Positions 1 to 64,000 of a stretch of DNA of 64,000 bases are shown here, one piece after another; the stretch's first letter is position 1, and every line of letters begins with the position of its first letter. The stretch comes from Prostheceraeus crozeri. Lineage: Eukaryota > Platyhelminthes > Polycladida > Euryleptidae. Under the pieces are notes generated by a model. The model saw only the letters and a program-made list of their open reading frames with translations, was not told where the DNA came from and searched no databases. Both the position numbers and the translations under genes were made by a program. Where the stretch lies: assembly GCA_907163375.1 (NCBI GenBank), contig CAJQUW010015599.1:186001-250000 (forward strand), in the 5' to 3' direction.

Positions 1-1218
1 GATGATGGTGAAATTGGCTATATTTTTGATTTGAACTTGGAATATCCTGCAAACATACATGATGACACTGCCGATTTCCCATTAGCGCCAGAGATGCAGA
101 CCGTAGAGCAGAATATGTTCTCAACTTATATGAAGGATCTACATAGGAAAATAAGACCAGACACTAAATTCAGTTCAACTAAAAAACTCTTGCTTCATCA
201 ATTCAATAGGGAAAATTATGTTGTTCACTATTCAATATTAAAATTTTATTCATCCATGGGTATGAAAATCACAGAAATTCACAGCAGTATAAAGTTCACA
301 CAAAAACCATGGTTGAGAACGTACATTGATATGAATTCACAAAAGAGACCTCAATCAAGTGCCAACTTTGAAAAGTCATTTAATAAGTTGAAAAGTAATT
401 TTTTATATGGTAAAACAATGGAAAATCTAAGACGAAGGAGAAAATTCAAATTAGTAAACAGCGTGGAACAATGTCGCAAATTATCAAATCATCCTCTCTA
501 TGTACAGCATAAGATATTTGATGAAGATCTAGTTGGTATGGAAATGTATAGACCTTCGATAATGTTGAATAAATTGATTTATGTTGGTCAGGCAGTACTT
601 GACTATACCAAATTGGAAATGTACCAGTTGTACTACAATGATTTGAAAAAATGTCCACTGATAAATAGAACGCGGCTTTGTGGAGATGATGCCGATAGTT
701 TTTTCCTATGTTTGTACACCTCACCATCTGTCCGCCTGGAGGATGTACTGCTATATTTTGGTGAAAAATTTGACTCTTCAAACTATGACAGTCATCACCG
801 ACTATACTCAACTACAAACAGAGCCAGATTAGGTTGTTTTAAGGATGAGTGTGCGGGAAAATTGCTTGAGGAAATGATCTTGCTAAAACCAAAAAATTTG
901 TATTTAATGAAATATTTAGATTCAACTTGTGATAGCATCAAGCGGGCAAAAGGAGTGAAGAGAGCTGCAGTTAAAAAATTACATCATAATGATTATAGGA
1001 CTGTGTACTACAGTGAGAAAGATACAAATGAGGAAATGACAATTATAAATACTAAAAATCACGTAGTCACTACAAAATCATTTAGAAAGCGAGGACTTTC
1101 ACTTTGGGAGGATAAACGCTGTTGGTTAAATAAAAATCTATCTCTACCATATGGACACTATAGTTTAGGACTTAACCCCACCTTCAAAGAGAAGGAGATG
1201 CCTTCCTGCTACAGGTGA
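1..1218 (+). CDS. Polinton DNA polymerase B, C-terminal part (element A)
   Basis: C-terminal part of a family B, protein-primed DNA polymerase of the Polinton/Maverick type, which copies the linear element from a terminal protein. The frame is open from base 1, so the true start and the exonuclease domain lie left of the window. Near the start is the family-typical stretch DLNLEYP...LAPE. Motif B is visible as NKLKSNFLYGKTMEN (about 361-430), and the motif C acidic pair as DADSFFL (about 694-720), where most relatives have DTDS. The end matches the usual Polinton polB tail (TTKSFRKRGLSLW). Some 390 codons are intact, unlike most neighbours. It is the outermost + strand gene seen here, followed by a second + strand block and then by a long - strand capsid gene block. 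Family assignment is secure; activity cannot be judged without the N-terminal half. Confidence 0.88.
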   Translation, partial: DDGEIGYIFDLNLEYPANIHDDTADFPLAPEMQTVEQNMFSTYMKDLHRKIRPDTKFSSTKKLLLHQFNRENYVVHYSILKFYSSMGMKITEIHSSIKFTQKPWLRTYIDMNSQKRPQSSANFEKSFNKLKSNFLYGKTMENLRRRRKFKLVNSVEQCRKLSNHPLYVQHKIFDEDLVGMEMYRPSIMLNKLIYVGQAVLDYTKLEMYQLYYNDLKKCPLINRTRLCGDDADSFFLCLYTSPSVRLEDVLLYFGEKFDSSNYDSHHRLYSTTNRARLGCFKDECAGKLLEEMILLKPKNLYLMKYLDSTCDSIKRAKGVKRAAVKKLHHNDYRTVYYSEKDTNEEMTIINTKNHVVTTKSFRKRGLSLWEDKRCWLNKNLSLPYGHYSLGLNPTFKEKEMPSCYR

Positions 1219-1409
1219 CGTAGAAGTTTAAGAAATTTAACAAAGCAAACTGACCAATCACTGCATTCCTGCGTAGTTGTGCTTACTAATATATAGGTAG
1301 ATTAATTATAAAATGAAATTTCTACATTTTCCCGATGAGTAGAAATAATTACTAAAACATAGGTAGTCCTACTATGAATTGAAGACGTAGCACTCAACAT
1401 CATTTCGAT

Positions 1410-2090
1410 ATGTTGAGATGTAAAATAGCAAGCTTTATGCAAACAAATAAATTTAGGTTTATATTTGAAAACATGCCTCATTACATTAGAACATGGAAAT
1501 TAAATGCTTCACAAAGCATTCACATAACAAATTCTAAGAAAGTAGTCTTTCGTCACTTAATAACAAGTGGTGGAAAACATCGTGGCGTTTGCATTAGCCT
1601 TGACGCATTATCTTCACTGAAAGACTTCGCTGATCTGATTGACAACCATAAGACACGGATGAAGATTCCGCTCGATCATAAGGTATGGATAAAGTGTGAC
1701 TCTACCGTCAAGCTATACGTCTGTTCACCAAAGAGAGAAGATATTGACTATCGATTTTTCCGTTTCAGTGACGTCACATGGAGAAACTTTACAAAAGAGA
1801 CACTACCACATATGATTTCATTCATTAAGGATGGAGGACATCAAGGGGATGGAAGTCGTGAATCGCATGTTAACTACAAAAGTAAACTCAAAACTCAATC
1901 TTCAAGAAATCGAGCGGAACATTCCCAATCGAAAGCAATGGTTATTAATAAAACACAAGATGAAGCCGACAACGAATCTACATCTGGGAAGACCCTCAAT
2001 GTTAACATGGAGGATACAGAGGAAGGACAAATATGTGACTATCCTATTATTTCCAAATGGAACAATCCAATGTGTTGGTGGCTTCACTGA
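1410..2090 (+). CDS. Hypothetical protein, possible PC4-like N-terminal domain (element A)
   Basis: Not firmly recognised. The first ~140 codons look like a compact domain: a beta-rich stretch (IHITNSKKVVFRHLITSGG) followed by KHRGVCISLDALSSLKDF and a helix. That arrangement resembles the PC4/p15 single-stranded-DNA-binding coactivator fold, where a beta sheet is followed by a GKKGISL-like turn and a helix. This is a weak, by-eye resemblance. From about codon 140 the ORF becomes low complexity (R/S/K/N/E) and overlaps by 260 bases a better-supported TBP-like reading frame, so its true end may be near 1835 with a frame change into that frame. It follows polB by 190 bases on the same strand. 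If both resemblances hold, this block would be a small transcription module of the element. Alternatively it is one fused gene with two frame breaks. Confidence 0.45.
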   Translation: MLRCKIASFMQTNKFRFIFENMPHYIRTWKLNASQSIHITNSKKVVFRHLITSGGKHRGVCISLDALSSLKDFADLIDNHKTRMKIPLDHKVWIKCDSTVKLYVCSPKREDIDYRFFRFSDVTWRNFTKETLPHMISFIKDGGHQGDGSRESHVNYKSKLKTQSSRNRAEHSQSKAMVINKTQDEADNESTSGKTLNVNMEDTEEGQICDYPIISKWNNPMCWWLH

Positions 2091-2401
2091 TGGTGATCTA
2101 CCATATCTACATTCTACACTGGAAAATGTACTTCGAGACTCATTATCTGAATGGAAAGTGAATGACAATGACTGTGCTATGTGAATTGAACTATCATTAT
2201 GATTTTCGTAAAGTCACATCATCAAATAATCTCACTTATGAAGTGGAACTATTTCCAGCAACACAGATGACTTACTGGCACCCATATCATGTTCATGTGT
2301 TCCATAATGGAAAGGTTGTGATAACCGGCATCAAAGACCTAAATGATGTTCCTCCCATCCTATGTGATTTGAGAAAAATATTTGTGAAATCTACATTGTA
2401 G
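1831..2401 (+). pseudogene. TATA-binding-protein-like protein, frame-broken (element A)
   Basis: Two ORFs (1831-2184 and 2162-2401, different frames) together look like the two direct repeats of the TBP core. Repeat 1 has VNSKLNLQEIERNIPN, matching the position of the TBP start (VN..KLDL..IA...RN), then LFPNGTIQCVGG, matching the TBP (I/L)F.SGK(M/V)..TG strand-turn. Repeat 2 has YEVELFPA, matching the very conserved YEPELFP of TBP repeat 2, then HVFHNGKVVITGIKD, matching FVSGKVVLTGAK. The two NG turns are 250 bases (about 83 residues) apart, near the usual TBP repeat spacing of about 90. The frame change falls between 2162 and 2184. TBP binds TATA DNA and nucleates transcription; an element-coded version could direct transcription of element genes, several of which have clear TATA boxes. 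Family call is by eye; a profile search would settle it. Confidence 0.62.
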
Positions 2402-2520
2402 ATATGTAAATAACTAGAAAAGAACTGTACATTTGTGAATACCCAACGTGTGAACAACGTGTTTTGCTTTCCCTCTAAACCCAACGATCTGGAGCATAAA
2501 CACAAGGACATTTAGATATA

Positions 2521-2534
2521 AATAAAGCTTTATT
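2521..2534. terminator. Palindromic bidirectional poly(A) signal
   Basis: AATAAAGCTTTATT is a perfect 14-base palindrome that puts an AATAAA signal on both strands between two convergent genes: the + strand TBP-like block (ends 2401) and the - strand protease. The - strand signal overlaps the protease stop codon (2533-2535). One short sequence thus serves the 3' ends of both transcripts. Confidence 0.65.
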
Positions 2535-2994
2535 ACAAAACAGATTCAATATACTTTGTAAGAATTAGATCAATTTTATAGCAGTCTTTCGAAAAAAGTT
2601 GTAAAACACTTTTACAGTTATTTTTCAATGGTCTCTCGTTGATGAAATAGAGCACATAACCACCACACATGAGAGATACATTGCTTTGGAGTGGAAACGA
2701 TGTGACTTTCTTAATTGTCCAGGAGAACCTATTCATCCATAGTGCAATGTCATGCAAGCGAGGTAGATTAAGAGAGTCAAAATATTCGGCCACTTTATAG
2801 CGATTGATGTATACTGCAACCCAATGTTTACCAGGAAGATTGTTGCTATCCGTATTGATGATAAGCGAACAAGGATCGAAAGGAATTGAATTAGGTAAAT
2901 TATCTCTAGAAAAGACATCAAAAAATATTGTCTTGGAGTAGGGATGAGCATTCCCCATTTTCCTCAAGATTTCGGTGTTGCTTAGGTTACTCAT
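2533..2994 (-). CDS. Adenovirus-type cysteine protease (element A)
   Basis: Adenain-like (peptidase C5 type) maturation protease of Polintons, 153 codons, a usual length. The catalytic triad is visible: His in GKHWVAVYI (about residue 57), Asp in AEYFDSLNLP (about 73), and Cys in SLMCGGYVLYF (about 110). In adenoviruses and by analogy here it trims capsid and core precursors inside the assembling particle. The ATG is chosen because it overlaps the stop codon of the upstream capsid gene (ATGA at 2991-2994), which suggests the two are read from the same transcript. The 3' end shares the palindromic poly(A) signal. The ORF is intact although the capsid gene beside it is broken. Confidence 0.85.
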   Translation of the reverse strand: MSNLSNTEILRKMGNAHPYSKTIFFDVFSRDNLPNSIPFDPCSLIINTDSNNLPGKHWVAVYINRYKVAEYFDSLNLPRLHDIALWMNRFSWTIKKVTSFPLQSNVSLMCGGYVLYFINERPLKNNCKSVLQLFSKDCYKIDLILTKYIESVL

Positions 2995-4266
2995 CTCTGA
3001 TAGCTGACAGTTACGTTTCGCATTCTCGTTATTTGAACTTTGCTATCATAGATAGCATAAATGAGGCAAGTAATTGTTTTCTTCAAAGGTGACTCAAATG
3101 ATACCTCTAGTCGTAGATTACCAGGCTTTGTAACTCCTACGCTTTCACCACCTAGATCTGCATCTGCTGTGAGGTTGTACATAATGAAGAAGTTGCCATT
3201 CTTGTACATATCCATTGTAATTCCATTTGAATCATCTGTGTTAAACATGCTCAGTGCAGTGAAAGTAGAATCATATTCACGTGCAAATTTGCCCTCTTTA
3301 AAATTAGGCTCATAAGCTCTGCAAGCAACAAATATTCCATCCTGATAAAGTGCTAGTTTACTAACGTTAAAGTGTTGGAAATTAAATGGATTCTTTTCAG
3401 AAGCACCAATAAATGACTCATTTTCCACAAATGTGATATACACCGCCTTCGGCATCGCAATGGGAAAAAGATTTGGTTAGGCATGAGAGGATGATCCCGC
3501 ACCAATTGTGAAGTTTGTTAACACACTGTGATTAACTGGATATATTGCATTGCTTTTCCTGTCGCATGCTCGTTGATGACTGACGGGTTCATTGTTACTC
3601 TCCTTACAATGAGCACGGCGCTGCTTATGTTGATTTGATAGTTTGTAGCTCCAAAAGCCATTAACGCGAACTCAGGATTTCCACGAATAAATTTTATTTG
3701 CATTTTAACCTGTGATAGTAGATATCTAGATTGACAAAGGAAATCAAGATAGACAGGTCCTTTCAAATATAATTCCTTTGAATCTGCTGTCAATTCCATT
3801 CGTTTTTTAAACCTCTATTTGAAACCTCATCAAATTTCCCTTACTGATCATTATACCAGCCGGCAACTTGCAAGTGTGACTGTTTAGCTTCCTTCTGAAA
3901 TTGCGTCATTGTATTTATGTATGCTCCATAGGGATATGCTCGATCCCCTCCTTCAATCTGTTTGTCATTCAATATTAAATACACATCTGAGAATAGACTG
4001 GCAAAAGGAAGATTTGTCAATCCCACTTTATCCTTGGTTGAATCAATATTGGTACCATCAGTCTTCTTAATTTGTATACACAATTCTAAATCAATGGATT
4101 GACAGTCAATATAATCTTGAGGACTAGCAGGTATATCAAACTGAACAGGCTGTTGGTTACCATCGATATTTGTTGTGGGGACTATGTCTACAATAGTTGA
4201 GGTAATAATGTCAGTTTGATGAGGCGGTGAATCAAAGAAACACAAAGCCGAATTGATACTCAGCAT
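2991..4266 (-). pseudogene. Polinton major capsid protein, broken (element A)
   Basis: Double jelly-roll major capsid protein of the Polinton/adintovirus group (often annotated in invertebrates as F54H12.2-like). Three ORF pieces in order: 4266-3841 (N-terminal; FDIPASPQDYIDCQSIDLEL, and SVYL-type strand LFSDVYLILNDKQIE), 3799-3518 (ELYLKGPVYLDFLCQSRYLL and QMKFIRGNPEFALM, highly typical of the family) and 3455-2991 (PKAVYITFVENESFIGASEKNPF). A TAA at 3841-3843 ends the first piece, a frame change lies just after it, and another stop plus frame change separates pieces two and three. Total span (about 425 codons) is close to a normal capsid protein, so this is a full-length gene that decayed in place. 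It is followed with a 4-base overlap by the protease. Confidence 0.85.
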
Positions 4267-4276
4267 GGTATTAGCT

Positions 4277-4858
4277 TTACAAATATGTTGTCTTCCTTCG
4301 TTTTGACTTGTTTCCAGTCGCTGTGGAATTTCGTTTGCGCTTTCTTGCTTTCACACGACGTCTTGATTTAGAACGTGCTGCTCTGGTGGGCTTTTTACTT
4401 TTCCTACGCCTTTGCTTAGTAACTCGGCCTGATCCAACTTGTCTTGACTTCCTACGTTTCTTCCGAACTGTGCGCCTCGTCTTTGTTAAATCATCTAATG
4501 CGTCTATGGCAGATTGCTGTGCACGGAATTTCATGGATTCACCGATATCCTCCCCTTGAAGTGCATCAGCTACAACATTTGCACCAAAGTCTAAAGCTCT
4601 GTTTCCAACCCGCTTCTTATGTGGGTCATAAGAAAAGTGATATTCATCTGCATCAAGGTAATCTACACCTAACTCATTTAACTTTGCGCACAATTCAGAT
4701 GGCATTTTCAAGCTTTCAATGTTCAAATTAACTCTTTTTACCAGTTCACTAGAAGTAGTCAATTCATCACCCACAATGTCTTCGCTGTATACGTGGATAT
4801 CCCATGAAGCGTTTGTTGATGCTTTGAGTTTAGAAGAGAATAATTGAACCTTATATGT
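4277..4858 (-). CDS. Basic core-like protein with Arg/Lys-rich tail (element A)
   Basis: A protein whose N-terminal two thirds are mixed acidic/helical (e.g. MPSELCAKLNELGVDYLDAD) and whose C-terminal ~75 residues are extremely basic, with runs such as RTVRKKRRKSRQVGSG and KARKRKRNSTATGNKSKRRK. Such tails bind DNA and act as nuclear signals; the position between penton and capsid genes fits a DNA-packing core protein like those of adenoviruses, but no family is proven. The frame is open back to about 4858 with no ATG in that stretch; the first codon in the commonly called ORF (4774) is GTG. An ATG at 4863-4861, directly after the penton stop, is out of frame by one base, so a one-base indel at the start is likely. 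SGRV-like Gly sites in the tail could be protease sites. Confidence 0.6.
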   Translation of the reverse strand, partial: TYKVQLFSSKLKASTNASWDIHVYSEDIVGDELTTSSELVKRVNLNIESLKMPSELCAKLNELGVDYLDADEYHFSYDPHKKRVGNRALDFGANVVADALQGEDIGESMKFRAQQSAIDALDDLTKTRRTVRKKRRKSRQVGSGRVTKQRRRKSKKPTRAARSKSRRRVKARKRKRNSTATGNKSKRRKTTYL

Positions 4859-4863
4859 ATCAT

Positions 4864-5829
4864 TTAATTATTTAATTCTGTCAGCAAAGGTGCGCTTTCA
4901 AGGCCTTTAAACATCCCAAACATTTCAGATCCGAATTCAATAACAGCGGACTCAGACCTTTTCAATGGTGTCTTTTTAGTAAAAACAAGAAATTCTACCT
5001 CCGTTTCAACAGTAAATAAAGTTACTTTCTCTTTCTTATATTCACACGTCATCAAAGTTTCTGGCACTGATCCTTGAATCTTTCTTGCAACGTCTTCAAC
5101 ACTTCTAATAACTTCAAATTGATTCTTTACGCGGATGCTCCTTTTTTGTAATGCATACAACGGCACGATTCTACATCGAAAATCAGTGACTTTCCTCTCC
5201 GAATTCCACCCACGTCCATTGTACCAATACCTTGATGAGAACGTTGTTCTGGAATACCCTAAAGTATGACTCAAATCCTTACCCAATACAAGAAGTACAT
5301 GCTTCCCTTCCTTCAACAATTTTGTTGACCCCTTTATGACTGGTCTGTAGAATTTATTCAAAGTCAGCTTAAAGAGATCATTTATTCGTTGAAATATTCT
5401 ACCGATTTCCTTTTCTGTGTCCTGCAAGCTCATTGTGGTAACTTTAGAATCAAAAGTAGACGTTGTAAATGACTTTTGAATTTTAATCATGTTTTGGACA
5501 GATGGATGAGATGTTGAAAAAGAATGTAAAGTTAGATGATGAAAAGCCCATGTACCATGCAGACTATTGTGAAATATACGAAAACAATCATCCTTTTCTC
5601 GCACTTCTTTATGTAATTCAAAATAGTTGTTTTTTAGCAAACTGAAATCGTTGTAATAAGTAATTTCAGTTAGAGCAACTTCATGGGGTCCATGCAGAGT
5701 AATTGGATTAGCAAATTCAACAGAGTATTGAGATGGTCTGTTGTCTGGGAATATCTTTGGGTTGCTATTGCTTGGAAGAATGATGTTGAAGTTAGTAGAC
5801 ATGTTGACCTCATGTATGTAAGAAGTCAA
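4864..5829 (-). CDS. Penton-like minor capsid protein (element A)
   Basis: Minor capsid (penton-type, single jelly-roll) protein of Polintons, 321 codons. The N-terminal signature is clear: FNIILPSNSNPKIFPDNRPS, then QYSVEFANPITLHGPHEVAL and TEITYYNDF, matching the usual pattern of F.V.LPSN....FP.N, a beta strand ending in P(I/L).L.G..EVAL.EI.Y. A second Met (5802, MSTNFNII) sits closer to that signature and may be the true start. The reading frame is intact. It ends five bases before the core-like gene region and lies downstream of the integrase, all on the - strand, consistent with a late structural block. In related viruses this protein forms the vertex capsomer. Confidence 0.78.
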   Translation of the reverse strand: MTSYIHEVNMSTNFNIILPSNSNPKIFPDNRPSQYSVEFANPITLHGPHEVALTEITYYNDFSLLKNNYFELHKEVREKDDCFRIFHNSLHGTWAFHHLTLHSFSTSHPSVQNMIKIQKSFTTSTFDSKVTTMSLQDTEKEIGRIFQRINDLFKLTLNKFYRPVIKGSTKLLKEGKHVLLVLGKDLSHTLGYSRTTFSSRYWYNGRGWNSERKVTDFRCRIVPLYALQKRSIRVKNQFEVIRSVEDVARKIQGSVPETLMTCEYKKEKVTLFTVETEVEFLVFTKKTPLKRSESAVIEFGSEMFGMFKGLESAPLLTELNN

Positions 5830-5842
5830 ATGTTATATTAGC

Positions 5843-6994
5843 TTAAAAGCTACGAGTGTCTCCCACCTCTACATTTTGCAGATCCTGGTGCGTTATCCAG
5901 CTATTGAATGAATCAGGATACCCTTTCCATTTAACTAGATATTTCCGTTGATTGCCATGACCTTTCTTTCTAATTATTTTATCAATCACATAAACCTCGT
6001 CACTTCTGTCTACGACTTGCAATTCATATGAGTAAAATTTTCCTTCAATTGGATTACCATGGTAATCTATCAATTTGTACATGATGGGTCTAAATTTTCT
6101 ATTTACTTCATCTATAAAAAACTCTTCTTCAGTCCAATTAGGTAGACAACCCTTCTCAAATGTAGACTTAACCTTCGAAATCCGAACTCTATCACCAACA
6201 TTTATTTTCTTTTCATTGGAAATATTTTCGCTTTCTTATCATACAATCGAAGCCATACATCCATTGCATTATCTGGGGTAACATCAATTGGTCGCATCTT
6301 AATAATACTATGATAGCTTTCATTGTAATTCTTAACAAATTTCTGCAATTCATCTAGGCAAACATGTGTCTTTTTTTGCAGTAAAATAGCGCCATATTTT
6401 CGTTTTCAATGTGCGATTAAACCTCTCAACCATGGCAGCTTTATAAGCACTTTTAACGCTAAACAATTCCACATTATGACTTTTGAGGAGACTTCGAACA
6501 TGAGAGTTCTCAAATTCCTTGCCTTGATCGGTCTGTATTCTTTGTGGAACACGCCCCTCATCGAAAATACTCTGAAAAGCCGCTTCAACTTCTGGTCCTC
6601 GTTTAGATTTCAGCGCACGTGCCTAAGCATAGCGAGATAAAATATCTATTACGGTCAAGATGTATTTATAGCCATCATTGTACTGTGATATCTGTTGCAT
6701 GTCAGCCAAGTCCGCTTGCCATTAACTATCTATATTGTTAGCAACATATTTTTTCGTTGGAAATCGCTTTCTCGCATTTTTGTGAAGAGTGTAAGTCGGT
6801 TGACTCCTAAACCACTTCTTGACTTTCTCTATTCCCACACCTGCTGCACGAGCTAAAACCTCCGGACGACTGAAACTTGCGGGGTGATTTAAGTCGCAAT
6901 AAATCTCCCTCAGCTTCACGGCTGTACTCATCGTCTTTGTTCTGATTTGCACGCGTATTACTTGCACAGGAACTGCTAACACAATTGATATCAA
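5843..6994 (-). pseudogene. Polinton integrase with C-terminal chromodomain, broken (element A)
   Basis: Retrovirus-type DDE integrase of Polintons that inserts the element. The N-terminal part (6994-6722) has the family pattern YCDLNHPASFSRPEVLARAA ... VKKWFRSQPTYTLHKNARKRF. The frame then meets a TAA at 6722-6724, just before the first catalytic Asp region, and another stop near 6623; readable core pieces continue to about 6400 with the conserved ERFNRTLK-type segment encoded around 6415-6440. The last ORF (6082-5843) is a chromodomain: EVYVIDKIIRKKGHGNQRKYLVKWKGYPDSFNSW. Probable start is the Met at 6931 (MSTAVKLREIY). At least two in-frame stops and frame changes mean the copy is dead. 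Chromodomains in integrases are thought to guide insertion to chromatin marks. Confidence 0.82.
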
Positions 6995-7098
6995 CCTCTA
7001 TGCCCTCTTCTCCTTCATCTTCGAGCGCAGATTTCAAACAGCAGCACAACTTTTGTAGCGAAATGATATGAGAGAAGCAAAGCTTAATTTATATTTGC

Positions 7099-7197
7099 TT
7101 AATATTTACTATAATCCTTTCTAACACGCATTGAGCGCCTAGTAGCTCTTTTTGGTTGAAGATCATCGGGATCATGCAGCTCTCGCTTGACCGCCAT
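7099..7197 (-). CDS. Small basic ORF of unknown function (element A)
   Basis: A 32-codon ORF, ATG at 7197, TAA at 7099. The product is basic (MAVKRELHDPDDLQPKRATR and a further RRSMRVRKD stretch) with no recognisable domain. It lies between the integrase and the 153-codon conserved gene on the same strand. It could be a small late protein, the start of a longer decayed gene, or chance. Confidence 0.3.
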   Translation of the reverse strand: MAVKRELHDPDDLQPKRATRRSMRVRKDYSKY

Positions 7198-7224
7198 CGT
7201 GGGTGTTTTACTTTTTGATCCATC

Positions 7225-7686
7225 TTAAAAGTGACCCTTATCCAACTCATTCACAGTCGGTCCTCCAATAATATTGTGAGGTACATTTTGATAAGATAAA
7301 ATTTTCTGAAAATATGACCACCCTTGTGGTGCACCTAGTTTTGGCCTTACATCTCTGACAGCATACTGCAGAAGGTCATCTATGTGACTTTTTCTAATAA
7401 CATCACCAGTTGTTTCATCTATTATCTCCCCTCTCTCATTGAACTTCACATGTGGATCAATGAAGTCAAATAATCGCACAGCGCGCACACGATATGGTCG
7501 AGGTGCTGACAAGGTTATAAATCGTCCCAACTTGTCAGGAATCTGTCGCCTCTCATCAATGTTTTCTGCTGCTAACTGCATTCGTCGATAGGGATCCTTA
7601 ATCTTCTGAATTTCCGTATCCTTTTGTGTTAGTTCCTTAAGTTGATTAGTAATAGGTTGATCTATATTTTTTGACTTCTTGTGCAC
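7225..7686 (-). CDS. Conserved Polinton small protein (element A)
   Basis: A 153-codon intact ORF. The C-terminal half (DDLLQYAVRDVRPKLGAPQG, then GWSYFQKILSYQNVPHNIIG) matches a small protein seen beside the packaging ATPase and integrase in many animal Polintons, with a pattern of (I/L)..LI.YA(V/L)......P.GW..F...L...NVP...I. Its function is not established; a minor capsid or scaffolding role is only a guess from the gene neighbourhood. N-terminal region is helical and charged. The family resemblance is from memory of related elements, not from a search. Confidence 0.55.
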   Translation of the reverse strand: MHKKSKNIDQPITNQLKELTQKDTEIQKIKDPYRRMQLAAENIDERRQIPDKLGRFITLSAPRPYRVRAVRLFDFIDPHVKFNERGEIIDETTGDVIRKSHIDDLLQYAVRDVRPKLGAPQGWSYFQKILSYQNVPHNIIGGPTVNELDKGHF

Positions 7687-7775
7687 TTTGTTATGTAGTC
7701 AATTGTACATACTCCTCTTGAGGAATGACTACAATCTTTGAATACGACATGTTTGAAAATAATAAGGCAACAAAG

Positions 7776-8516
7776 ATACTTTACTGTTGGTACCAAAAAG
7801 AAATGCACTCGGGAACTTCACTAAGAAAAGATAGTTTTGCCCCTGCTCACATAAAATCCAATTTTGTCACTAGTAGTATTAATAATGTTACTAAAAGATT
7901 CAACAACGAACATGAATTGAAGAAATCCCTCAATCAGTTGGACATAAAATTCAAAAACAACGGGTTCACCCACAATTTCTCTAGAAAATCTAAGTCTAGA
8001 AATAAAATAGTCTCGCAGAATACTAGTAACTTAAAATTACGTTTCATCAATGATCATACAGACAATAAAATTCGTCACTTAATAAAAAAATACGAATTAC
8101 CCGCGAAGTTGATTAGCACCCCAAACAAATCACTTTATTGTAGTTTAAAAAATAAAACCAAAAAACTAAAACATGAAGATTGTGACATTTGCACTCGGCT
8201 GCCTGCCAAAAGCAAATGTACAGACCGTTTCCTAATTTATAAATTCACTTGCAAAATTTGCAATCAAATTTATGTTGGCCAAACCTGTAGACCTTTCAAA
8301 TTCCGCTTCATGGAACATAAATGTGCGATCCAGAAGCAGGACAGGTCTAGTGCTTTAGGTGAACATTCGCAGCATGGCCTGATATCTATTGATGACTATG
8401 ACTTAGACATCCTCGAAAAGTGCACTGACGCGCTAGACACGAGACTGTCAGAAGCGAGACACATAAAGATGATTTGTCCCTCACTGAATCGCAAGCATGA
8501 ACTGACCGTATTTTAA
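7776..8516 (+). pseudogene. Penelope-like reverse transcriptase tail + GIY-YIG endonuclease
   Basis: The frame opens in element A DNA (ATG at 7725) but the retroelement part begins after the left duplication. YCWYQKEMHSGTSL and the following region correspond to the end of the palm and the thumb of Penelope-like reverse transcriptase. The C-terminal ~100 residues are the linker Cys cluster (EDCDICTRLPAKSKCTD) and a GIY-YIG nuclease: YKFTCKICNQIYVGQTCRPF, then FRFMEHKCAI with the conserved Arg and later a Glu (LSEARHIKM). Truncated at the 5' end: no catalytic RT motifs. The GIY-YIG portion itself has no stop. Such nucleases nick the target to prime reverse transcription. Confidence 0.75.
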
Positions 8517-8578
8517 ATCCAACTCACCATCACCTATTTTAAGACGAGTTTGACTGTCAGTTTGTCCTCTTCACGATC

Positions 8579-8618
8579 GTCCCTAGACAAAGCGAGAATT
8601 CGCGAAACGCGTCGGGAC
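8579..8618 (+). ncRNA. Degenerate hammerhead-ribozyme-like motif of the Penelope-like element
   Basis: Downstream of the RT/GIY-YIG frame the sequence can fold as a short-stem-III hammerhead: stem I GTCCC (8579-8583) with GGGAC (8614-8618); stem II GCGA (8592-8595), loop GAAT, TCGC (8600-8603); then GAAAC (8604-8608) and a GCGTC cleavage end (8609-8613). Hammerheads of this compact kind are known in Penelope-like elements. The strand that should read CUGAUGA instead reads CUAGACAA, so the catalytic core is mutated and probably inactive. Confidence 0.45.
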
Positions 8619-8743
8619 CTTGTAAATTTTCTTTTACTTATAATTACAATTATCACGCCGAAAAGCAAGGAGACTTTTTCATCATCAGCCTTCTGGTCTG
8701 ATCAACAGAATGAACATAAGGCAACAAAGTATATTGCTCAAAA

Positions 8744-9377
8744 CTAGCTGTGAACCGAGAAAACTGTCATTGGCTCAACGGAACTAGGTATGATATTAGT
8801 TCGAAATCGAAGTCGTTCCCGACATTCCTGGGTTAGATCAATAAATAGATAGCCATGTGGTTTTTTAGTAAATCTTCATATATTTTTGAAAGAACTTTAG
8901 GTTGTTGAGGTAATATATGTCTACTGAGATAATGTGTCTGACTGCTGTCTCTTGGATTTTTAAATATTGCCAAATAATGTGTATTCAAACTCCCAGTTCT
9001 TTGCTCTTGACCTCCTTAAAAATGTTTTGGGTGATATAGATTATGAAGGCTTCCCTATGATGTGCTGTCTGAATAAACATTTCAGCTACATCTTTCGATG
9101 ATTTGCTTTCACGGAATAGATCATCTAGCACAATTAAGTCACCTGCTTTGATGTCTTCGGTTGTCGGTAGCCCTTACTTCACATCATAACCTTTCTGGCG
9201 AAGTGCAGAATGTAGTTGTGGTTGAAAAATACCATAATACCATTTAACTCTTTTAATTTCTTTATTAAACATCTCATTTCTAAATTGTAGTAATTGAGCT
9301 ATAAGAGTAGTTTTACCGGACTGACTTTGTCCGGCCACACACATTGTGCGATCAGTAAATAGGCGAAAATCTGTCAT
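8744..9377 (-). pseudogene. Packaging ATPase (A32/FtsK-like), broken (element A)
   Basis: Genome-packaging ATPase of the Polinton/virus HerA-FtsK superfamily. The N-terminal 67 codons (9377-9174) hold Walker A CVAGQSQSGKTTLIAQLL. A TAA at 9174-9176 interrupts the frame; beyond it in the same frame comes Walker B (KAGDLIVLDDLF, about 9110-9140) and the sensor segment ending in ITQN (about 9010). A frame change near 8985 leads to the family C-terminus (SSQTHYLSRHILPQQPKVL) ending at a TAG at 8744-8746. Total span is 211 codons, a normal length, so nothing large is missing. The Penelope-like insertion sits only 15 bases past the stop. Confidence 0.8.
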
Positions 9378-9485
9378 CCTGAAATTTCAAAAGCTTTAAA
9401 GACCGACACCCACCAGTTTGCTTAGAATAAAACAAGTCATGTTCCATAACAACTTTATTCACATTTAGAAACTTTCATTTCACAT

Positions 9486-10231
9486 TCACAGCATTCGTGT
9501 CTCCTCATCAATGTCAGCATGAAAATAACTTCTCTCGTCAATTTGAGCATCTTGGCGTTTCAATTTCAACTTAGCACTCCCTTCCTTGGATTTCCGTCCC
9601 CGTTTTTTGCATTCTTCAACATCCTTCCCATCTTTTGAAGTAGGCTTATCGATGGTGATTAGACACTTATCAATCGACATTGGCTCATAAACCAACTGTA
9701 GAATTTTCATTTATAACGATGCCATTTTTCCGGTTGAGCCGTGAGCACCAATGTATAGTCCGTTGACGTGTATCAAACCCATGTATCGTCCGCGCTTCAG
9801 ATCATCACACTCCATTGTATTTCCAAGTAGATCGAATGCTTGAAAGTGATCGGACAATTTCAAGAATAGTGTATCGAACTCGTGTAATTCCTTATAGCCA
9901 ATTCCTTCCTCTAACGCCTTCCTCCAATATGCAGGAGCACTTTCGGGCAACACAACGCATTCCTTCGCCAAAGAGTCGATGGTTTTGGTATCATCTGCTG
10001 CCATTTCGGAAAGGTCACTCGCATTTGTCTCATGTTGCTATATCCAGATGAAGACATACCATTACTGTAAAAAAATGGAACTTGAAGGTAGAAACCATCG
10101 TCACCATAGCTCAACGTTTGGAAGTAAAAGGTATTTCCGATCCCTTGAACCTTCCTTGTCGGTCGAAATTTTAAGAGATCACGTTCAAATGAGTCGCTCT
10201 CCTCTCTAACTATAAACATTTTTTGAGACAT
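9486..10231 (-). pseudogene. Unrecognised element A gene in three ORF pieces
   Basis: Three adjoining ORFs appear to be one gene: 10231-9911 (FYFQTLSYGDDGFYLQVPFF), a frame change near 10000, 10004-9711 (SAPAYWRKALEEG, FDTLFLKLSDHFQAFDL, GRYMGLIHVNGLYIGAHG), an in-frame TAA at 9711-9713, and 9710-9486 in the same frame, ending in a Lys/Arg-rich, then acidic tail. About 245 codons in all. I do not recognise the family; the beta-rich middle (GRY.GLI.VNGLYIGAH) could be an OB-like or jelly-roll strand pair, and the basic tail suggests nucleic-acid binding. A TATA box lies about 90 bases upstream of the ATG at 10231, so it probably begins a transcript. Confidence 0.55.
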
Positions 10232-10318
10232 AATTCAATGTTGTACTTATTCGGAGCTTTTCAACCACCAGCAATGAATGATAGCTTGAAAGTGATTAAA
10301 GAGTACAAGCGCGTCTCT

Positions 10319-10327
10319 CTTATATAC
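10319..10327 (-). promoter_or_regulatory. TATA box for the gene starting at 10231
   Basis: GTATATAAG on the - strand, about 90 bases upstream of the ATG at 10231. The same word is at 11506-11515 before another element A gene. A strong metazoan TATA consensus. Confidence 0.55.
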
Positions 10328-10347
10328 ATATTCGCATGAGTCATCAA

Positions 10348-10830
10348 TCAATGATGACGTGTCAATCCATGATTCGTCGTCTGCAGCAACACCGCGGCAC
10401 CTGCTACAACTTTCCCTAGTGGACTGTTGAGTACATTGTAAATACTGTTTCCAATATCATTCAACATATATAAAAACCCACCACCTCCACGCTGAACTAA
10501 GTTCCGCCTTTTCATATCACTGCTTCTTGGATTTGAAAATTTTCTAATGCTGTTTAGAGAATCAGTACTCAATAAAGGCTTGTATATTGGGAGGCATTTG
10601 TGTATTGCAAAAGCCAAATCACGGATGAAATCATCACTTGAGTTTTGAATTAATTTGCACTCAACTTCATTGTTTCGCATGCTGTTTAACTTTCGCAACG
10701 CCTTCTTAAACTGACTTGAAGGTCTAAAAGAACCATTCTTCCGAGAAAAATATGCCTTTGGTTTTGCAGTCATTTTTATTATGTTAAAAGCAAAGCATTT
10801 ATGAAAATATACATTTTTGCTTAGTTCCAT
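10348..10830 (-). CDS. Small basic Polinton protein with GGFL tail (element A)
   Basis: Intact 160-codon ORF; the second Met (10773, MTAKPKAYF) is an equally good start. The product is basic with a middle segment SSDDFIRDLAFAIHKCLPIY and a C-terminal pattern MKRRNLVQRGGGGFLYMLND followed by a hydrophobic, Gly/Ala-rich end (SPLGKVVAGAAVLL). The order helical domain, KR(R/K)..L.Q.GGF(L/I), hydrophobic tail is common in a small protein of many animal Polintons, possibly equivalent to an adenovirus minor core or membrane-active protein. Role inferred only; the GGGF segment could be a protease site. It sits between two other - strand genes and overlaps none. Confidence 0.5.
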   Translation of the reverse strand: MELSKNVYFHKCFAFNIIKMTAKPKAYFSRKNGSFRPSSQFKKALRKLNSMRNNEVECKLIQNSSDDFIRDLAFAIHKCLPIYKPLLSTDSLNSIRKFSNPRSSDMKRRNLVQRGGGGFLYMLNDIGNSIYNVLNSPLGKVVAGAAVLLQTTNHGLTRHH

Positions 10831-10839
10831 ACAACAAAG

Positions 10840-11457
10840 TCAAACGGTAACAGATGGTAGGTCGTAGTCATCAACATCACTCAAGGTCTGAGTCGTTGCA
10901 GTTATAAGCTTTTCAATATTACACATTAAATCCTTTGATAGAGGACAGCATGAACAGCATGGTTTTGAAGCGAAGACTTTTAAAAGATTAGCATAGTATG
11001 CTCTGAACTTGATTATATCCCGCTCATCTTGCACTGCCACGTTGACGCTCATCGATGGGGGTCCGGCAAACATGTTCACCTTGAATTTGCCACCACTTTC
11101 CTCATAGTGGCTAAATGTGATTATATCATGCAAACAAGTCTTCCATTTCCGTGTTCTCATTTCACAATAGCAACGAGAACTCTGTGGAATAGCTTCCGTC
11201 AAACTCAGAGGCTTGAACACTTCATCGAGCCAAAATCTTAGTACTCGCGTAAGGGCATTGGTCAATGTCCTCATAAAGAGTTTCTGAAGTTCAATATCAT
11301 CTGCACAATGGTAGAATGTGACAATATCCTCCATCAGATCTATAAGATCAGCTTTGTAACTAATAACATCATTTGCAGAGTAGAAAATCTTGCTAGTAAA
11401 CAGATTGTCTTTGTGAATAATTGAAACAGGAATGATCGTGGTAAATGGCATGTTCAT
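10840..11457 (-). CDS. Unrecognised element A protein with Cys-rich motif
   Basis: Intact 205-codon ORF starting MNMPFTTIIPVSII. I do not recognise a family. It is mostly helical with hydrophobic periodicity, no signal peptide or membrane segment, and has Cys clusters CYCEMRTRKWKTC and PCCSCCPLSKDLMC that might bind metal. A TATA box (11506-11515, - strand) lies about 50 bases upstream of the ATG, which supports this start and suggests it heads a transcript running into the following small gene, only 9 bases away. Confidence 0.55.
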   Translation of the reverse strand: MNMPFTTIIPVSIIHKDNLFTSKIFYSANDVISYKADLIDLMEDIVTFYHCADDIELQKLFMRTLTNALTRVLRFWLDEVFKPLSLTEAIPQSSRCYCEMRTRKWKTCLHDIITFSHYEESGGKFKVNMFAGPPSMSVNVAVQDERDIIKFRAYYANLLKVFASKPCCSCCPLSKDLMCNIEKLITATTQTLSDVDDYDLPSVTV

Positions 11458-11505
11458 TAATGTCTACAATTCTCAACAAGTATGATTGTAATAGAAGTGT
11501 GATAA

Positions 11506-11515
11506 CCTTATATAC
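11506..11515 (-). promoter_or_regulatory. TATA box for the gene starting at 11457
   Basis: GTATATAAGG on the - strand about 50 bases upstream of the ATG at 11457, a distance that allows a short leader. Confidence 0.5.
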
Positions 11516-11575
11516 AAAAGCTGCACAATAGCAACCAATCACAGACACGCATGATGATTCATCATGAACGATATA

Positions 11576-12999
11576 CAGGGTGGATACTATGCCTTGTCCG
11601 ATATATTTTAAGAAAAGCGACATGTTTTCCAGCTAATATAATAGCATTGAGTAAACTAATATGCATCATAGGTATCAGAAAAATCATGTTAAAATTATAC
11701 TTACAATAACTTTTCAAAATGGACGCCATTTTGTTCCACACAAAATTCACATCGATGAATGAAATTCCTACATGATTTTGTCATCATAGATGCGAGTTTA
11801 GGAATGTCCTCGAGTACTTTTTCAATTTGCAGTTTCAGTTGTTCATTGCTTTCGAAGCTGAATGAATACACTTTATTTTGGACATAACCCCACAGAAAGA
11901 AATTGCAGATGGTGAGATCGGGAGATCTGGCGGGCCACGGAATTGGACCACCCCTTCCAGTTCATCGGCTGTTCAACCGATCGTTAAGCAAGTTCCTTGT
12001 CTGGGTACTAGCATTGGGTGGAGCGCCATCTTGTTGAAGCACAGAGGTGCGGTGAGACCGGCAAGCAAGAACAGGGAACACTTTTGCGGTCAGAATGTCA
12101 CAGTAGCGATCACTTGTCATGGTTTCTTCACTGAAGTCCACTGCTATAATGCCATGAAATGATATCGCGACGAATGCGGTCAGGCCCTTTGATCTTATGA
12201 GTATCTCATGATGATTGTCTGTCGCGTAGTAGAAATCATTGTGATGATTCGACTCGACATGTTTAACTCGATTCATTTAACCCGGACCGTACATGTTAAA
12301 TGTGCACTCATCGGAGAAGATGATTTTGTTAGACCATGAACACTCTTCACTGCTCCTTCGAAGGATGGTTTGTCAAAAACAAGTCTTGACTCTTCGTCAT
12401 GGGCGAAAATTTGATGCATCTGATGAACCTTGTATGTTTTATGTCCATTCTCCTAAAGAGTTCTTTCCCGACTGTCCTATGTAAAATCCGTGACATCGCG
12501 ATGTACGAGGGCTGTCCATAATGGCGTTTACGATCGAATCCTCTTCTCATTCAATACGCGAGAAGCACGATTTCCTCAGCTGGATCGAGGTAAGATGGAA
12601 CCGGTATTGAGGAACTTGTTGGACCATTGTCTGATTGTTCTTCCATCAGGTGCTTCTTCGCCATTTTCTTCAAAGTCGCGTCTTCTTCCTTTTTCGCTGT
12701 TTCCGTAAGTTATACAGTAAGCAACAAGTCAAGGATTTCTCTCGAAGCTTTCTATTTCATCATAAAGTGAAGCACCTGCATTGAGCGGCGTATATCATAA
12801 ACTCGTAGGTGCGATTTGAAATTTTGAATAAAGTTAGTAGAATTTGAAATCGCAAACATTATTGGATGATTGCGAACCGTAAGAAATTCCAAATTTAAGT
12901 GTAAACATAGATGTCTTATGCGACTATAAGCATTGAATTTGAATAAGACATTTCATTATTCATATCATAGAAATCGGACAAGGTATGGTATCCACCCTG
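11576..12999 (-). mobile_element. Mariner-type transposon, complete ends, TA duplication
   Basis: Inverted ends: CAGGGTGGATACTATGCCTT at 11576 and its near-complement ending at 12999 (CAGGGTGGATACCATACCTT when read on the - strand), continuing to match through TGTCCGAT. TA flanks both sides (11574-11575, 13000-13001). Length 1424 bases, normal for mariner. The element holds a decayed transposase on the - strand and interrupts the 3' end of a UBA-RING gene. Confidence 0.85.
11715..12550 (-). pseudogene. Mariner transposase, decayed
   Basis: Tc1/mariner (IS630) DDE transposase in several frames. 12550-12347 matches the DNA-binding-to-catalytic linker (SRILHRTVGKELFRRMD). Just after it are the first catalytic Asp context (IIFSDECTF) and 12276-11962 with SVLQQDGAPPNAS, the second Asp block. 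The third block, in another frame around 11925-11950, reads as WPARSPDLT. Multiple frame breaks show it is inactive. The helix-turn-helix region further upstream is not readable. Confidence 0.75.
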
Positions 13000-13494
13000 T
13001 ACAGTGACTGTTGAAATTATTTCTCCATCACAAAGTGGACAAAATATAGTTTCCAAGAATACATAGCATGTAGAACACATGACAAAATGAGAACATGGTA
13101 ACAAGAGGAGGGATTTTTCCCGTCCAAAACACCTAATGCAGTTCCGTTCACATTATAATTCAAACGTATATATTTCTAATTTCTTTATGAAGTCACTTTC
13201 ATTGATAGAACACTTCGATAAATCAATTGAAGGTTTCACTTTTTTTATCTCCGTTTCAGAAAGTTCCAATTTCATCCTCCTAATTTCACTGTCTTTATAA
13301 TGTAGCATTGAGAAATCTTCTATCCAACTACGATCCAAATTACCATTCATGGTATGCTCATCCAGATCCATTAGTCGTTCAACTAAATCACCAGCTTTGA
13401 TATTTTCATTTAGATATGTAACAGTTTCTATAGCATTTAGCGAATAACCAAGGTTTCTTGCAACAATCCATGAAATTGGGAAACAAGCCATCAA
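12916..13494 (-). pseudogene. IAP-like UBA + RING protein, cut by mariner
   Basis: 13494-13153 encodes a UBA-like segment (NLGYSLNAIETVTYLNENIK then AGDLVERLMDLDE), as found between BIR and RING in inhibitor-of-apoptosis proteins, followed by a charged helical linker. An in-frame TAA at 13153-13155 separates it from a RING finger in the same frame: C..C at the start (CERNCIRCFG), LLPCSHFVMCSTC, and FCPLCDGEI. The last ~24 codons of the ORF (GGYHTLSDF...) are mariner end sequence; the true C-terminus lies beyond 11575. No BIR domain is seen. RING proteins of this type are E3 ubiquitin ligases; viral versions block cell death. It lies on the same strand as, and next to, the element A genes and may be the outermost gene of that element. 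Confidence 0.65.
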
Positions 13495-13775
13495 TATTCA
13501 CATCAACAAACAACTTCCACGTATTTATTACTTAACTTTGTTATGAAATTCAATAAAGATTGACATCATAGTCACAATGGTCACAATTGTCGCATTTGAG
13601 CAAGCAGTCTCAAAACAAACATCTCTTCAAGTACCGAAATACATGTTCGCATCCCTGTTCTAATTCACATACTCTAATTCAATTTCGGAACAAGCCGTTC
13701 CGATCCCAACACACAAATAAGTGTACCGAATCATTAAGTATGATCTCAATTCGGTTGTCAATCGGAACGCGGTTC

Positions 13776-13952
13776 CTATTTACATGTTCGAAACATGTTC
13801 CGATTGGTAATTCGGAACATGTTCCTATCCATGTTCGCATCCATTGGCAATTCAGAACATGTGTTCCTATCCAGGTTCGTATCCACTATCAGTGCGTCCG
13901 CAAAACTAACTACTATTATCAAATATGTTGAGAACAATAACAACTTTTTCAT
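13776..13952 (-). CDS. Candidate small secreted peptide with internal repeats
   Basis: From the Met at 13952 the ORF starts with a textbook signal peptide (MKKLLLFSTYLIIVVSFADA), then a short Asn/Arg-rich part with a repeated DxNxDRN pattern: DTNLDRNTCSEL, DANMDRNMFRI, TNRNMFRTCK. The underlying DNA has repeated GGAACATGTTCC-like units from about 13780 to 13880, and similar units continue past the stop, so the repeat array may once have been longer. Two Cys in the mature part. An in-frame upstream Met (14009) would place the signal internally and is less likely. Could be a host secreted peptide or chance coding of a repeat. Confidence 0.35.
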   Translation of the reverse strand: MKKLLLFSTYLIIVVSFADALIVDTNLDRNTCSELPMDANMDRNMFRITNRNMFRTCK

Positions 13953-14040
13953 CTTTGTTTCCGATACTCGTTTTTCCGTAAATGAAATACCATTCATCTC
14001 CAAATGCATTCATGAATTTGATTTCATGGTTGACAAAGTA

Positions 14041-15204
14041 TGAAAGTGCGCTGATAAGGGATTTTGATGTTCATTTGGTCAAACTGTCCTCACAGAAGGT
14101 CAGAATTGTCGGATAGCTTTGTCGAAAGTTAGTCATTTCTCTGCACGAACATCTGGCAACCTGTGGTGTCAGGTTTCAGTGCGGGGGGTAGAGCAAGCCG
14201 CGAGGCGGTTTGGTGCGGGATGGATTTTCCTATCTCGTAAGCAAACCGCGCGTCATTACAGAACTTGTTTCTGAAATTTCTTGGACACGTGGTCCCGTCC
14301 GTCATGTGTGAACAGCCCCATAGGTTTGTTAAGGTTCTGAACGAAAATTCTGGACGCCAATTTACGAGCGTAAACTTAGATCTGCAAGTTTCACTCGACG
14401 AGAACAGTTCGTTATGAATTGAGGTGTTGCTAGGGGTAGTCTATGTTAGACCAATTTTCGAATAATTGCATGGTGAGTTTTGGTCCACCAACGGACTAGA
14501 ACATAGGGTCAATCTGAGAAGACTTCTGAGTTCAGCATGATATGGCGATTAAAAGGCATTCCGAATAGCTAATTTTCGCTGAGTAGAACCGACTCTATCT
14601 CGAATAATAAGTGTTGATGTTTTCGAACTTCGTGTAAATCAGTGATTTTCAAGGTGGGCGATGAAACGATTCTGGGGGGGACAGAAAACACTTTGGGGCA
14701 ATAAAGGGGGCGATGCTCAGTTGATGGGCAATGACAAAAACTGACACCTAAAAATACTTAAATTAAACATTTAGGGCCGAAATGTGGATTCACTTTTAAG
14801 TCTCATGCGAGTAGTGAACAAGACGTTCGATTTATTTTCCTTGTTGTCAACATATTGAAGAAGAAATAATTGGGAGATAATCTGTCCTTCTGTTTAACTC
14901 TGCATAAGTATAAACATTATTGATCCAAAAGCGTAATGACCATAGAGTGGAGGATTACTAAGAGGGTGTACTCAAAATTTTTCTCCATGAACATGAAGAA
15001 TTGACTCACAAAACTTTTTCTGTTTTGTGCTTTCTGATTCCAAATATTTTTCCTTTCAGATAGTTGAATAGAAATTATCAGATATGTTAACATGAATCGA
15101 AGAAAGTTACATATTCAAAAGCGTTTCCAAATTGTCAACAAAGTCACACTAGAGAAAGAAAAGAGTGAAACACATTTTAGACACTAGCAGTTCCTCATAA
15201 ATCT
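14041..15204. other. No gene seen; possible hAT end at 14640
   Basis: No supported coding region. At 14640 the sequence CAGTGATTTTCAAGGTGGGC, followed by G-rich GGGGGGGACAGAAAACAC, resembles the terminus of ZBED5-like hAT transposons, a decayed copy of which lies at 17290-18545. No matching right end was found. A G/C-rich patch at 14180-14330 ends in a GTGTGAACAGCCCC-type motif common in short non-autonomous elements. Confidence 0.3.
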
Positions 15205-15725
15205 TCATCTAAAAGATGAGTGACATATGCGAAAAACGAATTTTTCCGAAGAAGGGTTCGAGTGAATGGAACGAAATATTAGGTTTTTAGCTTTCGGGTG
15301 ATTCGGTGATTTAGTACATGCCTTCGATTCCCTTTGATATTGTGAAAGAGGTCTTTGCTTGCAGATTGTCGAAAATAGGACTTGCATATTCCATTACAGA
15401 TCTCACAGATTGAGTGTAAACTTCAAGCAACTCTTCTTCCTTCAGATACAACTTCAGTCGTATCAGAAGGTAAAATCTCCGATATGCCTTCGTACACATT
15501 TTGTCCACATGCTTTTTCTAATCAAGTGCATCAGTGAGATGGGCTCCGAGAATAATCATATCGCTCACTACTGGCACCATACTTGGAGATGTAAATGTAA
15601 GTTGCCTAAGGGTGAAGAAGATCACTTTCGATTTCTCTATGTTAAGCGTACGTCTCTTCATTTCGCACCATTCCTTGAGTTTTTTAATCTCTTCATTCAA
15701 GCTCTCTTTGATTTCACTTTCGCTG

Positions 15726-16037
15726 TGTGGGAGTTGGAGCTACCTTATTGTATGCACTGTGGAGCAAGCTGTTTGTGTGTTGTCGAGCTTATTGTGTAGA
15801 GGCGTTGAAGTGTGTTGATTCAATCGCGACTTTCTGTCTCTTCCCTCGTGACGTCATTATTGAGCGTTGTGTGCTAATGAGGCTGGTTTTCATGTCTCCC
15901 TTTTCGTGACGTCATTATTGAGCGTTGTCTGCTAATGAGGCCGGTTTTCATGCCTCCCTTTCATGTATATAAGAAATTGACAGTATTGATAATAAAGATT
16001 TTCCTGGCGCGTGACGCTGTTGCTTTATTCGTCGACA
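15726..16037 (+). mobile_element. Solo LTR, 312 bp, with 5-bp target duplication
   Basis: TGTGGGAG...GTCGACA starts with TG and ends with CA. The same five bases, CGCTG, lie directly before (15721-15725) and after (16038-16042). Inside are two CRE-containing enhancer-like repeats, a TATA box and AATAAA in the order expected for U3-R-U5, on the + strand. The flanks belong to one LINE frame, so a retrovirus-like element inserted in the LINE and later recombined out, leaving one LTR. Host superfamily (Gypsy or BEL) cannot be told from the LTR. Confidence 0.82.
15843..15996 (+). promoter_or_regulatory. LTR promoter: two 58-bp repeats with CRE sites, TATA, AATAAA
   Basis: A 58-base unit is present twice (starting about 15845 and 15903), each with a perfect CRE (TGACGTCA, 15849-15856 and 15907-15914) followed by TTATTGAGCGTTGT and GCTAATGAGG. 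TATATAAG follows at 15966-15973 and AATAAAG at 15991-15997. Duplicated enhancers of this sort are common in active LTRs. Confidence 0.65.
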
Positions 16038-16190
16038 CGCTGTTTGACTGAAGGCGCAGTATGATAGAAAAATCAACAGCAAATTTCACACTGTGACTTA
16101 ATGGCGTAAATGATACGAGAGAACTCACATACGGACAAAGAGAAAAGGAGCAAGAACAGATCCCTAAGGGACGCCTTTTTCTAGGCTGAC

Positions 16191-16744
16191 CGGCAATGAT
16201 AATTCTGTACAGACTTTAACTAAATGAACTTTAACTCGTTTTGTGAGCTTATAACGCCATGCTCGAGATAAAATTCATATAATAGACAGAACGGAAAAAT
16301 ACCGCATTTTTGGATGAAACAACTACACTAAGAGGAAATTTGCTCGCAAAAGGTACAGATATATATTTTAATATATTTCAGAAATTTTGGAAATGTTTTG
16401 GAAGAAAATAAATTATATTTTCGGTAGGAATGGTGTTTAAGCTATTTACTCAAAAGCGATATCTAAAATTTATTTACTATTTTAGGTTTTTGATGATTAC
16501 GAAGTAGTTATAATTAGTAGTATAGATTAGTTATAAGATGGCCCTACAGATAATACAAAGACGAGCCAATGCATCATTTTTTCGTCATTACAGCCAATTT
16601 GAGTTTTGTGTAGACATTATAAGAGCTTATTAGGTTTGCTTATTAAAGGCGCTCAGCAGTATTTTTTTTCGACTGTCAAAAAAAACTGTCGAATGCAGCC
16701 AAACGACTATTTTATTCGGAATCTCCATGTTCGAATTGTTCAAG
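16191..16744. other. No gene seen
   Basis: AT-rich sequence without supported coding. A short hairpin, TTCGACTGTC and its partner around 16668-16695, is the only structure noticed. Confidence 0.3.
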
Positions 16745-17099
16745 GGAATATTTTACATCTGTGATGGTGTTATTTCTTATTGAGTGTGGCCTCTGTAATC
16801 TTTTTTTCTCTGATGGTAATGACAGTTATTCATGCACCCTAGGATATAAGAACTCGATCCAAGTGATCTGTGCCCCACAAAACAACAGCTGCGTTAACTG
16901 TGCAATGTCGGTGCAGGTATGGACATTTTATCTCAATAACACAACCTTCATCAAGATCAGTTATGTAGTGAACGATAGTATCTGGAATGGCCGCAAGATA
17001 ACCACAATGGAAAAGCCATAAACCGGTAGATTCCACTCGAAGCTTGGGATGACCACTAGAAAATTCATTCAAGACAGCTTTCTCATGCGCTTGACCCAA
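16745..17099 (-). pseudogene. YqaJ-type exonuclease fragment
   Basis: The ORF 17099-16839 has GQAHEKAVLNEF, then ESTGLWLFHCGYLAAIPDTI and GCVIEIKCPYLHRHC. This is the YqaJ/lambda-exonuclease core of the PD-(D/E)XK nuclease fold: Glu of helix 1, (S/I)PD, and EIKCP with the catalytic Glu and Lys. The usual SPDG is changed to IPDT. Only about 85 codons survive. Such domains are abundant in invertebrate genomes in transposon- or virus-derived genes; no partner domain is visible here. Confidence 0.6.
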
Positions 17100-17289
17100 T
17101 AATATATAGTCTTTATTTGATAAATTGTACTCATTTTCAAGGTCTTAAAAAGTGATGGAGGAAAATATTTTCTATAAACAGCTCAAATGACTCTGCCAAA
17201 GTTACAAACAGTAAATCTAAATCGCCATAGTTTTGACCAAATAATAAAAGATGCTGGCTAAACGTTGAAATGATAAAAGGGGCGCCGAT

Positions 17290-18545
17290 GTTAAAAATCA
17301 GCTGGTTGCAACTCTAGCGAAGACAAAACAGTTATTGCAAGTCGAAGAATCAGCCTACGAGATAATGAATCTTTGCTTCTTCGATTTGTCTTCAAATTAG
17401 AAATTCAAGAGGAAATGCTATTTGCTCTGAATCTTCCAACCGACACAAAAGGCAGTGCATTACTCAATGCAGTTAAAACATATTATGAAGAGAGTGGCAC
17501 TCCACTAAAAACATCATTCATTGTGCTACGAATGGTGCCACAGCAATGATTGGAAAACACCAAGGGTTAATTGCCTTTTTGAAAAGGAAATACCACACGT
17601 GATAACTATTCATTGCGTTATATACATACACAGCACTTGGTTGCCAAAGAATTAAGCACAGGACTCCATTACACCCTAAAAATTGTTATCAATAGTGTGA
17701 ATAAAATCAAAGCACATACTCGCAATACCAGACTATTTCGCAAACTGTGTCAAGAAAATGATGAAGAATTTGACCATGCGTCTCCTTCTTTCTGAAGTAA
17801 GATGGCTCTCTAAGGGTCAATGTCTGACAAGACTTTATTCAATATTGGACTCTGTTATTGAATTCCTACGGCAAACATCTGATCCATCATTAGCCGACTC
17901 TGCTGGTAACATGAGAAATTATGTTGCATACTTCGCAGACATCTTTCACTTTATGAATGAGGTCAATAAAAAGTTGCAGTGATTTATGTCCACTCTCATT
18001 AGATGCAGAAATGTTATCGCGAGTTTTATTGAAAAACTCATTATTTATGAGGAAAAAATGGCAAGGGGTGAGCATCACCATTTCATGAACCTGAGCGGAA
18101 GCACGATTTCAGAAGAAGAGTGTTCTTGTCATTCCTTCCACCTACTTATTGATAATTTGAAAGATCGATCCCGCAGTGGATGCTCCGACCATTCGATGCT
18201 GACCCTGCTACTTCAGAGATTCACCTACAAGAACATATTATCGATTTGAGAAATGACATCGAGGCTAAAGCTTACTTCAAAGCCGATAATTACGAGAAAT
18301 TTTGGTACAGCTTAACTAATCTACTGTATATCCGACATTAAGGGCAGAAGTAGGAATATGGATTCTATCTTTTCCTACATCATACTTAGTTGAGAAAGGA
18401 TTTTCTGCAGTGACTTATCTTTTGAATAAGCAGAGAAATAGGCTGAACGTTGAGAAACGCGGAGACTTGAAACTCTTTTTAATAAAGCTGATATCGGACA
18501 TCAACAAGCCTATCAAACAACATCAAGCCCATCTTGCGCATTTAT
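17290..18545 (+). pseudogene. ZBED5-like hAT transposase, decayed
   Basis: Several frames in order spell the ZBED5/FAM200-type hAT transposase: about 17400-17510 (QEEMLFALNLPTDTKGSALL), 17613-17795 (HLVAKELSTGLHYTLKIVIN, then RLFRKLCQENDEEF), 17758-17982 (LLSEVRWLSKGQCLTRLYSI, YFADIFHFMNEVNKKLQ), 17986-18250, and the C-terminal dimerisation region about 18355-18535 (FPTSYLVEKGFSAVTYLLNK). At least four frame changes, and the zinc-finger N-terminus is not readable. Copy is inactive. A possible left terminus lies far upstream at 14640, with LINE, LTR and YqaJ material in between. Confidence 0.75.
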
Positions 18546-20667
18546 ATACTATACTTCATTTCATGCCAATAACTTTGTATCGATTCATGATTGTTTTTAG
18601 TTTTCTATCATATTTTAGTTCTGCAGTACTTCGAAGCTTTTAAAAAGATATTAATTATGTCAGCAAAATACTGTTCTAAATTATGCAAAAAAGAGATTCT
18701 AAAGATGGTAAAGAAAGCGTCCAATTATGATTTGTGAACTGAATCTTTTCTTTAATGAATGTGTGTAGTGGAAAGGACACGCCTATGCAGCAAAGGTGTT
18801 CACCAGCAGAAGTAAATTGAAAGAAAAGAAATAGATAATAGAAGAAAGAAATTTAGGGAGGACTATATAACTAAGTAGTAATCTAAGTGTTAACTAATCT
18901 AGTAAACATGGTCAAATATGTTAGAAAATAACAATAAAGCCAATCTAAGACTACCTTTATTACCTGCACTGAATCCAGCATGAATGACATGTCTTTGACT
19001 TGTGACAAATAAAGATGACTATTCGAATGTATGTTTTCAAAAATTATTCATCAAGCATTTAACAAGAAAGACTACAGGCCTATATGTCATATGTATGTCA
19101 ATTGTATTGACTAAATGATTTCTGCGCTCACTATTGAGTTATACCTGGTCAAAATGAAATTTTATAAAATCAATAGTATACGAATTACGTTGTATTTTCC
19201 ATCAAGCGCACTGCTGTGCATAATATGCTGAACTCAGAAATGTTCTCAGTTAAAGATCATCGGTTGGTGAAAAACCAAAATCGAACGATTTACTCACGGC
19301 AAAATGAAAACGCGCGACATGTGTGACAGGCTCCATAGACTGCAATATTAAACAAACACCCGCACGACTTCCGCGCTGCAAAAAGTCGCATGTGTGAAGC
19401 AACCCTAAGAGTGAAACTGTAGATTTCAATGGACGAAACTTTTCTGTGTTTCCTAGTGATTATTGTATTATTTTGTTCTCGAGTTAGCCATGAATTGATC
19501 ACAGTTGATTTCTATGTACGGTTCGCTGATCAATTCCAGGGTTAATCGTCATTACAGATTGTATACTTTCTTATGCGAGAGTCTCTTAAAAATCTCATAA
19601 AATCGATCATGCTACCTTAATATAACATCGAAATGAAATTAAGGTGATATCTCACTGTTATTGGAAAACGGTAAATGAACCAAGTGGTACAGTTTATGCA
19701 CTTAGTTAATAAAACTGAAATAAATATGTAATCTAGCCACCAATATAACTCTATTATTTCACAGAATTTTATAATAATTTCAATATAATGATTAAATTTC
19801 TCATTATTTTGCCTACTTACATTTTTGTCAACTTTTATGGAATGTGGCAGTGTCTCAGACGCATTACTCTTATACTCTTGGCATTAGCATATAATTGAGT
19901 TTGGACGCCTGTGGTGTTTTAGCTTGATTTGATCGTGGAACGATGGGCTCTAAAACTACGCGGGTTTCTGCAATGCGATCATTTTCAGGTTTACGAGCAT
20001 CATCATAATATCATAAATGCTTTTCGGATCTTGTCTACTCGGTTCGAGTTTTGATATTTTTTGATCCGGTTCGAGCAAAGGCATTTGTGCCCAACCCGAC
20101 TACGGGTTCATGTTGGATTCGGGCCGTCTATTAGTTCGAGTCGGATTTCAAAATTGATGTAGCACGACTGGACGCTCATCCTCATAATCAAGGGATAATT
20201 CCGATATCATCCACTTCAGGTATAGAACAAACCAATTGTCAACGTTCGGGTTCTTCCACACGAAAACAACATTTTCTTGGTCATGTAAAATTTCCACTTC
20301 TTTGCCTGCAGTAGGCCTAGACAACGCCACATTTTGATTATTATTATCTTTTCTGCTGCATCATTTACAGCGTGTTATATAACACAACTATAGCTTCGGA
20401 GAATTATTAAGTTGGTTGATGTCTCGCCAGTAATTTGAAGTTTAAGAAAAATTATACTCATGTGGAAATCAAGCACTACAAATTGAAATTTTCATTAATA
20501 ATACAACTGGGAAATATCGTCGAGTTTTCATTTGAAGAGCATAAAATCGACTATAGTGATGATAACACTGAAATGAATTCTTTCAATTATTACATGAAAG
20601 AGTGGTATGTCTATTCATATTAATTATCACATCACTTAAAGAACAAGCGGACACAGAAGTGTCTATG
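18546..20667. other. No gene seen; intergenic or intron of transporter
   Basis: No supported coding. Much of this may be intron or 3' flank of the transporter gene, whose next exon would lie to the left (the gene is on the - strand) but was not recognised. Confidence 0.3.
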
Positions 20668-20673
20668 ACTTAC
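20668..20673 (-). other. 5' splice donor of the transporter exon
   Basis: On the - strand the exon reads TTTGAG and continues GTAAGT, a perfect donor, at phase 0 after 526 codons. The open frame beyond it (to 20632) is unlike any transporter and is probably intron. Confidence 0.7.
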
Positions 20674-22251
20674 CTCAAATCTGTCAGATCCCACTCGGGA
20701 AGCTGAGTATGGTTTGTGTATACTAATGATCACTCCACAAGCAATAAGACCACCGAGCAATGCTAAAACAAATATCAGGATCCAATATTGCCCTCCAGCA
20801 ATCAATCCAGCAGTATTTACGGTGGTTAAGACGAATGCAATGCTGAGGCAAACATAAGCGAATAAGGAGATGACAACGGTGCGACCTGGACTCTTGTTAT
20901 ACAGAAACTTCAGACGCCTGAAGGGACCTTTGAGATGTCCAACTTCTTCCGAATCTTTCAGATAGTATAAGTCAGCTTTCATGTATCTCAGAATAATCAA
21001 ATCGCAACCTACGATTACGTAAGAGATGAGCGTGCCGATACTAAGGAAAGAAACGATAGCAGCGTAATTGAAGAAAATGGCAAGCAAGGTCGTCAGAGCT
21101 CCGAAGATGTAAAGTGGAATAAGAGGAACTTTGACAACTGGATGCACCCAGCCCATCCACGAGTGAAGAAGTCCGTCACTGGCCATAGAATAAGCAATGC
21201 GAGGAATTGCATAAGTGCAGCAAATGACATTGGTGCTGGCTGCAACTGTAGCTCCTATGCATACAAGGATGCGCAGCCAAAGGATATTTGGATGATAGAA
21301 CATTGCAGCTAAACCCAACTGAGGATCTACTAGCCACCACGGCTTATAACCTACGAAAGCAATCGAGTGCACGACACAGACAACGAGCACAATACTGACT
21401 GCACTCAAAATAGCTACTGGGATAGTGCGTCGGGGGTTCTTTGCTTCCTCTCCAGCGACAGAAATGCCGTCAAACCCGATAAAGGCATTGAAAGCTATTC
21501 CAGACCCTGACAATAGCCCCCCAATACCCATTGGAAGGAAATAACCGTGTTCCTTATCTCCTAATAAAAGACTTTTGTCAAACTTGGAGTACATAAATCC
21601 TGTGGCGATGCCAATTATGGTTAAGGTCATGATGCAAAGGACGATATTAACATTGGATGTTGATCTATTTCCAAAAGAAAGAATGGCCAATGCGACGATA
21701 CAGATAAACATCGCAATGAAGTTGGGGTATCGGTTAAGCATTCCTGTATAACCCTCTGGTGCCAATTCACCTACATATTCAATAATGGCGTTGCTGATAG
21801 TGCCATTTGACATGATATCTATATTGTAAGATGCTAACACTGCTGCAGAGCATGCTGATAATGCATATTCCAAGCACATCAACCATCCTACATTGAAAGC
21901 TAAAAATTCGCCTGCTATGACGTACGTATATGCGTACGCTGACCCTGCTCTTGGAATGTGGGCTGATAACTCTGAGTAACACATGCCGTTGAGAAGGGCA
22001 ACAAAACCTGCCAGTAAGAAGCAAATGAAGGTGGATGGACCAGTGTAAACATGGACGACAACTGCAATAACTCCGTAAATAGAGTTGCCCAACATGGCTC
22101 CGATGCCGTACATGAGAATGTCAAACTGACTCAAATTCCGGTTTAGAGGTGATTCAAGCTGCCCTTCGTGATCGATGGGCTTGGACCGGATAAACGCCTC
22201 CATGCATTGCTCCTTCTTCGATTTCGAGTCCCAAGTGTAATCTTTGCCCAT
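20674..22251 (-). CDS. Cationic amino acid transporter (SLC7 CAT family), large exon
   Basis: Host membrane transporter of the APC superfamily, most like the CAT (SLC7A1-4) branch that carries arginine, lysine and related amino acids across the plasma membrane. About 12 hydrophobic segments are visible in 526 codons; CATs have 14 and 600-660 residues, so the last membrane helices and tail are on another exon. Family landmarks: LLAGFVALLNGMCYSELSAH, PRAGSAYAYTYVIAGEFLAF, NVGWLMCLEYALS, FIGFDGISVAGEEAKNP and RIAYSMASDGLL. The first-helix motif, normally GAG(I/V)Y, reads GNSIYG, a possible change in substrate pocket. Start at 22251 is the first Met of the frame and precedes a hydrophilic N-terminus (MGKDYTWDSKSKKEQ). 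No breaks, unlike all neighbours, so probably under selection. The single long exon could also mark a retro-derived ancestor. Confidence 0.85.
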
Positions 22252-22962
22252 TGTGCAGCTTATTAGCTTGACACGGCAGTAGGATATATCGATCTAATCT
22301 TATGGAAAACAAAGAGAGTTTCGTAAGCCCTACAACCTCTCTGCAGGAGTAACTGTAATGAGATCCCCTTGTCAGCAGCTTTTATGAATGCTTGCTAGGT
22401 GTGTTCAAATGTCAACAATGCTTTATTACCAAAGCTAGTAAATATTGGAAGCAATGTAATTACATTCTCACCTACATAGGTTACACCTTTATGTTTTGAT
22501 TGGAGTTGGTGATGTAGTATCCAGCCCTTTACATGACATTATCTAGAGCGCAACACAGTAGATGCATGTATGATTGTATAATTATCAACAGGAAGCAGTT
22601 AAATGAGGGAGTGGTTCTGTCTCACATATCCATATAGGAAATGTGCATTATAGGAACATGTTTCAAATCGGTAGAAAGCTACAATCACATGATAGACATC
22701 GCAATGGAGGATGCTAGCTATTTTACTTCAAATTGGGGATGCTAGTGAATAAACATTGCACTACTAAACTAAATTGACTGTACGTCTCATAATGAGTTTC
22801 CGTCTCAATTTGCACATAATGTGCTAGTTATTCCGTTATTCTGAACGTTGGAAATTAAAGATTTCATCAATTGCACTTGTCTTTAACTTCATTTATTTTA
22901 ATGTATGCGTGTCATAGTGCAATAGGACAATATATTGTGGTCATCAATTAAAAAAGCAGAAG
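22252..22962. other. Upstream flank of transporter; no gene seen
   Basis: Expected to hold the promoter or 5' untranslated exon of the transporter. No TATA box stands out. No other coding support. Confidence 0.3.
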
Positions 22963-22970
22963 CACTGGAT

Positions 22971-23711
22971 CAGGGTTGAATGCGGGTCCGGATCGTCCGG
23001 TTCCTAGACCCGGACGACATGGAGGCTTTGGGTCAGGCAGACCCGCGGACCCGGATTAACCTGGACCCCTGAGACCCGGACAGATCCGCGGACTGTCCGG
23101 AAACTTTTTCCACATTTCCACAACTAAAAAACGATTGTGATAGGCTCAGACACCAGGCTTGTAATTTTGATGCAAACCTATAAGCAAAAACTCTTATGCA
23201 TCGGTAGTTAGACCATGGGCATATAGGACCTAAAAAACGCAGCTATGCATTCCGTAGCGACGCGCAGCTCCTTGTCTACGATATAACTCCATTACCAATT
23301 ATTGACCAGGCCTAAAGTCAACGATTTAGAAATCATTTTGTAAATTAATACCGCATGTCATCTTCTAGTTTTACCATTTGGTAACCATGCAGGATCTTGG
23401 TAGGCTATTTAGCTACATGTACCTACGCGTAGGTCTAGTCGCACGACGTGGCCTATGTGCCTATACACGTAAACTAAGCTATAGATCTAGCCGGCTAGGC
23501 ATATAGCGCAGTTTACGTGAAACCTATATAGACATGCGTCATAGACAACTAGACTTCCATGTAGCTATAGACCATCAAGACACTGCATGGTTGCCAAATG
23601 GCAAAACTAAAAGATCTGTGCGAAATTAGCAATTAAGAAAGCCATATATATATATGTATATATATATATATATCTTATATACATATCTTATATATGTATA
23701 TATATATATAT

Positions 23712-23778
<67 letters not shown>

Positions 23779-24057
23779 TATATATGTGTATATATGTGTG
23801 TATATATATATATTAATATACATATATATTAATTAAAGAAATTAGCCATCTTTTATCATAGTTCTATGATTAAAGATAGCAAATTTCTAAAAGCTTATCG
23901 CGCAGTGTAGCTTTATCACATTCAGTATGCCTATAGCAATAAGCTAACATATAGGCTTCGGCCTACTAACAATTGCCAATTTCCAGTCTCTGTCCATGGA
24001 CTCGGAGGACCCGTAGGAGCCGGGCGGACCCGCGGACCCGACCCGGGTTCAATCCTG
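22971..24057. mobile_element. Non-autonomous hAT element with foldback interior
   Basis: Ends CAGGGTTGAATGCGGGTCCG (22971) and, on the other strand, CAGGATTGAACCCGGGTCGG (from 24057). Eight-base flanks CACTGGAT (22963-22970) and CACTGGAC (24058-24065) match at 7 of 8 and fit a hAT duplication. The first and last ~130 bases are packed with GACCCG/CGGGTC motifs. Inside, about 23370-23410 and 23575-23615 are complementary over a word like TAGTTTTACCATTTGGTAAC, so the interior folds back. No transposase. The centre holds a (TA)n microsatellite. Confidence 0.75.
23643..23835. repeat. (TA)n microsatellite
   Basis: Nearly pure TA repeat with short TC/TG interruptions. The apparent 60-residue Tyr/Ile ORF here is an artefact. 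Confidence 0.95.
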
Positions 24058-24065
24058 CACTGGAC

Positions 24066-26600
24066 TGATTGTATTATATTCTAAAAACGAAATGGAAGGC
24101 GGTTATGCCACCCAATAGGTCGCCAGTGGAATTGGCAGCGAAGATGTGAATAGGCAATCAAATCTCTACGCACTTCCTGAACATATGAAGAGAACAACAA
24201 CAATATCCCTTTTCTCCATTAATGCAAAATTATTAACAGGGATAAATTGACAATAGTGTATCAAAGTAAATTTCACTACAAAGCGCATGGATGAGATGTG
24301 TTCTCATGCTAAACATATTATATTTCGTGTTGGGAATAGAATTCTTCAAAATGAAATGGAGCTGCAAAAGCTGCTGTTACTTTCAAGAAAGGACGTACAT
24401 TAATCTTCACATGAAATTAAGAATAAATCTAGTGCAGCAAACGGATGAGTGCAGGAAAGAATCGCTGTATGTCCATTTGAAGTTGTGCACCATAATGGTT
24501 TCTTATTTCTCTATTTCCATAGAGAAATAGCACAGAGAAAAGCACATCTTTTTTCTTGTGAGACAAATTCGAGATTGGATTGTCATTTTCTATGTCCTTT
24601 GTTCATCTGATTGATGAATGGCGATAAAGAGCAATTAGCGTGCTCATACTTGCCGACTTGAGTATGCATTTCATGATGAAAAACATAAATATTGCAGAAA
24701 TTTTGTCTCAGTGCTGAAGTAACATTTGGTTCATTTGCTTGTAAAGTTCAAAAATGCATCAGATCCACACTGTCCGGGACCAAAAGATTTTTTTTACTTC
24801 ACCTCACTTATCATCCATGAGTATTGTATTTTGAATACAAGAAACATTCATAATGAACGAATGAATTATTCAACGCTTTGTTCCATTTTGGCCCCATCAG
24901 AATTTCAAAAAAAATCGAGTTTATTCCATGTCGGTGCAAGATTGGAGCATGAAAAAGTTCCTCACTCTTCAGTCTCGTTGATGTTAAATGCAGTGATATC
25001 AATAAGACTTCGGCTTTTAAGATAATGTTTCAGGTGTGTGACTAATTCAGTAAATGAGCATTGACAAACAATTAATCATTAATGATCTAGACAACATCGA
25101 TGAATTATTGCGAGCAATTTTTGTTGTGATGAGCTTCACCTTCACACTATGATTGGAGCGGTTAAGCATGAAAGCATTAAATCATGTAAATAAGATTTAA
25201 AGAATAATTTTGCAGATGTCAGGTCCCTGTATTTTGTTTTAAGAATTGGAACTGTAGAATGAAGGAGTGACTATCTTCAGCTTCTTGCGGATTTGCCACA
25301 CCTCCGATATTTGCCCATTGTGTTTGCTCATGCGATATAAAAATCTTTCAGTCTCTATCACCAGTCCTTTCCACCGGTTATTGGTCAGTCAATTGATAAC
25401 TAATAATATTTTGAATGTAATTAGAAATAGCCAATATTGAATGATAGTGGTTTTATTTTCTTTTTCGTAATTTTTTGCAATTAATTCCTGTTAACATCCG
25501 TTAATTATGTTCAGGTAAAACCCAGTTAAAGCTCACTAAAGTTTTACTTCAGTTTTTGAATGTTAGTAAAACTAACTCTCAAAAACCACAGTTTTACTTT
25601 AGTATTTGACAGCAAGTACAACTACCAACAGAAAACTGAAGTTTTACTCTAGTTTCCTCCATTGAAAATTAGTTAGTATATTCAAAGTTCAGAAGCTGCA
25701 GTTTTATTTCAGTTTCCTTCGTTGGAAATAACTGATATAATATAAGTTAATAAGTTACTCGCAAAAACGAGGTATTTTCCGAGTTGTGAATTGCGAAGTA
25801 TAAAAAGAAAGATGCTTGAAGAAATTGCAACGTACACTGAAAGAAACAAGGTAAAAAGATACCATGTAATAAGTATTTTTCAGTTTCGCGTCGTTTTTAA
25901 CTGACATGAATTGTAACTTCTAATTCTAATTGAATTGAGATAATAATATACAATAAGAATGGGCTATAGTGCTGAAAATCAATGAGAAGTAAATCAAAGA
26001 AGAGATCAAAACATTTCGTAAATTCGATGATATTAGTCAGCCTCCGATCTCTGAAACAGCAAGCAATTGACCACTTGACATCCAAGGCCGTTGACATTTG
26101 ATCACACTGTCTTCGGGTATCCAGCTGAGGTGTCTGTCCTACTTCAAGTATGTATATGCAATCAATTAAGTTTTGATAATTGATTTGACACATTTTGAGT
26201 GACTTTGAAGTTGACAGGTTCAGCATGTAATTTGACACAGAAATATTATTAATTTTATCTCATGTCAATCACTATTTATTATGATTCCCTGGATTAGCTA
26301 AATTGTTATTGTAATCAGCATAAAGCATCATCAGAGTTTATTTAAACACAAGTCCACCTTTGTCATGAATAGATTGAAAATTTCTTGTGCAACCAAACTC
26401 ACACGAATAGACAAGGGTGTTTACAAACAGAAGATCGAATCCCACTTCAGCAAGACGTTGCGACCTCGAGCGTCGATTATACAGTCCATATTCCAAATAA
26501 ACATTTCATCATATCATACGTTATTATTTGAGTGCTGGTTTCGAAGATTTCTGTCAAAGCACGATTCCAAGCTAGCGTGCGAAGTAACTACCTCAGTTGT
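24066..26600. other. No gene seen except a tandem repeat
   Basis: No supported coding. Contains the degenerate repeat at 25545-25745. Confidence 0.3.
25545..25745. repeat. Degenerate tandem repeat, unit about 55-65 bp
   Basis: Four imperfect copies of a unit centred on AGTTTTACTTCAGTTT, with C/T and A/T changes, spaced 50 to 70 bases. No coding role. Confidence 0.55.
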
Positions 26601-27359
26601 CACGAAGCCAGGCTTGCCGTGGGAATTGATTTTGAATTCCCATCCCATTCCCACGGGATTTTTGATGGGAATTCCCATTCCCACGGGATTTTTCAGTATT
26701 TCCCATCAGATTTCCCATGGCTCATTACTCTTCCTATATACGGTTTATGGTTCTCTTCTTTCGGACTACAAGTCGATTAACGGATTTTCGTAATTGAACT
26801 GATGAGATTAAGCGCTTTTAGTTGACCTATCTTTTGGATGAAAAAGTTTTGGCATATCAATCTATCTTATTTTGTAATTTCCAAAAATTGCAAGTTTTTA
26901 CTAATTATCAAAAATATCTATCATTTTGTTTCAGGGATTAGTTAATCAATAAAGACGACTTCATCGAAATAGTCTTCGATTACATATAGGCCTATACATA
27001 CACATATTTGCATGTCTATTCACTCCGATTCACTTCATGCGGTGTCGTACTTATGATGAACATGGCAAACTTCTAGCTCATCGCAATATCATATTTAAGT
27101 TTACAATACAAGTACAGTGCCTGTATACAAGCAATGAAGTCAATACTTCGCCTACGCATATTTCTATGACTTATCAACAGAAAACAACTACTGATTTATG
27201 AATATGTGATAATACGCTCGCTCGCATCCCATGTATTTAGGTACGGAGTAATTCCAATTCTATCTAACTTTGATGATAAAACCACAAATGCAAAAAGACA
27301 AATTTATATTCGAGAAACAAACGTTCATTGAAAATTTGTCCAAGGATTGACAAACGCTG

Positions 27360-27880
27360 CTGCTAAAAAGGCATCAAACATTAAAAAATATCAATGGATT
27401 GATGAAAGCTACATATTATAAAACTCTCCAATGTAGGCCCTATTATGTATAAAGACCTACGAATGACAGTACTACAATCTAAGAATAGCAGATCTTCAAT
27501 AAATTATCAATGGACTAACAACCGTTACTGTGAGACCCGTGTGATGCCGAATGAAGACCATCGATGGATTAACAAGCGTCACTTTGAAAACCATCAATGC
27601 AAAACCAAATACTCAAGAAAATATCGATGGATTAACAAACAAAATGCGGGTATAAAAACAATCATGAGAATAGCAGATACTGAAGTAAAATATCAATGGA
27701 TTAACAAACGCAAAACGCTACCATGCGGCAATGAAGGCTATCAAGATAATAGCTGATGCTCTAGAAAAATATCAATGGATTAACAAACGTTTCTACGGGT
27801 ATGAAAATCTAGAGAATAGCCGATGCACTAGAAAAATGTCAATGGATTAATAAACATTGTTATGAAATATATCAAATGAA
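27360..27880. repeat. Subterminal repeat array of the hAT element
   Basis: At least seven copies of TATCAATGGATTAACAAACG (with small changes) at intervals of about 60-90 bases. The 104-codon ORF across it (repeated YQWINKR) merely translates the repeat. Subterminal repeats of hAT elements are often transposase binding sites; that role is inferred. Confidence 0.6.
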
Positions 27881-27985
27881 TAACAAATGTTCATGCAAAC
27901 CTAAGAACTGAATTATAATACAGTCTCTAACTTACAAGCATATTTTGTGCAAATCATAGCGCTGAGCTTGTCAGGCTTGAGCCTT

Positions 27986-30000
27986 TTATAAGAGAATCCT
28001 TTTTAAGCCTTTTATAAGAGAATAAGGTAAGAGAATCCCCGCCTCGCTAAATAGTCTTTCTACAGAAGCCGATGACACTGGGGTGGAAAAAAGAATTTTT
28101 GCACACTTTGACAAAAGTCTCATTTGTGGTCCTTTCTCTTTCCAAAAATCCTTGGTCGGATGTCTGGAGGCCACACAGATGGTCTCAAAAAGCAACATTT
28201 CTTCTGTTTCAAGTTGTTCATGAAGCGAAGTCTTCATGCGCTTTGGGCGTGGAGCAAACAATGTCTCAAACGGATCGCTGGATGTCGAGGGCTCACGTTC
28301 ATGGTTATCACTGACTTTGTCCGTGGGGATATCAGATATATGCATTGAATCAAGCAACTGATTCAAATAGTTCACGACACTCGATTTGAATCCTTGCATC
28401 TCCTGCTCCCATTCATTCATGAACACCTGCAATTCTCGGGTCTTTTTGATGGAATATCTGAGAGTTTTCACCATATCCAAAGCCGTGTTGCAGACATCAA
28501 TGCCTGACAAATAACAAGCCGCTTTTGCAAATGATGAACCACAATATGGCCACAGCTTCTTTCTCATCTGGTTTCGTAGAAGGCAGCAAGTCTCCCGAGC
28601 GATGGCAGGCACTTCTTCACTAATCTGCATTTGGAACAAGTGAATATCCAAAGTAAGATAGTTCAGGTAAGATAGATGAGAAGTTGGCTCATCAACCTCA
28701 ACTCTGTCAAAGAAGCACTTGACGGCTTCCATAATATCCAACAGAGATTTCAGTGAAGGGGTGGCAAATTGTCAGATACATGAGAGTCTTCTTCTGACAG
28801 AAATACAGTGTAGTTGTCCACCGCAGATCGAAGTCGAGAATGTTGAAAGCGCCATGGGCGAGTCGTGCTTTTATCAGGAATAGCACGCTTCAGTCGCTTC
28901 GCATTTTGGTCGCGTACATTATAGAAAGATTCCACAGAAGTCAGATTAGACAGCATGCCACTTAGTAATTCTGGTGGAGACTTCTCGAAAACGTCTTTGA
29001 CACAAGTCGACAAGGCATGTTCGGTACAACCAATTCTACCACCCAAGTTCAGCGACGTTGGATAACGGCCGTCGAACGCTGCGACCATTTTCGGTTCGTT
29101 GTCACTAACTATAAAGATGGGTTGAGAGAGCTCACCCTGTTTTTTCATCATCCGGTGACTTAATGCATTCTTCGAGAATTTTGAAAGGGAACGAAGCGTC
29201 GTGTGGTACATCATCCAAATCACAAATCTTAAGTGGATAACTGAACCAACGCCATAATCTTTATCGAGTCCACAAGCAACAATAGCAAAATAAGAAAGTC
29301 GATGTTCATGTCCTCCAGACCAAAAATCAATCATGCATGATACACCAGCATCCAGACCGTTGAGACTGTTTCTAAAATGATGTTGCAACTTCGCATGGGA
29401 TTGCTCTCCCTCAGTCATTAACCCCGATGAAATGTAAGTTCGTCCGATGGAATAGTCATTGATCTTGTTGTTTCTGTGCGTTACCGAAGAAGCGAAGTTT
29501 GCGCAAGAAGATGCAATTTGAACCATGGCGTTGATGGACACAGTCGGATGGGCACAAACAAACTTCACTACATGCTGCTGCCATTGTTCTTTTGCTTCTT
29601 TCGGAAGAGGAGGCTTGCTTGTTGATGGAGCACACTGAAAACTTCGGTGAATGGTGAGTTGATTGGACGTCGACGTCGCCGGTGCGCAGTTTTTCTCGAG
29701 ATGGCGCTTTATTGCACTGACCCCACTCTGGTTGACCCACTGTCCTCTTGTCTTCTTAAACCAAAGAAACAATTTCTTACAGGCATCACAATGAAGGAAT
29801 TGGGCCAACAATGGTTTCTTGTCGTCTCCTGAGCTCTCGGCAACCGGTGATATGTCCACTTGCACGGCCTTTATCCTCGAATCAAGATTGGCATTACCAC
29901 TGGTTAATGACTTCGGTGGCGGAACAAAAGATACACGAGCAGCAGAAATGTGTTGCTGCAGAGTTTTTTTGTCTACTTCGAAGAATTTGTTCGAAGACAT
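27986..30000 (-). pseudogene. hAT transposase with BED finger, one main frameshift
   Basis: 30000-28750 (416 codons) then 28741-27986 (251 codons), with a frame change between about 28745 and 28760. A BED-type zinc finger is at residues ~70-105: FLHCDACKKLFLWF then VSAIKRHLEKNC (C..C, H....C). Catalytic acidic residues appear in GVSCMIDFWSGGHEHRLSYF and PIFIVSDNEPKMVAAFDGRY, and GRIGCTEHALSTCVKDVF is the usual CH-rich region. The C-terminus has the dimerisation motif SSASVERLFSEAGILLP, after which the frame diverges from the family. Nearly complete; a recent but dead copy. Confidence 0.82.
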
Positions 30001-30965
30001 CGCAGCGACGACCTGCCTCAGAGTGGGAACTGAAGTTGCAGACGATTATAATTACATCATATAGCTCGGTTCCTCTTCGGTCTGCAGCCTAATGAATCAT
30101 CGCCAAGCGTCAATCAGGGGAAAAGAATGTTTTGCGAGCTCACATTCCCTCACTTGAATTGTCAAAAGTTGCGTAAGTGAAATTGATCATGCAGCGCACG
30201 GGGCGAGAGAATCGGTCGGTCACTGACATGGATACTGATTCTCCTCCCGTCGGTTGACGATGCGAATTGACCGACAGCCTCAACAGCACAGATCTAGAAA
30301 GGGATAGATGGACTACTACCCGATTTGCGTAAAGCCTGCTTTCCCTGCCATGCGCGCGCGTACAATCCCTGTATGTAGGCAAGAAACAAATGTTGGCATG
30401 CACGTGTCTGTGAGAAAGTAATGATAATAAGCACATTAACTTTCAACGACAATAATAATTGATAACGAATCATAGAAATGTTGACAATTCCTTATGACCT
30501 GCAATGTCATACTTTCTCGCTTATCATGATTGCTTACATAAATGTAGCTTAAACAGAAAATTAGGTGCATACGAAGTAACGTTTTATTCAAAAGAAAACT
30601 CGGTAAATCAAAATTTATTTGCCTCTAAAGAAAATCAGCTTCATTGTCTGCTGATGTGATAGGACTTTTGAAATAAAGATATTACGTTCAAAATATATCT
30701 TACCGTACCGAAAGAGGCGAATTTTAACATAATTCGACGCGATCAGCCTGATAAGTTTTGTTAGATGATCAGAGTCTTGATGAATGTCATGGTCATAAAA
30801 GTGGTCTGCAAAAAAGGTGGGAATTAATTAGTTAATTAATAACAATAATAATAAAGACGTATATTTTGAAAAAAGATACAAAAATCCCAATAATGGAAAT
30901 CGTGGGATTCCAAGTAAAATCATCACATGTAGCAAGTCATGTTCTTAACAAAAGTTATGAGAAAG

Positions 30966-32721
30966 TTAAATTCTGAAACCACTATTATGAAGTTTTGACA
31001 TGGTCACAAAGAAAGACTGTTCAAACGATGTTGACTCCAAGGATGGTAACCTAAACTGTCCAGAATGTTTCATTTTTGTGAACAAGAAATGATGAAACAC
31101 ATGATTTTCATTCTTCATAATTGTTAGGAATAACTTGTAAGCAATGATAAGGCGACGATTAGACAGAGGAACAAAATTGCTACAGTCACAGTGCCAAGAC
31201 TCACAAATAATGAAATGACCACGGTTCTGAATTTTTTCTAGCTCTTTACACAGACCAACATTTAAGTCGGTGAAAAGAAGCGAACAATATTCTAAAATAC
31301 TGCGGATACAACTTTGAAAAATTACAATCAGTTGTTCTTTTGCGACAAATTGTTTTAGCTGGCGTAAGACGTACATTTTTGAGGAAGCTTTTTTACAGAT
31401 TCCATGGATATGAGAATTCCACTTTAGAGAGTTATCAAAAATAATTCCTAAAATACGCATTTGATTCTGAACTGGGATATCACTGATAACAAACGATGAA
31501 TTGTCAAAGTTACAGTTCCTACTGAAGAAAATTTGCTTGCTATTTTCATTCTTTATCACCATCAGGTTTGAGTTGGCCCACAGCTGAATGTCAGTGAACG
31601 CAGCATTTAGAGGCGAAACATTGTCATTACGACGAATAGTAGACATAAGGTACATGTCATCGGCATATTTGAGTAGCTGGCATCTCCCGTCCTGACAAAT
31701 TAAGTCAGATGCAAAATATGCGAAGACAAGAGGACCAATTGATGAACCTTGTGGGATACCTCCACCTAACGTACCAATCGAACTGACTTCTTCTTTCCAG
31801 CGTAAGCGAATCTGATGTGAAGTTAGATAGTTGCTTATAAACGTGATAACATAGCCATTGAAACCATCTCTGATCATTTTAGATATTAATATGTCACGAT
31901 TTACACGGTCAAAACCTTTAGTCAAGTCAAGAGAAGCTAACTGACAAGCTGCAACAGAGGGATCTTGCATCCCCGAAGACAGAAAGTTGACAATGTGAAT
32001 GAGTGCACAGGCGGTAGAACTTCCGGGTCGGTACGCGTACTGATTTTCACCATATATTTTGAAGAATTCGTCACCAATTCTTTTCAACAAACACTTTTCA
32101 AATATTCTCTCAGGTAGAGGCAACAGGGAGATAGGACGAATGTTGTCTGACTTAGTGGGTGATGATTTCGGCAGAGGCACGACGTCAGCAATTTTCCACA
32201 TTTTTGACGACACTGGTTATCCACGGTGGATCCTTAGGCGTACGCTTTATCAGATTGTAAGGTAGCTGTGCTAGTGCTGAACGCAAGATATCGTAAAAAA
32301 TGTAGCACATTTCATCAAGAGACTTATTTTTGAGAATATCGTGCCAGTCAGCATCGTACAGATATTTTTTTACAGAAATCAGATGCGAGTGACGAAAATC
32401 TATAACTTTTATACAATGCATGCTGTAGAAAATACCGCTTTTCGGTAAAACACACATTACATTATGATCACTCAAACCAATCAAAATTTCTACATTATTA
32501 TTTTCACTTTGATAATAAATAGTAGGCCTATCAGATATAAGTTCTGATCTGACATAGCAACATAAACCGCCACCTATTTTACAGGTAGGCCTATCTGCTC
32601 GATGCACATTATAACGATGGACATCAATAAATGAATTGGGAATGGAAGAGTCGAGCCAGGTTTCTACAATACAAAAAATGTCAAGAGAGCAATTATTTAT
32701 GAAAACAATAAGTTCGTCCAT
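30966..32721 (-). pseudogene. LINE ORF2: partial endonuclease + reverse transcriptase
   Basis: 32721-32185 begins with an APE-type endonuclease (MDELIVFINNCSLDIFCIVE, TWLDSSIPNSFI), then jumps from about VEIL to a distant point, so the middle and catalytic end of the nuclease are deleted. 32213-30966 (415 codons) is the reverse transcriptase: WKIADVVPLPKSSPTK, NIRPISLLP, ASLDLTKGFDRVNRDIL (motif A), GGGIPQGSSIGPLVFAYF and LLKYADDMYLM (YADD active site), then thumb. The two ORFs overlap in different frames. RT catalytic residues are intact. Confidence 0.8.
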
Positions 32722-32877
32722 TTTGTTTTTAAAGATCTTACATTAGCAACATAAAGAGATGGTAAACAAATAGTGCGATCATGAGTCTTTTCCGAGTAGT
32801 GTCTCTGTTAACATCACAATAAGGAGTGCTTACAGAAGTTGATTCAAAACGAATAGTGACACATAAATTAAAATCAA

Positions 32878-33596
32878 CTACAGAAAATTTTTACGCACAG
32901 AGTCAATAATCGTATCATCAACATATAAGGAGCCTTTACTGATATATATTTTCTTTCCTCTGTTATCTGGGTTGCCCATTTCAGATTTCCTTCTGTCACG
33001 CAGACGCTTGTTTTCCATTTCCTGAAACGGAGTGAGATCTGCGTTTATAAAAAGATGCTCGAACAGACTACCCTTCAATTTTCGGGAATTCTTAAGTATC
33101 TCTTGTTTCCTTGAGAAACGAGTCATGACAAGTCGTACCGGACGTGGTTTGTCAGCCACTTTTTTCCGAGTCTATTGCAGCAGTTCACGTCAGCCTCCCA
33201 ATCAACAGCTACATCAACTGTGTCGCAGACATTAAGTACTGCAGTCTCAACATCATCATCTTCTTCCAGCCCATGTATAACAATATTACATCGCCTGCCC
33301 ACCCTTTCCAGATTTTCTATGTGCACCACTTGCCTGTGTACAACATCTTCCAGAGCTTTGACACGAAGTTGCAAGGATCTATTGTCTTCTAGGAGTGCAT
33401 CTAATTTGTTGTTTATTTGATGAAGAATGACGTCATTTATTGGAGACGAAGAAACATCATTTTGTCTTTGCCCCACTCTGACAAGTGCATCAATTAATTG
33501 ACTTTTTGTCTTTGACTTTAGATGGTCTTCGTCTAAGAGTGACAAATCAATAGCCTCCTGAGTGCTACCTTTCTTGTCATATCTATTTCGACACAC
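32878..33596 (-). pseudogene. LINE ORF1 protein, frame-broken
   Basis: 33596-33123 has a coiled-coil (ILHQINNKLDALLEDNRSLQ) leading to an RRM-like start, RRCNIVIHGLEEDDDVE and NCCNRLGKK. 33159-32878 in another frame continues RPVRLVMTRFSRKQEILKNS and DLTPFQEMENKRLRDRRK. Order coiled coil, RRM, C-terminal domain is that of LINE nucleic-acid chaperone proteins. One frame change near 33150. Confidence 0.7.
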
Positions 33597-35241
33597 AGAA
33601 AGCAGAATTGAAGAATACCAGAGTCAGACAACAGATAAAATTAACACAACAAGATAAAAATCAACAGATAAATTAAGGATTTTGAATTAACATTATACAA
33701 TTCCTTGAACAAGACTCGGCTTTTTGATTATTTATTCATGTGCAAACCAGGGTATAGAAACATTCAACCTATAATTTTGGATGCAACATGTAAATGAGAC
33801 GCTTAATCATGAAATGAAAATTGTTTGCTATCCAACAGGTATTTCTGATTTATATATATCTTATTATATTATAAGTTTCAGATTATAATACGCTTACAAG
33901 TAGTTATACAAAGTGTTAAAATGTATATTCCTTAAACGTCAATTAAAATCATAGGAATTAGGTGCTGTACACGTATAATGTAATGTAATTAAATGCATAT
34001 AATATGTATAATGTAACATTCAGCTTTGACATTCATTGAGTGACCATCGCAGACTACAGCTTCAACTTCGGCCCCAACCTAAAAAACATTTTGAGATAAC
34101 TGTCCTGATCATGTTAGATAATTTCTCTCCGTTTAATCGAGCGGTAAAAAAGTAAGCAATCGGCAAATTCAGACGTTCTTTCAAACCAATCAATTGAAAA
34201 ACCAAAGCATGATTTGCAACAGAACCAGTTATGGGACCTGCTCCATAGAAATGTTAGAGTTTTTCGAAGCACGGTTCTAGCATCACGGAACACAACACGA
34301 GGTAACCATTTCTCAAGAAATGAAATTTCTGTTAACAGTTTTGCAAACCTTTTCGAAAATTTTATCTTCTTATGACTTTCGAAAACATGTTTCGGATCAG
34401 GAGTAGGATAATTGATAGCAATAGCCTAGGGCGTGAGGATTTCATTTAATGATAAAATCGCCATTTAGCGTCGGTAGAATGCATGTCAAATTCAATTTTA
34501 TCCTGTTGAAGTATTGCGACATCACCACAGTGTGTTATGACACTCATCCCAACTTCGTTAAGTACACAAATTTTGTCACCCTTATAAAATAAACCATCAT
34601 AAATTGAAAACAACACCACAGGTGTCAATTGCGATCAGGTCAGCGGCCGCAATTTCTTGCCTACATATGGGGATCAGACGTGGCGGCGATAGGAAGTTTT
34701 CAGGCTTCACGGCTGAAATAGGGAAACGCGGAAAGCAGTCCATCTACCCCTTTCTAGATCTGTGCTCAACAGATAATTACATAATCCAGGTTCTCCCTCT
34801 CTCTCTCTCTCTCATTCAAGACCGACATTAGTCTTCTTATAAGATTGATAAGCCAAGAAAAGAATTTTAATGATGATGGTTACCGACCCGTGTTTCGTCA
34901 CCCTGACAGAATCATGCTTTTTTCAGACAAGGACAGCCTGCTCACTGTAGACACACCTGTACAATGTACATGTATAAATGTTGTATTTTCACTTCAATCT
35001 GTGCGTCATTCATGAGCGGCTTCGCCTAGTCATCCAGTAAGATGAGTGCAACTACAGCCAGCATTCTCGCTTTCTCACAACCTTTGCAAACCAAAAAAGA
35101 GTTGATACTTTCAAATAAGATATAAATTTATCTTATTTTGGTGATCAAAATTTTCATTTAATTCCCATGGGATTCCCATGACCTCAAGCAAGATTCCCAT
35201 CTCATGGGAATTCCCATTCCCACGGCAAGCCTGCACGAAGC

Positions 35242-36395
35242 ATAGTAACCCGGCCACAAAACGACACATGCTTGCCTCCTAGGATGTATACATTCGTTTG
35301 AATAAATAAACATCATACTTACTAATCTCGCTTCATTTATTGGAAAAGCAATTAAGACAAGAAGTAGAACGCTAAATGCTTAAAATCAAGGAGTGGAGGA
35401 ATTGCAATGAACAGCTGCAAAACATCTGCTACGCACATTAATGACTGTACATCGCTAATGAAAACAGCAATCATTATTGTGTCCTTCATCCTGATTTCAT
35501 TCATGGATTCCTTAATAGTAGTGGCCACTACTAGTAAGGAAGCCATGTTTCATTCTTCTGGATAGTGATGCAAAAGTGAGCGATTGGAAATACCTTAACG
35601 TGTTCATATTTTGTTACTCCACCTTGTCGGATGGAGCTCTCATCATGGTCTTAAGGAAGCCTCATATCGCCAGTCGCCGAGATGTATAGGATTCAACCGC
35701 AAAAGACAAAGATGGATTTTCTGTGCTTCAAGTATTTTCAAACACACATTTCACATCATAAGTCAGTGTGTATCAAGAATCGAAGAAATCAAGGAATCAA
35801 CATCGCGGTGAGTTTTGAAGGTGAGAATTCTGCAATATGAATGTCTAAACAACTGTGTATGTGTCCGGTTTATTGAGTAAATTTCAAGCAGAAATTGGGG
35901 CAATATCTCGAGAAAGTTGAAGTAAAACACTGTACTTGCCGCTTTTAGCATTCATTTGTAAGCTACCACATGCAATTATGTTTCCAATCCCTGAACTGCT
36001 ACCGCTGCAGACCAATGTTGGTTATCTAGACATAAATGCCTACAATACTGCGCATCCATAACCCCATGCCCGATGAAGCGCGATACAGATTGTGATTCGA
36101 TATGAAAATATGATCATTTCAGTATGGGCCCTTATACATTTAAAAGCGATTAAGGCAGGATGACACAGAGCAAAAGTTAATTGATTTGATAGTTTACTTT
36201 TAGTAAGATTTTTGTCGCTTGGAATTTTGTCAAAAAATGTGCACGCATGTGCATGTAATTAATCATAGGCTTAAGTTAATCACGGAAAAAATAATAAAAT
36301 ACATTTTATGAACTGTGACATTGAAGTTGTTTGTTCATTTCAACATTATTTGAAATATTTCGAAGGTTGTCATTCATTTAGACTCATTTTAAGGC
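35242..36395. other. No gene seen
   Basis: Host-like sequence between two hAT insertions, no supported coding. Confidence 0.3.
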
Positions 36396-36596
36396 ATAAG
36401 CCTCAGGGATACGGAGTCCTATCATTTTGATAGGACTCCGACTCCGGAGGTTGATAGGACTCCGGCTTTTGATAGGACTCCGACTCCGGGTGGCAAGTAT
36501 ATAAAGCCTTTTTTTGAAAAATTAACTGGTAACCTACACCATAGATCATTATAGGCTTACCTATATTTAGTGATCATTGCTGTATTTTTAGATTAA

Positions 36597-37957
36597 TAAA
36601 GAACTCCAAGTCAAACTCCTGTGGACCCGATGGCATTCCTGGGTATTTCTTTCGGATGTTTGCCGACATTCTCTCCATCCCCCTCACCCTTATCTTCAAT
36701 TTGTGTTTGAAGAATGCAATTTTCCCTAAACCCTGGAAATTAGCCCACATCGTTCCTATACCCAAGAAGGACAGCCAGGATCATCGCCCTATTTCTATAT
36801 TACCATTTCCCAGTAAAATCCTAGAGAAACTGATTAAGAAACTTGTCCTCCTTCCATCCCTTAATCACGAGCTTGACTCCCGTCAATTCGGGTTCATTTC
36901 CAACGGCTTCGGTGGCTGTACAAACGCGCTTCTATCAATCCGTCTAACTATGCTTGAACATATGAGCTTCAAGTCGTCGAACATGGTCAACCTGCTTGCT
37001 GTTGACTTCCAGAAAGCCTTCGACACGATTAGCCATCAGGCTCTGCTAGAGACTCTTCTTCATAAAATTGACTGTAGTCCTTTTGTCATTCGCTTTGTTC
37101 GTAACTTTCTTTCAAACCGCATGCAGAGAGTTTCTACTAACGACATTCTGACTCCCTGGAAAGACGTGACCAGCGGCGTTCCTCAGGGATCCATCCTAGG
37201 CCCCTTGCTTTTCATCCTCATGATTGATGACCTTCCCCAACTCCCCGACACTCGTTTAGTTGCATACGCTGACGATATTAATTTACTTCATCTATGCGAT
37301 CCTGACTCTGTTAATAGCTTTCAGTCTGTGGTTGATTCCTTTGTTTCCTGGTCAGAAGCCAAGAAGCTGTCTATTAATGTAAAGAAAACTAAATGCTTAA
37401 CTGCTTGCCGTCTTTCTCACAGTCCCACACCTGTACCCGTTTTCATCCATGGTTGTGCTGTTGAACGTGTGAATGTTTTGAAGATTTTAGGAGTGTTTTT
37501 CGAAAATGATCTTTCTTGGAATTATCAATTTCCCTTTTTATTTAGAAAATGCTGCCGTGGACTTTCTCTTGTAAAAAGGATAAGGAGTAACTGTAGCGAC
37601 CCGCAAACCATCTGGCAGGCCTATATGGCCTTTGTTTTCAGTCACGTTGCTTACTGCTGGCCATTGTTGTGCGACATGAAAGTTGCTAATTTACGTAGGT
37701 TAGAGAGGCTAGATCGTGTTGCCCGTCGATGGGCTGGTGTCTCGGACAAGCAACCTCTCGGCTGTATGCTTGAGAATATTTGTAGACGCCTCATTGTAAA
37801 AATTTCCAAATGTAAATATACTCATCCTCTCTCCCAATTTTTTATTGTACGCAACAATGTTTCGTGTGACATGCGACACCAACGTGTTCTTCTGCCTCAG
37901 AGGAGGAATCGAGCTTTCTACCGGAATTCTTTTGTTAAATTTTCTCATTTTTCTTGA
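36597..37957 (+). CDS. LINE reverse transcriptase, 5'-truncated, otherwise open
   Basis: Frame open from about 36600 to 37957. Motifs in order: CGPDGIPGYFF, KLAHIVPIPKKDSQDHRPIS, LLAVDFQKAFDTISHQAL (motif A Asp), TSGVPQGSILGPLLFILMID (motif B), LVAYADDINLL (active site YADD), LKILGVFFENDLSW, and the C-terminal LRRLERLDRVARRWAGV. No stop or frame change, so a young insertion, but the endonuclease and ORF1 are missing, so it cannot move on its own. Confidence 0.82.
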
Positions 37958-38060
37958 TGCCTGATGTACATGTTTCCGTTCCCTCCCTGTCATATACCGC
38001 TTTCGTATTGACCAATAAAGATTCTCTATTTCTATATTTCTATTTCTATAAATTATCAAT
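36597..38060 (+). mobile_element. 5'-truncated LINE inside the hAT element
   Basis: Begins inside the reverse transcriptase (CGPDGIPG region at about 36615-36640) and ends after AATAAAGATTC (about 38020) with a short TTTCTA repeat tail near 38030-38050, as in jockey/CR1-type LINEs that end in short repeats. Confidence 0.65.
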
Positions 38061-39693
38061 CATTTTCGATGAAAGTTGATCAAATGTCGCTTTCAGTTGG
38101 ATGCATACGACTCGGCTCCTCCCATCTTCTTGATGTCTTTTCTCCAGTCTCTACCAGGCAGGAAAATCCCTATTCTTCTCCAAAAAACATGAGCACACCT
38201 TCGATTTTAATATGCGCTTTAGAGAAGCCATCACACACGATTAACGTGAGGGTAAGAGGTAATGTTCTCAAACAAACTAGCATTTCATTTTTGTCTCTGA
38301 TGTGACCTTTCGTGCGTAGGTGTGATCGAGGCTAAGAAGGCCTGTCTTCTCTACTAAATCACCGAGTGAAAAGACAATCCTTTTTTCACTATCACGGTTC
38401 ATTCCCTCAACTATTTCAAGCTTTGCATGCACTGCTGTCTCTGTACTTTTGTTTGATGGAGAAAGTTGACATCAAGACAGTGACAACTATGCATGAGAAT
38501 AAATAATTTGTTTGTATTATGTTTCGGGTCTAGTTATAGGCCGGAGTCTGGAGTCCTATCATTTGATAGGACTCCGACTTCGACTCCACCAAAAATGATA
38601 GGACTCCGGGACTCCGACTCCGCATCCGTGATAAGCCTACTGAAGTTTTGTTGATTAAAATTTTGATCAGAATGGAATTGTCAACGAGCGTCGAGCAGCT
38701 CATTTTGCGATGTTGTACAAGAAAAGTAGACTACATTGATTGCAACCGATTTGCTTTGAAATGATGGGCTAAATTTAGGAATATTTCATAATAAAAATCA
38801 TCTTGCAGATTATCACTTCTACTGAAACAGTATACGGAGAAAACACACAATAGGCCTAGCGATGAAATGCCTTCTCTTATTCACCTTTAAAAGCAATTGC
38901 ATGAAGATAGGCCTACCATAAATTGAACACATAGAATTTTAAATTGAACTAACACCTTTTTCACAATTTATTAATTCTCCCAACAATTATATCATTATGA
39001 CTCGAAATGGATCAAAACCCATTTTTATTAAGATGCGTCATGGAAAAAACGATAGCTAAAATCATGGGGTTGCTTTTGGGGAGGAGATAGGCCTACTTTA
39101 TAAATATAATCGAAGCAAGTTGAAAACGTTTTTATATCTACAAATTAGTGTAAAATGAGGGATGGACTAGGAAATGAATGACGGGGAGAAGTCGAATTTA
39201 AGAAATATTGACGATTACCTCTGAATAATATAGGCTGGATTTTTATAAATGGTTGCTCGAAGTATTCATGAATAATAATTGCATGATCATTACATATGTT
39301 GTAAATCACATACATTAATATCAGTTACATCAATTGACATCAATCAATGATCAAACTCCAATACTTCCTAATCAATTTGAGTACTGAATTGATATTCCAT
39401 CAATTACAAATATCATCGATAGAATATCTTGAAAATGTTACGCGACTGTGTTAATGAAAAAACTAAAATACAGAATCCGATATTTCGGCTTAGACGAGGA
39501 ATCAAGTTAGGCCCATGGTTGGGCCTATGGATTGGTACATCAATGCATTAATAATTGGTGAATGCTGTCCACTTCACGTCTGATTGACTATCATAGCTAT
39601 GCATACTAAAGTGTATAATGCGCCAAGTAACTGAATTTATTTTTCACCGTGCGTATAATGTAGATATCCTGTCACTTTATTTTACCTGTAATA

Positions 39694-39848
39694 GTTATTT
39701 ACACAACAAGTGCAAAGTATCCAGCTTTATTGCATTTTTTGAGATCAACATGTCTATGCACGAGCCCGAAGGGCGAGGGCATAGTTTGTTGATCGAGAAA
39801 AATGCAATTAAGCTGGATATCTTTGCACGAGTTCTGTAGGTAACTTTA
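39694..39848. repeat. Foldback element, copy 1
   Basis: Arms TGCAAAGTATCCAGCTTTAT and its partner AAGCTGGATATCTTTGCA surround an inner hairpin CTATGCACGAGCCC / GGGCGAGGGCATAG. A relative with the same layout lies at 48600-48756. Confidence 0.7.
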
Positions 39849-41156
39849 TATTTCACAGAACTACCAGAATCTGTGATCATGATCCTTAACATGATGTGAA
39901 AATCAAACCAAAGCAATTTTGAAATCAGATAGCCTGCTTCTCTGTCCATTGTTGTACATGCAGATTTATCTCATCAACAAACAGTCAAGCCAATCGGTTG
40001 GTTCAGGCTACAGGTCGCAGCGTCAATCAATGGTAACTGATTTTTTGAGCATCGATGGACACTAGGTAGCTTTCCTGCATGTTCTATACTGGACATTCAA
40101 ATGTCAACAGTTTGGTCGCAATCTCGCCTTGAAAATTGGCCAAATCTACGTTTGGGAGCGTCTGTAGGCGACAGTGTTTACGTCATCATCATGGGACACA
40201 TGACAATTGAAAATTCAGCAAATTCAACATGTTTTCATCGTACAGTTTTCTCAAATTCAACTCCAACTCTGAGAAAGCATCTACTGAAAAAAAACAATGA
40301 CTTTTCCTTTCGACGAGCCTGCAGACAAGAGTTTTGAGAAATTTCTAATTCTTAAACTTGGAATACAAAGCTTTAGTGAATGTCTCGACCTCATGAGAAG
40401 ATCTAACGCTTCATCTCAATACCAATTCGAGCAGAGGCGAAGAAAGATTTTTGAGAGTCAAAATCGCGCCAAATTGTGCACAGTTATTCACGCTTAGGAA
40501 GGAATATGGGGGTCTAACATTTTCTGACAGTCAATTTAAGGGCAAAATGAAAAAAACTGTCGATCCGTTCATATCAATTTCAACATGGGATTTTCACTGC
40601 AGCTATTCAAAGATAAAACATGGATTTTGGCCCTTTTTCAACTGTCGCCAACAGAGTTTGCAGTCTACGACACTCAAACTAGGATATATAAGAATTGAGG
40701 TCATCATGCAAAAGTGTATTTTTGAATTTCAGTGATTCGCCCATTGACATGGGTGTGAGAATTTTTCAAAAGACATAAAATTATGCTGTATTTTTTTTTA
40801 TGGCTAATAACCGGTGTAAAATGGAAACATTGAAAACACTAACGTACATGACATTGTGAGTTTTATATTTCTAAAGGGCATGGAGAAAGTTTGGAAAAAA
40901 TATTCTCAATAGAACCGCCTAAAATGAAGCATTTATGTCCCTATAAAGGGACAATATTTGCGCCGATTTAATTAGTCATATCGAAAAATGGAACATGGGA
41001 AGATGAGCAGAATACGCAGATGTACTGTAATATACATGAAAATAATTTTTTGGCATGATCTAAACAAAAACATCATTCATTTAATGCAACCTGATATAAA
41101 TTCATCTTCATTTCTCTCTCATTTCTCGATTCCTTCCTCTTCCACTTGTGTGAATT

Positions 41157-41296
41157 GATATTGCACGAGTATGCAATATCCAGTCATACAAGATATCAAA
41201 ATTTTACAAGATTTAGGTGTTACAGAAGTCGAGAAAACTTTCTATGTGCTAATGTATTTCAATGAAGGAGTGCAATAAAGACTGTTTATTGCACTC
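41157..41296. repeat. Pair of perfect hairpins
   Basis: GATATTGCA (41157-41165) with TGCAATATC (41172-41180), and GAGTGCAATAAA (41268-41279) with TTTATTGCACTC (41285-41296). Both share the TTGCAC/GTGCAA word; probably one short non-autonomous foldback element. Confidence 0.5.
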
Positions 41297-44200
41297 TTTG
41301 AAATTTATGCACACTTTGGAAAGCATAAACTATATTATGGAAGCACATCCGTTGTAAAGAGCGGTCGTATTTTCATGTTGCTCCTGCTAGCTCTCTATGA
41401 GTCAACTTTGTTCAGTTATAGAATTGGCAATATTTATCAGAATTTGGTGATTCAAGATTTTGTTTGGTGCCCATAATTTTGCAATTTGTTTCCTCTATCA
41501 GTTAGGTACGTGTGTCTGATAGGTGGTCGCTGGGAAAGACACGGATTTTTGCCTCTTTTTTCCTTTTTCTCCATTGTCAATACTTAATTTCAGTTGGATC
41601 TCTATTGTCACGCCAATTTTCTCATTTTTATGAACACTTTTAACAGCTGGCTTGCTAGAATTTTCATATCTCAGCTCATAGAATAATCGCAATGCAAATT
41701 GCATAGAACTCTGTGGATAAGTAACATGATGACATCTCCAATGATATCTCTCATGCAATCAGCGACTAGAGGGAACTGTCCATCATGCAATGGTCAAATT
41801 GCTATGCACCAGAATGGCACTCTACGAAGACATGGCCCTCGGAATAATGGCTGCCCTGGATCTGGTGGTCTACCAGCAGCCCAATTAAGCTAACAAGAAA
41901 CATCCAACATTCGAAGTAGTCATCAGACGGAAGTGACGTACCGCTCTGGAATTAGTTGTCCAGTTAGTGCTTGTCAAGAGATTTTAGCACCTTCAATGAT
42001 CATAAGACATTTGGAGCAGCATTTATGTGGCATATTTGATGGACCGATTCCTATCGCTTGGCTAAAACAAAACAGAAAATTTATTTGTCCATGTAGAAGA
42101 ATTGTTGCTGAGTCACGCCGTTCATTACACCTATCTCGATGCTCTTTCTCTAGACAAGATACTACCACTGAAGAACAAGAAAGTTCCCATTTATCGAATG
42201 ATCTGCCATCAATTCGCGAGGTGCTGTGTTTGTTCCGACCAACCTTGAAGCACGTGCCTGCAAATGCCAAGCAAGCTTGGAGCCGTGCACTACAAGAAAC
42301 ACTGAATAAAGTAATACTTCACAATGATATAGAACACTTTACTCTGTTGGCAATGTTGCCAAAATGTGTGCTTCCGTCGTCGAAACGTTCAGGAAGGAAA
42401 CATCAAAATGGAGTAAACATTGCCACATTATGTGATCGGTGGTTGGCAGGAGAGTATGTAACATTATGGAATGAAGCTTGTAACAACGCAAAGAAGATAA
42501 AAGTGACCTACTCCACCAAATCAAAAGATCATGATAATGACTTGGAGCTCCGGGAAAATGTTCGCAAGGCTGCAATCGCGTTTGCTGAGGATGGTTTGTT
42601 CGGTAAAGCTTGCAGAGTATTAACGAGTAAGGGTATTGCACCCAACACCTCTGAAACACGTCGTCTTTTGGTTGAAAAACACCCACAGCATGAACCACCA
42701 ACACCGCCAGATTTTTCTTCGGATTCAATCCCTCGTCTACCGCAAGATTTTGACATTCGAGCAGTTTTGTCTTCTTTTTCCAGAGGAACTGCATGTGGAC
42801 CATCAGGTCTCCGGGTTGACCATCTAACTACTGCATGCAACAGTGCTTTGCCTGTGAGTCTTGTCGCCACATTGCGTTCGCTGATCAATCTCATGATCTC
42901 TGGAAGAGCGTGCAAAGAGGCTGCACCATTTTTCGCGGGTGCTTCACTAGCTGCATTGCTAAAATCAAAAGAGAGTGGTCCCTTAGATATTCGACCTATT
43001 GCGGTTGGTGAGGTCCTCCGACGCTTGATTGACGAATGTTTGTGCAAAGTGCTTTCATCAACGGTTGGACGACTTTTCGCTAACACACAGTTTGGTGTTT
43101 CATGTCCTGGTGGGGTAGAAAAGGTTGTACACAATATGCATCACATAATTCATTCTCATTGGGAAGACGAAGACTTCGTGATTTTGAAAATTGACATGGC
43201 AAACGCTTTCAACTCGGTTTCCCGTCAATGTGTTTTGGATGAGTGCAGCAAGGAAATTCCAGAATTGTTGCCCTGGGTCTCATGGTGCTACAGCCAAAAT
43301 CCATTGCTCTGGCACCCAACCGGAATGCTTTCGTCGGCCAATGGGGTTCAGCAAGGTGATCCACTCGGGCCACTTTTGTTTGCACTTGGTTTGAACCGCC
43401 TTGTTGATTCATTGAAACATATTCCTGGACTAACTTACAATCGCTGGTACTTGGATGACGGTATTTTATGTGGTGGGATACAATCCATCAAGCAATGCCT
43501 ATGCATGATTCAGGAATCTGAGACATGGTCTGGTCTGCATCTCAACTTACACAAATGTGAACTGTGCAGCAAAATAGATCTTTCAAGTTTTCCATCGAAT
43601 GTGAGAAAGCTGGGTAAACCAAACATGGAGATTCTTGGTTCACCTGTAGGTGAGGTTTCCTTCTGTATTGACTATGTCAAGAAGAAACGCTTAGATGCTG
43701 CCAAACTTCTACGTGCTATCGTGCATCTCAAGGATCCTCAAATTTCCTTGAATCTTTTAAGAATATGTGGTGACTTTTGCAAATTAAATCATATTGCACG
43801 AAGTTGCCAATCAAATCAAATATCTGAACAACTTTCTGAATTTGACACGGACGTCATGCGTTGCTTCGAAGAATCCCTCTGCATTGGTTTAACTGAAGCT
43901 TCCCGCTTACAAGTGGAATTAAGCATGAAACGTGGAGGGTTTGGCTTACGATCAGTCAGGAAACACGCATCTGCAGCCTATATTTCATCGATCTCTTCTA
44001 CCAACTCGCCTCATTTGGATATTCAAGAAGTCATTAATGATTACAATACCAGAGTCAAAGCATTTGACCGTTTGAATGTTGTCAATATCCCAGAGTGCCG
44101 ATCACAAAGAAGTCTTTCACAAAGAATTGAGGAAGCCCAAGAAGAAAGACTGCAACAAATGATGTCAAGTACAGCTGAGAAAGCTCGACTGTCAGCGGTA

Positions 44201-44594
44201 TCAAATACTCATTCATCATCCTGGCTTTCAGCTATCCCAAATCCAGGTCTGGATCAACGTCTTGAACCAAATGAGATTCATGTGTTGACGAAGCTTCGCT
44301 TGGGACTACCGCTGAATTGTAAGTTAACATGTCTCATGTGCCCGGACAAGCAGATGGATGACTTCGGCATTCATGGCATCACATGTATGCGAGGTCCAGA
44401 TGTGAATCGACGACACAACATTCTTCGCAATAAGATCTATCGTTTTTGTCAGAGGGCAAGATTGAATCCTGAGCAGGAACAGGGATCAAGTGATGATTTG
44501 CAAAGGCCTGCAGACATTTTAATACCAAATTGGACATTGGGTCAGGCTGCTGCGATCGACATTACTGTGGTACATCCGCTCATTCCGAACTATA

Positions 44595-47500
44595 CCCGGG
44601 ACGAGCAAACCGAATAATTTTGTTAGAATTTTGGTAGCTGTTTGCTAATTTTGTGAAAAATAGAAGTTTTGATAAATTCCTACTGTGTTTGCTAATTTTG
44701 TTAGAGGCCTACCAGTTTCCAAGCAAAATAATAAAATTATAAAAAACTTTTTAATTTTGTTAAATATTTATGAAATATTAGTCAAATTATCCTAAATGTC
44801 AGAAGAAAACATTAATTAAATACATGTTTTCAGATAGGATCTGATATGCATCCAAAACGCAGTGTGTTGTCAGGAGCATTAAATTTTTGATTGACAAGAA
44901 TCGATGAGAAATTGTCACAAAAGGCATTGATTCACTAATATCGCTCATTGAAGACCTGTGATTCGATGCTTGGTCAAATGAGCTTGAAAATAAGTTTCAG
45001 CACGAATGTAGCAATCAGATCTTGTGTTCGAAATTGTGTGTTTTGCTTCCATATTGCTTGTATGAATATTGTGTATTATCTTTGTGAAAACTACTCGATA
45101 TGTCATGATATGAGCCTTAAATCGAAGAAACAGTTTAAGTCGTGTGAAATTTCACCGACTCTGAGATCCTATCAAACTGTAGTAATCGCTTCGAACTTGC
45201 TCTAATCGTTCTCAGGAAACGATAGGAATTCCCGTGACGAGAATCCTATATTGGGTGCTATATTTAGAAGTCTGTATAAGGCGCTCAGAGAGTTGCTATC
45301 ATTTCCCAATGTTTCACGAGTGTGTCACGAGCATGTTGCACGAGTAATCAGTTTTCATGATTTTTTCTAAAGCATTACTTTATTCTAATGCATCCCAACC
45401 TCTGCAATTATCTAATTTATATTTCTGACCTAATCTGAGAAGGGATTATCATGTCTTCAAGATGGCGAGCCTCCTGACTTCGAACATTGCAAAGCATTTC
45501 TTCGCCGCGCTCCACGTCTGTCAGTCAGTTCACGGATTCCTCATGTAGTGTGTGAGTGTGATTCCGCTCGTCGAAGTGAAGACTGACGGCGCAGTTTTCT
45601 CTATTCATTGAAGATAATATGCATGTTGCCATCCTTTGTTTAAGATCATTAGCGTTGATATGAGTGTCCAGATGGAGTGTATATGGTGCGTCACTATTAT
45701 TCAGACATGTGAGTATAGCAAATAAATCGTATTTGTAAATCAGGTGTAAAAACAGATGACTTGAAAAAACATTCTAAGCCAACCATTCAAATTATGTCCT
45801 TCAATTACCAAATAAAAGGTACATACAGTTAAAGAATTAATCGTGTGATTCATCATGATAGGAGATGGGGACTTCGATCCTTGATGATGAGGCATATTTC
45901 CCAAAAATAGAGGTGGTGAATAAACATCAATTTCCTCCATTTAAAAAAATTGCAAGCGTTCTCCGGATTCTCGAATAGAATCCGCAGCGTATGCGGCTGC
46001 CTTCCAGTGGGTGTTTCATTCGGGAGCTGGTCGGTACGATGATAGTGTGGTCCCTCATCAAATCGTATCAAATCATAAGAAAGTAATAATTCCAATTTCT
46101 TGTTGTAAATAGTCCTACTGTGATCCAATTTCAATAATTCCTCTGAAATTCATCAGCATCGAGTATAGAGAGAGAATCCATATTCTATGGACAATCCCCA
46201 CCATGACAGCGCGCACCGCTTAGCAATGTGTACAGCAGTCGTCCCACGCGTCATTGAATCTACTGAAAATCTATTCTTGAGAGAGAAAGGGATACTAAAA
46301 AGTAGTCCACCAACGTGGCATTGAAACTGTCCAAGATACATGACTGAAGTGAAGTGGTCGTGCTAAACATCAGGATCACAGGGCTTCTTTGGGACCACAC
46401 TATTATCACTGTACCAGCTGATCGTATGGAAAAAGATTGAATCTTCTTTTAATTCGCTGATTGATACTGTCGATAATGTAGCTTGCGTGCACATCTAGAC
46501 CGTCGTTTGTCAGGCCTACATGCAGGGTTGGCATATTCTTTTAAATACAAATTTTTGTGGTTTTTCAAATAGGTCAAATGCTTCACTGTATAATTTGGAT
46601 TTGTGCAAGACATTTGAGGGTACTTTATTGTTACTGATTTCAGTTAATGGGGAAATTATTTGACATCAAATATCAAATCGGATTTTCTGCTTAGCCGGCA
46701 TATGTTGTCTACCGTGGGAAAATGTGTTGTGGATTAATTCGTGCTGTTGTAAATTATTGGGATGATAAAAGATACTAAGATAATAAAAAATATCACCTGA
46801 TTGATTCTTATAATAGAAGCTCGATCAAAACCTGTGTCATCTTACTATTTTTCAATTATGTTTTATTCTGTATGGCCTATTCCTTCTCTTATGTGCGTCA
46901 AACACATTCAATACTTTTTGCATCAAAAACTCTATTGTGCATTTCAGACCGCAATATCATTGTCTATCAAGGAGATATCATAAATGGGAACTGATTGAAA
47001 CTGACCAAACCAGCACAATTTATGGTAGAGGAACAATTACGACAGTACTGTAGGCTGACATCTGCTGATGAGGTGAGTCTTTAAATTATGTGATTCTTTG
47101 TCACTGCCTCCGAATGTTTTGGCTTTAGCAGCATTGAGTTTTTCTGTTGTTAATCCTTGGAGCACTTCGCAGCAGGATGACTTCGATCAACAATATATTC
47201 AATTAATATCAACGGTAAATTTCATCAATGTTTTGCTACGGCGTAGGTTAACTGTAATTTTATCAATAGAATGTGAGCGGTCTGCGAACCCACTTTATGC
47301 GTCAAGATCAAACCCACAAGTTTTATGATGTGTAAATTATACATGTTATAATTATAATGCAATATATTTACACATCGTTAAACTTATTTTCATCTTGACT
47401 CATTAGGTGGATTCGCAGGATGCTCACATTTTATTGATAAAACTACAGTTCATCTACGATATATGTTGTGGCAAAATATTGGGGCAATGTCTAGAAAACA

Positions 47501-47845
47501 TTCTAAAATGTTTTAAGATAACATTTTCATAATATTCTCATGTGTTGTCACTTGAACATATAACATTTTTTGGAATGTTTTTATAGCAAATTCACGACAT
47601 TTTCTGAACAGTTTTAGAATGTTTTTTTTGTTGGAAATTCACGTAAGAGTTGTGTAAGATAATATCAGAGAGAAATTTGAGACATTTTATTAGAATTTTA
47701 CCAAATAATTTGCTATTTGCTAAAAATTGGCAAATCATCAGCTATGTTAGATAAATATTTGATAAAATTTTAGTAGAAGTTTAGTAAATTGTTGTCAAGT
47801 ATTTGCCAAATATTTAACAAAAGCATCTGGTGTGTTCTTCCCGGG
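44595..47845. mobile_element. TA-targeting DNA transposon, 3.25 kb, no transposase seen
   Basis: Left end CCCGGGACGAGCAAACCGAA and, from 47845 on the other strand, CCCGGGAAGAACACACCAGA; matching continues with TTTTGTTA. TA on both sides (44593-44594, 47846-47847). Removing the element and one TA joins the two parts of the reverse transcriptase gene in frame, independent proof of the borders. Interior is AT-rich with many TTTGCTAATTTTGTTAG-like words near both ends. No transposase recognised; the ORFs at 45740-46341 show nothing I can name. Confidence 0.8.
47235..47465. repeat. Long inverted repeat inside the TA element
   Basis: ACTGTAATTTTATCAATAGA... (about 47250-47305) is complementary to about 47395-47455 (TATTGATAAAACTACAGT) over some 55-60 bases with mismatches; the loop has further TA-rich pairing. 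A separate foldback insertion or the element's own structure. Confidence 0.6.
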
Positions 47846-48599
47846 TATACATGGAGCAAGTACAGCAAGTGATGTATGTCTCGCAGCTGCAGAAAGCCGG
47901 AAACATAGAGGCAATGATGAGAGATGTGCTAGATTGGGATGGAGATGTGTCCCTGTTGCAGTCACAGCATACGGTGTCTGGGGTGGAGAGGCCACTGCAT
48001 TTCTTAAACAGCTTGGATGCACTATGGCAGTTCAAAGCAATGAAAAAGTTTCGGTTGTCCACCGTGAGATTCTTGACTGTCTGGGCATTAGTCTTGCCAA
48101 ATCTGTCGCAAGGGCAATACTTGCCCGCTCCACTCACATTGAGTAGACCTGACTTTTCCTAGATCGGCCATCTTCTTTTCACTTTTCTTTATTAGTTTCG
48201 TCTTAGTTTTGTCATTTGTTGATCAGGATCTTAGTATAGCATTCTTTTAGCATGCTCCCATAGGAAACATGTTTTGTTCAATATTTATATAATATGTACT
48301 GATAAATGTTATTCAAATAAATGTTAAATGGAAGCAAAAATCATAGAGATTATAGCACTGTGAAATATAAATCAAATTACTCCACGGGCGTGCAGTAATA
48401 TTTTCATTATTGCACTGGTTGAATTATAGATTTCTATATAGATATATGCGATTGAATTATATAAAACCCGCTCATTATTTCAGCTTAAGAGGTGAATGAG
48501 ATCATCTTCGTGATATCATTAACAATTAAAATTCAAATTGCAACTCATCAAATACCATAGAATTAGATTAGTCCTAATGGTCATGATATCGGTGAAAAA

Positions 48600-48756
48600 T
48601 AAAATTACTTACAGAAGTCGTGCAAAGATATCCATCTTTTGCTTTCTCGTCGATCAACATTCTATGCACGAGCCCTTCGGGCTCGTGCATAGATATGTTG
48701 ACCTCGAAGAAAGCAATAAAGATGGATATTTTGCACTAGTCGCGTAAATAACTATT
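48600..48756. repeat. Foldback element, copy 2, with perfect central palindrome
   Basis: Outer arms TGCAAAGATATCCATCTTT and its partner AAAGATGGATATTTTGCA; inner perfect hairpin CTATGCACGAGCCC (48662-48675), loop TTC, GGGCTCGTGCATAG (48679-48692). Same layout as 39694-39848 with different outer-arm bases, suggesting compensating change or a subfamily. Confidence 0.7.
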
Positions 48757-49780
48757 ACAAATCTGTCTCTGAGCCAATTGCGTTCCATTCCCAAATGCTT
48801 GTAGACTATTCCAACGTAGTGATATCTGTGATAGTTGACTGTTCATTCCGATTTCCATGATGTTGTAAATAGTCCCATTTCCATAGTTTAATAATGTTGA
48901 TATTTCTTTCATGCCCTGGATTTATACTTGTGCGTTTTAGTTCTATGGTATCATTCGATGACTGTGTTATCTTTGACATTTTTGAATTCTTAGATTAGTA
49001 TTCGTATCTACACAATCAATTTTGTCGTTGAACTAATTTCTCCGTATTTGTCACAAAGTTTCAAGAAACGGGTTTCTTGCAATTCAAAGAAGATCACTAC
49101 TTTTTTGTGAAATAAACATTTGGCGAATCTGCTGTTTTCGCAAAGGACAGATCCTAAAAAAATGCATTAGCAGGTGAAAGTTGCCCACAAATTTACTCAG
49201 CTTTATAGACAGCGGATGGTGACTTGAAACATTGTTCTAAAATTCGTGAACGAATAGTGCGACAAGATTCACTAAATTGGTAGCCACAGAGATTAAGCAA
49301 CATGTTCATCAACCATTAATGCTTTGCTGTGACAATCCATAACTTGATTCTTTGTAAAAGAATGAGTCGAAACGCAGGATTTTGTATTTTAATTCTTTCA
49401 TTAAGAAGAATCGTAATTAGTATTCTCTTTTTTTAGTTATTTCATAAGATTTGACGTCGATAGTTAAGTGATATTGTCGCTAAACTATCCAACGACACCC
49501 CTTTCCCTACATTACATTTGCATAGTGTGGTGATTTGTTCACAAATTTATATTTAATTGTTGAGTTTATTGATGTCATAACCTGAATTCCTTTAGTAGAA
49601 GATAGAACTCGTCGTTTCTCAAGGGAGACAAATCATTGTGTGTCTTTATTTGAATGAATCGTTCATTATAACTAGAGCCCGGAACTTCAGGCACTTAAAA
49701 ATAATAAAAAAGGCAGGCAAAAAGGCAGCTAAAGTACATGAAAAAGGCACTTAAAATCCAGAAAAAGGCATTTATTGAAT
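48757..49780. other. No gene seen
   Basis: AT-rich, no supported coding. Confidence 0.3.
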
Positions 49781-49788
49781 ACCGGTAA

Positions 49789-50100
49789 TTAATCAGAAAC
49801 ACGTCGATTGCATGCAATTATCAGAAGTTTTGACAGATTTTCAAAAGATAAAGACTGACGTCTGTCACTAAGAATATGATTTAGCTGCGAAAATGATCGT
49901 TCCACATCCACAGAAGTAAGAGGTGCGAATTTCATAGCCGATATCGCAGCAGGACTCATATCGATGACTGCATCCGCAGTTCCATTATGAACAGCAGAAA
50001 TTTTCTTCATCGAGTCTAAATCCGGATTTTTCGCTATGACATATTCAAATTTTGAACAAATAGCCTGACCTTTGGGTCCCGGTGTTTCCTTTAGTTTCAT
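49789..50100 (-). pseudogene. hAT transposase C-terminal fragment
   Basis: About 103 codons with the hAT dimerisation motif FAPLTSVDVERSFSQLNHIL and SDRRQSLSFENLSKLL, of the type in CGGBP1-related hAT transposases. The rest of the transposase is not visible. The start Met is in the middle of the protein, so this is a fragment. Confidence 0.7.
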
Positions 50101-50199
50101 GTGAAGGCTCTCTACTTTATTAAGCGTTGCTTCAAGTGTGACATTTTGCTTTTCCAGAGAAGCAATACGTTCAGGAAAATCCGAGTAATGGGAAAAAGA

Positions 50200-50705
50200 C
50201 CGTTCCAGGACACCATAAAATTCAAAAAAATAGTATCTTTAAAAATGACATAAATTCATGAATTTGAACCCTTTTTCAGGTTTTTAAGACCTAAATACAT
50301 GAATTTAGTCCATTCAAAAAGTACCATTTTTTCAAAAAATGGTATTTTTAAAAACGACATAAATTCATGAATTTGAATCCTTTTTCAGGTTATGAAGACC
50401 TAAATTCATAAATTTAGGCGTTTTTAAAAATACCCAATTTTTCAAAATCTCAAAATTTGAGAATTACAATTACTCCCAAAATCATGACCGTTCCAGGACA
50501 CCGAAAATCAGAAAAGTTAAGAATCTCAAATTTGAGAATTACAATTTTTACCTTGAAAATCATGTCCGTTCCAGGACACCGAAAATCATAAAAGTTGAGA
50601 ATCTCAAATTTGTGATTATGACATTTTTCATTGCTCAAATCATGACCGTTCCAGGACACCGAAAATCATAAAAGTTGAGAATTTCAAATTCATGAGTTTA
50701 GACGT
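50200..50705. repeat. Tandem repeats at the edge of element B
   Basis: Two arrays: about 50230-50430, repeats with AAATTCATGAATTTAG palindromes and CAGGTTTTTAAGACCTAAAT; and about 50450-50705, three to four copies of a unit of about 80 bases with GACCGTTCCAGGACACCGAA and TCTCAAATTTGAGA. A single copy of the second motif is at about 50205. They separate host-type DNA from the AT-rich element B and may be terminal repeats of it, but no partner end is in the window. Confidence 0.65.
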
Positions 50706-50871
50706 TTTCAGGTTTTTAAAATATGAGATAACTAAAGTTATGTGACTAAAAATATTTCTTTAAAAGTGGAAGAAACCGCAAGAATATATCCTTCAATAAC
50801 ATCTGAACGTAGTTCTACTACCCCCTCCCTTCTAACTTCTAGGGGTCCCTTAAGAAATTTTTTATTATAAA

Positions 50872-51318
50872 ATGAGCAGAATAAATGAGTTTTTTAAATT
50901 ATATGGAACGCAATCAACTACAAATTTTGATGTAAAGAAAATCGCAAATCAATTAGGAATAAAGAATTTTCTTGTTCTAATGAGAGACGAATTACAATTG
51001 ATCAAAAATAAGCCAACAATAACTATAAATTTCATAACAAATCTTCGCACAACAGATGAAAAAGGAGTACATTGGTCTGCATGTATCTTTAATAAAAATC
51101 AAGATAATTTCTATTTCGACTCTTATGGACTTCCACCTACAAATGAAGTCAAAAAATTACTTGGCATTGGAACTTATAAAACATTTCAAATTCAAAAACC
51201 GGGAACTACTTACTGTGGTCAATTATGTCTTTATGTTTTATTTAAATTACGAAAAGGAGTACCATTTCTTGATATTATGTTAGAATTGAACAAGGGAATT
51301 TCATTCCCGAAACGTTAG
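50872..51318 (+). CDS. Adenovirus-type cysteine protease (element B)
   Basis: Intact 148-codon maturation protease of the adenain type. Triad: His in DEKGVHWSACIF (residue ~67), Asp in FYFDSYGLPP (~84), Cys in TTYCGQLCLYVLF (~124), the last being the typical YCGQL of arthropod-type Polinton proteases. The ATG follows TTTTTTATTATAAA, a start-proximal AT motif seen before many genes here. It is convergent with the integrase, stops 19 bases apart. Only weakly like the element A protease, so the two elements are from different lineages. Confidence 0.88.
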   Translation: MSRINEFFKLYGTQSTTNFDVKKIANQLGIKNFLVLMRDELQLIKNKPTITINFITNLRTTDEKGVHWSACIFNKNQDNFYFDSYGLPPTNEVKKLLGIGTYKTFQIQKPGTTYCGQLCLYVLFKLRKGVPFLDIMLELNKGISFPKR

Positions 51319-51336
51319 TTCCAATAATAATGATAA

Positions 51337-52629
51337 TTAAAAATCAGTTCGTTGTAATTCATTTTGATAAAATCGTCCTCTGATATCTTCATCATCTAAA
51401 TCTTTGATTTCGTAAGTAATCGGATAAGTTTGGTTTATTTTACAAACTTCAAATATCTCTTTCGTCCAGTATCCGACGAAGCCCTTTTCAAATTTATTCT
51501 TATACTTAAATATTCTAACTCTATCACCAATTTTAAATTTCGGGTTAAGTTTCTGCAAATTCAGATTACTCTCATTCGAATAATTATTCTCGAATATTTT
51601 CTTTCGGATTAAATCAGGGTCGTCAGAAGCATTCTTTGGGGTTTCTTCAATACCAGAATGAACTTTATTATTGTACTGCTCTACAATTACTGGTAATATC
51701 TTCAACCATTTCTGATTTCTTTGCTCAGTAAATTTCTTGAATAATTTATTTTTTAACGTCCGATTGAATCTTTCTATCACTACAGCTTTTCCTGCATTTT
51801 CAGTTGAATAAACAGTTTCAAATAGTGGCTGAACGTTTCGGTTATAAAATTCCGACCCTTTATCAACAAACAATTTTTTTGGCTTTCTACTAGTTTCTTT
51901 AAATATTTCTTCAAACGCATATTTAACTGATAGACCACTTTTATTTTTTAAAGGCTTCACCCAAGCGTATCGTGTATGTAAATCTATAACGGTCAATGCG
52001 TACTTAAACCCTCCTTCATTCGGCATATGAATAAGATCAGCACTCCAAATATCATCTTTATTAAATACTTTTACTTTCAATAAATATTTAGGCCTTCTAT
52101 ATTCTTTATGGATTTCAGACGCGTATGTTCGAGCGTTGCTCTCAGACAGCTTTGCTGACGTTTCATTTAAACCTTGACCGAATAATATTTTAGCTTGTAA
52201 AGCTTTCTTAACAAACATTCTTTCAATTTTTTCTCTAAATGTAGGATTTTGAATACTATCTAATTCTTGAATCATCTTCTTATCAGCTTCATGTCGAGAA
52301 CTTAGATGATGATTTCGATAAGCTAAATCATGCCTGTAAGCTGCGGCATCTACTCTATTTATTGGTTCTTCACCTGGTTTCGGATTATTATTCTCATCTA
52401 GTCTTATATCTAATCGAGTTCCTGGACCGGTATATGAGTGTCCAGGAAGATGTTTTTCTTTCGAATATTTACTCCAAATAAATCCAGGAAAGTTTTCTAA
52501 TGTTTTTTGTATGTCGTTACCTTCACAAATTTTACAATTTGAATTTTCATTTTTGTTTAATAGATAATTTAATAAATCTAAATTAGCAATTTTTAATTTA
52601 ATTAAATTTTCGGAATTTGTAGAATTCAT
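51337..52629 (-). CDS. Integrase with N-terminal phospholipase A2-like domain (element B)
   Basis: One intact 430-codon ORF joining two activities. Residues ~55-125 match the parvovirus VP1-type phospholipase A2 domain: HLPGHSYTGPGTRLDIRL (calcium loop YxGPG), PINRVDAAAYRHDLAYRNH (catalytic HD with downstream Tyr) and SRHEADKKMIQEL. In parvoviruses this domain opens endosomes. Residues ~190-345 are a DDE integrase core: DDIWSADLIHM, ALTVIDLHTRYAWVKPLK, KLFVDKGSEFYNRNVQPLF and AVVIERFNRTLKNKLF. A C-terminal SH3-like domain follows (KFKIGDRVRIFKYKNKFEKG, GYWTKEIFEVCKI). No chromodomain, unlike element A. The usual N-terminal zinc-binding region of Polinton integrases is not obvious; the PLA2 part is in its place. 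ATG preceded by a run of TTTTAAA. All key residues present. Confidence 0.85.
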   Translation of the reverse strand: MNSTNSENLIKLKIANLDLLNYLLNKNENSNCKICEGNDIQKTLENFPGFIWSKYSKEKHLPGHSYTGPGTRLDIRLDENNNPKPGEEPINRVDAAAYRHDLAYRNHHLSSRHEADKKMIQELDSIQNPTFREKIERMFVKKALQAKILFGQGLNETSAKLSESNARTYASEIHKEYRRPKYLLKVKVFNKDDIWSADLIHMPNEGGFKYALTVIDLHTRYAWVKPLKNKSGLSVKYAFEEIFKETSRKPKKLFVDKGSEFYNRNVQPLFETVYSTENAGKAVVIERFNRTLKNKLFKKFTEQRNQKWLKILPVIVEQYNNKVHSGIEETPKNASDDPDLIRKKIFENNYSNESNLNLQKLNPKFKIGDRVRIFKYKNKFEKGFVGYWTKEIFEVCKINQTYPITYEIKDLDDEDIRGRFYQNELQRTDF

Positions 52630-52671
52630 TTTAAAAGATAAAATAAATGTTTTACCTAAACGAACCTTGTT

Positions 52672-52703
52672 CAGAGGCTTTAGCCGATCGGACCAAAGGT
52701 CCT
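52672..52703 (-). terminator. Two hairpins just after the pX-like gene
   Basis: GGACCAAAGGTCC (52690-52702) and GGCTTTAGCC (52675-52684), GC-rich in a very AT-rich setting, directly past the stop of the - strand pX-like gene. Outer bases AACCT..CAG and CTGAGGTT can extend the first stem. Possibly a transcript-end signal; also part of a family of similar hairpins in this element. Confidence 0.45.
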
Positions 52704-52710
52704 GAGGTTA

Positions 52711-53193
52711 TTACCTTATCATACTAGGACTTAGATATATTCCAGAACCATCTTTAGTTTCTTTAATTTCAATTAAATCGTCAACATTGTGGAGAATATT
52801 TTTAAGAACTCGTTTTCCTTCATCAACTAATTTTAATTTACTAATGAAATTATCTACTATTCCTTCTACCCTAGCAACTTTTTCTAACTCTCTATTATGA
52901 CGTTTTTGTTCTTCTAATGCTGCCTTCTCTGATTTATTTTTATTTACTGCTTGGACAATACCAGCTGTCCCGCCTGCAACACTTCCTGCTGCTGCTATAC
53001 CTCCTATTATTGGAGGAATTAATGGGAGAATCCCGCCATTCTTTTCTTCTTGTAATTGAATATTCTCTATCATTGTTTTACTTATGTAATACTTCTTTTC
53101 ATTAATCGTAATAGTTTTAGGGGTATTTTTGTCAACAATATTACGTAATTTTAATTCAACAGTTTTATTATTATTACTTTTCGCTTGCGACAT
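52711..53193 (-). CDS. pX-like/membrane-active minor virion protein (element B)
   Basis: Intact 160-codon ORF. A hydrophobic Gly/Ala-rich stretch (NGGILPLIPPIIGGIAAAGS, VAGGTAGIVQAV) is followed by a charged helix (NKNKSEKAALEEQKRHNREL) and ends in GSGIYLSPS. That layout is usual for a small Polinton/adintovirus virion protein likened to adenovirus pX or to membrane-lytic peptides; NGGI and GSGI are possible protease sites. Role by analogy. ATG directly after TTTTTTTATTAAAA. Hairpins follow its stop codon. Confidence 0.65.
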   Translation of the reverse strand: MSQAKSNNNKTVELKLRNIVDKNTPKTITINEKKYYISKTMIENIQLQEEKNGGILPLIPPIIGGIAAAGSVAGGTAGIVQAVNKNKSEKAALEEQKRHNRELEKVARVEGIVDNFISKLKLVDEGKRVLKNILHNVDDLIEIKETKDGSGIYLSPSMIR

Positions 53194-53206
53194 TTTTAAT
53201 AAAAAA

Positions 53207-53310
53207 ATTTTAAGTTACCAAGAATTTTTAATCTATTCTAGTTATGAATAAATTTTAAGTTACCATAAATTTTTAATCTATTCTAGTTATGAAAAATTTT
53301 AAGTTATGAA
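53207..53310. repeat. 45-bp tandem repeat, two and a bit copies
   Basis: TTTTAAGTTACCA... and AATCTATTCTAGTTATGA recur with period 45 in the gap between the capsid gene end and the pX-like gene start, i.e. in the likely pX-like promoter. Confidence 0.75.
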
Positions 53311-53339
53311 AAAAAAATTAATTAATCGACGAAGTCTTG

Positions 53340-53349
53340 GGCTTTAGCC
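53340..53349 (-). terminator. Hairpin overlapping the capsid stop codon
   Basis: GGCTTTAGCC, identical to the hairpin at 52675-52684, overlaps the TAA at 53344-53346 of the major capsid gene. Confidence 0.4.
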
Positions 53350-54677
53350 TATCCTAGCCATCCTTCCATTAAGAATTTCAATAGAATATTTTACATCTTC
53401 TAGCAATAAACCATAAGCCATCAATGAAGTTGTGGAATCTTTCTTTTCAATATTAATTGTTACATCACAACCAGTCTTGATAATATCTTCAGATTGTGCA
53501 CTTAAATCGAAACAGAAAACAGGATATAAATGTCTCCAATCTCCAGGAGTTAATTGTGGTTCAACTCCAAATTCTATACAAAGATTTCGATAAGAATCAT
53601 ATCCTTCCATAAATTGATTATTGGTATCATCGAATCTTAATGGATCAATTGGATATCGGGTTTGATTTAATGAAACTTGTAAACTTCGAGTTGTATTAAT
53701 ATGAAAAAGATTATTGTTCTTATCAAAACTTGGAGAATTATTTCTTTGAAAAGTTAGTAATAAATATCTTGGAGTATTTGAAGTTCTAGTAAAATGCCAG
53801 TTAAATCTTTGTTCGGAGAAAGTTACCGAACTAGCAGTACGTTTTAGAAAATTTACTGGAATTGGTTTGCTAGTATTTAATCTTTTTGCAATAGCTGTTT
53901 CAATCTCTAAACTAGGAGTAATATGCTTAATCCACCATTCAAGTCTATCAATTTTTAAATATGCTTTTTTCCAGTCTTACCAAAAAAGATTAATTCATTA
54001 TTTGCTGTACGATGAATTATTAATTTAAATTTTAATTGATATGATATTTTATCATAATCTAAATATCCGAATAATGGAGACAATGACCAATTTACTGTCT
54101 GTTTACTTTTCTTGTTAAACTCACGTCTTTCTTTATATGCACTATTGTTTGTTTTATTTAAATGTTTTGCAATATTTTCTAAATCTTTCGCAATTCCTGC
54201 GGCATCTGTTCCAGCGTGAGTTAAATCATCTATAATTATACCATCATTAGTATCAGGAAACCAACCTTCGATTTCATACTTTTTATTATTTTCACCAATT
54301 GTTACAAATCTAAGCATTGTATCAATTACGCCTGGAGAATCACTTATTGTTTCTATATTTTGAGTTGCAACATCTAAGCGCATTTGTGTAAATAATCTTG
54401 GAAAGAAATTATTCTCTAGTGCAATATTATCGGTATCTGGTAATGGTGTTGTAAAATTGGCATCACTATACAAAGAATATTCACAGTGTAAAAATGAATC
54501 AGATAAATATAAATAACTCTGCTGATTATCAACTTCAAAAATTAAATCACCTCCAGTATTCACTCTACTGGAAGATCCGGGATTCATAGCAATTCTTATA
54601 TAGTCATTCTTTTTTTGATTGTAACTAACACCTGGTGGTTTATCTAATTCAAATTCATTTTCGATATGCGAAGACAT
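53344..54677 (-). pseudogene. Polinton major capsid protein, frame-broken (element B)
   Basis: Double jelly-roll capsid protein. The N-terminal piece from the Met at 54677 (MSSHIENEFELDKPP) to 53955 has GDLIFEVDNQQSYLYLSDSF, NNFFPRLFTQMRLDVATQNI (typical fold landmark) and WSLSPLFGYLDYDKISYQLK. The open frame reaches back to 54719 but the Met at 54677 follows the usual AT motif. A frame change near 53955 and another before 53610 lead to the C-terminal piece 53610-53344 (LTPGDWRHLYPVFCFDLSAQ). Middle part 53611-53954 is readable in another frame. About 445 codons in all. Breaks are in short A/T runs. Confidence 0.8.
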
Positions 54678-54788
54678 TTTTATAAAAAATAATTTGACTT
54701 TTTGTTTTTTCTCACACACAGAAAAAATTTTAATAAAAAAATTTTACTAAAAAAATTTTGCTAAAATAATTTTACTAAAAAATATATT

Positions 54789-55286
54789 TTAGAATTTTGC
54801 TAGACCAGCTCCGCTGCTCACGCCATTGCCTCTTATTTCTTCAATTGATTTTTCATTATTTTTATTTTCATTATGTTTACTATCAGACGGTGCTCCGCTC
54901 CTCAAGGTTTCACCCCCCACAGCTATGTTAGCAATTTTGTTTTTTGTTTCCTCTGAAAGTTTTTTTAATTTTTTTAGCTCTTCAGAATCATTCCTAAGTT
55001 TACGAATAGCTTCTAGTTGTTTTAATTCGTTTTGAGACTTAACAGCATTTGATATTGCACTAGCTGTACTACCTATAGCAGCTGCTCCTTTTGCAGCAGA
55101 TGTAATCAAATCTTTATTATTTTTAATTAAGTTAACGATACTTCCAATACCAGAAAAGATGCCAGCTCCTTCCGTGTGAATTGTTTCTCTATTATCATAA
55201 TGATAAACAGGATTCATACGTGGTTCATGAGCAATTCTTTGATTTGAACCAAAATGTTTAAGATTGTGTTTATAAATTATAGGCAT
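54789..55286 (-). CDS. pVI-like minor virion protein (element B)
   Basis: Intact 165-codon ORF. N-terminal MPIIYKHNLKHFGSNQR is a frequent start of this Polinton protein. Next comes a Gly-bounded amphipathic helix (GAGIFSGIGSIVNLIKNN) and an Ala-rich segment (SAAKGAAAIGSTASAIS), as in adenovirus protein VI, which disrupts membranes during entry after protease cleavage. GAGIF looks like a cleavage site, as does GNGVSSGAGLAKF at the C-terminus. The C-terminal third is charged and helical. Two GC-rich coding patches (about 54800-54830 and 54885-54915) stand out from the AT-rich background. Confidence 0.65.
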   Translation of the reverse strand: MPIIYKHNLKHFGSNQRIAHEPRMNPVYHYDNRETIHTEGAGIFSGIGSIVNLIKNNKDLITSAAKGAAAIGSTASAISNAVKSQNELKQLEAIRKLRNDSEELKKLKKLSEETKNKIANIAVGGETLRSGAPSDSKHNENKNNEKSIEEIRGNGVSSGAGLAKF

Positions 55287-55326
55287 TTTTTAGGAATAAA
55301 TTTGACTTTTGGGAAAAATATTTACG

Positions 55327-56215
55327 TTAGGATTTACATTTGTGAATGTCCAACAACTTCGTGATAACTTTAAGAATTTTCTTTTGCACTTTATCTATTG
55401 CGTCAAGTAGCGTGTGATGTACTTTAATTTCTTTTCTATTGACTTGCATTTTCTCCTGATTCATCTTCAACGCCGTTTTAAGAGCATTTAACTTAATTTT
55501 AAGAACATCTAGTTGTCTTTTAACAGAATCTAACTGTTCTTTATTTTCTTTAGAGTTTTCTTGTAAATTTTTTCTTTAATTCATTTTCTAAATTATTTTT
55601 AAGAGTTTTCATTTTATCAACTTTTTGATTAAGCGAGTTTACTTCATTTATTATTCTATTCATCTTTTTCATTTGTTGAGTAATTTTAGAACTTAATTCA
55701 TCAACACTTTTTTGGAATGTAGCTTGTAACTGCTTTAAATTTTTTTAAATTCTTTCAGGAAGTTTTTCTATTTCATCTTCTAGTCGTTCTTTTAACATTT
55801 TTATCTGATGTTTATTTTTAATGACTGCAGATTTTAAATTTATAGAAAGTAATTTTAAAATTTTTGATTGTTCAGAAATCTTTTTAAAAAGTTTTGCTAT
55901 ATCTGCTTCTAGCTCTCTATCCTTTTCATCAAGTTTTAATAATTTTTCGTTTAATGATTTGTCATTAAGTTTTAGCAACTTCAATTCATTCATCAGTGGA
56001 GCCAAAACATCGTTTATATATTTTTCTCTTAAGTCATTGATTTGTGTATCAACATATTGTTTATTTGTTAACTCTGTATTTTGTTGCGGAAGAATAGAAA
56101 GATGCAATGGACCAGATAAAACGTCTCCAGTTTTCATGATATAATTTTCTATTTCTATTTCTAATTCACGATTATTCGGGATATATGCACCTCCACCAAC
56201 ATTTGGTAACATCAT
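55327..56215 (-). pseudogene. Fibre-like protein with tail-fibre motif and long coiled coil (element B)
   Basis: From MMLPNVGGGAYIPNNRE, residues ~28-60 read YIMKTGDVLSGPLHL then TELTNKQYVDTQINDL. That is the (M/T)GD(V/M)(M/L)SG.L.L...P......KQYVD pattern of phage tail fibre N-termini. Afterwards nearly all is heptad-rich coiled coil (LDEKDRELEADIAKLFKKIS). The ORF stops at 55745-55747 (TAA in an A-run), but the same frame continues as coiled coil to about 55570, and after a frame change to a TAA at 55327-55329. Total about 295 codons, probably a trimeric stalk. It has divergent orientation to the gene at 56262, sharing a 46-base promoter gap. Confidence 0.65.
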
Positions 56216-56261
56216 TTTTTAACAATAAAAAAATAAAATTTTTTCTAATAAAAATAAAAAA

Positions 56262-57563
56262 ATGGATAAAGCAAATTTAAAAAAATTATATTCGTCCGCA
56301 TCATCCTGTTCTTCTTATTCGACGAGATCAACGGGATTTGAAAATAAATGTTTTGATAATAATAATAATAATAATGATAATACTACTACAAATCCATGTA
56401 TAGATGTAAATCTTTTGTTTGAATTACAAGCAGAAATATTTAGAGAACAGACTAAAGGTTTACCTTATAGAAACTAACTATTGTATTTTTCCAGGTGATC
56501 CATTTATAAAATTTATGGAGATTGTAAGCAAATATAATGATGTAGCTTATGTGGAATTAAATAAAGAAAATATGGTTATAATAGGTCATAATAATGTTTA
56601 TGGTTTTATTAGAGCAGTATTACCAATTAGTAATACTGATTGGATAGAAACTAAAATTATCAATTATATCAATATTAAAGATTTAGTTAAAAAATTAAAA
56701 TCGTTTTCAAAAGAAAAAATAAGATTATTTGTTGATGAACAAAATCAATATAATATTCACATAGAGAGTAAAAAACATAATGAAGAATTATTATGCCAAG
56801 TTTATTATAGAGATACAATTTATAAACAAGAAACATTAGAAATGCCGCAAAGATATGATAATGATACTTATATAGGATTACATTGAAATTAAAATATTAA
56901 TTTATTAAAATCTTACATAAATGGCTTAGCTCAACAAGAAAAAATTTATATGTGGACAACACCTTATACTATTAAAATGACCACAATCATAATCATAATA
57001 ATCCTCTGAATCATATTGAAGAATCTGATAAAGATGATGATGATTCTGAAACATCTGAAAAAGGTGTAAATGGTAAAAAAGATTACAAAAATATTAGTAA
57101 TTATAAAAATTCAAGTGAAGAAAAATTTATATCTCAACATGATATTAATACTACATATAATCAAAATTTATCTAAATTTCATTTTCTTACAATTGAAAAT
57201 AATAATGATGGAATAGTTGAAGATACTGTTAGACAACTATGTGTCGGGTCTACAAAATTTAAATTAGGATTTACTTCTAATCAATTTTAAATTTTATCAT
57301 CTCTAATAAAAAGTAAAAATGATTCAGATTATGGTGGTGTTATTAAATTTTCCAAAAGAGAGCAAAGACCAATATTTTTCTCTATTATATTATTATCAGA
57401 TAAAAAATGTAATTTAGAGTTAGATATTCCAATAAGAGAATGGTATCCTATCAGGGAATGGCATCCTATACCAAAAAGTGTCATTTATGATGTTGAAGAA
57501 ACAATTTATGATGATGATGAAGAATCAATTGATGATGATGATGATGAAGAATCAATAGTTTAG
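56262..57563 (+). pseudogene. Unknown replication-side gene, possibly sliding-clamp-like (element B)
   Basis: Pieces in order: 56262-56477 (low-complexity start with Asn run), 56419-56886 (DPFIKFMEIVSKYNDVAYVE, LNKENMVIIGHNNVYGFIRA, INIKDLVKKLKSFSKEKIRL), then frame changes, a low-complexity patch and about 57050-57563 (STKFKLGFTSNQF, in-frame TAA at 57288-57290, GGVIKFSKREQRPIFFSIIL, KKCNLELDIP), ending in an Asp/Glu tail. The alternation of helices and beta strands recalls the two-fold repeat of PCNA-like clamps: a first helix followed by a strand ending in a hydrophobic turn, a linker, and a C-terminal strand pair with P(I/L)....; this is a by-eye suggestion and could be wrong. Its place next to polB fits a replication accessory role. 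Confidence 0.35.
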
Positions 57564-57588
57564 TGAAAATAAATTTAAATTATCTTTT

Positions 57589-57654
57589 GATAAAACGTTA
57601 TATGATAAAACTTAATATGATAAAACGTAATGTGATAATACTTAATGTGATAAA
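57589..57654. repeat. 15-bp tandem repeat upstream of polB
   Basis: Four to five copies of GATAAAACGTAATGT-like units with period 15, about 120 bases before the polB start. Could bind an element regulator; function unknown. Confidence 0.7.
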
Positions 57655-59668
57655 GAAAATAAAATAACTTAAGAACGTGAAATATATAATAATATAAAAT
57701 AACTCTCAAGACCTTGATATTAGAATGTTTATATCTAAAATTAAAACACAATTTTTTCTTTAAAAAAATAAAAAAATGGAAAATACCAAGTTTTATTGTG
57801 TCTTATGTAAAAAAAAGTTGCAAACAAAAAGAAGTTATCAATCTCATTTAAATAGTAAATTGCATTTACAAAATGTAGATCGAGTTGATGAAGGAAATAT
57901 ATTAAAATTAAATAGTTATAAAAACTATCTAGAAACATTGCCTACTGTTATAAAAGTTAAAAAAATGTTTGATGATTAATCACATTCAGAATATAAAAAA
58001 GTTTTTAATAGTGAAGATGAACATGTCCGAGATGGAAGATATTTATTTAGAGATACTGATGAATTTAACGAAATAGATGAATTAAACGAAATTAAAAAAC
58101 ATATGAAGCTGAACGAACCGATGAAGCCGTAACAGATATAAAATATTTATTTAATGAATCGGTTGAACATAATGAAACCGATGAAACTTTTTCTGATACT
58201 CTAACCAACTTTTATAATATACTTAAGAAATCTTTCAAATGTTATATGAATGTAGAAGTACTTTATACAAAAAATGGACCTGATGGAATTCCTGAAGAAA
58301 TAATACAAGGACATTTTACAAATTCACAAGAAATTCATAATGTAAATGATATACAACCCATATTTGAACAAATGATACTTAAATTAGAAAATTGTATAAT
58401 TGAAGCCCAGTTACGTGAATCTGGTTGGAGATTAGTTAAAATACTATCAAGAAAATAGTAATTGATAAATATAAAAATAATACTGGTGGTAGTTATGTTC
58501 TTTTACCTTTCAGTTCACCACAAATAATCAACATAAAAAATGAAGATGATTATTGTTTTCTGTGGAGTATTATAGCACATTTACATCCTGCAGAATATCA
58601 TAAAGAAAGACTAAGTCATTACAATAAAGAAGAATACATAAATGAATTTGATCTTTCTGATGGCTTACATGAATTTCCATATGATTATAATAGGTTGAAA
58701 AAGTTTCATAAAAAGAATAAAAATTTAATAGAAGTAAATGTTTTTGAATTAAATGTGAATTGGTAAAATTACTCCACTTTACTCAGATTCAAAAAAAATT
58801 TATTTGAATAATAAAAATTTATGTCAATCAGAAATAGTATATAATGATAGAGGAAATTACATGCATCATAATATTTTTTACCAAGGAAATATAATATGTA
58901 CTGAAAAATTTCAAATTGTTAAAACATTATCACCAATCATAATCATAATAATTATAAAGGACGTAATGATGATTATGATTATGATTCCGATTATTTATCT
59001 TTATCTTTAGAATATCAACAAAAATTACAAAATTTAAATGAAATTTTACAAAAATGTAAAACAGATTATCAACAACAAACAAAAATATTAGTACAAGAAT
59101 ATGGCCATAAATATCAAAATAAGATAGAAACGATTCAAGAATTAAATAAAGACAATAAAGAATTAAATAATGAAGAAAATAAAGAATTAAATGAATGTTT
59201 AAAAAAATGTCAACAACAATATAAAGAACAATATAATAATGAATATGAACAACAGCTACAAATATTAAATCAAAATTATCAACAGTCTGAAAAAGATTTA
59301 CAAAGACAAATTGATGAAACACATGAAATATATAAAGATAAATTTGAAAAACTAGAACACACAAAACAATCAGCACAAGCGAATATATTATATTATCAGG
59401 GTCATTTTATATTGTGTAAAGATGTTTCTATATTTACAAAAACTTCAGATAATACAAATTTTCCTTGTCTTCAATGTATGACAAGTTTTAGAACTAAAGA
59501 AGAAATGAATAGACATTTGGAGAATTGTCAACAAAACGAAGCAGTTGAAAATACTTTTCCTAAAGATGATTATTTATTATATAATAGACATTATTTGAAA
59601 AATAAAGTACCCTTTACTATTTATTGTGATTTCGAAGCATATAATGTTAACATGACACAAAATCACGG

Positions 59669-59705
59669 GACATCGGAGATGTCTTCCAGGGCTTCGCCCG
59701 ATTCT
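59669..59705 (+). repeat. In-frame GC-rich hairpin insert in polB, copy 1
   Basis: GACATC GGA GATGTC (59669-59683) and GGGC TTC GCCC (59689-59699), encoding TSEMSSRASPD. Lies just after the Exo I motif, between otherwise AT-rich codons. Second copy at 61117. Confidence 0.7.
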
Positions 59706-61116
59706 GATAATTGTAAATATGAAAAAAGTGCAGCTGAATAAAGTAAAGAAAAATATTTATTTGAACAAAAACCATTATGTTGGGGAATGTACATTCATTC
59801 AAATTATCCTGAATTATTTAAATCAGAATATTATCAATACTATGGTGAAGATAGTTCAGAAATGTTTACAAAGAATGTAGAAGAATTACAGGGACGTTTT
59901 TCACAATTGCTTGAAACAAATAGTCCAATGATGCCATTAACAGAAAAAGAAAAATTAAATTTTATTAATGAAACAAATTGTTATTACTGTGGAAAAGAAT
60001 TTACAAAAAATTATAAAAATGGCAGAGGTAGATATCTTGATAAGGTAAAAGATCATGATCATCTAAATGGATTATATAGAGGTGCAGCACATAATTCTTG
60101 TAATCTTAATGCTAATAAATTTAAATATAACTTTGTTCCTTTATATTTCTACAATGGTTCTAAATATGACTTCCATCTAGTAATGAAAGATTTATTTTCA
60201 TCTGAAAAATTACAACAACAACAAATAAATGTACTATGTAAAACAGAAGAAGAATATTTTTCAATGCAATTAGGTTGTATTAGAATTTTAGATGCATTTA
60301 GATTTTTTACTCCTTATTCATTAGATGTTATGGGAAAAACTTTGAAATCTGAACAATGTAAAATATTAAATAAATATAATTTAAAACCTTTAAAAGGAAT
60401 ATCTCCGTATGAATATTTAACCTGTGGTTCACAGTCGAAGACTGGTTTAACTGGAGATTTTGATTCTGTGAATAAAATTATGGAGAAAAACAACTTCCTC
60501 CAATGAATAAATTTAAATCAACATTAAAACAATCACAATTATCTGAAGAAGACTATGCTGAAGCTGAGAAGAATTGGAGAGAGTTAAATTGTAAAACAAT
60601 GTATGATTATACAATGAAATATCTTCAAATAGATGTATTAATCCTTGCTGATCTTTTTGAAAACTTTCGTAACATGTATGTAGAATATTACGGAATAGAT
60701 CCATGTTATTGTTATTCTACATCAGGATTAACATGGTTAGCAGGGTTGAAACATACAAATGTTAAACTTAAATATTATGAAGAAAGTTCTTATGATAAAT
60801 TATTATTTTTGGAATCTGGAATTAGAGGTGGTGTTTCATCTGCTCTAGGTAATAGATATGTTAAATGTTATAATAAGAAAGTAAATCCTGATGATTATGG
60901 AATATATAAACCTTTATCTCCAGAAGAAAGCGATCAGTTTATAAAATTGTTTAATCAAAATATAGAAGGACTTATATCAAATGAAGAGAGTCAAGCAGCA
61001 GTTGATGAATTCATGAGAGAAAAGTATTTGTTATATTATGATTTTAATAGCTTATATTCTTCTTGCATGATACAAGAATTACCAACAGGTGAGATGGAAT
61101 GGTGTAATATTCGTAC

Positions 61117-61153
61117 GACATCAGAGATGTCTACTAGGGCTTCGCCCGTTCTA
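61117..61153 (+). repeat. In-frame GC-rich hairpin insert in polB, copy 2
   Basis: GACATC AGA GATGTC (61117-61131) and GGGC TTC GCCC (61137-61147), encoding TSEMSTRASPV. About 33 of 37 bases match copy 1, and it is in the same reading phase, in a loop after motif A. Confidence 0.7.
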
Positions 61154-62327
61154 GATTATCAAAAAACATATGATGGAAATTATAATCATGGTTATATATA
61201 TGAAGTTGATTTAGTATATCCTGATGAAATAAAAGATAAAACAAAATATTTTCCTTTCTGTCCCGAAAACAAAATTCCCAATATAGAAGATTTTTCAGAT
61301 TATCAAAAGTCTTTAATTCCTAAGAAATACAGACCAACAAAAAAACTTATGTTAACACAAAGCAATAAAGGAAAGTATGTTGTTGAAGGAAGAATGCTAG
61401 ATTGGTATTTAGATCATGGAATGATTCTTTTAAAAATTCACCGGAAACTAGTGTATAGAAAATCTAGGTGGTTAAAAGATTATATAGAGTTCAATATTGA
61501 AAAACGTAAAATAGATAAAAGAAATAAAGATGATTTTGGAAACGTGTTCTTCAAATTAATGAATAATGCATTTTATGGTAAGACTTTAGAAAATGTGCGT
61601 AATAGACAAAATATTGAAATAGTTTATGATAAAGATAGGTTTCAAAATTTAACAAGGAAACCTACATATAAAAGAACTACTAGATTTAGTGATGAACTAT
61701 GTGCTGTACATTTACGTCGAATCAGCGTAAAACAATTTAACAAACAACAGTTTAATTTTATAGGATTCACTATATTAGAATTAGCTAAACTATTTATGTA
61801 TAGATTTATATATGATTATTTAGCACCTGCTTATGGCAAAAACTATAAATTACACTTTACAGATACCGATTCTGTTTTCTTAGAATTAACAATACCGTAT
61901 AATTCTACACTTGATGAAGAAATTAATAAAATAAAAGATATCATTCATCCTTCTGATTTATGTAAAGTAAAAGATGAATTAGAAGGAAATGAAGATTTCA
62001 TAATAGAAGCTATATTTTTAAAATCTAAATGTTATTGTTATAACACAACTAATAATATTAAAACACATAAAACATTAAAAGGAATTTCAAAGGCATCAGT
62101 GGCTAATCAAATAACATTTCAAGATTATAAAAATGTATTATTTAATAATGAAATAAAAACAGCATGTAATTATAGACTTAATTCAAAGAAACATAAAATG
62201 TATTTAAAAGAAGAACATAAATTAGCATTAGATCCATTTGATGATAAAAGAAAAATTTTACCTGATGGAATAACTACTGAACCTTTTTAATTTTCTAATT
62301 TCTAAGAGAGACAAATTTGATATATAT

Positions 62328-62370
62328 AAAATAAACAAAAATATTATAACACTATATTTGTTTATTTTTT
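62328..62370. terminator. Inverted repeat between convergent polB and ATPase genes
   Basis: AAAATAAACAAAAATAT and ATATTTGTTTATTTTTT form an imperfect hairpin and place an AATAAA-like signal (AATAAAC) on each strand in the 82-base gap between the two stop codons. Confidence 0.55.
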
Positions 62371-62372
62371 TA

Positions 62373-63140
62373 TCACTCGGTAAACAAATGTTCAATAACT
62401 CTATCATGAATTTTTTTATCAATATTAATTGTGATAAATCCATAATCTTTTGACCAAGCATTGTTACACGATTGTTTAAATTCATCTTTATTTCTTACGC
62501 ATAAATCTCTTAACAAATCACTTAAGTTTCTTGCATTTATTTCAAATAGTATAAATATATTTGCATTCTTTCTAATAACACTTCCGTCTAATGAATACAT
62601 ACTTTGTGTTAAATAAAAAAAACTACAGTTATTATGTCTACCTCTTGTGAAATAATTTCTCTGAACTGACTGATTTCTGTCATTAACACAATCATCAAAA
62701 ATTACACAATGTTTCATTGTTTTATCTAGTTTACTAGGATCTTGCATATTACCACTATCATCTATTAATTGTATCTTTATATGCTTATTTTTATTGGATT
62801 CAACTAACTGATTATTTTTTGCTGCTTCTTCACACCACGAACTTATTTCTTCTTCATCTTCAGATTTTTCATATTCTTTGAATAATGAAGCAATTGCTGT
62901 TTTTTTAAGATTATTTTCAAATCCATACTTTAAAAATTGATAGACGGGTTGTTCTGCTGTTCTTGTATAAATTATAAGATTGTTATAATCCAAAAAATTT
63001 GTAGTCGTTAAAATTTTAAATAATAGATATGTTTTTCCACAACCTGATCTTCCACAAATAACTGACAAAACTTTATTAGATAAATTTGGATGATGATTAA
63101 ATTTAAGTTTTTTTTTATTTAATGGTAGTACTTCACTCAT
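62373..63140 (-). CDS. Packaging ATPase (A32/FtsK-like) (element B)
   Basis: Intact 255-codon DNA-packaging ATPase. Walker A SVICGRSGCGKTYLLFKIL (residues ~26-44), Walker B KHCVIFDDCVND (~143), and the sensor segment CSFFYLTQSMYSLD after RNYFTRGRHNN, as in poxvirus A32 and Polinton ATPases. It would pump element DNA into the capsid. ATG preceded by TTTTTTTTATTAAAAA. Convergent with polB, with a palindromic gap. No breaks, one of the best preserved genes in element B. Confidence 0.88.
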   Translation of the reverse strand: MSEVLPLNKKKLKFNHHPNLSNKVLSVICGRSGCGKTYLLFKILTTTNFLDYNNLIIYTRTAEQPVYQFLKYGFENNLKKTAIASLFKEYEKSEDEEEISSWCEEAAKNNQLVESNKNKHIKIQLIDDSGNMQDPSKLDKTMKHCVIFDDCVNDRNQSVQRNYFTRGRHNNCSFFYLTQSMYSLDGSVIRKNANIFILFEINARNLSDLLRDLCVRNKDEFKQSCNNAWSKDYGFITINIDKKIHDRVIEHLFTE

Positions 63141-63225
63141 TTTTTAATAAAAAAAATTATTTTTAATTTTTTTATTTTTTGTTTCTAAAGAAGAAGAAGA
63201 AAATTAAACTTCTCTAGCTTCGCGT

Positions 63226-63242
63226 GGGAGTTTATACCTCCC
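63226..63242 (-). terminator. Hairpin around the penton stop codon
   Basis: GGGAG (63226-63230), loop TTTATAC, CTCCC (63238-63242); the TAA of the penton gene (63232-63234) is in the loop. Confidence 0.4.
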
Positions 63243-64000
63243 GAACCAAAAGATCTATCATAATCTCTTCACCTCCAAAATTTATTTCTTGTCCTTTCTC
63301 ATCAGTGACTCTAATGTTAATGTTGTTAATAGTTTTTCTTGTAATAGGAAAATATATTAATGTTTGGGGAAATACATTTAATCTATAACCAATGGGTACA
63401 GTAAAAGCTGGAAAACTGAATATGAAATTTGATAATTTACCATTTATATATCCTCCTTCAATAATGTCACAATGTACAACAATTGAATTTATTTCAGTTA
63501 TTTTTGGAATCTTCTCACCTAAATGATAACCTTGACTATAGGTTTGTTTATTAAATCCTAATAGCTTTGACAATGATCTATCATGATTAAAATCAACTTG
63601 ATGATTTTCGTCTAAAGTAAGAGAAAATTTATTAACTGCCGGTTCAACTGCGAAATGTAATTGTTTCTTATCTTTAAATGGTATACCTAAATGTCTCTTA
63701 ATTTCATTTGAAATTGATTCAACTTCGTAAGAACCAGGAAGAAAAGTTTGTATTTTCCATGTTTTGCCTTTAACAGTAGAATATCTAAATTGATCATTCA
63801 CATCTTTTATAACATTTTGAATAGTGTTAAATGTGGAGAAACTAGTCAATGCAATTTGATAATTTTTATTTTGTTCCAAATGTAGAATAGGTTCTAAATT
63901 ACAAGTGTGTGATGAAGTAGTTGTTATCATTTTTAACGTCGTACTAAATTTTGATGAACCCAAAATCTCTGTCAAATTTTCTAAATGATTATTAATTTTG
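63232..64000 (-). CDS. Penton-like minor capsid protein, cut by the window edge (element B)
   Basis: At least 247 codons, frame open to the right edge; the start sometimes called at 63975 is TTG, so the true ATG is outside. Typical features of the widespread Polinton penton protein: LHLEQNKNYQIALTSFSTFN (strand with YxxALxxFxxFN), LPGSYEVESISNEIKRHL, DRSLSKLLGFNKQTYSQGYH, TEINSIVVHCDIIEGGYING, and NINIRVTDEKGQEINFGGEE near the end. Forms vertex capsomers by analogy. Different subfamily from the element A penton. Intact as far as visible. Stop codon sits in a hairpin loop. Confidence 0.82.
   Translation of the reverse strand, partial: KINNHLENLTEILGSSKFSTTLKMITTTSSHTCNLEPILHLEQNKNYQIALTSFSTFNTIQNVIKDVNDQFRYSTVKGKTWKIQTFLPGSYEVESISNEIKRHLGIPFKDKKQLHFAVEPAVNKFSLTLDENHQVDFNHDRSLSKLLGFNKQTYSQGYHLGEKIPKITEINSIVVHCDIIEGGYINGKLSNFIFSFPAFTVPIGYRLNVFPQTLIYFPITRKTINNINIRVTDEKGQEINFGGEEIMIDLLVREV

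Follow-up and report, generated by a model that had tools for sequence, protein, structure and literature searches.

We found that a Polinton of the flatworm Prostheceraeus crozeri carries a gene for a TATA-binding protein (TBP) homologue: the gene encodes two TBP repeats with a predicted saddle, belongs to the element, and overlaps an ORF of predicted PUR-like fold. TBP normally marks where gene reading starts, and the best explanation, to which we assign a probability of roughly 60%, is that the Polinton-encoded homologue recruits host RNA polymerase II to element genes. The gene was first seen in a window of 64,000 nucleotides (contig CAJQUW010015599.1, positions 186,001 to 250,000), the whole stretch of DNA analyzed here, whose relevant features are given in Table 1. 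The copy in the window looks like an older, frame-broken relic of the TBP gene, and we claim no function for it. What we count as new is a Polinton with its own TBP.

Table 1. Features of the TBP-bearing Polinton in the window (positions are those of the window)
Feature	Position	Strand	Evidence or remark
DNA polymerase, C-terminal part (runs off window)	1..1218	+	Aligns with polB of the second Polinton (381 columns, 30% identical, 1e-37)
Candidate TATA-like sites preceding ORF1 and TBP	1290..1313	+	TATATAGG at 1290, TATAAAA at 1307
ORF1	1410..2090	+	Open from ATG 1410; homologues mostly start at the codon equivalent to ATG 1473
TBP frame piece 1 = repeat 1 (N-lobe)	1831..2184	+	117 aa; PF00352 6.9e-5, 23.1 bits
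TBP frame piece 2 = repeat 2 (C-lobe)	2162..2401	+	79 aa; PF00352 2e-7, 31.2 bits
Cysteine protease (C48-like)	2533..2994	-	PF02902 score of 16.3 bits (cut-off 20.7)
Gene fragments, joined in a single 427-aa frame in younger copies	2991..4266	-	p154 and p141 both within L051 601-1884
Fragments corresponding to p160 and p525 in younger copies	4277..5829	-	Comparison with younger copies
Integrase pieces: chromodomain 5843-6082, rve core 6353-6622	5843..6622	-	PF00385 9.9e-11; PF00665 6e-5, below cut-off
ATPase piece with P-loop	9174..9377	-	Weak P-loop families only; a 211-aa frame of L051 is 93% identical

The two ORF pieces that a sequence-only reading had described as a TBP-like gene lie where it had placed them, and each, when scanned separately, has PF00352 as its sole Pfam match at E ≤ 10. 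Both exceed the curated cut-off of 22.9 bits, piece 1 narrowly (23.1 bits) and piece 2 with 31.2 bits, as do all 8 relatives that were rescanned. In a separate comparison, eukaryotic and archaeal TBPs scored about the same as each other (57-69 bits), which favors neither as the source of the element TBP. Among PDB sequences, piece 2 alone matched solved TBPs (best E 1.2e-5), with 35 of 39 rows being TBPs or TBP-containing entries and one named only ECU04_1440, and piece 1 alone matched no TBP. A profile made from relatives only (23 rows, leaving out the window pieces, P0008, and P0016) matched the two window frames at 1.1e-34 and 1.1e-22, with no other of the 1419 six-frame window segments matched at E ≤ 1 and nothing among the reversed segments at E ≤ 10. 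Judged by these comparisons, the TBP signal in the window is far beyond chance. The start at 1831 is backed by the intact relatives P0027 (59/110 residues identical with piece 1) and P0022, and six ATGs lie between 1473 and 1831. The proposed spacing of 83 residues between repeats recurs in P0027, where the Phe of the FPNG/FHNG turns stands at residues 74 and 157, and the frame break is real, as P0008, identical to piece 2 at 74 of 78 residues, is unbroken near 2160. A structure model, obtained for the intact P0027 and not for the broken window copy, shows two tandem repeats forming a predicted saddle, which together with the PF00352 matches in both pieces upholds the assignment to the TBP family.

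That the window copy is broken is the only observation in favor of the idea that part of a host TBP gene was inserted by chance beside a Polinton, and we consider this explanation refuted. In a search of the host genome (2.05 Gb, 14165 contigs) with PF00352, the best 150 of 10982 first-look candidates were scored and 20 loci examined. Four of these loci (L001-L003 and L009) were without any queried Polinton protein, and by our reading they are exons of the host TBP and of a TBP-related gene, which therefore exist elsewhere and apart from Polinton neighbors. The ordinary TBP lies in L001 and L003; L002 and L009 (C3829) represent another host gene of TBP type, probably the animal TBP-related factor. 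The other 16 loci, from other subfamilies, all had polymerase, protease, or p154 homologues in the 3.2 kb of sequence examined per locus. Searching with piece 2 (best 150 of 9862 candidates scored, 30 loci examined, including the window) gave, among the matches listed, 100% identity for the window itself and 95-97% for the others, and homologues of the window polymerase and protease flanked TBP in all 29 sister loci, the window not counted. This recurrence argues against chance and bears out the proposal that the gene lies inside a Polinton.

Intact relatives beside polB were likewise found, and from their sequences the gene is open in many sister copies of the same genome. The TBP frame has at least 189 codons in 22 of the 29 sister loci, and all 30 loci examined from a search with P0022 carry TBP in one frame of 189 or more codons, along with both flanking genes, although the locus lists are ranked best first and thus favor intact copies, so that these counts show abundance and not survival rate. 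In the P0022 search, 148 of the best 150 rows had no internal stop, and L055, among those 30 loci, belongs to the two rows whose match contains one; the piece 2 and P0022 sets have one copy in common (contig C6410). No relative turned up in viral_contigs (queried with polB, ORF1, P0008, and two TBP alignments), in genome_contigs (queried with both of these TBP alignments), or in phage records (tblastn with ORF1, P0027, and polB); PADLOC returned no family, and PHROGs gave only weak rows of unknown function.

ORF1 of the window copy is open, but the TBP frame is interrupted near 2160, several further genes are fragmented, and about 5% of the residues of piece 2 differ from the common copies. 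Synonymous/nonsynonymous changes in repeat 2 were 4.5/4.5, 3.5/2.5, and 2.5/1.5 over about 50/184 sites in the window's family and 4/4 and 3/1 over about 58/211 sites in the 234-aa type. The corresponding values for the 180-aa type (3/6, 4.5/10.5, and 3.5/8.5 over about 58/211 sites) are close to neutral. Such counts are no more than suggestive of selection on repeat 2.

The element runs off the left end of the window, and its polymerase piece has no Pfam match of its own; the polB of a second Polinton, to which it is related, matches PF03175. TBP starts 0.6 kb past the polymerase end, beyond the start of ORF1, and is read toward the protease gene on the opposite strand, whose product matches the protease of the second element at 7e-6. 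The rve core (2.1e-12) and chromodomain (1.8e-9) stand in one frame in L051, and the Pfam matches for C48 and for the P-loop of the A32-like ATPase candidate are all below cut-offs. Gene order in younger copies, pieced together from four separate stretches of four copies, is p150, polymerase, ORF1, and TBP on one strand, followed on the opposite strand by protease, p427, p160, p525, integrase (rve and chromodomain), p226, ATPase, and p248. Neither p427 nor p525 has a Pfam match above cut-off, and no TFIIB or RNA polymerase family was found in the 9 younger-copy proteins and 20 window frames scanned. The polymerase of L054 (2143-6042) is a 1299-aa frame that starts with C2H2 zinc fingers and has an endonuclease-VII-like match just under cut-off. 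A 263-aa frame among the element genes (7725-8516) has a weak GIY-YIG match below cut-off, and an insertion with 29-nt inverted repeats (11574-13001), mariner-like by eye, lies within the first element or at its edge. The second, AT-rich Polinton (50872-63999) has a polymerase, an ATPase, and a C48-like protease; its integrase frame shows an additional match to a phospholipase A2-like domain (PF08398). With Polinton/Maverick elements the first element shares a related polymerase, an integrase with rve and chromodomain, and candidates for a C48-like protease and a P-loop ATPase; it differs by its TBP gene, whereas a search of six-frame segments of the second Polinton (about 50.8-64 kb) with the relatives-only profile found no TBP.

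Contact sites listed in the accessible part of PMC7221094 were compared column by column, with columns matched by motif. At the TFIIB-contact positions of the C-terminal stirrup, Glu is present in 26/26 rows, and the second position is Glu or Asp (24 and 2 of 26). The main DNA-contact Phe is kept in both lobes (25/25 rows in one, 26/26 in the other), and so is the stirrup Phe in 26/26 rows; three of the four DNA-contact Phe positions are thus kept, the fourth, the matching kink Phe of repeat 1, being Pro in 8/9 rows. A repeat-2 position that is Asn in standard TBP is Thr or Ser in 21/26 rows, and these alterations (Phe to Pro in repeat 1, Asn to Thr/Ser in repeat 2) suggest that the TATA preference may differ. 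In the N-lobe helix that carries basic contacts for regulators, the window's branch has 0-3 Lys/Arg and the E. cuniculi stretch 5. As P0029 keeps 4 and P0032 keeps 6, and as several basic residues are seen by eye in the 180-, 209-, and 234-aa subfamilies of the same genome, loss of the patch is limited to the window's branch, where host factors that act on TBP through this helix may no longer exert control. A decoy that depresses host transcription by sequestering TFIIB or by occupying host TATA boxes would also fit the retained TFIIB-contact residues and the changed helix of the window's branch, but the DNA-contact Phe is kept in both lobes and no sign of inhibition appears in the data, making this quite improbable.

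From 1831 onward, all the rest of ORF1 is shared with the TBP frame, at an offset of +1. The N-terminal ~119 residues of ORF1 are predicted to be PUR/Whirly-like and its tail disordered, with a best Foldseek E of only 2.6e-3; none of 8 ORF1 members matched a PUR or Whirly Pfam family, and no PDB sequence matched below E 1.3. Without sequence similarity to PUR repeats, ORF1 is not filed as a PUR family member, and its likeness to the PUR-alpha, MRP1-MRP2, and Whirly fold is one of predicted fold only. The overlapping ORF itself was recognized by the ORF1 profile in 3 loci. In L012 (1150-2025) and L016 (1153-2028), both of the 234-aa type, the PUR-like frame and TBP are continuous as one 292-aa frame, while L017 has two tandem frames upstream of TBP (764-1138 and 1152-1811), both matched by the ORF1 profile, and L013 has the same tandem frames on the minus strand. 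Coding over a PUR-like ORF and next to the polymerase gene could point to a protein that bends DNA during replication, packaging, or integration and does not serve transcription. The conserved TFIIB-contact glutamates would then have no obvious use, and we rate this role a shade lower even than the decoy.

The sequence-only reading had also described strong TATA boxes near the element genes, which did not hold up: TATAWAW occurs within 150 nt of 2/12 ORF starts in the window and of 3/12 in younger copies, where it precedes polB, ORF1, and p248 and is absent at the other nine starts, two of which had shorter upstream sequence examined. At a density of 4-7 sites per strand in stretches of 6.5-8 kb, about 1.3 sites are expected, so the 3/12 found are not a clear enrichment. 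TATAWAGG was not enriched in the window either (7 seen versus 4.45 expected). TATAWAW before polB and ORF1, and not before protease, p427, p160, p525, integrase, p226, or ATPase, would be compatible with a stage-specific factor, in which host TBP serves early TATA promoters and element TBP, with its altered DNA-contact positions, another core of the TATA-less capsid-side genes. This is unlikely, as the TATA difference is itself small and no common late-promoter word emerged, the best 8-mer (1 mismatch) being present in 6/8 upstreams and equaled by 2/40 random sets.

In the reading we prefer, recruitment of host RNA polymerase II, the element TBP would bind and bend element promoter DNA as a monomer, its conserved YExELFP stirrup would dock host TFIIB, and host RNA polymerase II would thereby be brought to element genes. 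The retained TFIIB contact, together with the lack of any TFIIB among the proteins scanned, points to host TFIIB and polymerase II as the partners. The PUR-like partner might, as a guess, attach to single strands that open up at promoters or during replication. The partial independence from host promoter recognition that had been proposed is likewise an inference. More tentatively, and with the odds somewhat against it, several Polinton lineages may carry a minimal promoter-selection module, a TBP coded over a PUR-like ORF, that redirects host TFIIB and RNA polymerase II, with at least the window's branch escaping host TBP control, amounting to half-independent transcription.

Solved eukaryotic and archaeal TBPs (PF00352) are only ~15-23% identical to the element TBP, which differs from them in its repeat-1 Pro (8/9 rows) and in being carried by a mobile element. 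For the TBPs of large DNA viruses (giant viruses and the poxvirus initiation factor), the available sections of PMC7221094 report that the C.L3.2 glutamate is kept in only ~40%, compared with 26/26 rows of the element, argue that the TFIIB contact has mostly been lost, and state that almost all TBP-bearing large viruses also encode a TFIIB-like protein, with none found in poxviruses. By that account such viruses mostly bring both TBP and TFIIB, whereas the proposed Polinton module would bring TBP and use host TFIIB, none having been seen in the element proteins scanned. TBPs are also described in putative mirusvirus-derived elements (PMC10675990, in excerpt) and in giant viruses (PMC11464507 and PMC12085832, in excerpt). 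The excerpts of PMC12220804 and PMC11071308 contain nothing relevant to a Polinton TBP, and in the open-licence literature, as far as its accessible text goes, we found no report of a TBP in a Polinton, Maverick, or adintovirus, though one may have been mentioned before in other literature.

Most eukaryotic double-stranded DNA viruses are considered to have Polintons as their ancient ancestors (PMC7805220, in the part available). With a basal transcription factor inside such an element, and with many natural open copies present in a single genome, host reading of Polinton genes can be put to a direct test. The overlapping ORF1-TBP pair, which recurs in several subfamilies, is a good system for the study of overlapping genes. 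Unlike larger viruses, for which the accessible part of PMC7221094 proposes orthogonal pairs of TBP and TFIIB, the element would have a TBP of viral type with its contact to host TFIIB preserved.
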